Source: Cristatella mucedo (lineage: Eukaryota > Bryozoa > Phylactolaemata > Cristatellidae). From it: DNA of 64,000 bases. The notes under the pieces were generated by a model. That model searched no databases, was not told where the DNA came from, and was given only the letters and a program-made list of their open reading frames with translations. The stretch is taken from NCBI GenBank assembly GCA_009760855.2, contig WPIO01000016.1:6128501-6192500 (forward strand), in the 5' to 3' direction. Of this stretch, positions 1-64,000 are shown in pieces. Each line of letters begins with the position of its first letter. Position 1 is the stretch's first letter. A program made the position numbers and the translations under genes.

Positions 1-1171
1 CTTAACACGAACTGGAAAGTGGTGCTACCGCTTCATGAAACGTCAGGGCCTGGCCATGAGAACACGGACTAAGTTGGCGCAAAAAATGCCACAACAATGA
101 GAAGAAAAGCTGTTGAACTTCCAGAAGTTCACAATTCATCTGTGCAAAGAACACAGCTTTTAGGTGTTTTCAGATCTACAATATGGATGAGGCAACTGTA
201 ACATTCTATGCTCCCAGCAATAGAGCTGTTAATGTTTAAGAAGCCGAGATGTTATCAATCAAAACTAAACGAAATAAAAAAATCGATACGCCGTAGTGCT
301 GGCATGTGTAGCAGATGACATAACTCAAAGGGATGGTCATTTACCGATGTAAAACACTGCCAAGAGAACAGATTATCCTTGAAGTTCACTAAAAGGCTTG
401 GACGGACAGCTAGGGAATGAAAGTATGGTTTTCAAAGTTGTTGGCTTCTGATTGGGAGGTCTTTTAAAAAACCAGACTTGCTTATGTTTGATTCGTTCAG
501 GGGACATTTGATGGACGAAGTTCAGAAAGTGACAACTTGCATAAAAACTAAGCTAAGCTGTTATTCCGGGTGGACTGACTAGTCAGTTGCAGCCTCTGGA
601 TGTAAGCATAAATAAATCATTCCAAGTGGCCTTACGAGAAAACTAGACCTAGCGGATGATGGGCCAGTGGGTGACAACTTGACACCAGCAGGACGGATGA
701 AAAAGGCCATCCGTCGATCAGGTCTGCGAGTGAATGATGATGAAGGCCTGGAGCAGCGTAAATCCAGAGATTATAGTCAGGAGCTTTCGCAGAAGTCTGG
801 CATTTCAATGCAATAGACGGAACAAAAGATGACGCAGTCTGTGGTGAGAGTGACGACGATAACTTTGATAATGGAGCTTCCACCAAATGTTAAGCCTACG
901 ATATGAACGAGAAAGATGGAGAGGGCATCATCACCATTCCTGATGCAGTGGATAGTGATAGTGGCATGAGTGATTAATATGAGTCTTGATATTGTTCAAT
1001 TCATTCAGTTACCGAATAGAATATATTTTTTCAAAAATGTGGGGGGCTTATACATCGGGGCAGGGGGAAGTTATACACAATAATAAAAAAAGGTAACTGT
1101 AAGCCCTGTGGAATTTGAAGGGCCGCTTGAATTAGCTCCGCAGAAATTCTTAACATCTCGCAGCGCCTGTT
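1..1171 (+). mobile_element. pogo/Tigger-like DNA transposon remnant, copy 1 (cut by window start)
   Basis: Reading the + strand gives pieces of a pogo/Tigger-type DDE transposase: KWCYRFMKRQGLAMRTRTKL near the start (the end of the DNA-binding part), then VLACVADDITQRDGHLP, then VIPGGLTSQLQPLDVSINK, the hallmark late block of the DDE catalytic domain in Tigger elements. Many in-frame stops make it inactive. Near 1040-1080 a G-rich stretch with repeated CTTATACA/GTTATACAC words resembles the subterminal sequence of Tigger elements. Base 1 matches 39766 and identity runs to 1171, where the two copies diverge abruptly, so 1171 is probably the 3' boundary of the shared unit. Plain DNA transposon, not domesticated as far as I can see. 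Confidence 0.8.
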
Positions 1172-1439
1172 AGACTATAGATGTTAATACCTCGGCTTAC
1201 GAGTGTAATTTGTTCAATGCTGCAGCTCGTAACTCAAATTACTGTTGTGTCAAACAACAAACAAACCTCCCCCATTGAAATGCCAATTAATCCATTCTGG
1301 AACCCCAAAAACACTGATTTTCGCCGCTTGTTTTTCAATTAAAACATGTTCTTAGAAATAACGAATATTTTTCGAAAGCAATACAATAGAATGACTTGCA
1401 ATAAACGGGTTTTATTAATCCTAACGTACAAGAGTAGCT

Positions 1440-2000
1440 TCGAGCTCAGACGACTTGAAGATGCCAATAGAGTACAGGAGAAAGGCTAAAATGAATATCT
1501 GAATCTATTCTGTCTCGGCTTGATTATTGCAATTCCTGTTTGGCTGGACTGCCATAGAAAGCTATTAGACCACTGCAGCTGACTATGAAAATGGCTGCAA
1601 GGCTAGTCTTTAAGTCCCAGCGGTTTCAGCACGTGTCTCTTTTGCTAAAAGAGCTAGGATGTGTACCGGTTGAGCAATAGAACCAGAGCAAAGTTCTTAT
1701 GCTGACCCACAAGGCTCGCCACGGCTTGGCTCCTTCGTTCCTAGCTGAACTGCTGCACCAGTTTCAGCCTGTTCGCGCCCTCAGGTCCTGTGTGGACAAT
1801 AAATTAGCTGTTCCATTGCTCCGCTTAAAGACCATTGGCGACAGAAGCTTTAGCTCTGCCAGTCCTAGACTGGAACTCGCTTCCACAATTCTTACGAAAC
1901 GACAACTACTCTCCTACTGCCGACTATGGCACATCCTTTCCAGCGGTCCTGAGCTGCTACTTCCATGCTACCCACTACCTCGCGAAATCAGTGGCTTATG
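1440..2000 (+). mobile_element. L2/CR1-like LINE fragment (post-RT C-terminal domain)
   Basis: The + strand encodes, with frame breaks, the conserved region that follows the reverse transcriptase in L2/CR1 LINEs: SRLDYCNSCLAGLP, then a QLTMKMAARLVFKS block (usually QLVQNAAARLV), then LTHKARHGLAPSFLAELL, and finally a GDRSFSSASPRLE block. It is more diverged from the other LINE copies in this window than they are from one another, so it is an older or separate lineage. The same late part (CTACTGCCGACTATGGCACATC) recurs at about 20010-20100. 5'-truncated and broken. Confidence 0.7.
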
Positions 2001-2029
2001 CATCTAGACATAATTCGCTAGAGGTCTGA

Positions 2030-2699
2030 ATTATACATATAAAAATATACTAGAGGTCGGAACAATGCTGCCCGTCATTTTTTTTAATTTCGGCTCAGCA
2101 GAGCTTCAAAATTGGGCAAGAGTTCGGCAGTGGGTTTTCTGAATTCCAAAGTACGGCCGAGCAGGAAGCTAGTTTTGCCTCCTAAAGCTGCTATCAGCAC
2201 ATAACTACATTTCGAGAATAATTGAATTCAACTCAAGTTTTAATTTTTACCAACCACAAGTAATGAGGCCAATGTAAGAGTGATTGCTAATAGTCCTCAG
2301 TAATTATCTATCTTCTCCGACGGCGGATGTTACGCCGGGGTGCTTCGGCTTCTACAACAATGTCTCCTGGCCGCAAGCATAGCGCTCGCAGCGGTAATTG
2401 TCGTTGCGGAGGCGTTGCTAGTCCTTGCCGACGAATATCTGCGACCCCAAAACCTCGTATCGCGGCTAGCGACTCAAAGCAGCACCAATACGCACGGTTA
2501 CGCCTACGGGTGGCGGACCGAGGTGCCCACGAAGAGCACCCGCGTCTTAGAGTAACAGCAATGGAATGCTTAGGCACTCCAAAATGCCTATTGGTGGATT
2601 CTTGCAGCATATCCGAGGATTAGAACGCGAGCTCTCGTTGAGAACTGAATTTTAATGCGATCCAACAATAGAGCCCCACGCGAGCGGCTAGTGATTGCG
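2030..2699. other. Stretch without an assigned gene
   Basis: I recognise no gene here. A 71-residue open frame at 2340-2555 (+) begins with a strongly hydrophobic leader-like segment (LLAASIALAAVIVVAEALLV) and could be a signal or membrane segment. It has no clear splice sites or partner exon, so it is not called as a gene. Confidence 0.3.
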
Positions 2700-3036
2700 G
2701 GGTTCGACGAATTACCGCAATCCACTCTAAATAGGCTAGCAACGACCAGACGTAAGCGTTGCTGAGCTCAAATTTTGCTTTGATATTGTAGTACACGTTC
2801 GAATTTATCTGTCCACCAAACTTCATGTCGCTGCACGCCCACATATGCAAATGAGCTTTGACGCCGGACGCCTGCACCGCAATCCATTTTAGTTCCCATC
2901 GAATCCACCACAAATCAGCTGCGCACACCTCCAAAAAGTTTGGAATCTCAAACTACGCTACACGTACAATGTATCCAGAAAATTTCGCGCGATTCCACTC
3001 ACGCGTTCTCACCAAGTCCACAGAAATAGGATTTCG
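2700..3036 (-). repeat. Extra partial copy of the terminal module
   Basis: This stretch repeats, in direct orientation, the sequence at about 3084-3430 (GGGTTCGACGAATTACC through the CACAGAAATAGGATTTCGG block) with roughly 95 percent identity, and stops at 3036 where the linker of the inverted arm begins. It is therefore a tandem, truncated duplicate of the element terminus lying outside the main inverted pair. Confidence 0.75.
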
Positions 3037-3619
3037 GCGGCTCGATCCCGACCAGAGGGCGTCGTAACTGGAGCGAAGACACGGGTTCGACGAATTACCA
3101 CAATCCACCGCAATCCACTCTAAATAGGCTAGCAACGACCAGACGTAAGCGTTTCTGAGCTCAAATTTTGCTCTGATATTGTAGTACACGTTGAAATTTA
3201 TCTGTCCACAAAATTTCATGTCGCTGCACGCCCACTTATGCAAATGAGCTTTGACGCCGGACGCCTGCACCGCAATCCATTCTAGTTCCCATCGAATCCA
3301 CCACAAATCAGCTGCGCACACCGCCAAAAAGTTTGGAATCTCAAACTACGCTACACGTACAATGTATCCAGAAAATTTCGCGCGATTCCACTCACGCGTT
3401 CTCACCAAGTCCACAGAAATAGGATTTCGGTGGTCCAGGCAAATACCGCAATCCACTGCATTCCACCATGCAACGAAAGAAATCCCGATAGAAAAGCTCC
3501 TTTTTTGATTGCATATGACGGCACACTCTGCGACAATTGCATTACAAAAATTCGCTTGCATTGGCGCGGCCGTGCTCGTGCAATGCGCTGCAATCGACTG
3601 CAGTAGCCCGGGCCAATAC
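3037..3619 (-). repeat. Left inverted arm of the fold-back element
   Basis: The reverse complement of this 583-bp segment matches 5861-6443 almost base for base; I found only isolated differences (for example GTGTCTTCGCTCC against GTGACTTCGCTCC, and one in the AAATTTCAACGTG/AAATTTGAACGTG stretch). The inner edge is at the GTATTGGCCCGGGCTACTG block. Confidence 0.9.
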
Positions 3620-5860
3620 CGCAATCCACTACGATTCACAGAATCCACCGAATAAAAAATCGAAATACATTGCGCCGAGCTCCAGTTTGTATTGTATGTT
3701 AAAGTGCACCGTGCTGTGTGCACAACCACGTAAAATTAGAAAAATTGCAACCTCGCACCGTGACAATGGGTGGCGATTGCCTGAAATGACCTGGAAAACT
3801 ACCACAATTCACTCTATTCCACTGCAAATCATCCACAAATCGCCATTGGGAAGCTCTAATTGACATCGCATGTAGGACTAGGCTCAGTTTAAAGGTGCAT
3901 TCAAAAAATTTCTCCATTGTGCACACGCGTTCTTATGCAATGAAGTGCAATCGACTGCAATGGACCGGTCCCATACCGCAATCCACCAAAATCCGTTGTA
4001 ATCCACCACACAGCGACCAGAACGCGTTCACTGGAAGCTCTAATTATGCTTGCCCGCTGCTCTACTCTTCGGTTATTGTCTACTCCCATAACTTCACTGT
4101 AATTTCTACGGCCATTCTGCAGCAATGCACTGCAATCGACTACAACTGCCCGGGCCAGTACGTCAATGTACCGCATCCCGCCAAAAAACGACTAGAATAC
4201 GTACCCTGTAAGCTCTAACAGTGATTGCACGTTGCTCTGATGGGCCGGTGACATGTTTGTTCTGCTAACCACAAGGTCTCCCTCACCCGGTACGATCGGT
4301 TAACCCATACCCCTGGTATCACGACTTGAGTTGAGTGTGTACACTTACAACGGATGGATTTCCGTATTTTTCAAGGCCATTGCCGCCGATTGCCGCGCAT
4401 CGCCCTCGCAAGTACTTTCAAGATTGGTTGATATGATGCGGTTGCACTTTTAATACAGCACACTGTTACGCAAGAAAAATGTGATCTTTTCTCACCAGCT
4501 TTGTAATTGCAACAGACAATTATAGATTGCTCAATTGTTTTGGGCAATTACCGTCGATTGCCATGGATTGCCCAAGGTTGAAAGCGAAAAAGGACAGCAT
4601 GTGCGCTCACAGTAAGCGTTATGTGGTTGGATAATTACAAACAAATTCAAACAGCCAATTTCCAGCAAATTTGAACCCGATTTCCGCAGAGACCGGACCA
4701 TTGCCATCGATTGCCGTGTATTGCCCTCGATTGTGCCTTAGTCGGTTGTAAAAAGGATGTGGCTGCACTTTTAATGCAGTGTAGTGCAATACGCAAAAAA
4801 GTTGGAGCTTCTTTCAGTAGCTGTCGGTCCATTTGTTACTGTCCGTTATGGATTGGCGTATTTCCCCGGGCCATTGCCGTCGATTGCCGTGGGTTGCCGT
4901 CGATTGAACGCGCACCATGGGTAAAAATTATGCGCGCACACAGGTACATTTTACGTGGAATGAGAGTTGCAGTTTATGGCCGTCAATCTTGTCTATTTTC
5001 CACGGATTTCGCTATCGGCCCCTATCATTGTTGTTGATTGCCGTGCATTGCTGACAGTTAGCAAACAAAGCATCTTAAAAATTCCACGGTTTTACTTTGG
5101 ACGCTGCGGAATTTTACATGTAATGAAAATTGAGGCTTCCGCGATGCCAATTTCTCTTCAATTTGCCGGGAATTGGGGTATTGGCTCATGACATTGTTAT
5201 CGATCGCCGTTCATTAGTCGCGGTTGCACGTGTGCGATTAGTTGAAAAGATTTGATTGCACTTTAAACACAGTGGGCTGTGACAGGTAAGATATATTTGA
5301 TCTTGGCCCAGTCACTTTCCAGTGATTTGCGATGGACCATAATGGATTGCCGTATTTGCCCGGGCCATTGCCATCTCTTGCATTGCCCAAGATTGAAGGG
5401 TCAGAGCTGATTGAAAGGGTTGAAAGTATGTGTGCACGCAGTGAGATGTTACGTGAAACGAGAACTGGAGCTTGGTGCAGCCGATTTCTCGTCGATTTGC
5501 CACGAACTTCGGTATCGGTCCCTGCCATTGTTGTTGATTGCCGTGCATTGTTGACAATTAACGTGCAAAATAGCTTGAAAGTCCTACGATTTCACTTTTA
5601 GCAAAAAGAAATATGAAATGTGGTGACAATCGGGACTTCGTGCAGCCAATTTAGTGTCAACTTACCACGGATTGTTGTGGATTACTGCTTCGAGCAGAGC
5701 CGTTGCCATAGATTGCCATGCATTGCCCGAGATTGTACTAGTGAAATTGCCTTAAATGGTGTGGTTGAATTTAACCAATATGCTTTGTAACACACATTGA
5801 AAATTGGAGCATTGCGAAACCGATTTCAGGGCATTTTGCATCAGATTACTGTAAATTGAG

Positions 5861-6443
5861 GTATTGGCCCGGGCTACTGCAGTCGATTGCAGCGCATTGC
5901 ACGAGCACGGCCGCGCCAATGCAAGCGAATTTTTGTAATGCAATTGTCGCAGAGTGTGCCGTCATATGCAATCAAAAAAGGAGCTTTTCTATCGGGATTT
6001 CTTTCGTTGCATGGTGGAATGCAGTGGATTGCGGTATTTGCCTGGACCACCGAAATCCTATTTCTGTGGACTTGGTGAGAACGCGTGAGTGGAATCGCGC
6101 GAAATTTTCTGGATACATTGTACGTGTAGCGTAGTTTGAGATTCCAAACTTTTTGGCGGTGTGCGCAGCTGATTTGTGGTGGATTCGATGGGAACTAGAA
6201 TGGATTGCGGTGCAGGCGTCCGGCGTCAAAGCTCATTTGCATAAGTGGGCGTGCAGCGACATGAAATTTTGTGGACAGATAAATTTGAACGTGTACTACA
6301 ATATCAGAGCAAAATTTGAGCTCAGAAACGCTTACGTCTGGTCGTTGCTAGCCTATTTAGAGTGGATTGCGGTGGATTGTGGTAATTCGTCGAACCCGTG
6401 ACTTCGCTCCAGTTACGACGCCCTCTGGTCGGGATCGAGCCGC
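5861..6443 (+). repeat. Right inverted arm of the fold-back element
   Basis: Inverted partner of 3037-3619, same length and near-identical. The loop between the arms is about 2.24 kb. The end of the arm (CGGGATCGAGCCGC) lies 46 bp beyond the CGAACCC terminus, so the duplicated unit includes a short linker that is not part of the 165-bp repeat. Confidence 0.9.
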
Positions 6444-7205
6444 TAGGTGTGCGAGTCTCCATTCTAATTGGAATCCGGTGAGGTCACATGATCGATGCCC
6501 GGATGACCTCCGTAGCCTTTCGCGTAAGCTCGCTTATCGTCTACGGCTAGCCGCTGCAGGTATGTGCTCGGATACTTTGTTTTTAGGCTTGATTCTTACC
6601 TGGACTCGCTTGTATTGTGTGTGTATTGCTCTACACATCAGCTACAATTTCATGTTCAACTAGTGGGCATCATTGCCGGGCCTTACTTCCTGTTGGGAAG
6701 CTGCTATAAATCCTAGATGGTTTCGGCCATTGGACCTTCGGTAGAGGTTCTAGCTTGACGCGTGTCCACACATATATGTATATAGCAGCTAGTCTCCTTA
6801 ATCAATCTGAGTAAGCCCGATGTATTTGCTGCACTGGCCGAAATATTCGTTGCAAAAGCGCTCTCCATGACATAAGGATGTTGATTGTGCGACCAAGGCC
6901 TCCCAAACAAGTAGCCCATGGCTATGACCCCCTTCCCTTCGGCCAAGTAATACCTGCCTCGGGTCTTGGCCCGGGTAAAGGAGTGGAATTCAAAACCTCC
7001 GTTGGTCCATTGTCTGACATTCTTTTAAAAGCTGTACTCACATTAAGGTGGTCTCACGACCTCACCTCGTGCGGCTGATCTCGAGGACAACTCGGGCGAC
7101 TCGGGCGAACGTGTCACGCTCAGTGGCAACAAACCGAGAGCTCGACATGCTCTCACTGGTCTCAGCCTCCGCAGCATGACTTGTGGCCTGCATCTTCGAC
7201 CTTGC

Positions 7206-7208
<3 letters not shown>
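6444..7208. other. Stretch without an assigned gene
   Basis: No gene or known repeat is recognised. Short open frames have no homologue I know and no convincing splice sites. Confidence 0.3.

Positions 7209-7249
<41 letters not shown>
7209..7249. repeat. (GA)n microsatellite
   Basis: About 20 uninterrupted GA units lie next to an L2 3' untranslated fragment. Confidence 0.95.
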
Positions 7250-7250
<1 letters not shown>

Positions 7251-7252
<2 letters not shown>

Positions 7253-7322
7253 CAACAACATGAATAACATGGTTAGGGGTGACATGCACAGAGTTAGCAT
7301 GCAAGTGTGGCTAGTGGCAGCA
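7251..7322 (-). mobile_element. L2 LINE 3'-UTR fragment
   Basis: The - strand reads TGCTGCCACTAGCC...GCATGCTAACTCTGTGCATGTCACCCCTAACC...ATGTTGTTGTC, the 3' untranslated sequence of the L2 family that is intact at 15030-15240 and 60860-61050. The terminal hairpin and TTA tail are missing. Confidence 0.75.
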
Positions 7323-9876
7323 AATGATCCCAACGATTCTTAATTAAACCGACGCTAGCTGGGATTTTCTGAAGCATTTAGCGACGCAATGACTCGTTGG
7401 CGAAGCACGGGCTAAGTAAAGGTGTATCACCTTCACTTGCTAAGTGGAAGAATAACCTTACACAATCCGGCTATTGATCTGTTCATTTACTTAGATACAT
7501 CACGGCTTACAGTGAGCAATATTGCCTTGCCTGCAATACGCCTCCAACCCACGCCCTGGGAGGTGCTGATAAAGCATCTTACCCGAGGGTGATGACCAAG
7601 TCACTTTTTGAATTACGCATCAGGCTGCAGTGGGTTACTTAAGACGTCGGCTGGGCCTGATCAGATCGCACCAACGGGGCTGCACGCTTTGGCGAAGTAC
7701 GCTGAGAAATATTGGCATGCACCCAATAGCGTAATGTCTACCTGCAGGCAATATGGGTTTTCGACGCTGTAAGAAATCTCTAGGTATTTTCGAAGCATGC
7801 TGCCAGCATGCATACTAAGTGTACATCAAATTTCAAAATTAGCACAATAATTAACTTATCTGGCGTTTTTCTAATTTGCTTAACTACTAACCCGCGAGCA
7901 GTTGCAGGGGAAAAGCTTCGCTTTCTTCGCTTCTCAAAACTTGTGCGTTCTAGCCAAACAGTCGCCCTATTCAAGAGAAGGCCGGACTCACCGATCGCCT
8001 GCACGTGACCGCTCACGTGATCACTCACCGCTCGTGACCGCAGCTCCGGCGGATCGCCGAAATAACTGCGAGACGAGGTCAGCAAAGCGCCGAACCACAC
8101 TTTTCATCACTAACGCCGTCAAGGAGCGATCCATCTTCGTTGACCAATGTCAACGCCGTTAGAGGTGAGCGGTGAATTAGGACAAACACGATGGAGCTTT
8201 CTCAGTCAGTTTTACTTGAGGTTCCTCAGGGCTTCTCTAGTTGTGGTCATATCCAGAGCGGGCTCAGGACAAGACCGGCTAATATCGTCGTGCACTTGTA
8301 TAAAGCAGGCAGGCGATTGTCTGAAAGTATTACGCCAGCTGAGCGCGGAGGCGCGAGAATTGAGAACTCGCAGCGCTTAGCAACTTCACAGCTGCAACTT
8401 AGCATCCTTCACAGCTGCGTGCATGGAATGCTTCCGGCAGTTCAGTGGATGGACCGTGGCTGAACTACAGATTGCCTCACAAACGATACGTATTGTGCAG
8501 CAATTGTGCAGCAATTTGAGAGCCATATTGGGTCGCTCCAGCCATTAATGACGAGTCAGCGCGGCTGTTGCTATCACGAGTGCCTCAATCCCCGTGACTT
8601 AAGCGCTCGTCTGGCCTTTTCATTGGTGCGTCAAATTAAGTAAACGGGCTAGCCCACTCGCACATAAAGGCCTTAAATGCACTATAGAAAACTGTCCTGC
8701 TTAATATGATCAACTGATCCTGGGACTTTTTAAGCCGTACACAATTTACGCTCGGACAACTTGATTTTGGTGGTTGCTTGTTTCGTGTTGGCGGTAAAAA
8801 AATCTCTGCATGAAAATGCAGTCGCAGGCCAAGCTACAACAGTTACTGCTTAGGTCTCCCTATTGCTAGCTCCTAGTCCTTTCTCTTGGGCGGAACTGCC
8901 GACCTTCTGGTCGAGGGTTGGCGTCTGTGGCATAACCTGAGCTTTGGACCGTGCCTGGTAAGGAATTGTCGATAGACCAGGGAGCATGAGTGGGCGTGCC
9001 GGCTCCTACGCTGTGCCTGTTCGGTGTGCTCGGCAGCGCGCTGGCCTCTAGCGTCGACCGTTTAGCAGCTGCAGAGCCACGCTAGATTCGATAGAGTCGC
9101 CAGCCATTGTGAGCGGTAACCGTTGCCTGTTCTGTGCAATTCTTATGTATGGCCGAGGTGACTCGAATGGTCAAGCAACGAGCAGGCAGTGCGCAGCCAA
9201 GGCGTTGTCATCGCACTCTTTTTTTAGGTTCATCTCCATTCATTATGGAGGATTAGGATTTTTCCACTAGCTCGGACTATGTAGCTCACCCTTAATCCGT
9301 GAAGCATGGCGTGGAGGGCCCCGTTAGGCTTTGCTTGGCGCTTGAAGCGGCTGGCTCATCGATTGCTCATTCAATGAAGTTAGCAGCTGTCGACTGTGTG
9401 ATAGTGTGGACGGACAGATTCGGCACTAGCAGGTCAGCGAAGGTTGACATTTCGTAATTGCGAAAAAAAAAGAACAAAAGTACAGTCTGCAGAACTCGGG
9501 AGTTTAATTTCATGCTCCTACGTTAGGTTAAGCATCTTAGCTCGAGCAATTTTTTACCGGGCCCTTCTGGATTTTAGGAGCGGGCAGCGGCGCTCGTTTG
9601 GCGTAGAAGCGGACGGGGGATGTTCGGGGGGGGGTAGCTGCCGCAGTGCGAACGGCTCCGAGAGCCTCTTGCTCCGGGCGAGCAGGATCCGCCCTCTGCG
9701 CTCTCAGAGCGGCGCCACGCTCTCTTGAGCGTTCCAGGCAAAGCGAGCGACCGGGTGACTTGAAAGACATACCGTTCAGGTGCGGGCTAGGTGCATTCTA
9801 ATGTAAGTAGGTGCATTCTAATGTAACGCTGCAAGTACTCCTTCGGGCTGAGTACTTCAGCCTCTCTTCCGCCTGC
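7323..9876. other. 2.5 kb with no gene recognised
   Basis: I see no recognisable protein, RNA gene or repeat with confidence. Open frames of up to about 106 codons (for example 7780-8100 on -, 8191-8463 on +) have no motif I know. A 16-bp direct duplication (AGGTGCATTCTAATGT) lies at about 9788-9822. Confidence 0.3.
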
Positions 9877-10035
9877 CTAATTAAGCAGATAATTCGTAGA
9901 CCCAGGCATCGACGTCAGCAGCTCGAAAAAATTATTGATTAGCGCCGTCTGCTTCTCCAACTCGTAAACGTGCGTTAGCTTCATAAGTTCCGTTATTTTT
10001 CGTACGTTTGGCTCCTTAGGCCCAGTACTATTTTC
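9877..10035 (-). CDS. Candidate 3'-terminal exon of an unrecognised gene
   Basis: On the - strand a good acceptor (TTGGGACTGGCTCAG|GAAAAT) opens a 52-codon frame ending in a stop at 9877. The encoded tail is charged and helical in look: it contains NVRKITELMKLTHVYELEKQ and ends LLTSMPGSTNYLLN. Codon use is varied and free of repeat sequence, unlike nearby open frames, which supports coding. I do not recognise the family. Upstream exons would lie at higher coordinates on the - strand and were not found. A chance open frame cannot be excluded. Confidence 0.35.
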   Translation of the reverse strand, partial: ENSTGPKEPNVRKITELMKLTHVYELEKQTALINNFFELLTSMPGSTNYLLN

Positions 10036-10224
10036 CTGAGCCAGTCCCAAAGACTCGCCAGCGAGCACGTAAAACAAACTGCCGGCAAGACTTCAAACAG
10101 CTAATTCAAACGAATTTGACCACACAAAGCACACGCGAAAGACTGCGGTGGCCTGTACGACGACGTAGCCGCCGATCCCTTTGCTGTAGAAGCGTTTTGA
10201 CGCCGAGCCAGTGTAGCACAAAGA

Positions 10225-10345
10225 TGTGCGCCTTAAACGACCGACGTCAAGGTGAGTGGCATTCGACGACCGAGGTCGTGTGCTACAGCCTTGGGGCATA
10301 TGTGAAGGGCGCTAAATGGAGATTTAAGCTTGCTTAGGGTGCAAC
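10225..10345 (+). mobile_element. Diverged SINE-A copy
   Basis: The stretch GACCGAGGTCGTGTGCTACAGCC followed by TTGGGGCATATGTGAAGGGCGC and GGAGATTTAAGCTTGCTTAGGG follows the order of the SINE-A consensus (tRNA-like B box, then L2-like tail) with many changes. Its 5' part is hard to align. Confidence 0.55.
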
Positions 10346-10934
10346 GCTAAGGAGTTTTATTTATTTATTTACTTGACCCATCCGTGCTGGGCAGCGTGAG
10401 CTCGACAATCGAGCTCCACGAATCGGGGCAAAGTATAGTATAAAGTACTCGGAGCCTTCACGATTCAGCCGACAAATACTGCCACTCTGCTAGTTTGATA
10501 AGAGTAGAAAAACTAAAAGCAGATGGTACAGAAAATTCCGAAATTAGGCAGCATTCACGAAAGATACGGCTGGCCCAGCAAAGGTGGCTATCGTGAGAGA
10601 GTTTTCTGTCGATAGTTTCTGCTCACGAGTCGGCTCGCCTTCTAGAAATCCGTTTAAACGAGGATGCGTGCAAGCCGTAGATTTCTCGTGCAAACGCCAG
10701 GTTAATACGAGCAACTGGGTCCTAGCCTAGGTCCATTTATACACCCTGGCTGTGAGTGTGAGTCATGCAGCAGGCAATTCCTTATGGCTTGCAGCAAGGC
10801 TACCAAAGATCAAAATTTACCAAACCTTAGTAAGCAGCCTAGTTTACATAGTGACAAAAGAGCCTTCTTGTGAAAAAACGCTACGTTTACGCAGGGACAA
10901 AAGAGCTCCACTTGCACTCCACAGATCTGCGTGA

Positions 10935-11010
10935 CAGCTGCAGGACTCGAGCCCACGACCTCGTCGGTAAAATGCAAACTGCGATACTTCTCGATGAGCC
11001 AAGGCAGAGC
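10935..11010 (-). mobile_element. tRNA-like SINE head fragment
   Basis: The - strand contains GACGAGGTCGTGGGCTCGAG, which resembles the B box and flanks of the tRNA-derived SINEs elsewhere in the window, preceded by a plausible A-box segment (TTGGCTCATCGAGAAG). The tail is not recognisable. Confidence 0.45.
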
Positions 11011-11717
11011 GGCTAAAGCCCTTCTGCCGCTACCAAAATGGGATTGTTAAATACGCATCTCAGTACTCTCATTTTACCTAAGAAGTGCCCACCGGCGACA
11101 CATTACTTATCGGGGTAGTATCAAGAAAATACTTATAAAATTTGACTGACAATCGAATATGTGTTTAGGGTACTTTTCGAAAGACAAATATGTGATGAAA
11201 AAACTGAAAAATTGAACTGGGATTGGAAGCTCTGACGACTTCCGCACGACAGAAAAAATGTTTATTTAAAGCACGCCTAAACCCGACGTAAACCGGAAGC
11301 AACAAATCTAAAAATAAAACATTTACCGATCTTTGAATCCTAGACGACTTGTATCCAAACTTGTCAAACCTTGTTAGATTGTGATACATGCTTGAAGCTT
11401 GTTGAAGTGAATTCTTGTGACTTGTAAACAGCTTCATTTCCATGGTCGGTTGGTGCCTTGTAAACTGCTTAACTCGGCTAGTACTTCACGTATCGGAGTG
11501 AAATTTGGGATGTGCTTTCAACTCTGATTGTTTCAAATGAGGCAAGAGAGATTTCTTATTTCGGTTTGGATATAATTTGATGTATACGTCATAAAACGTC
11601 CTGGAGTTTTATGTTACGTAATCAGGGACGTGCAAAGCACAATGTATCAACCCGAAATCGGAATCTTTTTGAAATTCAGGTGCCAAGCGATCCCTAACTA
11701 CCATGGTTTGTCCCGAG
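11011..11717. other. Stretch without an assigned gene
   Basis: No gene is recognised. A segment near 11100-11440 (AAAATTTGACTGACAATCGAATATGTGTTTAGGGTAC and following) recurs in diverged form at about 38020-38290, so it is a low-copy dispersed repeat of unknown type. Confidence 0.35.
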
Positions 11718-11835
11718 GGCTATGATGCACGCATTTGACGACCGCGGTCAAGGTGAATGCGGATGACCTCGATTATGAGCTCGAGCCCTGCGGCATATGC
11801 GCCTGAATAGAGATTTAAGTTCTCTTAGGACGTTA
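11718..11835 (+). mobile_element. Diverged SINE-A copy
   Basis: GAGCTCGAGCCCTGCGGCATATGCGCCTGAATAGAGATTTAAGTTCTCTTAGGA matches the B box and tail of SINE-A. The 5' head is degenerate and the tail lacks the final ATTATT tract. Confidence 0.6.
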
Positions 11836-12149
11836 AACAAATTAATTATATATATATGTAAGCTCTAGGCCACATTTTTGGTGTACTACGTCTGTAACCA
11901 TCCGCTGCTGTTAAATATAATTGTCGGCATTATGGGTATGGGCTTGATACGCTAAGGTACGAACAATCGTCGTCGCTGCCGTGTTTGAGATGCAGATACC
12001 AGCGCGAATTGGTGCCGCACCTACAAGTAGGTAGCTGTGCTACAAGATTCAGGACTTCGTTGGCACAGTCGTCCCTCGCTGCTTCGCGCTTCGGCTTCAC
12101 AGTGGCTTCACTCTATCGCGGTTTTTTGAAATACGTGCACATTCATTAG

Positions 12150-12384
12150 AAATTTGATCGAAATAATGAAAATGATACAGCACGCGCTCGTTTGTCCGAG
12201 TCAATTATACACCGATGCATTACAATTAAAATCAAAGTTACTGCACGTATTGAACGCTGAAGAAGATGACGACGCACCTGCTGAAGATACTGCACCACCT
12301 GAAGACTCTCCTACTGAAGTCAGGGCCTTCAGAGGATCAGTAATCTTGCTTTTCTTTGCTGTGCTGTACATTGGTTCATCGTAA
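12150..12384 (+). CDS. Candidate 3'-terminal exon of an unrecognised gene
   Basis: A possible acceptor (ACATTCATTAG|A) opens a 78-codon frame ending at 12384. The encoded tail begins NLIEIMKMIQHALVCPSQLY, continues with a helical TDALQLKSKLLHVLN segment, then an acidic proline-containing stretch (AEEDDDAPAEDTAPPEDSP), and ends with a hydrophobic VILLFFAVLYIGSS that could be a C-terminal membrane anchor. A polyadenylation signal AATAAA follows at 12463. I do not recognise the family and found no upstream exon. Composition is unlike the surrounding repeats. Confidence 0.4.
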
Positions 12385-12462
12385 TCGCGTCATCACCAAA
12401 CGCACTAGTTTCATAGCTTGGTGTTTGTGCGTAAAAATTGTGTGTACAATTAAATCTGCACT

Positions 12463-12468
12463 AATAAA
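12463..12468 (+). promoter_or_regulatory. Candidate polyadenylation signal
   Basis: AATAAA lies 79 bp after the stop codon of the open frame ending at 12384. Confidence 0.4.
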
Positions 12469-12759
12469 AATACGATGTTTGAAACGTCTAATATGTCTTG
12501 TTTTATCTAATATATTTGTAAATACGAGTGTAATCGTGAATAAAGGAGTGTTATTTCATGTTCGGAGGGCTCAAATAATGTTAGAAACCGTATTTACAGT
12601 GTCATAAGCAGGTCTTCCATGCTCTAACCACAAAAATATTCAATTTATAGAAACAGAATCCTACTTCGCAGAAGTTCACCTATCGCGGTAGAGTCTGGAA
12701 TGGATTAACCGCGATAAACGAGGGTCGACGCGCTATTCGTCGCGCTTCGGCTGAGCGCC

Positions 12760-13703
12760 AGCGCCATTACGAGCGCCATGTTTGTTGCCGAGTCGTGACA
12801 GGACGTGGAAGCCGCACAGCGAGCGTTCGAAACACCGCGCCCACCCAAGCTTGTCGATTTCACTAAGAAATGCCAGTTTGGGCGCGCAGATACACAATTA
12901 TTAGTATCGTGTGTTATGACATCCTCAAGCTCGTGCAAAAGGTAAAATACGCCCTGTTCGTGAACTGGAAGAGCGTTTATTGACAAACACCGTCCGACCT
13001 TCATCTGGCTCCTGACTCGGCCTTCCGTGCTGGCAGACCGCCTGTCAAGGCTTCGATCAATCACACGGACGATTTTAAAACTTTGTATTTCTCGAATCTC
13101 ATTAGTAATTGACAAAAATACATGGATTTGCTGCCACTCGGCACTCAATTCAAACCTCAAGAAGCGCCATCTGCCAGCCGGAAAACAGAGCTTGGTACGA
13201 GGCTAAGGTCTGACGAAAGTGTTTGTCAAGCACTCTTCCAGTTAACGAAAAGAGCGTATCTTGATTATTTCTTGAATTTGAATGCGGCATAAGACATGAT
13301 AATATCAATTTTATGGTAAATCTTTGGCTATCTTTGTGCCTTATAATGATTAGCTTATCTGGTGAATGAATAGTTCTGAATTCATATGCACTAAAACTTA
13401 AATGTTCATTACTCTACGAGTGGAAGTGAAGTTTCAAAGTCAGCGAGTAACCGTAATCGGCTTGCTCGTAATGGCCTTGATAAGTCCCAGAAGTAGCGTC
13501 ATTGGGCGTTGCAGAGAAGCCGGTCGCAAGTCAGCCTTGACAGTGGGGTACGAGTTGCCTCCTGCAGTGGCATCGAACCGTGTGTTTTGGTCCATCCTGC
13601 TGAAGACAGGCTGCTGTGTGCCTCATGTCGGCGTGTGATCAAGAGACCGTTCCAGGCACCGTGCGGTCATCATTACTGCTACACCTATATCTATATGAGA
13701 TGA
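12760..13703 (+). repeat. Segmental duplication, upstream copy (partner 18320-19866)
   Basis: Shared blocks in the same order include a CTTGTCGAT(T/C)TCACT segment (12852 / 18384), a TTCGTGAA(C/A)TGGAAG segment (12956 / 18487), a CATGATAATAT(C/T)AATT segment (13292 / 18835) and the whole RING-exon region (13446-13690 / 19610-19860). The downstream copy carries about 600 extra bases between the last two. The RING end is the best conserved part. Confidence 0.7.
13446..13700 (+). pseudogene. Second TRAF RING exon (duplicate, probably dead)
   Basis: The frame reads ...ASCSGIEPCVLVHPAEDRLL, CASCRRVIKRPFQAPCGHHY, CYTY, a TRAF-family RING finger about 85 percent identical to the exon at 19711-19865. 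Visible ligands are the first Cys pair (CASC), then C, GH and HYC. The next ligand position is Tyr, as in the other copy. The ATG that could start the downstream copy is GTA here, and the donor GTAAGA that ends the downstream copy is absent, the frame running into a stop at about 13703 where the next repeat begins. It is therefore likely a duplication relic. An alternative first exon using another donor is possible but has no support. Confidence 0.65.
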
Positions 13704-13715
13704 AGTCTGTTGGCT
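13690..13715 (+). repeat. Left piece of R1 repeat, split by an L2 insertion
   Basis: GATGAAGTCTGTTGGCTACCC matches the R1 repeat seen intact at 21300; its right piece resumes at 15243. Confidence 0.6.
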
Positions 13716-15244
13716 ACCCGTATATCGTATATCGAAACCTCACACCTTGCTAGTAAGTTCCAGTCTGGCTTTAGAGCTAATCACTCCACAGAGTCAGCAT
13801 TGCTTCGGGTAGACAACGACCTACTTAGGAATGCAGACATGGGTAGAGTGTCTCTTCTTGTTTTGCTCGATCTTTCGGCAGCTTTTGATACCATCGATCA
13901 CAAAGTACTTCTAGAGCGCCTCTCATCTCGCCTGGGCATCACTGGCACTGCTCTGCAGTGGTTCAGGTCCTATCTCAGTGGGAGACTCCAGAGTGTTGAC
14001 GTGAATGGACAAAGATCATCTGAAGTACCTCTAAAATATGGAGTACCTCAGGGCTCTGTGCTAGGTCCGGTCCTTTTCACCGTTTCTATACTCTCCCTCT
14101 CGCTGATGTGATTGCCAAGCACAATCTAGGCTTTCACTTCTATGCGGATGACACTCAGTTGTACCTTTGCTTTGATCCGTCCCAGCCTTCGAGCACCTCA
14201 AATTCTCTCAACTCACTTGCTGCATGCATTGATGACATCCGATCATGGATGGCAGCAAATTTTCTAAAACTAAACGATGATAAAACTAACTTACTAGTTA
14301 TGGGCAAACCTAGTGTTATTCAGAAATTGGAAAGGCTGACTTTCAAAATTGGCTCTGCCAGCATATCTCCAGTTGCATCAGCTCGAAATCTAGGTGTCAT
14401 ATTCCAAAGCGACCCCTCGTTAGACGACCACATCAGCTCCACAGTCAAATCAGCCTATTTTCAGCTTCATAACATTGCTAAAATTAGGGCTTGTTTAGAT
14501 AAGGATACCACGTCTAAGTTGGTCCATGCATTCGTGACATCTCGTCTCGACTTCTGCAACTCACTGCTTACTGGCCTACCAACATGTGCGATCAGGCGAT
14601 TGCAGCTGGTGCAAAACTCTGCAGCTAGGCTTGTCTGTCGTGAGCGTCGCAGTTGCCACATTACTCCACTTCTCGCCGACCTGCACTGGTTACCAGTCAA
14701 GCAACGGATTGACTTCAAGGTTTTGTCGCTCACTTTTAGGTCTCTTCATTCTATGGCTCCAGCCTATCTTTCAGATATACTACCCCATCAGGCAAAGCAT
14801 CGTACCACTCGCTTTTCGGAATCCAACAGTCTAGAAATACCTCGTACAAACCTTAAATCCTTTGGAGACCGTGCATTTAGCTCGTATGCTCCCACAGCCT
14901 GGAACTCCCTCCCGACCTGCATCAGAACATCCCCTGACCTGACCACATTTAAAAGAAACTTATAAACATACCTATTTAGGACAGCATTTAGTGGGTCCTT
15001 GTGATTCGTCCTCGATGTGCTTATGCGTGCTGACACTGTTCATGCTGCCACTAACCACATTTGCATGCTGACCTAGTGCATGTAACCCCTAACCATTTTA
15101 TTCATTTTGTTTGTTTTTCAAGCATGATTTTACTTACTATTCTATTGCGTATCACTTTACAGCAAATGTAAAGCGCCTAGAAAGAGATTAAGTTCTCTGA
15201 GGGCGCTTTATCAAGTGCAATATTATATTATTATTATTATTACC
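13712..15244 (+). mobile_element. L2-type LINE, 5'-truncated, with RT domain and 3' tail
   Basis: The element encodes the reverse transcriptase of an L2/CR1-group non-LTR retrotransposon: FQSGFRANHSTESALLRV, then LLDLSAAFDTIDHKVLL (catalytic block A), GVPQGSVLGPVLF (block B), FHFYADDTQLYL (catalytic YADD), and the family-typical C-terminal region (DFCNSLLTGLP, LQLVQNSAARLVCRE, LHWLPVKQRIDFKVL, LAPAYLSDIL-like, GDRAFSSYAPTAWNSLP). The frame changes once near 14090, between the GPVLF and YADD blocks, so the copy is not intact. The 3' UTR ends in the family hairpin (GCGCCTAGAAAGAGATTAAG / TTCTCTGAGGGCGC) and a TTA tract. Endonuclease is missing. It sits inside an R1 repeat, with TACCC at both edges. 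Confidence 0.92.
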
Positions 15245-15345
15245 CAATGAGCACCGAAAGCCGCCTAGGCTGTGAGTGCGCTATAAAAAACTCTCCTGCG
15301 TAACACTCACTTAGTCTTTGTGGCTTTGTCGAGTTACAGGCGGTG
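15243..15345 (+). repeat. Right piece of R1 repeat
   Basis: GCACCGAAAGCCGCCTAGGC, GTGAGTGCGCTATA and CTTTGTGGCTTTGTCGAGTTAC continue R1 after the L2 insertion. R1 is a repeat of about 200 bp also present at 20075-20270 and 21225-21425. Confidence 0.75.
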
Positions 15346-16298
15346 CATTGCCGTCGATTGCCGTGGATCTCCCTGATTGTGTGCTTGTGATTGGTTGAAG
15401 GGATGCATCTGCACATTTAATACAGTGCTCCTAATAAACAAGAACAGTTGAATCTTCTCCCACCAGCTTTGTGTCTAATTGTAACAGGACGTCACAGATT
15501 GCCGTATTTTCCGGACCATTGCCTTCGATTGCCATTTATTGCATGAGATTGAAGGCGCACGATGGGTTGGAGTATGTATACCAATTGCGAACGTCATGTG
15601 GCATGATAATTGGAGCTTCGAACATCCAACTTCTTATCAATCTTAAAAAGATTGCTGTCGAAGCCATGCCATTGCCATCGATTGCGTTGCATTGCCCTCA
15701 ATTTTGCCTTTGTCGATGGTTTAAAAGGATGTGACTACACTTATAATACAGGCTCCTGCAATACATAAGAACATTTCGAGCTTCTCATAGCAACAGTCAG
15801 TCGTTTGTAACGGGCCGTTATAGATTGGCGTCTTTTTCCGGGCCATTGCCGTCGATTGCCATGTATTGCCGTCGATTGAACGTGCACAGTGGGTGCAAAA
15901 TATGCGAGCGAATAGTTAGATGTTACGTGAAAAGAGAGTTTCAGTTTCTCGCAGAAAATCTTGTCGATTTTCCAAGGATTGCTCTATCGGCCCCGACCAA
16001 TGTTGTGGATTGCCAAACTGCTGTCAGTTAACGAGCAAAGTAGCGTGAAAATGCTCCGTTTTTACTTTGGACGCTGTGAAATATTATTTAAAATGAAAAT
16101 TGGAGCTTCGAGCTGCCAATATCTCGTCAATTGGCCGCGGATTAGAGTAATGGCCCAGACCATTACTGTCTATTGCCATTCATTGTTCGAGATTGCATGT
16201 TCTCGAGTGGTTCGAAGGATGCCATTGCACTTTAAACACACTCGCTGTGATACGTAAGAAATATTTTGAGCTTTTCCAAGTCACTTTCCGGTGATTTA

Positions 16299-16442
16299 CA
16301 ATATAATATAATTCATTTGTATAGCACCCTAAGAGAAATACTTCTCTATTCAGGCGCTTCCCATATGCCTCGGGACTCGAGCCCTCGACCTCAGCCAGAC
16401 CTCGGTCGAGCACCTTAGCCGTTGGACCAAACCAGCTCAGCA
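16299..16442 (-). mobile_element. SINE-A copy inserted in the repeat block
   Basis: The - strand reads GAGCTGGTTTGGTCCAACGG (A-box region), GACCGAGGTCTGGCTGAGG, GAGGGCTCGAGTCCCGAGGC (B box), then the L2-like tail AGCGCCTGAATAGAGAAG...CTTAGGGTGCTATACAAATGAATTATATT. Complete head to tail; flanks resume the 165-bp repeat on both sides. Confidence 0.85.
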
Positions 16443-17636
16443 TGGATCGTATTAGATTGCCTTATTTCCACGGGTCATCGCCCTTGATTGCTATGTATTG
16501 CCAAGGTTGAATGCATTGATTGGGTTGAAATTTTGCACTCGGGCAGTGAGATGATACGTGGAATGAGAATTGGAGTTTCGTGCAGCCGACTTCTTGTCGA
16601 TTTGCCAAATGATTGTGGCAGTGGCCCCAGACATTGCCGTCGGTTTCCGTGCGTTTTTGACAGCATGTAAAATTGCTTGCAAAGTTAATGGTTTCACTTT
16701 TATACAATGACATGTTAAATGCGATGACACTTTGAGCTTTTCGAAGCCAATTTGTGGTCGATTTGTCATGCACTGTAGTGGATTGCTCCTTCCAGCCGAG
16801 CTTTTACCGTAGATTGCGATTCATTGCTCGTGATTGTGCAAGCAAAATCGGTTAAAATAAGGTGGTCGCACTTCAAAAAAAGTGCTTTCTATAATGCATT
16901 CATGATTAGAGCATTGAGAAATTGATTTCGGGGATGGGACTTTGCAGTCGATTGCAGTGAATTTCTGCAGAATTATCCAGGCAATTGCAGTGAAGTTGCG
17001 TGATTACAGAATAAATGAGGATAAGATTAACGTGCAATTACTATAAGAGCTTGAAGTGTACGCATTCTGGTCGTTTTTCGGCGGATTTCGGTGTATTGTG
17101 GTGTTGGCCCGGACCATTCCAGTCGATTTCAGTGGAGTGCTGCAGAATGGTCGAGGCAATTATAGTAACATTGTGCGAGTACGCAATAACCAAAGATTAG
17201 AGCAATGTGTAATCATAATTAGAACTTGTATTTTACGATTTCTGAACGCTTTGCGGCGGATTGTCGTGGATTGATGTATCGGACCGGGCCGTTGCAGTGC
17301 ATTACATGAGAATCCGTGTGCACGATGGGTCGAAATTTTGTGGGTGCACTTTGAACTGGGTCTAGTCTTATATGCTATGTAAATTGGAGCTTGACACTGG
17401 AGATTTGAGGATGACTTAGTGAACTAGTGGATCGTGGTATTTTTTCTAGCCATTTCAGACGTTTACTGAGCAGTGCCAGAATGGGCTGATTCATAATTTA
17501 TTTACTTTTAAGTAGGTGTGCACACAACGCAGTGCGCATTAACATGCAATTATAACTGGAGATCAGCGCCATCTTCTGCTAGTATTATTAAGGTAGATGC
17601 GATGGATTGGAGTGGATTGCAGTATTGGCCCGGGCC

Positions 17637-17987
17637 AAAGGGGGAACTCAACAAGTCTACAGGGAGGATCCTATACAAAGTACACTACGGGGCGAAAGAC
17701 GACTCAGCAAGCGCAAACAAACGCGCTAGTGCTCCGTCGGCTTCCACAGTCGCACCGTCGTAGGATTCCGCCTCACTAGTACCAGCGTACGCCGTCCAAG
17801 ACCCGGCTAGCTCAGTACTCTGTGGTAGACGGAGCGGACGTCCACCACCGTCGAGAGCTTCTGCCGAAAGAGAATTAGCATGCTGTCCCTAGTTCCGGTC
17901 CTCGGGTCTCTGGGAGCTGACCCCAGGCTTTGCCCTTCCGGGGCAAGGCGACACCCAGCCCGACATATCGAATATCAGTGGGTCCGC
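17637..17987. other. GC-rich insert inside the repeat block, origin unknown
   Basis: Repeat sequence stops after GGCCCGGGCC and resumes at about 17988. The 350 bp between are GC-rich, with no repeat-unit similarity and no recognised gene. Composition differs clearly from both flanks. Confidence 0.5.
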
Positions 17988-18319
17988 CTACTCGAGGGTA
18001 CAGAATAGTGCGAAAGTATTTTCTGGGTATATTTTACATGCAGCGTAGTTTTACATTCCAAAACTTGTGGAGCTTTGCGCATCCGATTTTTGGTGTATTT
18101 GAAGCGAAATAAAGTGGATTGGGATACAGGCCTCCGCCGTTGCAGCTCGTTTGCATAAGTGCACGTGAGCACAATCATGAATCTTGGTGGATAAATAAAA
18201 TCGTAAGTGTACTAAAATACCCGCCCAAATTTTGAGCTCAGAAGCACCAATTTCCAGTCAATTTTAGCCTACATAGTGTGGATTGCGGTAATTTTTCGCA
18301 CCCCAAGATGAGCTGCTAA

Positions 18320-19866
18320 ACAAGCACTGTGCGGCCGAAGGCAGCGGCGTGCGCAGGTCCGTTGCTATGCCCGACTAAACTTGTCGATCTCACTCAGAAT
18401 TGCACGATTTTTGCCCACAGATAAACAGTTATTAATACGTGCTATTCAATCCTCTAATCTATTTAGAATTTAAAAAGGTGCACTCTTTTCGTGAAATGGA
18501 AGTGCATGTATTTCAAACACTTTCGTCCTACATTCGCCTTTCTCCTGGCTCTGCATTCAGGGCAGGCAGACAGCGCTTGTTTAGGCTTGAAATGAGCGCA
18601 CAGACTATTGGAAAACCTTGTTTTAATTGAATTGCATTAAATATTGACAAACAATACAAGCTTTTACGACCGTTCGCGTTCTCAGTTCAAGCCTGGACTA
18701 GCGCTGCGAGCTAGCCGGAAAACGACGCAGGGATCAAGGCGAAGGTCGGACTTGAGTGTTTATCCATACGCGCAGGTATCCGCCTCACGAAAAGAGCTTA
18801 TCTTGACTTTTGCCTAACTTGAGAATGGAATAGCACATGATAATATTAATTGTATATCTATTAGTGTGAATTATTCATTTTTATATGAGATGGACAAGTT
18901 TGGTCGGGAATGGGGACAGACCCGCCTACGTTTTTTAAGTTGGTCACCTTGCACTTGGAAACTTACGATTGGTATTTTTCACTACGTTATCACATGCCCT
19001 AACTTTCAATTTATTTATAATATAGATGTGTGACTCGATTATTGCGAAGTTAGTGTTTGTTGTGGGGCCATCGTTATCGAACCGTGGTTCTGCTCGCATA
19101 ATTGTGACAAATAAATTCGCATGACGTTTACTTTTGGTAAACTAATATGTAAGCATTCTGGAATCATTGAAATTCACTGAGAAGACGAAAGCTATTTCGA
19201 AACGTGGAGATATACTGTTTGCGTATCTGCGGCTATTTTAAAGTTCGGCATTATGTCCATCCGGGAAGCCCCGCATTACAGCAAGGGGCTGCGGGCGGGT
19301 TTGTCTTGAATCGGTCGTTTTAACGCCCTAACTTAAGGATTGTTTTCGTCAGCGCCGGTAAGGAGGTAAGTCGATATTTTAAGTGCAATTTTATCCAACG
19401 CCTGTTGATGTGCTTCTGTAAGCAGTATTTAAACGGAAAACGAGATATAAGAAGCATAGATTTAATGAAAATAGCGGACCGTGCTTGAGGCCTCGGCTAA
19501 CTACTAGCGAGTCATCTGGTATCTAAACGTCTGCCGGAACATGCCGCCTGCCTTCTCGTGCGTAGCTTATGGCAGATAGTGCACTGCCTATCTTTATGCC
19601 TCGTAACCATTACCTGTAATCGGCTAGCTTGTAATAGCCTCGATAAGTCCCAAAAATGCAGTTATTGGGCGTTACAGAGTAGCCGGTCACAAGTCAGCCT
19701 TGGCTATGGGATGGCAGTAGCGTCCTGCAGTGGCATCGAACCTTCTGTTTTGGTCAATCCTGCCGAGGACAGGCTGCTGTGTGCCTCATGTTGGCGTGTG
19801 ATCAAGAGACCGTTCCAGACACCGTGTGGCCATCACTACTGCTTTGTCTATGTTCAAAATATTATG
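18320..19866 (+). repeat. Segmental duplication, downstream copy
   Basis: Partner of 12760-13703. It contains the TRAF RING exon used in the gene model and its presumptive promoter and 5' UTR. The stretch from about 18860 to 19500 has no counterpart in the upstream copy. Confidence 0.65.
19711..19865 (+). CDS. TRAF exon 1: start codon and RING first half
   Basis: Encodes MAVASCSGIEPSVLVNPAED, then RLLCASCWRVIKRPFQTPCG and HHYCFVYVQNI. The donor is AT|GTAAGA, phase 2. Vertebrate TRAFs have HRYCSFC at the HHYCFVY position, so the second Cys of this pair is Tyr. An in-frame stop-free run extends upstream of the ATG, so a longer or spliced N-terminus is conceivable. Confidence 0.8.
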
Positions 19867-22800
19867 TAAGACGCTCGTCGCTGGCCTCTTTGCTCTCTCT
19901 CTCTCACCCATCGACGTTGTGCCTCAGTGTAACGTCCACAGAGAAGTTAATCTTTTTTTTGGCACTATATATATGCTGTGGAGGAGGAATTGAATTTCTT
20001 ACGCAACGACATCTACTCTCCAACTGCCGACTATGGCACATCTTTTTCAGCGGTCCTGAACTGCTACTTCTATGCTACTCACTACCTCAGCTGCTCTCCT
20101 AACTCTGCTATGCTTCCCACTTTCTCTTTGTTGCGTGAGACGAAGTCAGTTGGCTACCGAATGCGTACCGAAAGCCGCTTAGGCTGTGAGTGCGCTATAC
20201 AAAACTCTCCTGCGTAACACCCATATGGTCTTTATGACTTTGTGGAGTTACTGACGGAGATACATTGAATTTCTTTTTCAGTTGTACCTTGATAGCCTGC
20301 TCTAGCTGTGCTAGTTCTAGCTGTGCTAGTTCTACCTGTGCTAAATGCAGTAGTTCAACTCTGTAGCTGTTGCTAAAGCTCGGTCGTTGCCAGTGTGGAT
20401 AGCAGCGACAGTTTGCTGCTTGCTTGCAGTGGCGATACAAGGTGCACGGCTGAAGGATGCGAGGAAATATTCTCGAAAGAGGTACGTGCCCTTGTGGCAT
20501 GCATTTACTGCTTCTTAGATATGCAATCAGCTCACGTCGAATAAACAAAAGGTCTTCTGATCGAGCAGACTTGGTGATGTGGCAGCTGAAGAGTGACTAT
20601 CCTGCTAAGTCCTGCAGTGACTATCCTGCTAAGTCCTGGCAATCCTTTGTGGCCAGCTTTAGGACTCGAAACCGCGACTTAGATCGTGTGAAGTGTGGTG
20701 CGCGCCTTGCCTTGGGGCTACGACCCGTGAGGTAGGCCACATACAGTATTTGGCAGTGCATCCCATTTTCTGCTCGTCATTCTGACCGTTTGATTTGGCA
20801 TGACGACTTTGCCGTCATAGTCAAAGTTATCAAACTCCAGAAGGTTCAAACTACCTTGCAGGTTGAAATGAAGACCTTAGGTCGGCTGCTTTGTCGTAGC
20901 ATTTAGACAGCAGCAGCACTATCGTTGGTTGAGAAGGGGAGGAATCTTTTTGACATATCTGAGGCAGGCAGCCAGTATTTTATATGCTGGTTCTGCAGTC
21001 TGCTGCCGGTACCATTATGGAAGCTACCTGCCAGGGCAGAGTGACTTCCCTTTCACGCCAACTTGTTCGTTATGCCCTTCAGCTGAGTGCCACTGGCTGA
21101 GAGCGTGCTCTGCAGTCACATCGGTTAGTTTGGTCGTAGTGAACGATCTAGCCATGTAGGATGGTGTGGGGCAGCCGGCCACGCAACGTCCACTGCGTGC
21201 CTGCGCCCATTCGCCCGTGCATTTTTGTGTGTACTACCCACTTCCTCGACTTTGCTCCTGACTCGGCTATGCGTCTCACTTTCTTGCTGTTGCGTGAAAT
21301 CAAGTCTGTTGGCTACCGCATGCGTACCGAAAGCCACGTGGGTTGTGAGTGCGCCATATAAAACTCTCCTCAGCACCTTCGTAGTCTTTGTGGCTCTGTA
21401 GAGTTACATATGTAGATGCATTGTATTACATTACGCCCTACAGAATCCCTGCCTGAATGATTACCTGTGCTTGCATGCTTGTACCTCTGCCTGCCCATGA
21501 GTCCGGCGAGAATAAGATTGTTCAGGTTTCCATCACATGACATCGTTTAGCAGAATGTTCCCTTGTCCTCGGGGTCCGAATTCGTGACTCGAATGTTTGG
21601 GCACCACCTTGCACTTGTCAAGTTGCCGGCCTTAATTCGATATTTTGGCTAGTGAAGTCAGTTACCTCGTCTGTCAATACTGCCTTAAGAACAATGTTAG
21701 CGACCTTCCAGTTTAGTACCGTGTGTTCTGCATATCTGTCTGCAGCAGGCACACGTGCAGGTCGTCGTGCCAGTGCTTCTTTGCCTCCACCGGCACATTT
21801 GCAGGTATGCTACGAGGATAAGGCAACCAATAAGGAAATACAGCGGCAGCCATGTCGCTGTCCATTGAGTACAGAGTGCTCGTGGAGGGGCCCGCTGGCC
21901 CAACTGGTAAGCTTTTAGGCTACCGTGCTCTCCCTATTGTCGCGAGTCATGTCGGTGGTGATAGGCATGCTGACAACCCCACTCTCTTTTCCGTAGGATG
22001 CTGTTCGCACACTTGGATTCAATAGTGATATCCTGGTAGGGCAATCCTTCAATGCTTTTTCATTCAGCATTAAGCAAGTCGGACTGGTAGCTGCGACTTG
22101 CTCGACGTATCCTAATTATCAATGGAGGCATTGCCAGGGAATTCCTTCGCGCTTTTAGCTGCAGAGGCAAACTTTTGAATGACCAACTTGCTCGGATGAT
22201 TTCACTTACTCCTACAACTATGTTACGCTTGCTGTGATTGAGCATGCTACCACTAACCATTCGATCATGCTTCCTTTGCACCAAAGGCAAGGTGCCTAGA
22301 AAGAGATCTGAGTTCTCGGATGGTGCTATAACAAATTATTAAAATTATTATCATTATTACTCGGATGATTTGACTTACTTGTATGATTTCACTTACTAGA
22401 ATGATTTAACTTCTATGATCAACTTACTCTAACGATTTAACATATCCGAATGATTTAGCTTACTCGGATGATTGTATTGCTTGTATTGATTCTGATGTCC
22501 TTGGCTGTTTTCCTTGATGGCCTGGTTAGTTTGAGAATCGGCCCGACATTATATGGATCGTATAAATGCCGGTTTCCTATTTTCAAATTGTCCTGTACCT
22601 TACAGTTCTTGCATATGTGTACATTAATTCTGGTTTATTTTGACGTTGTACAAGCACCATCCACTGTTGGCTTTCCGTGTGCAAACTAGTAAAAAAAAGG
22701 GAGAGAATGTGGAAAGTGTAAAGCAAAAAGAATTTGGCAGGGCATCAGGCTTGAGATGATAATGATGCATTTGTATAGAATCCTCAGAGATTCTAATCTC

Positions 22801-25745
22801 TTTCGATTCACTTTACATAAGCTGTAAAGAAAGCATGATCGATTGGTTAGTGGCAGCATGCTCAATGTCAGCAAGAATAACATCATTGGATTTGACATCT
22901 ACAGAGTCAGCATTCAAATATGATTCCTTCCAGCATGACTAGTATCAGCGTGCAGAAGCACACAAAGGACAGGAATGTCTTAACGCCAGTCGGAAGTGAG
23001 TTCCGGTCTTTCGGAGCATACGAACTAATGTTGCATTCTCCAAGGGGTTTGAGGTTCGTGCGAGGTGCAGGTGTGCGACTCGATTCAGGAAAGCAGGTGG
23101 TACGATGCTTAGTCTCTCGGGGCAGTAGATCTGATAGTTAGGCTGGAGCCAGAGAATGAAGGGACCTAAAAGTGAGTGACAAAACTTTGAAGTCGGTGCG
23201 TTGCTTGACAGGGAGCCTGTGCAGGTCGGCGAGAGGTGGTGAGTTATGGCAACTGTGACGCTCACGACAGACAAGCGTAGCTGCAGAGTTTTGCACCAGC
23301 TGTAAGTGCCTGATTGCACAGGCCGGTAGACCTGGAAGCAGTGGATTACAGGAGTCGAGACGGAATGTCACAAATGCATCGACCGATTTCGATGTAGCAT
23401 CCCTGTCTAAGCAAGCCCTAATTTTAGCAAATTTCTGTAACTGAAAGTAGACAGACTTGACTTTGGTGGTGTTGATGTGGTCGTCTAATGAAAGGTGATT
23501 TTCTAATAGGACACCCAGATTTCGTTAAGATTCAACAGGAGATATTCCTGCAGAGCCTACTTTGAGCGTCAGGTTTTCCAATTTCTGGATTGCACTTGGT
23601 TTGCCCATAACTAGTAAGTTACTTTTATCATCATCCAGTTTGCTGCCATCCACTTGCGGATGACATCAATACATGCAGCAAGCGAATTACGAGAATTCGA
23701 TGTGATGGAGGGCTATAAACAATCAAAGCAAAGGTACAACTGAGTCAAGTGCATAGAAGTGAAAGCTTAGGTCGTGCCTGGCATCCCATTGGGAAGAGGG
23801 AAAGTGTAAATCGTTATAAGTACTGGACCTAGCACGGAGCCCTGAGGTACCCCATATTTTAGAGGAATGAATCGCAAAGATAGTTTAACTCATACTTCAG
23901 TGGATCCTCGGGTGATCTTTTTCCATTCATATCAATACTCTGGAGTCTTTCACGGAGATAAGACCTGAAACACTGCAGTGCAGTACCAGTATTGCACAGG
24001 CGAGAGAAGTGATACTCGAGAATTACTTGGTGATCGATAGTATCAAAGGCTGCCGAAAGATCGATTAAAACAAGCAGATAGACTACCGAAGTCTGCGAAC
24101 CCAAATCAATGCCGACTCTGTGGCTTAATTGGCTCTAAAACCAGACAGGATCTTACTAGCTAGGTTTGGAATTTCAATATATGAGTTCGCTGATCTGCCA
24201 CAATCTTTCCAATGTCATTTATAGGAACGGCAGAATTGAGACGGTGCGGAAGTTGCTTAAGTTCTCTTGGTCTAATGTTGCTTTCTTGAGTAGTGACCTG
24301 ACTACAGCATTTTTTAAAGGTTTTGAGACATTACCTAAGGCTGATGACGTATTTGTGGTGATAGTTATGCATAGCTGCAGCAGATCTATGCATCGTAGAA
24401 TCAGGACGGGGAGTGCGGTCGAGAGGTTTAGTTGTTTTCTATGACTAGGATATGAACTTCAGGACGAGATCACTAGTGACCTGCTTGCATGTAGACATTG
24501 AGGTGCTGCCAGGAATAGAGGGACATGATTCCAGAGGGGATGCCGCCACTATGATGAACTCCCTGGTCTTCTCTATCTTGTTAACAAAGGAGTGAGAAAC
24601 GCGATCCGCTAGATCATCACTGGGTAAGGAGCTAACATGGCAGTGGTTAAATAGACGCTTGGTCGTAGAAGTCAGCATTTTTAAATTGTGTATCTGTGAT
24701 TCAACAACTTTTTTTTTATAGAAGATAGACTTGGCCTTTGCTAGCATTTATTAGTATAATTTACAGTAGTCCTCGGATACCTTTCAATGGACAGTCAGTC
24801 CTGATTCATGGTATGCTTTTCCAAGCTTGCGATAAATAGACCTAGCTAGTTGAATGCATACCTGCGGTAAACCACAGGCCGTAAGAGTGAGGATGGACAG
24901 TACGCTTAGTCAGAGGTACAAACTCGACGAGCATGTCAGCTAGTGTCGCGTTGAAGCCATCTACCAATGATAAAAGATCGGAAAGGGAAATGAGAAGCAG
25001 GGGCAGAGAAGATATTCTGGCTGGGACAGCATCGATGTCAAGGTTCTTGGCGCTTCACGACTCACATGTGACTTTAAATGTGGAGGAGGGCATACACTGA
25101 AGACTGAATGATATCTGCTTGTGGTCGGATATGCATGATTTGGTAATAATAGGTGATAATATGCAGTTTAGGCGAATATTCGGTCGAGTGTGTGTGTGTG
25201 TGTGTGATGGTTTAGGTGAGTAGGGCCATGCACATGAACCACAAGAGAAATGAGTCAGTCTACAAAATCTGGTGTTGAAGGCGTCAGATAAGTTATCAAA
25301 TTAAATTTTTAAAACACCAATAGCGAGGAAAGATTGATTTCTGGCACACAGAATCGAAATGATGATGAGGTAAAGGAGGACTTGGTATCTGGGTGCCATA
25401 GACCAGGCGAAGAATCTTACAACCCGCTATTCTGACTCAAATCATTTAGCCATACCTCGTACGTACTCAAACCTGTCGGAGATTCATGCCTTTAGTTCCA
25501 ATGCTTGCAAAGCCTGGAACTTACTACCCACGCACGTCGCAACATCCCCTGACATGACGACATTTAAAAAGAAGCTTAAAACACACCTTTTTATTACAGC
25601 ATTTGGTGAGGCTTTTTGATTCTTCTTTCATGTGCATGTGCCTGCTTACTTGCTCATGCCTGCTGCTTGGTGTACCTGCTGCTTGCGGATGTCACCACCG
25701 AGTATTTGGTGATGCTTCATATGCAGCATCTATAAAGTGCCTAGA

Positions 25746-25789
<44 letters not shown>

Positions 25790-28700
25790 CAGCTCTCTGA
25801 GGGCGCTATACAAATGTATTATTATTAATATCATAGACTACTGCCACAATTGGCAGCTTGTTTTTGGATGAACTCAAAACAATAGATTCAGAATACTAGC
25901 TCGAGGGGACTCCGCCTGGGTCATTGCGTGGCTCTGCCTCTGCCAGCCGTGTTGTGTTGCATGAGCTCATCCTTTTCATTTTTCTTAAATTGTATATTTC
26001 GAGCTGTTCAAATGGTGAAACAGTTAATTAGTATCCTGCCGACTTTCAAAAGTAGCTGAGCAGGAGTAGCTTACACCAACGGAAGTACCTTCCCTTCGAC
26101 ACCAAAGCTTTTGTGATCATTTGAACATCTGGGCATCGAATGCAAGCATTGTAGCCCCCACAGACACTGAAGGAATCGTTTGAGCGAATTCGAAATCCGG
26201 GACTACCGCAGGGCATCTTTTTAGTGACTGAACGGAAAGTTTTGCCTCAGAGCAGAAATGATGATCATGCAGCCATGCTGACTGTCATGGCCACTGCTCT
26301 ACCAATTGCACTGCCTCAATTACTTGCACGACAGAGAACGTGCAAAAGTTGGCCTATAAGTTAGTTTTGTCAGTGCCCAATATCACGAACCGTTCGCTGT
26401 CACAGCTGGTCATTCTAAAAACAAATAAGTATTTGATATAGATATTCGAAGTTCAACTGAATCCGTTGTATGTTTCATCAGACTATATCTCGTAAACTAA
26501 GAGTTGATATGCAATCTTGTAAAGTAAGCACTTACAATACAACATCAAAACACATACAGACATTATACTGCCCTAAAATTAAGCAGGAGGTTACTGGGAG
26601 AACCACAGAAATGTTGAAATGTTATCAAAGCATCGGGAGTCGGCTACCGCTCCGGCCACACAGCCAGCTTGTCGCGTCACAGAATCAGGGCAAGGGGAGT
26701 GGCAGTTTGATTAAACCTCTTTATAACAATATCTCATGCGCCAGCAACAACAGGGGAACTAAACCGAACTACTGGGGGCCCTGTGTACATTAGGCTACGA
26801 GGGTAGCACGAGCGAGGCCAGCCGTTCCGAGATGAGAGGACATTTTTCTGACCGGAGCAATCTTGAAGACGGGGCTGCTAATGTCACGCGTACCGAATGA
26901 CGGTGACATTAGTCAGACTGAGTTTGCATAACATAGAACCACTAGCAATGTCCGTCTCAGCTTGCCGAGGGCTCCAGCTCACTGAAGGGGGGCCTACGAA
27001 CCACAAGTCAGTCGCCAGCCCAGTCAGTGACCCATATTACGTTGCAAATCCCAGTCAACCGAACCTCGCCTGGATACAGAAATGTGGCAACGTGTGACTT
27101 CCGTATCAGAGATCGGTAGCTTGCGTTTGCAACTGAGATAAATGTTCTAAAACTCTCTTGGTCTACAATTCCTATACGTATTCTTCGTAGTTTGCAAGCA
27201 AAACGTTAACTCTCATTGGTTTAATTGGTGAACCAAAATAAAGAGAGAGATTGAGTTCTCTGAGGGCGCTTTATCAAGTGCATTATTATTATTATTATAA
27301 AGTGTGGCTAACAGCAATGGCGTCTTCCAAGTCCATGTATAGTTGAACTGGTCTAATTTGCCTTTAACCGAGAATTTTAGTGCTACTATAAGTTTGTAGC
27401 CCTATGGTTCCTGAGAAGACGGTGCTGCCAGGGTTTCAGGGTGGCCTTGAAAGCATTGTACTTGAAGCCGATCGATGTGGATTGGGAACACTGAGTGCAG
27501 CTTACGTGCCACAGCATGTGGTGGTCTTATTGGTTTAGCAAGTGGCTGGCTTGCTTGAGAGAATGGCGATGATTTGCTCAAGCTAAAATGCCTGCGCAAT
27601 TTGTTGCTGTGGACTTCCTTAGCCTGTTACAAGGAATGAAAATTGAGAACTCTTGAAATCGCCTAAAATTCACCTGAATCCGTCCAAGCCTCTCGACGGC
27701 TGCATTGAATGCTGTTTTAGTTTTCAGTGTGGTCTAAATGCCAAAACTTACACTCAGCATAACAAATCAACGCAGTATGGCGTATGGGTTGCCTTAGTAA
27801 GGGTTGCCTTAGTGGCTACTATTTTGGGTTAATAGTTAGAGCGTCTTCTATGGCATTTGTGAAATAGCTGCGAATAGCACGTGACAATGTCCAGTAAAGG
27901 CAAACGAACAAACGGGTATCATGCTGCTTCTGAGAAGCTTAAAATGATGCCGCCCCACCTTGATTCCCTTATAACCTCTCTTACTCGCTCAAGCACGGAC
28001 ACTGTGAGCTTCCTTGTTGTCTCCTTGAGCACACTGATTCACATTGCCTAGGTTTTCGAGAGCAGGTCGGAAACTGAGGCAGAAACTGAAAAATTCTGTT
28101 ACCGCCCCAGCATTTCGTCTTATTAGCTTTGCTGGCCTAAGCATGGTAGTTGTGTTCTTGCATGCGGTCCAAGCATGATATACTATGTGTACATGTCGTT
28201 AAGTTGTAGTTACATGTTGTTGTGTAATAATAATAATAATACATTCGTTTAGAGACCTCAGAGAACTGAATATCGCTCTAGGTACTTTACAGATGCTGCA
28301 AAGAAAGCAATACCAAATTTTTAGTGGTAACATCCGCCAGCAACATGCATAGTAAAAGCTGGTACATACACTCATTGTGCGATGCATGCCGTTTAGCTTT
28401 TGTTATTGAATTTTTTGCAGTCTCTTGAGTTGCATATCGCCTGTGAGATTTAACTATATTAGGGTGCAACACAAACGATCAAGTGGTGTCATCATTGTTG
28501 TTAGTACTGTATCGAAGTCGAACCATCCTATGAGAAAAACAGCCGTGATTGTTCAGCAAGAAGTACTCACTGGCCTTCACTGTGCCGTGATGGCGCAGTA
28601 GGTGATGCGGTTGCTTTTCGCTACCGAGGTCGTGGGTTCGAATTGTGCGGTGGGCAATTCTTTATTGCCGCTGAGAAAAACAGCCGCGATTGTTCAGAAA

Positions 28701-31700
28701 GAAGTCCTCACTGGCCTTCAAAAGACGGCCTTAGTTCCGGACCCAAGCACGAATACTCTGACCAAAGAGATTCGCTGCCTGGTGTCTACCTCGCTGCCTG
28801 CCGGCCGCCGCTGTGGCGGTGTGACTTTCCCCCTTAAGGGTGTAACTACACGTGCGATTGCCAGACTGTCGGAGAGGGGAGAGATTGGGTTTATCATTGA
28901 CCGGAAGACTGTACAGATCCGAAGCACAGCAGTCCCGCCATTCGTAGCCTGATCGATGCTGTATCAGTCGTATCTGTCTGCGATCGGTGCTGTAGCAGAA
29001 AATGTTGCGTCGGCATGCCCGGTTGAGCCTCTGTCGCTCGGCAGAGTGGCGACTTGTTGCTGCTGCTGCAGCAGCTTGCCCACTCCCTGCACCGCCCTGT
29101 TGCAGGACGCTCACAGCGGCGAGTGTGACTACCGGCTGTACAAGTGTCCTCACTGCGACGAGAGACTCGCAGTGAGAGTGAGGCCGGTGAGCGCCGTGCG
29201 GGCTCTTCACTCGTGTTTGCGAGGACGCGGCACTATTCAAGAATTTCCTGCCGGGTTGCTGAGGGTTTGTTTACCATCGTCTTTGCACTCAAGTTTTGTC
29301 GTTTGCTTAAGTGGCCTCTTGCTTTCATTCTGTGTAGGATCACGAACTCGAGTGTGACAAAACTTTGTGTACGGACATGGACGTCGGCTGCAGAGACAAG
29401 GTGAGTGTTTGGCTCGCCGTCGCCCTGCTTTGTCAGTTGATGTGCTACTTACTCAGGCAGCCCGACTCAAGCCCACGACCTCTGTAGTTACGGACAAGCG
29501 TCTTACCGCTGGGTCATACCTGGTCGCGTGTCTACTACGTACAGTAGGAGTAGGAGCTCGGCGGCTCGTCGAGCTGCTGTCGTATTCTTGTCGAGAGCGC
29601 TCTGCTGTCGCCGCCCGTGCAAGGCTCGCTCAAGTCCGTTGCTGTCAATCTTGAATTCCCAGTCTGTCGGTTTTCTTTTTTCTAAGCTCGGCTCTGGAGC
29701 ACAGGTGACGGATATGTACGCGGCGCCATGTCGCTCCACCGATCGCCAGTGCGAGGCTCTGGCGGTCTCGAGAGGCACTGGCGGCCGCGCGTTGCATGCG
29801 TCCAAAGAGGAAAGCATGGACCACGATCGACAGGTCGCCACCGTGCACCTCGACTTGCTGATGCTGGCGTGCGACTCCCTGCACAAAGTCGCCACCATCT
29901 CTCCTTCGGACTGTGTGAGCGACAAAAGAGACATCGGCGATCCGACCGAGGCAGCTGCTGCAGCGTGGCGCGCCCTGGCTAGCGCCTGCAGGCAGCTGCT
30001 GAAGAGGCTGGGAGAGGTGCTCGCTGGCCTCGTTCACAACGATCTGCCAGCGATACACGAACAGAAACTCAGGTAGACAGGTGCCGCCTGTGAGCACGAC
30101 GTCTTTGTAATATGTCTTCATTCTCCTGGCTGTGGTTTTGGACGTCTGCTGTCTTGTACCCTCCCTTCTAGATTTATTAATAGCAATAGCACGTCTATTG
30201 TGTTGCACTCTGACATAGTTCAGTCTCTTTTACTCTGGCGCTTTGAAACTCGCTACAATAGAAGCAATAACCAATAATTAGTGAAAAACAATATATCCTG
30301 CTTGGGCAAGCACACTAACGCATACAATTCTCTGCAATTATTAGCTGGAGATAGCCGTTACGGCTCTTCTAGTGCTATACAAATGAGGCTGTTAAATAAA
30401 CTAATTTAATTTTTAGCAGGACCCCTGTATGTAACACGCACTCGTGCACTGGTTGGCAAAGTGCACAGGATTTAAGACAGGTCCACTGCAGCTCTGGACG
30501 AAGGATGTTGCTGTTATCCTTAGTCGCAATGTACACAATTTCATTGCACACAACCTTATAATAGGGCAGTTCTCTCGAACAGAACAAATGCTTTTTGGAT
30601 CAAGTACGAGCCAGCTTCTTTTTGAATGTTTTCAACTGGGAGACGACTTGATCTCGGTCGGTAGTGAGCTCCAAGCTTTGGAAGCATAGTAATTGAAGGC
30701 ATGTCTGCGAGAGATTTGAAGTTAGTTGAGGATACGAGTAATTGAATGCGAAGAGCCGGTATCTCGACACGAGGCCTAGATGAAGTGAAACTACGTCAAA
30801 CAGGTAGGCCAGATCAAAAGAATTTTGAGGGACCCAAAGGTGGGTGATGGTATCGTGAAGCCTATACGCTGCTGGATAGACAGCCAATTTAAAGTAGTGA
30901 GCAGTGTTGTGATGTGCTAGTTGCGACGTTTATGAGACTAGCTTGTCGGAATGAGCTTTGCACCAACTGGCTGGAGGACCTTTAATTGGTGAGTTACATC
31001 AGCCTATTAGGGATGTCACGAAATGAATATACCAGTTTGGCTACTGTATTCTTATCCTAATGACCCCGAATTTTGTACAGTATTACCTAGCTGTAAGTAA
31101 GGTGACGTCACTGTAGAGCTGATGCTTTTATCTGGCGATAAGTCATTTTGGAAGAGGATACCCAGATTCAGGACTGAGGCTGCCAGTGTATGCTAGTAGA
31201 GCACTTTGCTGAAATATGCTTTTCCAGTCGCTGAGGGACACTAAATATGTTTCATTTGGGTAGTGCATTAAACGAGCTTAAGCTCTAATCAATCGCTTTA
31301 TGTGTGTCGCAGGGCTCGAGCCCACCATCCTGTTGGTGACACTGGAAGATTTGCTGTATTTCGTCAATTTTGTGCATTAAGGCAGGTGACTGCTGAATCG
31401 TTTGCTTGTGTTATCACGTGAATGGCTGGTTTTAAACTTGACAGGCAGTATAGTCATCTGGAATTCGTATACCGTCGACCGCTGTAGAGCTGTGTCAGGC
31501 GCTTGGCGTTTTGCTCTGATATAACCATGAGAAAACCGTAACTGAAGGGCGAATTTAGCCATCAATAGCTAAGAGCCTCGTCGTTCGCTAAGCGCTTGAT
31601 TGTTGCGCTGTGACGCCTGATCGATTTCCCTAGGCTTATTCGGCGTATTGAGGAGCTGAGCAGACTTTCACATCGGGCAGACAAGGATGAGAAAGGCTTG

Positions 31701-34700
31701 CAAGAACGACTGCAAAACTTGCAGCTCTCTACGTTTAACGGCACGTGCCTGTTCAAGGCATGTATTGCACTTTCGCTGAGGCTACTTTCCTTCTCGGTCT
31801 CCAATCTTGCTAAAATAGCACATGTATCATATGCTTTTGTCTGTCCAGTGACATTTCATAGAAAGTTAGCTCGGATTACTTTGCTGTTTCACAAACGTTG
31901 GAGGTGGAAAACTAGCTAATAATCACGCAAGTAGGCAAAGCAAAGGGAGATTTCTGTCATGAATGCAAAAATCAAAGGAGTTGCGAGTAACATGATATTA
32001 AATTGTAGACGCTTATAATTTCCAATCAGTTTTTTATGTTGTAATGTTAAGAGAGATGTGCGGTTGCCCTAAGCTGATTAACCATTAAGATGACAGGGCC
32101 ATACAAAGCCAAGACTTAAACTGATTCACTCTTTCCAAAAGTGCTGCTTAGGCACTTCATTATGCTTCATCTTTAATTGTGTCTTATACACCTTATTTAT
32201 TACTGGTCTTACAGGAAATATACAAAAGGACTCTACTAAGCCTGCTTCGGAGGTTACACTAGCCACTTAGATTCTCCCGGATTTCCCATCATGCACATTT
32301 GCTTTCTAAAAGGCAAAAACTAAGCTGCCGGCAACAGGGACTATGCCCCCAACCTTGGCTGGCTATCAAAGAGCACACAGCAGACTGATGTAGCAAAGAT
32401 CATTTTCAGTACTGGTAAGAGTGCTAAGGTGAAGCAACGCATTAATGAAAGCCTATCGCGATGACAGAATTCAGAAGAGGGTCTAGTTAGGCACCAGGCA
32501 TGAGGCTGTTGCATGACAGATTGTTCTAAAACTCGACCAGAGAGAACCCACTGAAAACCAGCATAATACTTTGACATCTTGAAGATGTCAGTATTCTATC
32601 TACATGATAAGGCCCCAAATAACTAAATATTCTATATGGTAACAAGAAAACGATTCTAAGCACAACCAACTTTCGAGAGAATTCATTGACAATGGTTCGG
32701 ATCGTTGGTATTCTCGACTGACTACATTGCCATAGCCAAGAAAGGTTTTTGTTTGCCCCCGAATGATGAGCAAGGTGTCCACGCCAGCCTGTATTCACAA
32801 AGTGAATAGACATAATTGTGGAGCTACTTCAGAAAATCCCAAGTAATTCATTAATTAAATGCTGAAGCATAGCATGTTTTTCTACCACCGTAGATGTAGG
32901 AGTATGCAAAGTAATGCTTCCTGAGAGCACTGCAGGATGATTTACCTGAGAAATACGCAAATTTTCTGTTAACTAAAGCCTGTCGCTTAAACCTAAGACG
33001 GCACCTGTGTGTGCCTTCTGCTAACTAGCGTGTAAGGTGTCGATTATAACAATAATAATAGCGCACTTGACAAAGCGCCCTCAGAGAACTAAATCTCTCT
33101 CCAGGCGCTTTACATTTGCTGCAACGGGATACCCGGTAAGACTGACCATGCATTGCCTTATTTTGCATAGCAGCTCACTATTGGCAGTGCCTCTTTTTTC
33201 GCGCAGATCGATCGTTTCCACGAGCAGCGTCGCCTAGCGATCACTGGCAGTCAGACCCGAATATACTCGCCGTATTTCTTCACATCACCGCGGGGCTACA
33301 AGCTGCGCATGGTCTGCTACCTAAACGGTGACGGCTCGGGAAAGGACACCCATATATCGCTGTTCATCATCATATGCAAGCATAGATACGATGCCATCTT
33401 GTCGTGGCCATTCAAGTATCGAGTAAACCTCATGTGAGTGGTCACGTGAGTGACTCTGGAGGGCCTTCAGCTTTTACCCTGCTGTGCTGCCGATCTGTAA
33501 ATCGAGAAAATTGCAAGCCTTATTGCAAACGTGTGGGGCCTGGCTTTCCGCTTTGCTTTATGCAATGTGATCTGGCCCAAACCTTTTTTACCACATACAC
33601 GTGCGTCCGGCTTCAGTTCTACCGATCCTAAGGATTGGTAAAGATAATGCAGATGTCATTGTGTTTGTTCAATCATGCACACGCAAAGCACTCTGGATAA
33701 AAGACAGGTCCACTGAGACACTATAGTCACTACTGCCTTTCATCGTCTAGTATATCTTGAATAGCCTTGCATGGTCAAGGCTCAATCTTTTAATGGTCTT
33801 TGTCGACCCAAAAGAGTTGTATTTGCTTGTGCCAAGTTACAGATATGAAATACATTTTTCTGTTAATCTCTTGTGGAACTGCGATTCGGGTGAAATTTAG
33901 GCACTTCACTACCCCAAAATTGACAAGGTTCGTGTGTGGAGCTTGGGGTCACCTAGGCCGCTATTTTTTCAACGGTTGGTTAAGAACTTGTGCAATTGCT
34001 ACCATTGCGTAAGTGATGCGTCACGACTTTCTGCTTGCATGTGTAGTTTTCTTTCCATTTGTAGATGTGTGAACCAGGACAATGCATCGCATCTGAAGCA
34101 GTCCTTCACCCCCGACGAAGGATCCTCGTCATTCAAGCGGTATTTACAGCAACAATACATAGTTACTACATCGTACTGATGCTGAGTTATCTTCCCTCGC
34201 CTTGCTCTCTCATGCAGTGCACATCTGTACGAAGTCTTTGCACTCTGCCTATCTCTCCGACTCTCCTCTCCCTGTGGTTGTGAGTCAGTCATTATTTTTG
34301 TCTTCCCTGCACTCGAAGACGAAAAGCACTATTAACCACGTGACTGTGAAAATGACAGCAACAAATTCCTCTTTTACTGAGAATGCTGCTGTCGACTGTC
34401 TCGTCTAGTTGTCAACTCTTTGCTTTAGTAGGATAGAATCGCTGCAGCCATGTCGATACACTGCTGCTACGGTTTCCTCATCAATGCACATTGCAAGCAT
34501 CACGCACAACTTGAGAACAGTATTGACTTGCTATTCGACTCGGAACTTTGCGATAGCATAAGCTAGTGCATCAGCTTGGATAAACGACATTCGTGACGTG
34601 TTGCGACTGCCACAGGAAGTATTGAGAACACATGACCGATTGCGACTGCACACTGCAAGTAATACTGGTTGCTGAAAAGGGGGGGTCCTGCATGCCCAAA

Positions 34701-37240
34701 CGTTGTTTACGTGGTGTTTACTTTCCCACAAGTTACAGGATTCCGGGTGCTAGGTTGTCGTCGAAATAGCTCAGCAAATACAATCGTCAATCTGCTACAT
34801 TGATAAAGGCACCTTCATCTAGCATAGCACTTTGAAGTGTACCACTACCTAGTTGTAAATAACTTAGTCATATAACCATACAATAGTTTTAATAACGTGA
34901 TATCCAAACTTACTGTTATATGGATTATTTGCGAATGCATAAGTCCAGACAGCTGAATAATTAGAGCTCTAGCAAAATCCGTCTTGCACGTACCTGCTCA
35001 CGTGCAAGCCTGTATGCACATACGCGAAAGTGAGTGAGCGAAAAACTGGTGCTTGACATGTGCCATGTTTCATAAGCTGCTGATATAAACGTAAAATTGC
35101 CTGCCAGCCAGTTCTTGTGCATGCACATACTTGGCTCGGTATTGCTTCTGGCGTCAAGTTAAAATTGCCTCACCGCAGGCGCTTCAGATTGGCTGCGTTT
35201 TTGCATAGCTAGGAATAATAATACAGAAGCCTTATAATTAATACATAATGTCTCTTCCTTTTCTCCTCTGCGCGCCTTTCTTCTGCCCATGTTATCATAG
35301 ATGGATTTAATTCTTGCTCGCCTACGTTTCTGTGTCGTCATTCCAAATTGCACTTGATTCGGGAAACGTGAGGTTTTTTGGGACTGGTGCCTTCTGCTGT
35401 ATGCCGTTCTGCTGTACCCTCCGGCTTCACTCCTTCATTTTTTTTGGCTCCAGCCTATCTCTCAGATTTACTCCCCCACCAGGCCCAGCATCGTACCACC
35501 CTCTTTTTGGAATTCTTCTGCTGTACCCTCCGGCTTCACTCCCTGATACCATGCTACATCCGTGTGAGTGTGTTTTATCTACCATCTGCTTACCTGCTCA
35601 CAAAAGAGCACGCTTCCCAGTGATCTCTATGGTGTTTAGCAAAGAGTTTCTCTAAATTCTTTGTGAATACAATAGCAGGTACTAATGCAAGAAGCTTGCA
35701 TGGCCTTGTTCTTTTTGTTCCTCCTCCTACATGCCTCTCTTTGTATCGTGTCTACTCGGCTAAGAAGAACTTTTTTTCTAGAGCTCTTCCAAACAGTTCT
35801 ACTTATCGTGTGCATTGACCGGTTGCTTCATAGCATAAAAAATTGTAAATATGTCCCTGCTTACCGTTAAAGTCGCTGTCCCGATGAAACAACATTGTTC
35901 AGGCCACTCGTTAGAATGCCAGCCCTAGATCATTAGATCCTAGGTAAATTTGGTCCTGTATTGTGTATGCAAGTCTATACCAAGACAATTTTGTAAGCGC
36001 TGGGCGAGGCGCTAACCAGACGATTACATCAGTTCGTCACGTCTTGCTGACGAGTTTCAATTGAGATTTAGAGCTACTCGTTATATAGCAACTGCTCTGG
36101 TGGTTTATAGTGACCTGAATAATGCTGGTTGGGCCAGGGGTCCCTCCGCTTGTTATCTTAGACCTCTCAGCAGCATTTTCCTGAGTGCCTGTCGACATGT
36201 TTAGGTATTCCTTGGGCTTCGCTAAACTGGGTTATGTGCTCTTCCACAGAGACTTGTCATTGGATGAGCACGTTTTCTTCACTGTCAAGCCGGCCTACTT
36301 TTATTTATATTATTTACTTTGCCAAAATCAGGATCTGGTTAGACAAGGGTACGTAGAAAAACTATTTCACGAGTTTGTGACATCACTGCAATTTACCTCA
36401 TTCGGGGATCCTGGTTTGTGCCCTCAATCGATGGCACCTGGTGCAAAACCCAGCAGCTCGTGTGATCTGTCTCACCATCCCTCGCACTAAAGTGAACGTT
36501 TTTTGGTGGTCATACGGACCATCTCCCCAGTTAACTTGTCTTGTTTGTTCCCATGCTTTGCATACTTACCTGAGTATGTTTCATTGCATGTAACTAGCCA
36601 CAGATTTCACTAACCAGTGGCCCTGAGTGCCTTAACGTGTGCTTTTTCACGATCGTCTAGGTCTGATACTTATAAGCTTTTGTGCTTATTTAAGTATGAT
36701 ACTTGGCTTGCCATCAACTCTTCATTGTTACTTCTCTTACAGTGAGTTTTAAAGTGCCTTTATAGAGCTATAGAGCACTTTGGCATAAGGCTTCATGCCT
36801 ATCAGAAATTAAATAGTAGGCCAGCTGATTCAGCAGCCTCATTTCCATAGCAGCAAATTGCCTGCTGCAGCACTTGCAGCCTTGGTCATGTGGGAGATGA
36901 CCCAAGAGCTGCCAGAGTATGATCATTTTTTGGAAAGCTCTTACCGGGATTGAGCCTTCGTTGCTATTTCCAGATGTGCTTCCTTAGAGGAACAGCGCAT
37001 ATCCTTGTAAGCATTCTTCAGGGGTGATGCATTATTATGGTTACAGGTGTTAGCATCGGTCCCACACTCCTGGCTCCATGAATTAGGATTTATGTTTGTA
37101 GACCTGACACGGATGCTAACGTAGCTACTGGCTGTCCGAAGTTTGTGGAGTTGAAGAAACTTGCTGCCCCGTCACCTTATCTGAAAGACGACACTATTTT
37201 TTTCAAGTGTGTGATTGATGTTCCATTGGATGTTGACTGA
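19711..37240 (+). CDS. TRAF family adaptor (RING-zinc finger-coiled coil-MATH), ten coding exons
   Basis: TRAF proteins are cytosolic adaptors that trimerise through a coiled coil, bind TNF-receptor or Toll/IL-1-type receptor tails through the TRAF-C (MATH) domain, and signal to NF-kB and JNK. Ten exons join in frame with matching phases: 19711-19865, 20430-20481, 21805-21906, 29106-29186, 29338-29400, 29705-30072, 31634-31757, 33207-33433, 34065-34139, 37102-37240. The product is about 461 residues, within the usual 416-568. Order: RING (residues 24-62; Tyr47 where a Cys ligand is expected), TRAF-type fingers C88-C94-H106-C110 and C117-C120-H132-C136, a degenerate Cys-only third finger (141-167), a helical region, coiled coil (275-304), MATH (307-457) with YLNGDGSGKDTHISLF and the closing YLKDDTIFFKCVID. 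One intron (31758) uses a GC donor. The start codon is the first in-frame ATG giving a RING; an upstream exon cannot be excluded. The subfamily cannot be decided; the architecture is nearest TRAF2/3/5. Confidence 0.88.
20075..20270 (+). repeat. R1 repeat in TRAF intron 1
   Basis: Carries GAAGTCAGTTGGCTACCGAA, GCGTACCGAAAGCCGCTTAG, GTGAGTGCGCTATACAAAAC and a GACTTTGTGGAGTTAC end. The segment just before it (20010-20075) matches the LINE fragment at 1915-1985, so R1 may be the 3' end of that LINE family. Confidence 0.7.
20304..20345. repeat. 15-bp tandem repeat
   Basis: About three copies of TAGCTGTGCTAGTTC. Confidence 0.85.
20430..20481 (+). CDS. TRAF exon 2: RING second half
   Basis: A 52-base exon between CTTGCTTGCAG and GTACGT encodes GDTRCTAEGCEEIFSKE. 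It supplies the last Cys pair of the RING, spaced C-x4-C rather than the usual C-x2-C. The phase joins exon 1 (2 + 1) and exon 3 (0). Confidence 0.75.
20592..20640. repeat. Short tandem duplication
   Basis: TGACTATCCTGCTAAGTCCT occurs twice in tandem, the second followed by GGCAATCC. Confidence 0.8.
21225..21425 (+). repeat. R1 repeat in TRAF intron 2
   Basis: Most complete R1 copy: starts near CTACCCACTTCCTCGAC, contains AAGTCTGTTGGCTACCGCAT and ends at CTCTGTAGAGTTACAT. Confidence 0.75.
21805..21906 (+). CDS. TRAF exon 3: linker and first zinc-finger half
   Basis: Encodes VCYEDKATNKEIQRQPCRCP then LSTECSWRGPLAQL, matching the TRAF consensus after the RING (nkEi..l.vrCp..gC.WkG.l.el). Acceptor ACATTTGCAG, donor CTG|GTAAGC, phase 0 at both ends. 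Confidence 0.9.
22200..22352 (+). mobile_element. L2 LINE 3' end
   Basis: 3' UTR (ATGTTACGCTTGCTGTGATTG, CATGCTACCACTAACCATTC) and hairpin tail (GGTGCCTAGAAAGAGATCTG, AGTTCTCGGATGGTGCTATA) followed by ATTATTAAAATTATTATCATT. No coding part remains. Confidence 0.8.
22359..22475. repeat. Degenerate ~19-bp tandem repeat
   Basis: CGGATGATTTGACTTACTT and variants repeat about six times directly after the L2 tail; a related unit occurs at 22193. Confidence 0.75.
22755..25330 (-). mobile_element. L2 LINE with endonuclease C-terminal part, RT and tail (broken)
   Basis: The - strand runs from the end of the apurinic-like endonuclease region (LVDGFNATLADMLVEFVPLT near 24910), through the linker (KAKSIFYKKKVVESQIHNLK at 24740), the RT start (ALIRVGIDLG-like, then VYLLVLIDLSAAFDTIDHQV at 24080), the C-terminal region (CNPLLPGLPACAIRHLQLVQ, FRSLHSLAPAYLSDLL-like) to the 3' UTR and hairpin at 22755. 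It is the longest LINE copy in the window. Multiple frame breaks. It lies in intron 3 of the TRAF gene, antisense to it. Confidence 0.85.
25190..25210. repeat. (GT)n microsatellite
   Basis: Short run of about nine GT units. Confidence 0.85.
25420..25835 (+). mobile_element. L2 LINE 3' end with expanded GA tract
   Basis: Encodes the last part of the L2 protein (IPRTYSNLSEIHAFSSNACK, AWNLLPTHVATSPDMTTFKK) followed by 3' UTR and tail. In the tail, the family's short GAGAGA run is expanded to about 24 GA units (25745-25788) between CTAGAGAGAGT and GATTCAGCTCTCTGAGGGCG. Confidence 0.85.
25836..27238. other. TRAF intron 3 sequence without assigned feature
   Basis: I see no exon, RNA gene or clear repeat. 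A 107-codon open frame (26470-26793) has no family I know. Confidence 0.3.
27239..27297 (+). mobile_element. L2 tail-only fragment
   Basis: AAGAGAGAGATTGAGTTCTC, TGAGGGCGCTTTATCAAGTG and ATTATTATTATTATA: the last 60 bp of L2 only. Confidence 0.8.
28226..28340 (-). mobile_element. L2 tail fragment
   Basis: On the + strand an (ATA)n run precedes TTAGAGACCTCAGAGAACTG and CTAGGTACTTTACAGATGCTG, the reverse complement of a diverged L2 tail and 3' UTR end. Confidence 0.7.
28531..28720 (+). mobile_element. SINE-B copy flanked by 49-bp direct repeats
   Basis: The SINE-B head (28580-28671) reads GTGCCGTGATGGCGCAGTAG, GGTTGCTTTTCGCTACCGAG, GTCGTGGGTTCGAATTGTGC and GGGCAATTCTTTATTGCCGC. The B box GGTTCGAAT is well kept. 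A 49-bp sequence starting TGAGAAAAACAGCC and ending CTCACTGGCCTTCA lies on each side (28531-28579 and 28672-28720), about 92 percent identical. Confidence 0.75.
29106..29186 (+). CDS. TRAF exon 4: zinc-finger exon
   Basis: Encodes DAHSGECDYRLYKCPHCDER plus LAVRVRP. HSGEC completes finger 1 and KCPHC opens finger 2. Acceptor CCCTGTTGCAG, donor CCG|GTGAGC, phase 0. The intron upstream is 7.2 kb long. Confidence 0.9.
29338..29400 (+). CDS. TRAF exon 5: zinc-finger exon
   Basis: Encodes DHELECDKTLCTDMDVGCRD and K; HELEC completes finger 2 across the intron. Acceptor TTCTGTGTAG, donor AAG|GTGAGT, phase 0. Confidence 0.85.
29455..29525 (-). mobile_element. tRNA-like SINE head fragment in TRAF intron 5
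   Basis: The - strand reads TACAGAGGTCGTGGGCTTGA and carries a tRNA-like A-box segment (GACCCAGCGGTAAGACG). It fills part of the 304-bp intron. Confidence 0.5.
29705..30072 (+). CDS. TRAF exon 6: last zinc-finger part and helical region
   Basis: Encodes VTDMYAAPCRSTDRQC (aligned with the VPCRFHAIGC segment of TRAF2), then MDHDRQVATVHLDLLMLACD (aligned with the QEHEVQWLREHLAMLL helix), and continues to LPAIHEQKL. Acceptor GGAGCACAG, donor CTCAG|GTAGAC, phase 2. The 30 residues around position 170-185 are poorly conserved. Confidence 0.8.
30335..30415 (+). mobile_element. SINE-B tail fragment
   Basis: AGCTGGAGATAGCCGTTACG, GCTCTTCTAGTGCTATACAA, ATGAGGCTGTTAAATAAACT match the 3' part of SINE-B at 44080-44130. 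Confidence 0.65.
30600..31190 (-). mobile_element. Old L2 fragment in TRAF intron 6
   Basis: The sequence around 30655-30690 (CTCGGTCGGTAGTGAGCTCC, AAGCTTTGGAAGCATA) and 30830-30900 (GGTGGGTGATGGTATCGTG, TGGATAGACAGCCAATTTAAAG) matches, with much divergence, the antisense of the L2 C-terminal region seen at 38770-39000. Confidence 0.6.
31634..31757 (+). CDS. TRAF exon 7: coiled coil and start of MATH
   Basis: Encodes LIRRIEELSRLSHRADKDEK, then GLQERLQNLQ and LSTFNGTCLFK. The last part is the TRAF-C entry strand (usually YNGvllWKI). The donor is AAG|GCATGT, a GC-AG class intron; no GT donor gives a frame-compatible junction with exon 8. Confidence 0.85.
31758..31763 (+). other. GC splice donor of TRAF intron 7
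   Basis: The intron begins GCATGT after TTCAAG and ends at the CAG at 33204-33206. The phase-0 junction gives CLFK|IDRF, continuous with the TRAF-C alignment. Confidence 0.7.
31765..33040. other. TRAF intron 7, no other feature seen
   Basis: AT-rich intron sequence; no recognised repeat until the L2 tail at 33045. Confidence 0.35.
33045..33125 (-). mobile_element. L2 tail fragment
   Basis: AATAATAATA, then GCACTTGACAAAGCGCCCTC, AGAGAACTAAATCTCTCTCC, AGGCGCTTTACATTTGCTGC: reverse complement of the L2 hairpin tail. Confidence 0.85.
33207..33433 (+). CDS. TRAF exon 8: MATH core
   Basis: Encodes IDRFHEQRRLAITGSQTRIY, SPYFFTSPRGYKLRMVCYLN, GDGSGKDTHISLFIIICKHR and YDAILSWPFKYRVNL. These are the most conserved TRAF-C signatures (SpPFyts.yGYk, YLNGDG..kgTHlSlF, yDa.LpWPF). 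Acceptor TTTTTTCGCGCAG, donor CAT|GTGAGT, phase 2. Confidence 0.95.
34065..34139 (+). CDS. TRAF exon 9: MATH
   Basis: Encodes (I)CVNQDNASHLKQSFTPDEGS, SSFKR, aligned with LLDQNNREHVIDAFRPD..SSSFQR. Acceptor CATTTGTAG, donor CG|GTATTT, phase 2. Confidence 0.92.
35402..35541 (+). repeat. 27-bp direct repeats around an L2 internal fragment
   Basis: TTCTGCTGTACCCTCCGGCT plus TCACTCC occurs at about 35406 and again at about 35515. Between lies a 75-bp internal L2 piece (GGCTCCAGCCTATCTCTCAG ... CATCGTACCACC) without a tail. Confidence 0.75.
36160..36480 (+). mobile_element. Diverged L2 fragment
   Basis: The frame contains LDEHVFFTVKPAYFYLYYL and QDLVRQGYVEKLFHEFVTS, aligning with SLDDHISSTVKSAYFQLHNI and ACLDKDTTSKLVHAFVTS of the L2 at 14430-14540. 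Confidence 0.65.
37102..37240 (+). CDS. TRAF exon 10: MATH C-terminus and stop
   Basis: Encodes PDTDANVATGCPKFVELKKL, AAPSPYLKDDTIFFKCVIDV, PLDVD and TGA. It aligns with the ending NIASGCPLFV...YVRDDTIFIKVIVD of vertebrate TRAFs. Acceptor ATGTTTGTAG. Confidence 0.93.
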
Positions 37241-37499
37241 TTCGTTTCATCGCAGTAGTGGCGAAATGTTTCAGCTGTCAGTTTGCATGCATGTCTGTAC
37301 ACTACTGCATGTGTTAGCTCGATTTTGTTATTAGTAAAGACGCTCGTGACATACGTTTTGCCAAGGCATATGCTTAGCTTAAGGCAAGTTCTGTATTTGT
37401 AGCTTGATTGTACTGGAGTTACACGTGAGATTTGAGCAACCAAAGCTGCATGTGAGTAAGAGCGAGAGTTTAATAATTGACTGAAGAACAATGAACGTG

Positions 37500-37565
37500 T
37501 ATAGACGGGGCGGGGGTGTTAAGGGGTTTACTTTCGATGGCCAAGGTCAAGTGAATGCATTTGAT
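37500..37565 (+). mobile_element. Possible SINE-A head relic
   Basis: TTTCGATGGCCAAGGTCAAG and TGAATGCATTTGATGG resemble the 5' half of the diverged SINE-A copies at 10230 and 11730. Weak. Confidence 0.3.
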
Positions 37566-37685
37566 GGCATTACTTACCGCCTTCTTTTCGTTCTTGCGTT
37601 AAGTTCACAAATGAGAAGGCTGTTTCGGATGTCAAATCTTCATATCAGCATTGATTATCATTTTGCTACTGCACCAGTTTTGATT

Positions 37686-37691
37686 AATAAA
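37686..37691 (+). promoter_or_regulatory. Candidate polyadenylation signal of the TRAF gene
   Basis: AATAAA 446 bp after the stop codon, the first clear one I see downstream. Confidence 0.35.
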
Positions 37692-38019
37692 TCTGAGTGG
37701 CCGCCCAAGCATTATTTCACCTGCTGAGCATTTAAGTTGATTTGATTGTACGACAATCGTTATGGGCTTCTGAATGACAGAATTGTATGAGATAAATTCG
37801 TGTAAATGCATAGACCAGAGCACTTTCATAAAGATTGGGAATGTATAACTAAAGTAGAAGATCGGCTAATGCAACAACCCCGTTTACATAGCGTAAGCAA
37901 CACAATACATACGTCCTTAGCCTCAGGTCTTCTTCCTGCACTTTTCAAAAAAACTTTAATTACGTCACTGATTAAGAAAAGCAACCCTAGACCGGGAGAA
38001 CTAAAGGTGTAATGTCAAC

Positions 38020-38290
38020 AAATTATATATAAAATTGGCTTAACCATCGAATACCTGTTTAGGGTACCTTTCAAAAGACAATTTCTGACAACTTCCGCAC
38101 GAAAAAATATGCAAACAGTCTCTAACCCGGATGGAAACTGGAAGCAACATGTGTGCAAATCACAAATTTACCATTTGGCATTAAATGCGACTCCTGTCCC
38201 AACTCATTTAAACTTTGTAGATTGATGTACACGTTTAAAGCTTATTGAGGTGCATGCTTGTGGCTTTTAAGCAGCTCCACTTACAGTGTC
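38020..38290. repeat. Low-copy repeat shared with 11100-11440
   Basis: AATACCTGTTTAGGGTACCT, TTTCAAAAGACAA and further blocks (GACAACTTCCGCACGA, GGAAGCAACATG, CTTGTGGC TTTT) recur in the same order at 11155-11430. Type unknown. Confidence 0.5.
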
Positions 38291-38469
38291 GCTTTGTGCC
38301 GCATAAAATAAATAATTCACGTAACAGATCAGAATAAAAAATATTTTGAAATGAGTTCAGCTCTTCCCATACCACAGTGGGCTAGTTTATTTCTTATTTT
38401 GGTTGGATACGTTTTGCAATACCTGTCCATAATTTCAGAAAATTTAGCTCTGACGTTAGACTGCAGGAT

Positions 38470-39765
38470 AAGAATAATAATACTAATTCGCTTGATAAAG
38501 CGCCCTCAGAGAAGTCAATCTCTTCCTAGGCGCTTTACATTTGCTGCAAAGGGAAACGCAATTGAATGGTGAATATTATCATGCTTGCTAAACAACATGA
38601 ATAGCATGGTTAGGGGTGACATGCACAGGGTCAGCATGCAAATGTGGTTAGTGGCAGCATGCACAGTGTCAGCACGCATAAGCACATCAAGGACGAATCA
38701 CAGGGACCCATTAAATGCTGTCCTAAGTAGGTGTGTTTTTAAGTTCTTTTTAAATGTGATCAAGTCATGGGATGTTCTGACGCAAGTCGGGAGAGAGTTC
38801 CAAGCTTTTGGAGCATACGAACTAAATGCACGGTCTCCAATGGATTTGAGATTTGTACGAGGTATTGGTAGACTGCTGGATTCTGAAAAGCGGGTGGTAC
38901 GATGCTTGGCCTGGTGGGGAGTATATCTGAGAGATAGGCTGGAGCCAAAGAATGAAGTGACCTAAAAGTGAGCGACAAAACCTGAAAGTCGATCCGTTGC
39001 TAGACAGGGAGCCAGTGCAGGTCGGCGAGAAGTGGTGTGATGTGGCAATTTCGACGCTCACGACAGGCAAGCCTAGTTGCAGTTTTGTACAAGCTGTAAG
39101 CATCTGATTTCACTGGCAGGTAGCTCAGCAAGCAGTGAATTACATATGTCATGATGGAATGTCACAACTTCATGGACCAATTTAGATGTGGTATCCCTGT
39201 CTAAACAAGCCCGAATTTTAGCAATGTTATGTAGCTGAAAGTAGGCAGACTTGATTGTGGACCTGATGTGGTTGTCTAACGAAATGTCACTTTGGAACAT
39301 GTCACCTAGATTTCGTGCAGACTCAACAGGGGATATGCTGGCAGAGCCGATTTTGAGTGTTAGCCTTTCCAATTTCTGAATCACACTTGATTTCCCCACC
39401 ACTAGTAAGTTGGTTATATCATCATTCAGTCTAAGAAAATTTTCTGCCATCCGTGTGCGGATGTCATCATTTCATGCAGCAAGGGAGTTGAGAAATTGGA
39501 CGTACTGGAGTGCTGAGAGTGATCAAAGCAAAGGTACAACTGAGGGTCATCCGCATACATGTGAAAGCCTAAATTGTGCCTGGCAATCCCATCGGCGTGA
39601 GGGAGAGTATGCCAAGCACAGAGCTTTGAGTTACCCCATACTTCAGAGGTTCCTCGGGTGATGCTGAAACTTGGATAGTTGAACAGAGAAAAATGGAATA
39701 GCAGTGTCAGCCAAGCAATTCCAGCAGGAAGCCATGACGACCGCTGTGGGCAGAGGAGCTGTGAA
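38470..39765 (-). mobile_element. L2 LINE, 5'-truncated and broken
   Basis: On the - strand: the end of the RT (FHMYADDPQLYLCFDHSQHS near 39600, the YADD block), then FLRLNDDITNLLVVGKSSVI, KIGSASISPVESARNLG, SAYFQLHNIAKIRACLDRDT, and the C-terminal region down to the 3' UTR and the hairpin with TTATTATTC tail at 38470. It abuts the second pogo copy at 39766. Confidence 0.88.
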
Positions 39766-40939
39766 CTTAACACGAACTGGAAAGTGGTGCTACCGCTTCA
39801 TGAAACGTCAGGGCCTGGCCATGAGAACACGGACTAAGTTGGCGCAAAAAATGCCACAACAATGAGAAGAAAAGCTGTTGAACTTCCAGAAGTTCACAAT
39901 TCATCTGTGCAAAGAACACAGCTTTTAGGTGTTTTCAGATCTACAATATGGATGAGGCAACTGTAACATTCTATGCTCCCAGCAATAGAGCTGTTAATGT
40001 TTAAGAAGCCGAGATGTTATCAATCAAAACTAAACGAAATAAAAAAAATCGATACGCCGTAGTGCTGGCATGTGTAGCAGATGACATAACTCAAAGGGAT
40101 GGTCATTTACCGATATAAAACACTGCCAAGAGAACAGATTATCCTTGAAGTTCACTAAAACGCTTGGACGGACAGCTAGGGAATGAAAGGATGGTTTTCA
40201 AAGTTGTTGGCTTCCGATCGGGAGGTCTTTTAAAAAACCAGACTTGCTTATGTTTGATTCGTTCAGGGGACATTTGATGGACGAAGTTAAGAAAGTGACA
40301 ACTTGCATAAAAACTAAGCTAAGCTGTTATTCCGGGTGGACTGACTAGTCAGTTGCAGCCTCTGGATGTAAGCATAAATAAATCATTCCAAGTGGCCTTA
40401 CGAGAAAACTAGACCTAGCGGATGATGGGCCAGTGGGTGACAGCTTGACACCAGCAGGACGGACGAAAAAGGCCATCCGTCGATCAGGTCTGCGAGTGAA
40501 TGATGATGAAGGCCTGGAGCAGCGTAAATCCAGAGATTATAGTCAGGAGCTTTCGCAGAAGTCTGGCATTTCAATGCAATAGACGGAACAAAAGATGACG
40601 CAGTCTGTGGTGAGAGTGACGACGATAACTTTGATAATGGAGCTTCCACCAAATGTTAAGCCTACGATATGAACGAGAAAGATGGAGAGGGCATCATCAC
40701 CATTCCTGATGCAGTGGATAGTGATAGTGGCATGAGTGATTAATATGAGTCTTGATATTGTTCAATTCATTCAGTTACCGAATAGAATATATTTTTTCAA
40801 AAATTTGGGGGGCTTATACATCGGGGCAGGGGGAAGTTATACACACTAATAAAAAAAAAGGTAACTGTAAGCCCTGTGGAATTTGAAGGGCCGCTTGAAT
40901 TAGCTCCGCAGAAATTCTTAACATCTCGCAGCGCCTGTT
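39766..40939 (+). mobile_element. pogo/Tigger-like DNA transposon remnant, copy 2
   Basis: Nearly identical to 1-1171 (single-base changes and a few 1-2 base length differences in A runs). It has the same transposase relics and the same stops, so both derive from one already dead copy or from a segmental duplication. Upstream, AMTTAVGRGAVNLTRTGKWC in frame may be further element sequence before 39766. Confidence 0.8.
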
Positions 40940-41102
40940 CTCGCCCTGTCGCGAAGTCTGAGCGAAAACGAGTTCGCTCCTCCAGCGCTTGCAGCGCTCG
41001 GTGGTTGCAGCTGCCGCTAGAATGTCAGTCGGTTGACCTTTAACTTATTTCCAAGAAGCTGCAACATTCTCGCGTCGCTCCACGAGTTATCGTAAGAGGT
41101 AG

Positions 41103-41625
41103 TAGTAGTTTTAGGTCCCTTCATTGTTTGGCTCCAGCCTATCTCTCAGATATACTCCCCCATCAGGCCAAGCATCGTACCACCCGCTTTTCGGAATCCA
41201 ACAGTTTACCACTACCTCGTACAAACCTCAAACCCTCTGGAGACCGTGCATTTAGTTCGTATGCTCCCAAAGCCTGGAACTCATTCCCGACTTGCGTCAG
41301 CACATCTCCTGACTTGACCACATTTAAAAGAACTTAAAAACACACCTATTTAGGATAGCATTTAGTGGGTCCCTGTAATTCGTCCTTGATGTGCGTATGC
41401 GTGCTGACACTGTGCATGCTGCCACTAACCAGATTTGCATGCTGACCCCGTGCATGTCACCCCTAACCAGGTTATTTATTTTGTTTCTTTATCAAGCATG
41501 ATTTTACCCACCATTCAATTGCGTTTCCCTTTGCAGCAAATGTAAAGCGCCTAGAGAGAGAGATTAAGTTCTCTGGGGGCGCTTTATCAAGTGAATTATT
41601 ATTATATTATTAGTAGTAGTAGTCG
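41103..41625 (+). mobile_element. L2 LINE 3' end
   Basis: C-terminal L2 protein (LAPAYLSDILPHQAKHRTTR, GDRAFSSYAPKAWNSFPTCV), 3' UTR, hairpin (GCGCCTAGAGAGAGAGATTA, GTTCTCTGGGGGCGC) and TTATTATATTATTAG tail. Confidence 0.88.
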
Positions 41626-41687
41626 GTATTCCGGCGGAAGCGCTCGACGCTGCCGGGCGCTGCGGGTTTTCTAGGATGTGTCTATGC

Positions 41688-41860
41688 GGTGGGCCGTGAT
41701 GGCTCACTAGGTAAGGCGGTTGCTCTTTACGACCGCATTTTTGAGGTCGTGGGTTCGAATCTTGCTGTGGGCAATTCTTGTTTGCCTCAGAAAGCGGTAG
41801 TGATGACCTTTAAGACTCTTCCGTCGCTTAACAAAAGAGGCGGCTAAATCAGTATTTTAT
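41688..41860 (+). mobile_element. SINE-B copy
   Basis: GGGCCGTGATGGCTCACTAG, GTAAGGCGGTTGCTCTTTAC, GAGGTCGTGGGTTCGAATCT (B box), GGGCAATTCTTGTTTGCC, then TGACCTTTAAGACTCTTCCG. A tRNA-like promoter with A box near GGCTCACTAGGTAAGG. Confidence 0.85.
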
Positions 41861-41999
41861 ATGCTCTATACGTATGAGTATGCTCTCTGCTCTACACGTA
41901 TAGCGAAGGCATGCTTTTCCCTCACTTTTTGTCGTCACCACTGAGAGCGGACACTAGGCCTCGCTGTAACACTAGGCTCTCAGCTGTCGTTCTTGCCAC

Positions 42000-42200
42000 T
42001 ACGACGCCTTCTATTTCTTCTTCCCCTAACCACCTTTGCATGCTGTCCTTGTGCATGTCACCTCTAACCATGTTATGCTTGTTGAATTGAGCATGTTACC
42101 ACTAACAATTCCACCATGCTACCTTTAAAGCATATGTAAAGCGCCTAGAAAAAGATTAAGTTCTCTGACGGCGCTACACAGATATATTATTCTCGTTGTT
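42000..42200 (+). mobile_element. L2 LINE 3'-UTR and tail
   Basis: TAACCACCTTTGCATGCTGT, ATGTCACCTCTAACCATGTT, then AAGCGCCTAGAAAAAGATTA, AGTTCTCTGACGGCGCTACA and a TATTATTCT tail. Confidence 0.82.
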
Positions 42201-42511
42201 AGTATTCGTTATCACGGACACGCGATGAACGCTTGACTCGGGATGGCTGAAAGTGTTATCTGCTAAAACTCGACCCATTTTTTAGTTTTCCTTGCGGGCC
42301 ATGGGATCGTCATATTTTTGTTGGTCACCGACAATAACGCAAGTAAATTAAAAAAACATAAAATGGTCTTATTAACCTAACCCGGTCTTAATCTTTATAT
42401 CCGGTGGGCTCGTCAACGTTGGAGAATTAACTTGTAGGGTCACCGCCAAAATCGACGGCAAGGAATCTTTATATGTACCACAAACATGAATGCTGCTAGA
42501 ACAAACGAATC

Positions 42512-42513
<2 letters not shown>

Positions 42514-42595
<82 letters not shown>

Positions 42596-42596
42596 T
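42514..42596. repeat. (TA)n microsatellite
   Basis: About 38 TA units, nearly perfect. Confidence 0.95.
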
Positions 42597-42680
42597 AACC
42601 TCCTTACAGTTCATTCCATTGGGTGGCCTGATAACTAGAACGTTGTTATCGCAAGCCAGATCATTCGTTCGTTGTAGCAG

Positions 42681-42778
42681 CATATATATATATATATATA
42701 TATAGATATATATATATATATATGCTAGTGTGTGTGCGTATCTGTATTTATATATATATATATATATATATATTTCTG

Positions 42779-42826
<48 letters not shown>

Positions 42827-42845
42827 CGCGTGTGTATATGTGCAT
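42681..42845. repeat. Compound (TA)n/(TG)n microsatellite
   Basis: TA tracts at 42681-42722 and 42750-42790 pass into a TG tract at 42790-42823. Confidence 0.93.
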
Positions 42846-43079
42846 GTTCTGTGTATGTGTATAGTACAAAAAGTATCGGCCCAAAAAATCTACAAACGCA
42901 GAAAACTGAAATTAATTATGCTCAATTTTGAGTAAATATCACGAAAAACGCCTCGAAAATTGGTGGGAACAGATTGATCCCTCAAGCAACTGTTACTTCG
43001 GCGCGGTGAACCGTTCCAAACATCAAACTGGCAAAAGCGAATTCTGCCCCATCCTGTATTCGCACTCGCTTTCATCCAT

Positions 43080-43530
43080 CGCCCCGGTACACATTTCTTA
43101 GCTCCCGGTCTCCTCCGGAGAGGGATCAGCCACCTTCAGGAGAGAGCTGCAAGTCAGACAGCGAGGAAAATATTTCAGATCCAGATTCCAACTTTGCAGA
43201 TGAGGCTGACCTCAACCAGAAAGACCTTAACGATCTGATCAGAGAACTTGGCCTTATTAAGTTCTGTGTTGGCATGGAACTCGCTGGACGAAAGTGTGAA
43301 AGCAACAGATCAGACAAAATGTCTCCGCCAGTTAATGGCTGCAGTTTGGGTTGGGCAGCCCTACGTAAAGGAGCTTTAGCTCCCGCATCCACGGAAGTCG
43401 TCTCCGAATTTCCTACTTCCGTGGAAGCCGGACATAAACGGTGCAGCGATCGGATTGTCGAATCTAATGGCCAGCCCAACTACGCACTGACTGGGAGTGT
43501 CATTCCACAGATCTCACAAGTGAGCCAGCC
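43080..43530 (+). mobile_element. Unclassified repeat-like open frame
   Basis: The frame reads SGESCKSDSEENISDPDSNF, then QKDLNDLIRELGLIKF. The LNDLIR(E/D)L.L.K word is familiar from uncharacterised, multi-copy proteins of arthropods and other invertebrates, where it is followed by AELL.SRLKE; that continuation is lost here. I cannot assign the element class. Confidence 0.35.
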
Positions 43531-43574
43531 AAGTGGTGAAGCTGCGTGCCACTCGCCGAAAGAAAGCAAAGGGC

Positions 43575-43725
43575 AGCTGCACTACCATCCACGCATTCCT
43601 TGGTCAATCTCCTGACCTTGACCCGATCGAGCGCTTGCGCGATGAAGTCGAGCGACGACTACGGCAGCTGGCAGTCCGTATCACGACTATTGATGCTTTT
43701 CTTCTTTACTTGCAACAGTAGTTGC
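43575..43725 (+). mobile_element. Tc1/mariner transposase C-terminal fragment
   Basis: SPDLDPIERLRDEVERRLRQ is the conserved end of the DDE domain of Tc1-like transposases (usually SPDLNPIENLWDeLkRrvr). Only about 50 codons remain. No inverted repeats identified. Confidence 0.75.
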
Positions 43726-43961
43726 AACAGTTGCCTGTAGTCTAACGGCGGACGTTTAAGAGCGTTTGATCAGGTCCATGGCGGGGCGAGTCCGACAGAT
43801 TGTTTCTAATAAGGGAGGTGACACGTCACATTAGCACAATAGATTAAGTATGAATTGATAATTGCGAGAACATATTTTTTTCTCATTTCAACCAGTGCGC
43901 CTACTTTTAGTTACACAAACGTTGGTATTTACTCGACATGCCTGCGAGTAGGGGGCTGTCA

Positions 43962-44135
43962 TTGGTGAGCCGTGATGGCACACTAGGTAAGGCGGTTGCT
44001 TTCACAAACTCGGTCCCGAGGTCGTGGCTTCGATTCCTGCGGTGGGCGATTCTTTACCGCCACTGCAAGCAGTGGTGATAGCCATAAAGGCTCTTCTGTC
44101 GCTATACAAAAAGAGGCTGTTTAATCGGCTAGGAT
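43962..44135 (+). mobile_element. SINE-B copy, near full length
   Basis: GTGAGCCGTGATGGCACACT, AGGTAAGGCGGTTGCTTTCA, GAGGTCGTGGCTTCGATTCC, GGTGGGCGATTCTTTACCGC, AGTGGTGATAGCCATAAAGG, CTCTTCTGTCGCTATACAAA and AGAGGCTGTTTAATCGGC. Best example of the family here. Confidence 0.85.
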
Positions 44136-44511
44136 TTATTTATGGTGGCTGCCCCAGCCGTCCAAATACTTTGCGCTTGAGCGTATGTACAGCACTGGCA
44201 TTAGTGGACATTCCTGCACTTCTTTCTGGGAGGTAGATAACATGGCTCAAAGGTTACCTATTGAAAGATATTTTTATAAAGCAGTATGCGCATATTCTAA
44301 ACGCGAGTGCAAACCTTGCCTTTCGAGGATTGAGGGCAGAGCTAATTGCATCGGGGAACAAGCCGACAGCCAAGATAAAGAACGCCCCGAAACAGGGCGT
44401 GGGCTGTTTCTACGATGCCTCCTGCAGTGTCATAGAATGTACAATTTGTGTGCTAGCTTCTGATGTAACTACCCATCCCATTGCAATTGCAGAAGCACAA
44501 TGGCTCCATTA

Positions 44512-44690
44512 GAGCTTGGCCCCTGGGTTTTAGCCCTAAGGTAAGGTGCTCACTCTTCGTGGCACAGGTCTGCACTCGAGCCCTGCAAAGGGCGATCCTT
44601 TATCGCCCAATGCAAGCGGTGGGCGAGAGCCATTAAGGCTCTTCTGTTGCTATACAAATAAGGCTCTTGAATAAACTAGCCTTAAAAGCA
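44512..44690 (+). mobile_element. SINE-B copy, diverged head
   Basis: CTAAGGTAAGGTGCTCACTC, GCACTCGAGCCCTGCAAAGG, GCGATCCTTTATCGCCCAAT, GCAAGCGGTGGGCGAGAGCC, ATTAAGGCTCTTCTGTTGCT and ATACAAATAAGGCTCTTGAA. Confidence 0.8.
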
Positions 44691-44843
44691 CAACAGTTGC
44701 CGATCTGCAGCACATCAGGTTCGGATTTTTCGGAAAGTAGAACACAGGGACAATTGTTGTAAGCCAAAACGTTTTTCCCAACAAATAACTGGGGGCAAGC
44801 GACAGCCAGGCAGTTGGCTCCAACACGTTCGCCCTCTTTCAGC

Positions 44844-44997
44844 AGTGGATGCACTAGCGCATGCAACTAAAATATGTCAATCACCGTCTAAATGCTATCT
44901 ATGCTTAACGTCTGGAGAGTAGTGGATGCACTAGCGCATGCAACTAAAGTATGTCAATCATCGTCTAAATGCTATCTATGCTTAACGTCTGGAGAGT
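44844..44997. repeat. 77-bp tandem duplication
   Basis: Two copies of a unit beginning AGTGGATGCACTAGCGCATG and ending CTTAACGTCTGGAG, with two base differences. Confidence 0.92.
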
Positions 44998-45151
44998 AGT
45001 GACTTAAAGAAGCCTGAAACCTCCTGCTGTAGTAGATTTCGTCGGATTCCACAGCAGTTCCCTCTGTCTGCTTCGCTTGTCTTTGACTATAGGTCTCTCT
45101 TTGTCAATCTGTTTGTGTTTGTTTCTGTTCCTAGGAGTGTGTGTGTGCACG

Positions 45152-45154
<3 letters not shown>

Positions 45155-45207
<53 letters not shown>
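45155..45207. repeat. (CT)n microsatellite
   Basis: About 26 CT units. Confidence 0.95.
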
Positions 45208-45209
<2 letters not shown>

Positions 45210-45382
45210 TGTTCTTATTATTTCACTGACTCACTGCCTTTACCACAACGTTCAAGACTATATTCACTCAGGATTTCTCCCAAGTCACCATTTGAATTGA
45301 ACATTAAATTCACCTTGATATCAAGCATCCCGAGTCCAGCTTCCATGTCACAAGAACTTGACACTCACAGAGGTTCTTTCAG

Positions 45383-45578
45383 GCCAGATTATGACACAGA
45401 TGCAGACTCCGATTGTCTGAAGTTTGTGAAACTAAACAAGCTGGTTGCACCACTACCATACCTGAAGGAGGACGTGTTGCATTTAAACATTTGCCTGATG
45501 TATCAGCGGATGCTTATGCTGGAAGCCATCACAATAGCTGATGCTCTACTGCAACCAATCAGGTGCAATCGATTTTGA
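45383..45578 (+). CDS. Extra TRAF-like MATH terminal exon
   Basis: After a strong acceptor (GGTTCTTTCAG) the frame reads (R)PDYDTDADSDCLKFVKLNKL, VAPLPYLKEDVLHLNICLMY and on to QPIRCNRF and a stop. This aligns with exon 10 of the TRAF gene (RPDTDANVATGCPKFVELKK, LAAPSPYLKDDTIFFKCVID) at roughly half identity, and the intron falls at the same place and phase (CG|G CCA against CG|A CCT). The final strand (DTIFFKCVID) is not preserved. No other MATH exon lies between 37.2 and 45.3 kb. It could be an alternative last exon of the TRAF gene or the relic of a lost tandem paralogue. Confidence 0.6.
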
Positions 45579-46250
45579 TTTACAGGATCTTTAGCTGATG
45601 CTGAAAAGTATGTAGAAGTTAGATGCAAACCATTAATGTACCATGAACGCGTTCGTCTTGCAGTGTGCTAGGAACATGCTTTACAGTATGAAGGCGAGGT
45701 TGGCGAGGTAAAGCAAGTGAGCCTAAACAATAGAATATTTATTGCATACAATTTCACTATCCAGGGAAGTCCAGGATCCACACAGGATCGGTTACCAACC
45801 ATCAAATCACCCACTTGAGTAGCACTCGTGAAAATTATGGCTTCATCAAACATCCCAGCTTCAAGAAAATTCCAAAGAAATGAATCCAGCGATCTAAAAT
45901 AATAGCATCTCAAAAGTAGCCAGCATCTTGTAAATAGAAGACCCACCGAGATCGAGATGTGCTGCTGGGTTATAGATATACGATATTTGAACAATCTGCT
46001 CTCACTGTCACTCGACCTTGACCAGCCTCATCATTTTAAAACTACAGCCAGTCTCCTCCCGGTTACAGTCACTATCAAGAAACTGGAGCGAGTAGTGGCA
46101 GATGAGGTAAACTCTTAAAACAAATAATCAAATCTAGGAAGTAGGTTCGTCAGGATTTAAAGCTAATCCCTCTAAAAAGTCAAAAAAATTTGCAAAAGCA
46201 TAACGGCCTTCTAAAGAATGCGACTTGGGAAAGAGTCTCTCGGCTAGCTC
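45579..46250. other. Stretch without an assigned gene
   Basis: No gene or repeat is recognised. Confidence 0.3.
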
Positions 46251-46251
46251 T

Positions 46252-46410
46252 GCTTGATCGAGCTGGTTTGGCCCAGCGGTCAAGGTGCTCGCCACGACCA
46301 AGGTCTGGCCGAGGTCGTGGTCGCTCGAGCCCTGTGGCATACGTGAAGCACCTGAATAGAGATGTAAGTTCTCTTGGGGAGCTATACACAAATGAATTAT
46401 ATTAAATTAT
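46252..46410 (+). mobile_element. SINE-A copy
   Basis: GAGCTGGTTTGGCCCAGCGG, TCAAGGTGCTCGCCACGACC, GGTCTGGCCGAGGTCGTGG, TCGAGCCCTGTGGCATACG, AGCACCTGAATAGAGATGTA, AGTTCTCTTGGGGAGCTATA, then AATTATATTAAATTATTATT. Confidence 0.88.
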
Positions 46411-46414
46411 TATT

Positions 46415-46640
46415 ACATTGAGGCTTTTGATATCACTGATCATCGTGTTCAATATCAGCAGCCTGCTCAAAACAAAACTTCTAGCCTCATGCCCGTATGC
46501 CTGTTCGCTGACATTGCATCAGCAAAGTCTCAGCTCAAGACACATCTGTTCCGATCAGCTTTCCTTTTGCCCAAGTGAACCGGTCCTTTCATTGCTCCTA
46601 TTGTGCTGTACACATCAAGCCACAACAAGCTCAGAAAGAC
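46415..46640 (+). mobile_element. Possible LINE RT fragments
   Basis: AFDITDHRVQYQ resembles the AFDTIDHKVLL block of L2, and KSQLKTHLFRSAF resembles the FKRNLKTHLFRTAF ending. The pieces are short and the middle is missing. Confidence 0.45.
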
Positions 46641-46880
46641 AGTCACAGTAAAAGCAATCACTTAAGCGGAGCGCACAAGGCCGCAAATATAATTTACTAT
46701 CCGTGCAAGCACGATAACTAAGCATCGGCTAATAAAAAACGACAATGTGGTCGCGTCGGCTCTGATCCTGCAGCAGGCAGCTCGTTGCTGCAACAGACCA
46801 GAGCCGACGTGACGTCGGAGCCCCGAGAGTCGTTCGACACTTCTGCTGCAGTATAAACGGGGCCGTTGACCCGGCTAATT

Positions 46881-46886
46881 TTTAAT
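46881..46886 (-). promoter_or_regulatory. Candidate variant polyadenylation signal of the GDE1-type gene
   Basis: ATTAAA on the - strand, about 240 bases after the stop codon. Confidence 0.3.
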
Positions 46887-47126
46887 TGCACTCTAACTTC
46901 GAAAAGCCACAGCAGTGACAATGGTAGGCATAAACCGTTTAGCAGAGCCATGTGGAGAACGGTACCTTCCAAAATTAATCAAGTTGCAATGTATACGGGT
47001 ACCGGGTGACAGCAAATACCTTGGTCACAGTGATGGGGCAGTCAACAAACTCTTCGAAGTGAAGTTGGCCAGGCTCCATCGCGATAAACCAATTACAAAT
47101 GCAATGCGATACGTGAAACATTCGTG

Positions 47127-47345
47127 TCACATGAAGGTATCCGTCATGTATGGACAGCGGAGAGAGTCGTAATAGCGCTTCAGATCGAGGTCGTTGACTG
47201 TCCAAGCCACGACATGCACCCCACGGTTAAGCCACCTCTTAATGAAGACGGGAGACACGTCGATCTTGCAGATGATGTAAAAAGAGTTGCCACAGACATA
47301 CCACAACCAAGTATCTTGGGACCACTCGAGGACTATGTCCGCGAT
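47127..47345 (-). CDS. GDE1: GDE1 exon 4 with stop codon
   Basis: Encodes IADIVLEWSQDTWLWYVCGN, SFYIICKIDVSPVFIKRWLN, RGVHVVAWTVNDLDLKRYYD, SLRCPYMTDTFM. Acceptor GTTTGTAG. It aligns along its whole length with human GDE1 (MMDILLDWSMHNILWYLCGI onwards) and ends about eight residues earlier. Confidence 0.95.
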   Translation of the reverse strand: MADIVLEWSQDTWLWYVCGNSFYIICKIDVSPVFIKRWLNRGVHVVAWTVNDLDLKRYYDSLRCPYMTDTFM

Positions 47346-50300
47346 CTACAAACGTAGTAACTTGCCAGCTCTCGGCCGAGGCAGGCAACAACTACTGAGT
47401 GAACTCTGGCAGTCAAGAAATTTGTTAAACTAACGACAGAGCCAAGAATTGCATGCGGCCAGAGGAACAGTAAGCAGTCATTGGCTTGGCTTCGACAAGT
47501 TAGCTAGCATCATCGCAGAGCCACACAGAACGAGAAGAATTAGCCCAAAGGCAGCCCAACATTAAAGAATAACACACAGGCGATAGACGAGCAGTTACAG
47601 TGGGCATGAGCTCGATCACTACTCGTTGTCACTCCAGCGATCACTACTCGTTGTCACTCCAGCGATCACTACTTGTTGTCACTCCAGCGATCAATACCCG
47701 TTGTCACTCCAGCGATAACTACTCGTTGTCACTCTAGCGATCACTACTCGTTGTCACTGCAGCTGCCTTGTTTTTTCGAAGCTGACTTCCCTCGAGCATA
47801 CAGCTGATAAGCCAGAGGAACAGTAAGACAGGATATGGAGTCTTCTTAGTGGCTGAAATGCACTCGCTCTCTCAGCAATTGCCATTAGGGTCACCCCTTG
47901 CTGATACCAATAGCACATGAGTGACGTGAGTCTATCTGAGGGCTCTCGACACACCAGCTCCACTGATATATACTCTGAAAACCACACAGTTACCCAGGAG
48001 GCAAACAGATCAGCTTATCAGCAGATCAAACAGGTCAGGAGGCAACAGATGTCAAGCCTTTTGTTATGTTACAGGCCTAGAAGGGTCTGAGGATCACAGC
48101 CCGTGAGCCACACTCTGAACTACAGCCAGAAAGCCAACAAAAGTATCCCGGCACAGCCGACCGCCATTAGGGAGCCCCGATTTGCACGCAGATTCGGCAA
48201 TGCCATCAAGAGCAGAGATACCAAGCTACTTCATGCTAGCAATATGCAACCAGTACGGTTATTTTTACGGTGAAAGCAAGCTCTGCGAGCTCTCACTCCG
48301 ACACGTCTACGGACACGTCTACGGACACGCCTGAGAGAGAGCAGACGCTCACGAGGTAGACGGCCAAATCTGCAGCTGGTTGAGCTGGTCGTGTTTGTAC
48401 CGCTGTCGCCGCCATCCACAGGACTGAGAGCACTGGCACTCACTTGCACCCATCCATTTTATTGTGCAGTGAACAGGGGTTTCACAATTTGGGACATGCA
48501 AAGATTGACCTCAATCCTCGACGATTTTCAGATGCAGGTGCGGAATAGCGGTGGCGATTTGTGCATACGGATCAGAAGTGCCTAGCCAGTGTGCAGGGCC
48601 ACAGAAGCTCTGTCTGACTCTGTCCGAGGCCCTGAGGACGACATTGCGATTTCGAGGCAAGACAAAGAAGCCCACAGTAGCGCCTGGGCGCCACCACATT
48701 GGCCAAATCTCCACGAGGCAACACAATAAATGAGGGATGCAAGCGCTTACCTCAGCAAAAAAGTGGGCAAGATCGCCTCGGTGCTTCCTTTGCCCGTCAG
48801 CTGTGTACTGGTTGACTTTGTGCTGATGCGTCAAACCAGTGATAGCTTCTGGAATGGCAGCTCGGACACGATATATGACAGAGGACTGGAACGATGCAAC
48901 CACCGCATTGCTTTGCAGGTATGGGTGCTTCGAGTAGGCATCGACCAAGGTCTTTACTGTGAGCCCCACAGAGTCCCCTACAATGTCAGGAATGCATTGC
49001 CTTTTACGAGACCAGGCCCTTCGGCCAGTCCAGCCAAGCGACGGCAGTCGTAACTGCGAGCGGCTAGATTGCAAAGCCTAAAGCGTCCAAGAGAAGGTCG
49101 CCAGGGGAGGCAAAAGCACACAATGACACAATGACGCAGTCAATTGAAAGCCGTGCCCGAAACATCAGCGAACATGTGCAAGGTGGGCAGGCAAGTCTTC
49201 AGTGAAGGGCACCATCTCATGCTCTACGGGTTATACGTATCGCGAGTCATCAACTAATTGCACTGATGCAAGGCGCAGTAATATAAGTGCTGGCGCTACG
49301 GTCAATCACAGGGGAAGCCTAGAAAAGCGAGCACACTCTCGTACGATGGCCATAGCAGAGACCAAGATGTGAGAATCTGGTGTCCCTGCTGCCAAGTTAG
49401 AAAGGAGATAAGGAATAATATAATAATAATATAATTCATTTATATAGCGCCCCAAGAGAACTTAATCTCTATAAAGGCGCTTCACATATGCCTCAGGGCT
49501 TGAGCCCACGACCTCAGCCAGACCTTGGCCGGGCGAGCACCTTAACCACTGGACCAACCAGCTTGCAGAAAAGATAGGGGTTAGCACGAACGCCAACCCC
49601 CACAGGCATAAATTATGCACCCGAGTTGCCCCTATTTGGGGCAATGGCAGGCGTCAGCCCGGCCGATGTGCAATGGTCAGGCCTCGTCCTGGAGGCACCG
49701 CCGTCATGATCGCGGTCGCCCCTGTGCCAGGTAAGTGTGAGAAAAAGTCAGCTACACTGAATTGACTAATGCACGACTTGAGCCCACAACCTGAGCCGTG
49801 AAGTGCAAGCACTTGACCCCTGAGCTATTAAAAATAATAATAAATAACAATAGAACATTTATATAGCACCCTGAGAGAATAATAGCTCTTTCTGGGCACT
49901 TAATACATACTTAAGAGGAAGCATGTCCATTGGTCAGCAACAACATGCACAATTTCCAAACACACGAGCACACAAAGGTCTACTCATGCTGACCTAGCAA
50001 ATGCTGTAAGAGACAGGTACAAAAGTAGAATACTAGCTGATTCAGCTGCCTATTTCGTTAGCGACAGAAGAGCCTTGACGACTGCCGAGTCCAGAATCAA
50101 ATGTAAGCTACATTTTCAAGTTCCTAGCTGTTTCTTTAATGAAGGAGTACGCCGAGCTGGTTTGGTCCAGCGGTTCAGCTGGTCGCCCTGACCAAGGTCT
50201 GGCTGAGGTCGTGGGCTCGAGCCCCGAGGCATATGTGAAGCGCCTGAATAGAAATTAAGTTCTCTCAGGGAGCTATACAAATGAATTAATAATAATAATT

Positions 50301-53300
50301 AATATCGCCACCGCTTGCAGCAGCAATAAAGGATCGCCCACCACAAGATTCGAACCCACGAACTCGGGTTCGAGATCGTGAAAAGCAACCGCCCTACCCA
50401 GTGAGCCATCAGCTTTTGCGCTTGTAATTAAATCTCGTCAAGACAGGAACCGAAAAGATGGCCCAGGGGCAGCACCAATAGCTGGCCATTTCACCGACAT
50501 GCTGCTCACTTCTCGAACTCTACTTCTCAAGCTTTTAACGAGGGCCCGATTGCTGGCGCCGCCCTCTAGAGACTGGCAGAGCTCGTGGCCAGCAGGCCCT
50601 GCCTTTGCCGCCAGCCTGCACGCTCTCGGAGAGCTGTCAAGCAGCTGCCGAAACTCTTCGGCAACCACTTTTCACGGGAGCCGCAGCTGCCGCCCACCGA
50701 ACCGCAACCCAGCGGCCGGCAGACCTGGCGAGCGGTACAGTGGGCGCAAACCTTTGATGTCCAGGAAGACCTTCAGGCCGAGCTCTTCGCACAGCGCCAC
50801 CGCCTCGTCGAGCGTTGGGATCGGCTCGTGTGGAAACGCCGAGGACCGCGCGTGCCTGGCGGCGGCGTTCAGCGTGCGTGCCTCGGCGAGGCTCATGTCT
50901 CGGATGCGACCCGTGCCGTTGGTCGTTCGATCCACGGTGTCGTCGTGCAAGATGACCGCGGCGCCGTCCCGGGTGAAGGCCACGTCCAGCTCGACCGCGT
51001 GCGCACCGCTGGCCTTTGCAAGGCGGATGGACCCTGCAGCACAGCACCGGTGACTCGAGCGTGGCGTGGCGCCGTCAGGAGCGAGGCCCGTGAACACGCA
51101 GCAGGTGCTGGAGGCTGGCCACCACTGGCGATCGCTGGTCGTGAGAGCAGGCGTAGCGTCTGCACAGCGATGCCTGACAAGCATCAGGTGCCACTTTGTC
51201 TGCTGTTTGTTCGTTCGTTTGAAGCCACTGATTGGCACGAAAATGCTGCATTGCTGGTTCGGCACAGCGGTTAAGGTGCTCGCCCCGGGACCGAGGTCTG
51301 GCCGAGGTCGTGGGCTCAAGCCCCGTGGCATATGCGTAAGCGCCTGAATAGAGATTAAGTTCTCTTAGGGCACTATACAAATGAATCACATATAAATACT
51401 CGCTACATCCGTTAGCAGAAGCATTTATCTAGAATCTTCTGGCCTCATTTATAGAAGAGCTAGACGGACGGACGAAGGCAAGCATTGCTAGGATTGCCTC
51501 TACACATGCGACCGTCAATTACAGTACACTCAATTCAAGGTCAGCTGCATTGCATTCACGCTTAAGAGTTGTATACTCTAGCACTGGAGGCTACGATAAT
51601 GAGTTACGGCTCATCTGCATTTGAGGACTGACTCAACAAGCAATGCGCACATTATGGTTTGCTTCGGACAATTGCAGCTGCAAGCGCACGAGTAAACACC
51701 GCCCGGTGCCCAGTGGTGGGCCAGCGATAAACTGCAACCTACACAGGTTCGCTAGTAAGCTGTACCTTCACAACAAAATACGATGTAAACCCTCTCGAAA
51801 GCAGTATGATAATAATCATAAATAATAATAGGTCATGTGCATATTGCATCTTAAGAGAAGTTGACCTCTGTCGAGGCGCTGACCTCAGAGGTCACTGCAA
51901 AAATCAGTACCCAAGGGGTAGTGGCATGCACGGCATCAAGGATACAAAAGCAAACAAGTAGCATGCTTAGGCAAGCATGCCAAAGTAAACAATATGAGCA
52001 CACTCGTGACCACCGGTTAATAAGACCTGCGGCTAGTAACAAGCACCGAGTCATGCATAGGTAAAGCCTTAAGTAGGCTTTTCAAGTTCGCTACAGAAAA
52101 CTCGGCTCATTGCCACCCACCAGTCCTTCCGGCTTTGTGAATTTACAGTCGGAGATTTATTACATAGGTGAGCAACCAAAGCGGACCAAACGGAACACAA
52201 ACGACAAGTTCACTGGGGTGCTAGGAAAGCTGACTGGAGTAGATGATGCCTCTTTAACTGAGACCTTGAGGAGGCAACGTCATTCCAGGTAGTGACTGCA
52301 CTCACTTTTAGGTCCCTTCATTGTTTGGCTCCAGTCTATCTCTCAGATAAACTACCCCATCAGGCCAAGCATCGTACCACCCGCTTTTCGGAATCCAACA
52401 GTCTACAAGTACCTGTCTGATCTACTACCCCACTTGCTAAGCAACGTACCACCTGCTTTTCGGAATCTAATCGTACACCTGTACCTCGCATGAACCTCAG
52501 GTCCTTTGGAGAGCACGCCTTTAGCTCATAAAGCCTGAAACTCACTTCCCATTGGCATCACGACATCCCCTGACTTGATCACATTTGAAAAGAAACTAAA
52601 AACACTTATTTACCACAGCATGTAGTGGGTCCATGTTATTTGCCCTTTGTGTGCGTATGCATGCTGACACTGTGCATGCTGCCACGAACCATGTCGGCAT
52701 GCTGACCCTGTGCATGTCACCCCTAACCACGTTATGCTTGTTGTCATTAAGCCTACTACCACTAACCCTTCGATCGTGCTTCCTTTGCAGCAAATGTAAG
52801 TGCTTATAAAGAGATCGAGTTCTCTAAGGGTGCCATATCAAATGCATTATTATTATTATTATTACCCAAAAGCAACAGGATCCAGACTTTGGTGGACAGG
52901 AGCTGAAGGCTCGACCATCAAAAAGGTTTTAATTGTGAGGGACGGCAAGATGACATAGATGCTGACAAGTGGGCGGTGCAGGAGCACAGTGGATGAGCTC
53001 GAAGGTCGGATAGGTCAAGGCTGGTGCTAGCAAGTGCCCTGTAAACCAGACTGCTAATCTTAAAAATAGATTCGATACTTGTTACGGAGCCATTAAAGCT
53101 CTGACAGAAGTGAGGTGATGTGGCAGCTACGACGTTGCCGACAGACCAGCCGAGACAGCTGAGTCGTGCACCAGTTGCAGACGATCAAGGCCAAGCAGGC
53201 CGACAGTCTTGAATGAACGTAATTGCAACAGTCTAGACTCGACCTCACGACCAAATGCACGAACTCTAATAGGACCGTGCAGATACGGCACGGACAGAGC

Positions 53301-54722
53301 AAGCAATCGACACGGCACGTCGAGAATCACGGAATCAGGAACCGGGAAATCAAGCGGCCATGCAGAAAAGAAGACTTTCCGCCCTCTCCTGTCTCAAGCG
53401 ACTATGGCACCATCTACTGGCAGCTTGGACGCGCGACCGGCTGCATTCGACCGTCCGAAATCAGCCCGGCACATAATTGCGACTACGCAGCTTAAAGGGC
53501 AAGATGCAATCGAAGACAAAGGCTCAACGGCGCAAACAAACGGACTTGTGTCTTATGTCGACTTTGGCAAGCGGCTAGCACGGCTGGCCGCTAGAAGGCT
53601 CACTGTCTCTTTCCTGGCACGCGATTTTCGCTAGGCTTCGCTTCGGCGGCCGTGGCCATCTACGTCCGGTCCTCGGGTTCACCCCGTTGGCTTCGTTTGC
53701 GTTTCCATTTCATGGACGGCGGCCAGCGGCTGCCGCTTCGCGAAACCGATCGGACAAAGAACGAGAGGCAGCCAAGCCAAACCAGATTTGTTTAGGCAGC
53801 CGCATCTGCGAGGTGCCTAACGCTAGAATGCCTTAACGCTGGCCACTCGCGGCGACTGAGAAACGGAGGGCCGGCACCTAGAGCGGCACCTAGAGCGGGT
53901 GCACAACACGCCAAGTCGCGCAGTACAAGCGACATTCGAACGAGCGCCTCCCTTGCAACTCCCCGCTCTACTGGTCTCGCGCAAGGATCGACGGAGCGCT
54001 ACTTCTCTTTTTTCTCTCTTACAGTTCCGAAAAGTCGGCTTGTCTTACTCCATCTCTTTCACGAGCACAGCAGCGGCGCCACTCCTCAGCAAATCCGCCC
54101 TCGCAGGCTCAGGCAGCGCAGTGTCAGTCCAGCAGACGCTCATTCGCGCGTGCGTTATTTTGTTTTACAACCCTTAACCTGGACGCCGCTGGCTACGTTG
54201 CCGTCAAAGAGAGGCGGGAAGGCGCGACGACGCGGGCAGCCGCCGGCTACCAGCAGCTGAGAGCACGCTGCGTCGCGCACTCCGGCTCGTTGAGCGCGCG
54301 GAGCGGGCGCTCAACGAGCCGGACGGGCGGCCGCGGCGGTGACAGCGCGCCCGGTCGCCGTCGCGCGGCCCGCTAAAGTAGCCACTTGGCCAGCGGCCCG
54401 CTGGTCGCGGGCGCAGAAGCGCTACCGCGACCGCGAGATGGTAAGTCGGACGCGCTTCAGCGAGCGGCACGACAGTCGACTGACCGAGCGTGTTCTCCGG
54501 AGCGTCCAAAGCGGCCCCGCGATGGGCGACCGCAAACGCTCCGCCGCCTCCGAAGAACTCCTTAACGCGCGACTCGGGAAGCTGCGGGTGCCGCAAAAAG
54601 GTGAGGCCGGCCAGCAAACCTCCGAGTGACACAACGGCCACGGTCCAGCTGCCCGACGCGGCGTACACTGCCAGCAGGACCACCGTCGCGTTCCAAGCGA
54701 TAAGCCACAGCGTGTCGTCCAT
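47127..54722 (-). CDS. GDE1: Glycerophosphodiester phosphodiesterase 1-type enzyme, four coding exons
   Basis: GDE1 (MIR16) is a membrane glycerophosphodiesterase that hydrolyses substrates such as glycerophosphoinositol and glycerophospho-N-acylethanolamines to glycerol 3-phosphate and the alcohol. Exons 54722-54485, 51033-50752, 48977-48751 and 47345-47127 join in frame to 321 residues (human 331). Residues 5-43 form one or two membrane segments (LWLIAWNATVVLLAVYAA, VAVVSLGGLLAGLTFL). The GDPD catalytic set is present: H67-R68-G (FAVAHRGA), E76-N77 (APENT), E94 and D96 (AVELDV) and H109 (VILHDDTVDRTT). The late block HVVAWTVND and C-terminal PYMTDTF match the family ending GIQVVGWTVN...SYITDSM. 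Splice sites are consensus except weak donors GTCAGT (exon 1) and GTTTGC (exon 2). SINEs and a minisatellite fill the introns. It appears intact. Confidence 0.93.
47613..47761. repeat. 25-bp minisatellite in GDE1 intron 3
   Basis: Six units of CGATCACTACTCGTTGTCAC + TCCAG, starting at 47613, 47638, 47663, 47688, 47713 and 47738, with few differences. Confidence 0.95.
48751..48977 (-). CDS. GDE1: GDE1 exon 3
   Basis: Encodes DSVGLTVKTLVDAYSKHPYL, QSNAVVASFQSSVIYRVRAA, IPEAITGLTHQHKVNQYTAD and GQRKHRGDLAHFFAE. Matches the NNSVVCSFLPEVIYKMRQTD and ITALTHRPW part of human GDE1. Acceptor GACATTGTAG, donor GAG|GTAAGC. Confidence 0.93.
49418..49566 (-). mobile_element. SINE-A copy in GDE1 intron 2
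   Basis: On the - strand: AGCTGGTTGGTCCAGTGGTT, AAGGTGCTCGCCCGGCCAAG, GTCTGGCTGAGGTCGTGGGC, TCAAGCCCTGAGGCATATG, AAGCGCCTTTATAGAGATTA, AGTTCTCTTGGGGCGCTATA, ending AATTATATTATTATAT. Confidence 0.88.
49768..49830 (-). mobile_element. tRNA-like SINE head
   Basis: The - strand contains TAGCTCAGGGGTCAAGTGCT (a good A box) and GCTCAGGTTGTGGGCTCAAG (B-box region). No SINE-A or SINE-B tail follows; the adjacent tail (49848) is L2. Confidence 0.55.
49845..49990 (-). mobile_element. L2-related tail fragment
   Basis: AATAATAATAAATAACAATA, then AGCACCCTGAGAGAATAATA, GCTCTTTCTGGGCACTTAAT: a diverged antisense L2 tail, possibly the 3' end of the SINE whose head is at 49768. Confidence 0.6.
50152..50305 (+). 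mobile_element. SINE-A copy in GDE1 intron 2
   Basis: GCCGAGCTGGTTTGGTCCAG, TGGCTGAGGTCGTGGGCTCG, AGCCCCGAGGCATATGTGAA, GCGCCTGAATAGAAATTAAG, TTCTCTCAGGGAGCTATACA, tail AATAATAATAATT. Inserted directly against a SINE-B. Confidence 0.9.
50306..50412 (-). mobile_element. SINE-B copy in GDE1 intron 2
   Basis: On the - strand: GCTGATGGCTCACTGGGTAG, GGCGGTTGCTTTTCACGATC, GAGTTCGTGGGTTCGAATCT, TGTGGTGGGCGATCCTTTAT, TGCTGCTGCAAGCGGTGGCG. Confidence 0.85.
50752..51033 (-). CDS. GDE1: GDE1 exon 2: catalytic exon
   Basis: Encodes SIRLAKASGAHAVELDVAFT, RDGAAVILHDDTVDRTTNGT, GRIRDMSLAEARTLNAAARH, ARSSAFPHEPIPTLDEAVAL and CEELGLKVFLDIK. Contains E94, D96 and H109. Acceptor GTGCTGTGCTGCAG, donor AAAG|GTTTGC. 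Unusually GC-rich compared with the flanking introns. Confidence 0.95.
51248..51392 (+). mobile_element. SINE-A copy in GDE1 intron 1
   Basis: GCTGGTTCGGCACAGCGGTT, AAGGTGCTCGCCCCGGGACC, GGCCGAGGTCGTGGGCTCAA, GCGCCTGAATAGAGATTAAG, TTCTCTTAGGGCACTATACA. Confidence 0.9.
51806..52090 (-). mobile_element. L2-subfamily 3' end
   Basis: AATAATCATAAATAATAATA, ATTGCATCTTAAGAGAAGTT, GACCTCTGTCGAGGCGCT, then CATGCACGGCATCAAGGATA and GCAAGCATGCCAAAGTAAAC: antisense tail and 3' UTR of a diverged subfamily. Confidence 0.65.
52297..52865 (+). mobile_element. L2 LINE 3' end with internal duplication
   Basis: C-terminal L2 (LHCLAPVYLSDKLPHQAKHR), with the CTACCCCA...GCAACGTACCAC..CTTTTCGGAATC stretch present twice (52340-52400 and 52425-52475), then 3' UTR and hairpin tail with ATTATTATTATTATT. 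Confidence 0.82.
53097..53335 (-). mobile_element. L2 fragment
   Basis: On the - strand: SRLLQLRSF, VCNWCTTQLSRLVCRQRRSC and HITSLLSEL match the C-terminal region of L2 (LQLVQNSAARLVCRERRSCH). Confidence 0.7.
53336..54484. other. GC-rich part of GDE1 intron 1
   Basis: No exon of GDE1 is needed here and none is seen; open frames lack recognisable motifs. An inverted repeat of GCCGGCTCGTTGAGCGC-type sequence lies at about 54275-54322 (CTCCGGCTCGTTGAGCGCGC against GCGCTCAACGAGCCGGACG) and should form a strong hairpin. Confidence 0.5.
54485..54722 (-). CDS. GDE1: GDE1 exon 1: start codon, membrane segments, HRGA motif
   Basis: Encodes MDDTLWLIAWNATVVLLAVY, AASGSWTVAVVSLGGLLAGL, TFLRHPQLPESRVKEFFGGG and GAFAVAHRGAALDAPENTL(G). 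Contains H67, R68, E76 and N77. The start is the first ATG, giving an N-terminus the same length as the family. Donor CTCG|GTCAGT. Confidence 0.92.
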
Positions 54723-54825
54723 GTGTCGTGTGTACCGTGGTAATAGCTATCGAGGAAACTCGGGGCTCTCCGCGGCGCTCTGTGGCTGCTTGTTGTTAAT
54801 GCGGGTCTGTTGGCAGCTGAGAGAG

Positions 54826-55105
<280 letters not shown>

Positions 55106-55235
55106 CGAGACTGGGACCGGACTTTCGATTCGAATCGGAAAACGGCGTCTGGCACCGTAGACTAGCAGACGAGAGCTTCTCGGTGTCACTTGTGGATTCT
55201 TCATCGCGATCAGCTTCGGCAAATCAGCTCCGACG

Positions 55236-55302
55236 ACAATAATAATATTGCACTTGATAAAGCGCCCTCAGAGAACTTAATCTCTTTCTAGGCGCTTTAC
55301 AA
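55236..55302 (-). mobile_element. L2 tail fragment
   Basis: ACAATAATAATATTGCACTT, GATAAAGCGCCCTCAGAGAA, CTTAATCTCTTTCTAGGCGC: antisense L2 hairpin tail. Confidence 0.85.
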
Positions 55303-55860
55303 TGACAAAATATGGCACGCATTTCACAGAACCGGCCGTGACAGCGGCACCCCCATTTGTTTAGGCACCGAAGCGAGATTCGGAGCGGAAGGTAGTGGCT
55401 GTGCGGTTTATCGTATAGAACGAGCTCCTAGGCTATAACGTTAAGCTGCCCTCTGCCCTCTGCCATGCACTGTCGCTCCTCGACGGCGTAGCAGAGCCAG
55501 GGGATTGGAATGAGGCAGGCCGCTCGACCGGCCAAATTCCCGTCGGTCGCCGACTGTGCTCATAATTTTCCTGGGCGGTATTCTACGCAGCGCCACAACT
55601 ATTCTTTTTATATGCTTAGGTTTTAGCTCAATTCTACTACACGTGCACAGAATAATCTACCCACGAATCCTTTTTTAATGAGCGTCGCGCCCTGCGGCCT
55701 CGTAGCCAGGAATTTTGTAGGGCTGAGGCTAAACCTTGACCTTTAATGTGCACGTCGTGGAGTCGAAGTGTGACGTCGTACAGCCTGTTTTTCCCGATCC
55801 TGGTCTCTTATCGACCCGACAGAAGGCGTCCTTTCCTCCAATAACGACCGATTAATTTAG
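55303..55860. other. Stretch without an assigned gene
   Basis: No gene or repeat is recognised. Confidence 0.3.
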
Positions 55861-56127
55861 CAACAACTTAACAGTTTCCGATGCATTGTTAACGAAGTTT
55901 CATTATTTCATTCCGTCAACTATGTTAATGATAAAGAAATGATTGATAATGTAAATTGGCAGTGCCGAAAGTATTGCGAAGAAATCTTTATGAAAACATT
56001 TGATCGCAAAGCGGAAGCCGCCGCTGCGAGCGTTTACCGAGAGGCTTGCGCGGCCGCGTTGGAAAGGCATCGCTCATCTGGCCGCACTGAGGGATCCCGG
56101 GTTGAGCAACCGGGAGCAACGCTACAG
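55861..56127 (+). CDS. Candidate internal exon of an unrecognised gene
   Basis: An 89-codon open segment is bounded by an acceptor (CGATTAATTTAG) and a donor (CTACAG|GTGAAT), phase 0 at both ends. It begins QQLNSFRCIVNEVSLFHSVN and continues YVNDKEMIDNVNWQCRKYCE, EIFMKTFDRKAEAAAASVYR, EACAAALERHRSS. The middle looks like a long amphipathic helix. I do not recognise the family. Neighbouring exons were not found, so it may also be a remnant. A diverged L2 tail lies 30 bp downstream. Confidence 0.35.
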
Positions 56128-56155
56128 GTGAATGTCAAAGATGTACCGGGCCACT

Positions 56156-56215
56156 TATAATAATAATAACAATAATAATAATACACTCGATAAAGCACCC
56201 TCAGAGAACTCACCA
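56156..56215 (-). mobile_element. L2 tail fragment
   Basis: AATAATAATAACAATAATAA, ACTCGATAAAGCACCCTCAG, AGAACTCACC; truncated L2 tail. Confidence 0.75.
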
Positions 56216-57320
56216 ACTAGCCATTACTACGGTAAATATCCGTTCGGTCAAGCCGCTTTACTGAGTTTTTTGTAACTTACTTCAAAAGTAAATGTTTGAC
56301 AACTCCGCAGACGCGAAACTCCTTAATAACAGGCTGCGCCGCCAGACGTGCAGCCAATGCTATGTGCAACAGTACCAGCTTCCCGCGAGCCTAGTAACAG
56401 CTTACGTAGGGCATCTGAGCTCTCAGCTATCTGTGCGGACGAGCGAGTCAGACAAGAGGTCAGGGCCAGATGACGTTTTTGCAAACATGGCAGCGGAGCC
56501 TTCCGGCTGCTTGGAGCTTTTGGTATGCGCGCGGAGTGGACGCCCCCTCCCCTCAGTCAGGTTTGCCGGCCCCTCTGCTGGCTAAAACTGTACAGATATT
56601 TGTTTTTTTTCCATCGTGACCGGACGTGACTGGTCGGCGCGTCTCGCCGACACTGATCGCAGCATTCACGACTACAGGCACAGCAGCCTGAGCGGCTGTG
56701 CTCCGAAGTGTGTAATCAACCTCTACAATTCTGAATATTGTGATGAATATACATTCAATCATACTTGATGTGCATTGCATAATTCAGGTGTCAATTTTTT
56801 AAAGAGGCTGGCTCAGAGCCTGAGGCTCGGCAAGCGTGCCTCCCAGAATGCCTCGCTGACTCCTCTTCAAGCCTTGTAGACACTTGCAGACACGGAACCC
56901 CAAATCCGCATTCTGAAGGGGCGTCACCCGGGTTAAGGCTCTTCGGCACCTTCTAAAAATAGTGGCATGATAAAATAAATAATTATAATCAATAGTCGGT
57001 GTCGCCTATTTTTCAGAGAACCTGAAACTCTGCGCTGCAGGTGTGTCGCCCGGTAGCCTTTTAAGCCCACGTCTAAAAGAGATTCGTACACGTCTTCGGA
57101 AAGCCTAAAGCCGCAACGGGCGTTGCAGTGCAGGCTTGCGTGGGAAATGGACCACGCCTCCTGTTAGAAAAGCTTACCAACGTTTCGCGAAGAGCTTTGC
57201 CTCCTAGAAGGGCGGTCCTTTGACCCTCCCAAAATAAAAGGTCGGTGTACATCGCGTCGAAAGGGCATGTCAGGCACATCAATCATAAAAAAGTCAAGCG
57301 AAGGTCACCTGACTCACAGG
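56216..57320. other. Stretch without an assigned gene
   Basis: No gene is recognised; short open frames have no familiar motif. Confidence 0.3.
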
Positions 57321-57329
57321 CATCATTTA

Positions 57330-57440
57330 TATGGCGGGGCAGAGGAGCCTCGCCGGCTGTCTGCGGCTATCTCCCCGCTTGCAGTGTACAGTGAAGGATC
57401 GCCGCCTTCTGCCGGATTCGAACTCGCGACCTGCGTCGCA
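57330..57440 (-). mobile_element. SINE-B-related copy
   Basis: On the - strand GTCGCGAGTTCGAATCCGGC (B box) is followed by GGCGATCCTTCACTGTACAC and TGCAAGCGGGGAGATAGCCG, the order of SINE-B, with a divergent head. Confidence 0.65.
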
Positions 57441-57626
57441 GACAGTGACCTCATCATTAAGTCTGAGCAATGTAAATAAGGGACTAGAGGTGAAGGTCCT
57501 TTCTGGATGAACAGCGTGGAGCTGCGTACTCGAGGCGCGCCATCGTCGAAGCCTCTAGAAGTGCTCTCCGTGCACACGGCAGCACGCCTCCCCTGTACGC
57601 TCGCTGGCCGCTTCGGGGGAGCTGCC

Positions 57627-57735
57627 GCGAGCTGGTTTAGCCCAGTAGTCAAGGCGATCGCCCCGACCAAGGTCTGACCGAGGTCGTTAGCTGGAGCCCC
57701 GCGACACATGCAAAGCGCCTGAATGGACGTTTTTC
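57627..57735 (+). mobile_element. SINE-A copy, tail lost
   Basis: GAGCTGGTTTAGCCCAGTAG, TCAAGGCGATCGCCCCGACC, GGTCTGACCGAGGTCGTTAG and CAAAGCGCCTGAATGGACG. Faces the next SINE tail to tail. Confidence 0.85.
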
Positions 57736-57764
57736 GTATACTGGGATTCCGAGGGAGAAGATAA

Positions 57765-57911
57765 AAAATATAATTCATTTGTATATAGCGCCTCAAGAGA
57801 ACTTAATCTCTATTCAGGCACTTCACGTATGCCTCGGGGCTCCAGCCCACGACCTCAGTCAGACCTTGGTCGAGGCGAGCACCTTAACCGCTAGACTAAA
57901 CCAGCTCGAAG
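57765..57911 (-). mobile_element. SINE-A copy, complete
   Basis: On the - strand: CGAGCTGGTTTAGTCTAGCG, GTTAAGGTGCTCGCCTCGAC, GGTCTGACTGAGGTCGTGGG, GAAGTGCCTGAATAGAGATT, AAGTTCTCTTGAGGCGCTAT, ATACAAATGAATTATATTTT. Confidence 0.9.
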
Positions 57912-59254
57912 CCGCAGGGCCACGTCCGGTGGAGTCATTCACGAGGCCGCAAGGCCGCTTCCGGGTCGCCTCCCTGGGGCCCACAGCCCCCCTCCCGCCG
58001 AGAGGTCCCCGGGCGATGGGCTAGGAAGTAGCCAGGATTTTTGGTACGAGGGCTAAATGATCGACTCGAGCGGTGCGGCGCAAGGTCGAGGACTTTTCGA
58101 AATCAGCTTTAGGCCTTAAGTTTTAACTCCCATCGTTATTTTAGCATTCCACTGATGTGCTAGCTACTGTCGTAAAAACGCTTCTGGGAAAGCACACAGG
58201 ACTTCCATATAAGAATATTATATATAAAATAAAATATAAATTATATATATATATATGTTCCGCATAGAAGGCTCGCCGCCCGGAAGGCTCTTTGAACCTA
58301 TCTGCGTAAAAACAAATGCGCATCCCAGCTCTAAAGAGAGCTAAATCCTCAAACCATGATGGCCCCCTTTGGAAATCGAACTGAGCGTGCGTGCCGAATC
58401 CGCGCCCCGCGGAGCCGGCAGCCCTTTTAGCTCCTTGGAAGAAATGAAGATGGCCGATTCCACAGGGAAACGCCACGACTCTGCTCGCCAAGGATGCACC
58501 GGCCGAGAAGAAGCGCTCTAGAAGCGCTCCCTAAGCCTGCTAGCCGCAGTCTGGGAGCCTCGCAACCACACACACGTCAGGCTATCGGTCCTTCCAGGGG
58601 GGGGGGCGGAGTGGTAGTGGCTAAGGGCACATTATTAGGCCACACCAGCGGCGCGCGATCGGCAGTATTTTAGCCCAGCCCACCCATTCAGTCAGACTTA
58701 CGGGGTGGTGCAGTGCCCTGCCCACGCCCTTGCCTGCCTGCGGGTCTTGCGTCCTCATACTTCGTCATAGTTCGATAAAATGCTCGGGACTATCGCGCGA
58801 GCTGCCGCATGCCGTCTCGCATCACTCGGCGTATGGCACGACTGTAATTTTTCGGGCTTTAGATAAAGACGCGCAAGCGAAAAGCGGCGGCAGTGTGTCG
58901 GCGTCAAGAAGCCGGGGTCAAGGCTTCGCGGTCGAGGGCCGGTGGCGAAGCAGCGACCGAGACGACGCGCGCAGGCTGAGCTCGGCGGAGTCAAGCCTGT
59001 CTGGCGTTCGCGGCGGCAAACGAGGCCTGACAAGAGTGAGGCCCTTCGACCGAGCGGAAGCTGCGAGCGAGACAGCGAGCAGCGTCGGCCAGCGACAGTG
59101 GACAGCGACGAGAGACGGCAGGGCGTCGTTCCCGGATGTTGCGTAAAATGGAGGAGTCGAGATGAAAAGTGACCGCCGACGCAGCGGACGACGGGGACGG
59201 AGCGAGCACGCGCGGCACAAGCTTAAGGCGCGATTGTGGCTGGCTGCTGGTGCG
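57912..59254. other. GC-rich stretch without an assigned gene
   Basis: Overlapping open frames on both strands at 58730-59390 reflect high GC content; none has a motif I know. A (TA)-rich run lies at 58210-58257. Confidence 0.3.
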
Positions 59255-59575
59255 CAGCTCAGCAGCCGGGCTCGTCTGTCGCGAGCTACGCAGTTGCCTC
59301 GTCACACCGCCGTACGCAACCTACGCGCCGCTGCGCTGGCTCGCCATCGAGCAGCGCATCGACGTCGCGGTTCCGTCGCTCACTTTTAGGTCCCAGTTAT
59401 TCTCTGGCTTCAGCCTACCGATCCGAACTACTCGCCCAGCCCGGCTAGGCACCGTAGCTAGGCAACGTAGCACTCCCGCTCTTCCTACTCAAGTCGCTCA
59501 GCATCATGCCTCGGACCGAGCTCAAATCCTTTGGAGACCGCGCCTTTAGTTCGTATGCTCCGAAAGGTCCGAAAG
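59255..59575 (+). mobile_element. L2 C-terminal fragment
   Basis: SSAAGLVCRELRSCLVTPPY, then LAIEQRIDVAVPSLTFRSQL, and AQILWRPRL/GDRAFSSYAPK. Its GC content is higher than in other L2 copies, probably through mutation in a GC-rich region. Confidence 0.72.
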
Positions 59576-59604
59576 CTCCGAATTCGATCCTTCCACTCAC
59601 TCCT

Positions 59605-61058
59605 GACTGATTTCCACAGAATCAGCATTGCTTAGGGTGTACAACGATCTACTTAGGAATGCAGGCAGAACTAGAGTGTTTCTGCTGGTTTCGCTCGATC
59701 ATTCGGCAGCTTTCGATACCATCGATCACAAAATTCTTCTAGAGCTCCTCTCATCTCGCATAGACATCACTGGCACTGCTCTGTAATGGTTCAGGTCCTA
59801 TCTCAGTGGGAGACTCCAGAGTATTGACGTGAATGGACCAAGATCATCTGAGGTACCACTGAAATGTGGGGTACCTCAGGGTTCCGAGCTAGGTCCAGTT
59901 CTTTTCACGGTTTATACTCTCCCTCTTGCTGATTTGATTGCCAAGCACAATCTAGGTTTTCACTTCTATGCGGATGACCCTCAGTTGTACCTTTGCTTTG
60001 ATCATTCCCAGCCTTCAAGCACCTCGAATTCTCTCAACTCACTTGAAGCATGTATTGGTGACATCAACACATGGATGGCACCACATTTTCTAAAACTAAA
60101 CGATGATAAAACTAACTTGCTAGTTATGTGCAAACCCCGTGTGTGATTCAGAAATTGGAAAGGCTGACGCTCAAAATTGGCTCTGCCAGCATATCTCCTG
60201 TTGAATCTGCATGAAATCTAGGTGTTATGTTCCAAAATGACCTTTCATTAGAAGACCACATCAGCTCCACAATCAAGTCTGCCTACTTTCAGCTATATAA
60301 CATTGCTAAAATTCGGGCTTGTTTAGATAAGGATACCACGTCCAAGTTGGTCTATGCATTCGTGACATCCCATCTCGACTTCTGTAACTCACTGCTTACT
60401 GGCCTACCGGCATGTGCAACCAGGCGATTACAGATGGTGCAAAACTCTGCAGCTAGGCTTGTCTGTCGTGAGCATCGCAGTTGCCACATCACACCACTTC
60501 TCGCCGACCTGCACTGGCTCCCTGTCAAGCAACAGATTCACTTCAAGGTTTTGTCACTCACTTTTAGGTCACTTTATTCTTTGGCTCCAGCCTACGTATC
60601 AGATCTACTCCCCACCAGGCCAAGCATCGTACCACCCACTTTTTAGAATCCAACAGTCTACAAATACCTCGTACAAACATCAAATCTATTGGAGACCGTG
60701 CATTTAGTCCGTATGCTCCCAAAGCCTGGAACTCACTCCCTACCTGCGTCAGAACATCCCCTGATCTGACCACATTTAAACGGAACCTAAAAACACACCT
60801 ATTTAGGACAGCATTTAATCGGTCCCTGTGACTCGTCCTTGATTTGCTTATGCGTGCTGACACTGTGCATGCTGCCACTAACCACATTTGCATGCTGACA
60901 CTGTGCATGTCACCCCTAACCTTGCTATTCATATTGTTTATCATGCATCATATTACTCACCATTCAATTGCGTCTCCTTTTGCAGCAAACGTAAAGTGCC
61001 TAGAAAAAGATTGAGTTCTCTGAGGGCGCTTTATCAAGTGCATTATTATTATTATGTC
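59605..61058 (+). mobile_element. L2 LINE, 5'-truncated and broken
   Basis: RT start (LSFHRISIA-like, then AFDTIDHKILLELLSSRIDI), GVPQGSELGPVLFTVYTLPL, HFYADDPQLYLCFDHSQPSS (YADD intact), then the C-terminal region (SAYFQLYNIAKIRACLDKDT, LHWLPVKQQIHFKVLSLTFR), 3' UTR, hairpin and TTATTATTATTAT tail. At least three stops or frame changes. No endonuclease. Confidence 0.9.
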
Positions 61059-61059
61059 A

Positions 61060-61345
61060 CGAAATCCCTTGACGGCATTCAAAAAGAAGCTCAAAAACGC
61101 ACCATTTCTCACAGCATTTGCCAGGTTCTTGTGACTTGTCCTTTGCGTGTTTTTGTGCTGAGGCTGTGCATGCCACCGCTTACCATATTTACAAATCGAC
61201 ACCTTGCACGTTACCACTAACCACATTATGCTTGTTGACACCGCGAATGCTACCGGTAACCAAATGATCATGCTTCCTTTACAGCATATGTAAAGTTCCT
61301 AGAATGAAAAATTAGTTTTCTGATGGTGCTACGCACATGTATCGC
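61060..61345 (+). mobile_element. Older L2-subfamily 3' end
   Basis: TTCAAAAAGAAGCTCAAAAA, CGCACCATTTCTCACAGCAT, 3' UTR words (GTGCATGCCACCGCTTACCA) and a weak tail (AGTTCCTAGAATGAAAAATT, AGTTTTCTGATGGTGCTACG). Confidence 0.7.
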
Positions 61346-61507
61346 TGCTAATTTAAAGCAAGAACGTCCGTCACGCCACAATACGGCGCACTTGCGTCAC
61401 ATGGCAAGACGACGTACTTCCGTCAAGCGGAAAGATGGCGCAGCGCTGCCTTCCGTGACGGAACTACTGTGACTCAGCGAAGCGAGTCTATAGGCAGCGA
61501 GGAGCTC

Positions 61508-61592
61508 GTTATATATATATTTTTTATGTATCTATTTATTCAGATATATATATATATTCAGGTATATATATCTGAATATATTATGTATTCTC
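61508..61592. repeat. AT-rich palindromic simple sequence
   Basis: TATATATATATTTTTTATGT and TTCAGATATATATATATATTC / AGGTATATATATCTGAATATA form overlapping inverted repeats. Confidence 0.8.
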
Positions 61593-61619
61593 ATTATTAT
61601 GTTACTGTTATCATTATTT

Positions 61620-62930
61620 CAGCCTGTCGTCAGCGTCTGAACTTGCCGATCGAAGCGGCTCGTGGCGTCGCAGCAGCTGCCTGGGCAGATGTGAACTCCA
61701 GTCGAACGTACTGTCTGTCTACAGAGTAGCGTCACAGCTGTCGTAGTGCCGACTGAGAAAACTGCAAAGAGTGGAGGCCCGAAAGTACTAGACGCGCATG
61801 CAAGCTGCATATCGCGCGAGGGGCGCGGCGGCGGCGGCGGCGGACTGCGCTCCTCTAGCAAGATCGCCTCCGCCGGCGACGTCGACTCCGGAAGTGTGCC
61901 ACACACAGTCCTATAGCTACCCGATAGAAAGGCGGCATTTGCGTGCGAGCGTGGTGCGGTTGTCGACATTTCGAGGGTCAACTCGCGGTCCGGCGCTGAC
62001 CGACAGATCGCCTGCGCCGACGAACGAAGGCCTCGGCCGCATGCGTAATCTTGACCTCCGGCGTCGCGCGCTCGGCGTCCGCTCAGGCGGAGCGCTTGCG
62101 CGCGCGCCCAATGCGCCGAGCGAAGGTCAGCTGCGGAGGAGCAAACACGAGCCATTCTTCTCGGTGAGCAGCCGGCGGCTTCGCGCGGCGGCCGTCGCGC
62201 GAGACGCAGCAATGCGTAACACAAGTAGGACCTTCGCGCGTGCCGCCCACAAAGGACGGCTCGAGAATTGGGTCTAGTCGGACACCCGCGTCAGCACGAA
62301 CGACGACGGCGTTTCGCGGCGGGGGCGGAGTCGTCGCACCGCCACGATCTCGATCGGCCTCCGCCGGCGTCGTCGGTCTCGCGCCGACGCCGCTGCCGCT
62401 CTGTCGCCGCCTCGCCGCCCAAGGTTTCCCGCCGGCTTTAGCGCCTGTTAGACCCACTGCAGCTCGTCGAAGCGTAATGGAGACACTCTCTAGGATAGAT
62501 AGCTCTGTCTAGGATAGATCTTACCCCAGTCGGCGCCCAAATCCGCGATCCGGCCGGCGGTTGGAAGCGGCCAACTTCGAGGCGTCTCATCCGACGGCTA
62601 CGTGCGGCGACCGACCGACTGCTCGCGGCGGCGGCGCCAACCAGCGAATGGACCGGAAGCTCCTCTCAAAGATCGAGACGCCAAAAGCACGCTCTCTCTC
62701 TCTCCTCCTTCCGCTCAAGCGTCGGCGGCGGCGGCGGCGTCGGCAGCCAATTTGCGGCTACCGGCCAGAGCGTCGTCGACGCCTCGACCAATGGCGCGCG
62801 AAGGTGTTAAGAGAGAGAGAGAGAGTCCGCCCTCGCTCCTGCGGCGGGGTTCGCGGCTCGGCGAGCATAGGGATTTTTATTTTTTCCTTTTAATTCCTCT
62901 TTTTTTGCATTAGTGAGCCACAGTGAGGCT
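61620..62930. other. CpG-rich region, no gene assigned
   Basis: Very high GC and frequent CpG (for example 61820-61850, 62290-62410, 62740-62760). Long open frames on both strands are expected from composition alone. It could be a CpG-rich promoter region or 5' exon of a gene beyond the window. Confidence 0.35.
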
Positions 62931-62931
62931 C

Positions 62932-63030
62932 GATTAAGAGCCGTGCTGGCTCACTAGGTAAGGCGGTTGCTTTTCCTGAAAATAGAGATTAAGTTCTCTT
63001 AGGGCGCTATGCAAATGAATAATTATTCTT
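62932..63030 (+). mobile_element. Chimeric SINE: SINE-B head with SINE-A/L2-type tail
   Basis: AGAGCCGTGCTGGCTCACTA, GGTAAGGCGGTTGCTTTTCC (SINE-B head) is followed directly by TGAAAATAGAGATTAAGTTC, TCTTAGGGCGCTATGCAAAT, GAATAATTATTCTTATT (SINE-A tail). The B box and body are missing. Confidence 0.75.
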
Positions 63031-64000
63031 ATTCCCATAACGTACACTTAGCCTCGTTCGCGAGCACGCGCCCAGGTGCGCTAGGCTCGTTCCGCCGGCA
63101 ATCTCGTCGCTCTCACGAGCTTGCCGGCTCTTGCTTTTTCGCGCTCTTGCTTTTGTTGCGCTGCGGCCTTCTCTTCGAACTCTGGCCCTTTATCGCCCTT
63201 TATTCATTCGTCCCCCTCATTCATTTGCCTTAGTTCCTCGCACGCTTGCGCAGCAGCGTCGTCGCGGGCGGGCAGCCTATCGCGGACGACCTCGACGCTC
63301 CAGCGAGTGCTTCGCGTTTCCGAAGACGTGGCATTACGGCTGCAGCTGCTGCTTCCGCGGAGAACTCTGCCGCGGCGCTCGAGCGAGCGCGGCGCGGCGC
63401 GGGCACAGCGCTCGCTCGAGCGGCGGCATCGGCTCTACCGGGCGACTCCGTCGCGGCGAGAGCCACTTGCCGAGAGCTCCCGGATGCTGAGCGCCGCGTG
63501 CGCTTGCTTGCGCCTACTCTTGTCGCAGCGGAGCCGCTTGAGCTGTGAGCGCGCTCAGTAGGAAAGACTCGAGCTTGAAGCGCGCGCGGCTGCAACGCAA
63601 ATAACAGGCGGAGATAAATTCAAACGGATCTTGCTCCGCGGCTCCCGGACGAGGCGTCGACCGCACGCCAGCCTGGAGTCGTACGAAGAGAGGCGGCCGG
63701 AAGCGCGAGCTGCTGCTGCGTCGTCGGGCGACTTCCTGCCGTCTGCTGCTGCTGCCGCTGCCGCTGCCCACTGTCCGCCCAGCTGCAGCTGCACCGGGCG
63801 TCGGAGGAGCAGCCCGCCCGGTAATCACGCCCGCCCGCCCGCGGTTCGGCCCCCGGGCCGCGCGCGCCGTGTTTGCACTCAGACGCTCGCCGCACGCAGC
63901 ACGGCTGAGGCGGCCAAATAAAGATTGAATGTCGGCAAACACCGTCGCGCGGCCCTCTGCGTCGCTTGGATCCAATAAGGCGATCTCGAATTCCCGCCCG
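63031..64000. other. CpG-rich region, no gene assigned
   Basis: Open frames overlap on both strands across the whole stretch. None carries a motif I recognise. CTG/GCC-rich trinucleotide runs occur near 63740-63790. Confidence 0.35.

Follow-up and report, generated by a model that had tools for sequence, protein, structure and literature searches.

Inverted-repeat arms that are almost identical, set around an array whose units have diverged from one another, raise two questions: what kind of element such a locus is, and how its arms came to be so alike. We addressed both for a locus in the genome of the bryozoan Cristatella mucedo, lying in a 64,000-nucleotide stretch (the window, to which all positions below refer unless a locus or contig is named). 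Comparison of the window with itself placed the arms at 3037–3625 and 5855–6443 (589 bp, 586/589 identical, 99.49%, 3 mismatches), separated by a spacer of 2,229 bp. The unbroken arm-to-arm match effectively stops at 3620/5860, within one base of the equal and near-identical arms (3037–3619 and 5861–6443) reported in a preliminary description of the locus. The ~166-bp array described there in the loop is real as well, with nine steps of 153–175 bp leading from 4379 to 5876 (arithmetic mean 166); longer spacings of ~320–500 bp are also seen in the element.

The array repeats the terminal motif of the element. Searching 3083–6397 for a 21-bp sub-repeat from the terminus gave 22 matches (at least 14/21), compared with a mean of 0.64 (max. 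3) in 100 first-order random sequences and 0 in the neighbouring stretch 6501–9815. All 10 matches left of 4241 lie on the + strand and all 12 right of 4242 on the − strand, confirming the single change of orientation previously placed between 4217 and 4350 and locating it at 4241/4242. In the window copy, the terminal motif is thus repeated and points to the centre, and its recurrence explains the ~166-bp period without invoking nucleosomes. Because the array resembles the terminus, and by analogy with Galileo as treated in passages of PMC4079207, its units are probably transposase-binding sites.

The first indication of a repeat family came from a second copy at 15346–18304 (+), which is older and truncated (70–74% identical) and contains a SINE-like insertion at ~16300–16441 and 367 bp of unrelated sequence at 17636–18002. 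The genome-wide arm search proposed in the preliminary description, run against the assembly (572 Mb, 688 contigs), yielded 1,453 first-look candidates and revealed a dispersed family. Forty candidates were scored, and the 38 matches other than the window's own arms were 84–88% identical; for 35 of these the match begins no earlier than query position 46 (window 3082), and for three at positions 36–44. The loci studied were taken in two sets of 20. In the 20 whose ends were inspected, family sequence stops at GGGTTCGACGAATTACC or at a variant of this terminus (a degraded one in L028), and the DNA outside is visibly different. A 26-base terminus pattern allowing up to two mismatches matched 572 places in the genome (291 on one strand, 281 on the other), and its reversed control none. 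The natural terminus is 3083/6397, and the outer 46 bp of each arm are host DNA. The arm identity noted earlier therefore stands, but 3037/6443 is not the family terminus and was rejected as the pair of transposon ends, since other copies start at 3083.

Block maps, which omit matches shorter than 40 bp, showed how the window copy relates to this family. Its order is C' / F C D B M A / D C F. On the + strand, the original left terminal segment C' (2700–3036, broken at 3036) is followed by F, an inverted copy of the 46-bp right host flank (3037–3082), the terminal block C with the natural terminus (3083–3430; a boundary common to the 20 inspected loci, with different flanks), the second block D, where the identical tract ends (3431–3625), the left-arm array block B (3626–4241), the near-central block M (4242–4377), at whose left edge the motif orientation flips, and the right-arm array block A, made of ~166-bp units (4378–5831). 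On the − strand follow the right-arm D (5855–6049) and the right terminal block C (6050–6397), assigned by arm alignment and block maps and, for C, by the terminus; host flank F then stands at its original position (6398–6443, +), continuous with the right flank. Block B is single in the window copy. The order C-D-B occurs at one end or more in 36/40 mapped loci (the exceptions being L016, L032, L042, and L043) and is followed usually by reversed A and in some loci by reversed M. Two-ended copies such as L026, L033, L034, and L045 have the appearance of a palindromic layout from which internal parts were deleted asymmetrically. Beyond M, further sequence is common to L009, L019, and L043; the L043 stretch, which had 276 candidate places (40 scored), includes a small self-complementary part forming a hairpin, and we take this core as the element centre. 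The window copy is an internally deleted member of a family with inward-pointing terminal-motif arrays, and no homology is evident where its blocks B and M meet (4241/4242). The loop had been described as old and diverged. Its units do differ from one another, yet its main block is mostly 80–90% identical to other genomic copies (a few short pieces 72–74%), about as conserved between copies as the arm blocks, and an older loop between young arms was rejected on this ground.

The limits of the insertion were drawn from its flanks. When target duplications of 6–12 bp were tested across two-ended copies, with the window taken as 2700–6397, the mean flank match peaked at 9 bp (0.56 vs 0.25), compared with 0.23 at 7 bp and 0.34 at 8 bp; taking the window as 3083–6397 instead gave 0.51 at 9 bp. 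A flank match of at least 6/9 is seen in 6 of the 12 other two-ended copies, against 1 of 132 unpaired combinations, and the duplication of L024 is perfect (TTCTTTTTA). The remaining six pairs match at 1–5 of 9 positions; in L014, L017, and L031 direct repeats are visible by eye, shifted by at least one base, and the other three show no convincing repeat. The flank of L020 is the same as that of the right end of L026, so that these are probably one insertion present on two contigs and not independent. For the window copy, the flanks match 7/9 for 2700–6397 (GTGATTGCG at 2691–2699 and GTGACTTCG at 6398–6406, both +, two mismatches) and only 1/9 for 3083–6397, and none of 24 comparisons between its flanks and flanks of other copies exceeds 4/9. 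The best-supported limits of the insertion are therefore 2700–6397, both of them natural family termini, and 3083–6397 was rejected. The right duplication is the first 9 bp of host flank F.

These limits place the C' segment inside the element as an additional, directly oriented terminal unit (94.3% identical with gaps, 97% ungapped over 300 bp), and its ancestry could be compared with that of the arms. Terminal blocks of different copies are 86.9 ± 2.1% identical (max. 91.1%; 230 pairs with at least 200 aligned columns). C' matches the terminal block of the window arms at 97.3–97.6%, and the arms match each other at 99.5%. In a tree of 42 ends, from which several loci with incomplete ends were left out, C' groups with the two window arms (support 100/99), which are sisters (99/89). 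Both ends were included for nine copies and were well-supported sisters in five (L017, L026, L030, L032, and the window) and not in L014, L029, L031, and L034. Among the 13 two-ended copies, arm identities of 96.6–100% occur in L017 (878 bp, 100%), L026 (834 bp, 96.6%), L032, and the window; arms of the nine others are ~80–95% identical, with only stretches of less than 100 bp (74–86 bp) in L015, L024, and L033.

F bears on the origin of the near-identical arms. Its 29-bp core occurs at two places in 572 Mb (up to three mismatches), both at the ends of this element. The right flank 6398–7150 is matched in full nowhere else in the assembly; besides the left copy of F, it has only two partial matches of ~200 bp (75–76%), both on its own contig. 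The right-hand F runs straight on into host DNA, and the left-hand one is enclosed by element sequence on both sides. The right end, together with its flank, was therefore copied, inverted, to the left. The presence of these 46 bp beyond the natural terminus only at the element's two ends in the assembly supports the earlier suggestion of a recent arm duplication or gene conversion. At the outer junction, 3036/3037, about one base is shared. In the right arm, D-type sequence switches to b/A-type sequence inside the 15-bp motif GCCCGGGCCAATACC (5860–5874, −), at the A/D junction where block B would be expected; other copies carry this motif, with small changes, at both the D-end and the b-end, so that the right arm lacks B at a point of short homology.

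We conclude that the locus is very probably a non-autonomous fold-back (FB-like) transposon at 2700–6397 and that its arms were probably rewritten later, when the right end was copied along with 46 bp of the adjoining flank. The near-identity of the arms is thus probably secondary and the product of a recent local event. A transposase made elsewhere, most likely of Mutator/FB type, would bind the repeated motif and move the element by cut-and-paste. For the arms, the copied host flank, the junctions, and the tract limits are observed, and the repair pathway and its timing are proposed as follows. Once the element had inserted, its left part would have suffered a break or a stalled fork, mended by template switching between the inverted arms during repair synthesis. 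The right end would have been copied outward (D, then C), synthesis would have continued beyond the terminus through 46 bp of host DNA, and the product would have been joined, inverted, to the broken C' at 3036/3037 with ~1 bp of shared sequence. The right arm would have lost B, in this event or a separate one, at the 15-bp motif common to both sides.

Staggered-break inversions leave inverted duplications, and one such event between C' and the right end, with cuts 589 bp apart, could have duplicated D-C-F inversely at both ends. A lone event would then account for the observed block order as well as for the single B. However, the A/D junction lies within the 15-bp motif that is found at the D-end and the b-end elsewhere, which a chance stagger would not predict, and we consider this origin unlikely while granting it a real chance. 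Folded or chimaeric long reads are a very improbable source of the structure. The same assembly does contain a candidate for such an artefact: at L032, with L049 and L050 (C332:10094496–10099332), the 4.8 kb examined are filled by a 99% palindrome, at least that long, which is centred on a family copy and takes in host flank to either side. The window arms, in contrast, lie 2.2 kb apart, differ at three sites, and have C' on the left only. The L032 palindrome may be genuine and large or may have arisen in assembly; because of this, and because it reaches the limits of the 4.8 kb, it was set aside as a second example of a captured flank.

High arm identity is not confined to the window, as L017 and L026 show, and both have it without a captured flank, which counts against rewriting as the explanation and in favour of an ordinary insertion at 3083–6397 of a young copy whose arms were already identical when it inserted. 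For the window copy, this is very improbable and contradicted by F: the flanks of 3083–6397 match at 1/9 and are inverse, not direct, repeats, and 46 bp of host DNA present inversely on both sides are not produced by insertion. For L017 and L026 it is a possible history. A satellite array inverted by chance, with no tie to transposition, would account for the ~166-bp units and the longer ~320–500-bp spacings and is hardly conceivable given dispersed copies, a sharp common terminus, and 9-bp flanking duplications.

No transposase gene was found inside the window copy, which in this respect lacks what defines an autonomous transposon: the longest stop-to-stop frame in 2700–6443 has 142 codons, and no frame is longer than expected from shuffling (100 shuffles, mean 123, max. 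214). The 40 loci contained 54 frames of at least 160 codons, six of which cross a withheld stretch. Six of the 54, from 5 of 40 loci, were scanned and held no transposase, with retroelement domains in L019, L040 (two), and L045 and no domain in L033 and L042. The idea of a transposase beyond block M was considered and rejected, as the sequence there leads to the small-hairpin core, whose 40 scored matches are not near matches to Mutator-like (MULE) transposases. The genome contains 59 MULE matches, and none lies within 20 kb of the 100 listed termini (of 572), the 38 arms, or the 40 core matches (overlapping lists, 178 places).

By structure, the family belongs to the fold-back class, with dispersed copies, common termini, target duplications (at least 6/9 in half of the other two-ended copies), and long terminal inverted repeats with variable numbers of internal repeats; some two-ended copies have one short arm (L015, L024, and L033). 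Target duplications measure 8–9 bp in Merlin and 8 bp in the P superfamily. The 7–8-bp duplication of the P superfamily including Galileo does not fit the family, given its lower flank matches at these lengths than at 9 bp. Drosophila FB is a fold-back element with a short tandem unit at its ends, to which one array in our family is similar by description: at L039:515–1114, the terminal 10-bp unit ACCGCAATCC is repeated 59 times in tandem just inside the terminus. This array adds to the fold-back resemblance, as expansion of short units at the ends is a fold-back trait also described for Tm1 (passages of PMC3169594). The peak at 9 bp falls within the 8–10 bp given for MULE target duplications in passages of PMC5225508. 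Mutator/FB, which these 9-bp duplications fit, is a candidate superfamily for the element.

The preliminary description knew of no named family with this design, which is mistaken as to kind: Drosophila FB, Galileo, Tetris, and nematode Tm1 share it. Galileo, a P-superfamily element of Drosophila, is similar by structure and has target duplications of 7 bp (passages on Galileo in PMC3573991) versus 9 bp here; its ends carry extra transposase-binding sites (PMC3688188, as cited in passages of PMC4079207). Tetris, a fold-back element of Drosophila virilis, resembles the window element in being non-coding and in having tandem repeats in its ends; these are ~220 bp long and share a 37-bp stretch with the outer domain (passages of PMC4079207), whereas the units of the window element measure ~166 bp and are strongly diverged from one another. 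Tm1 of Meloidogyne (Mutator/Foldback) is similar in that its ends are composite, repetitive, and variable in length, most of its target duplications measure 9 bp, and some members have no transposase (passages of PMC3169594); it differs in that other members carry a putative transposase gene and in its tandem units of 13–15 bp and its terminal motifs. Processes of the kind proposed here are discussed in papers on Galileo. Passages of PMC3573991 and PMC4168063 consider how altered or defective copies arise through post-excision breaks, ectopic recombination, aborted gap repair, and template switching, and those of PMC4168063 put defective copies of the superfamily down to aborted gap repair, slippage, or template switching. 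The captured host flank makes the window copy an unusually clear case of rewritten fold-back ends.

The copied 46-bp flank acts as a tag that identifies the template end and reveals exchange beyond the transposon boundary, neither of which is shown by arm identity alone. More tentatively, it is possible that fold-back template switching rewrites arms of this family in place again and again, and that it may overrun the terminus and turn single-copy host DNA into a new terminal inverted repeat. If so, rewritten copies might move with host DNA as their ends, offering a route to new termini and captured gene fragments. With the 572 terminus places and the arm identities of 13 two-ended copies, the rate and mechanism of end rewriting become countable.

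The rest of the window contains further repeats and traces of genes. Two degenerate self-palindromes at 12839–13314 and 18353–18925 (64–69% self-complementary), direct copies of each other at 68%, flank the second family copy and perhaps represent another old family of hairpin elements. A 1.17-kb direct repeat (1–1171 and 39766–40939, 98.9% identical, 40 kb apart) is a recent repeat or duplication. SINE-like repeats of ~140 bp, labelled by eye and 81–88% alike, occur at 16309–16441, 46258–46403, 49425–49563, 50151–50288, 51253–51386, and 57764–57906. Related repeat fragments at 13785–15231, 22972–24184, 38466–39610, 41109–41612, 52410–52869, and 59613–61055 are probably non-LTR retrotransposons; the first contains a reverse transcriptase match (14024–14962) below the curated cut-off. 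The window held no tRNA genes, and at Rfam gathering thresholds its sole match was a U1 spliceosomal RNA gene or pseudogene at 49575–49738 (−; full model length, 130.6 bits). An exon of a glycerophosphodiester phosphodiesterase gene lies at 50675–51364 (−; GDPD, E = 4.1e-21).
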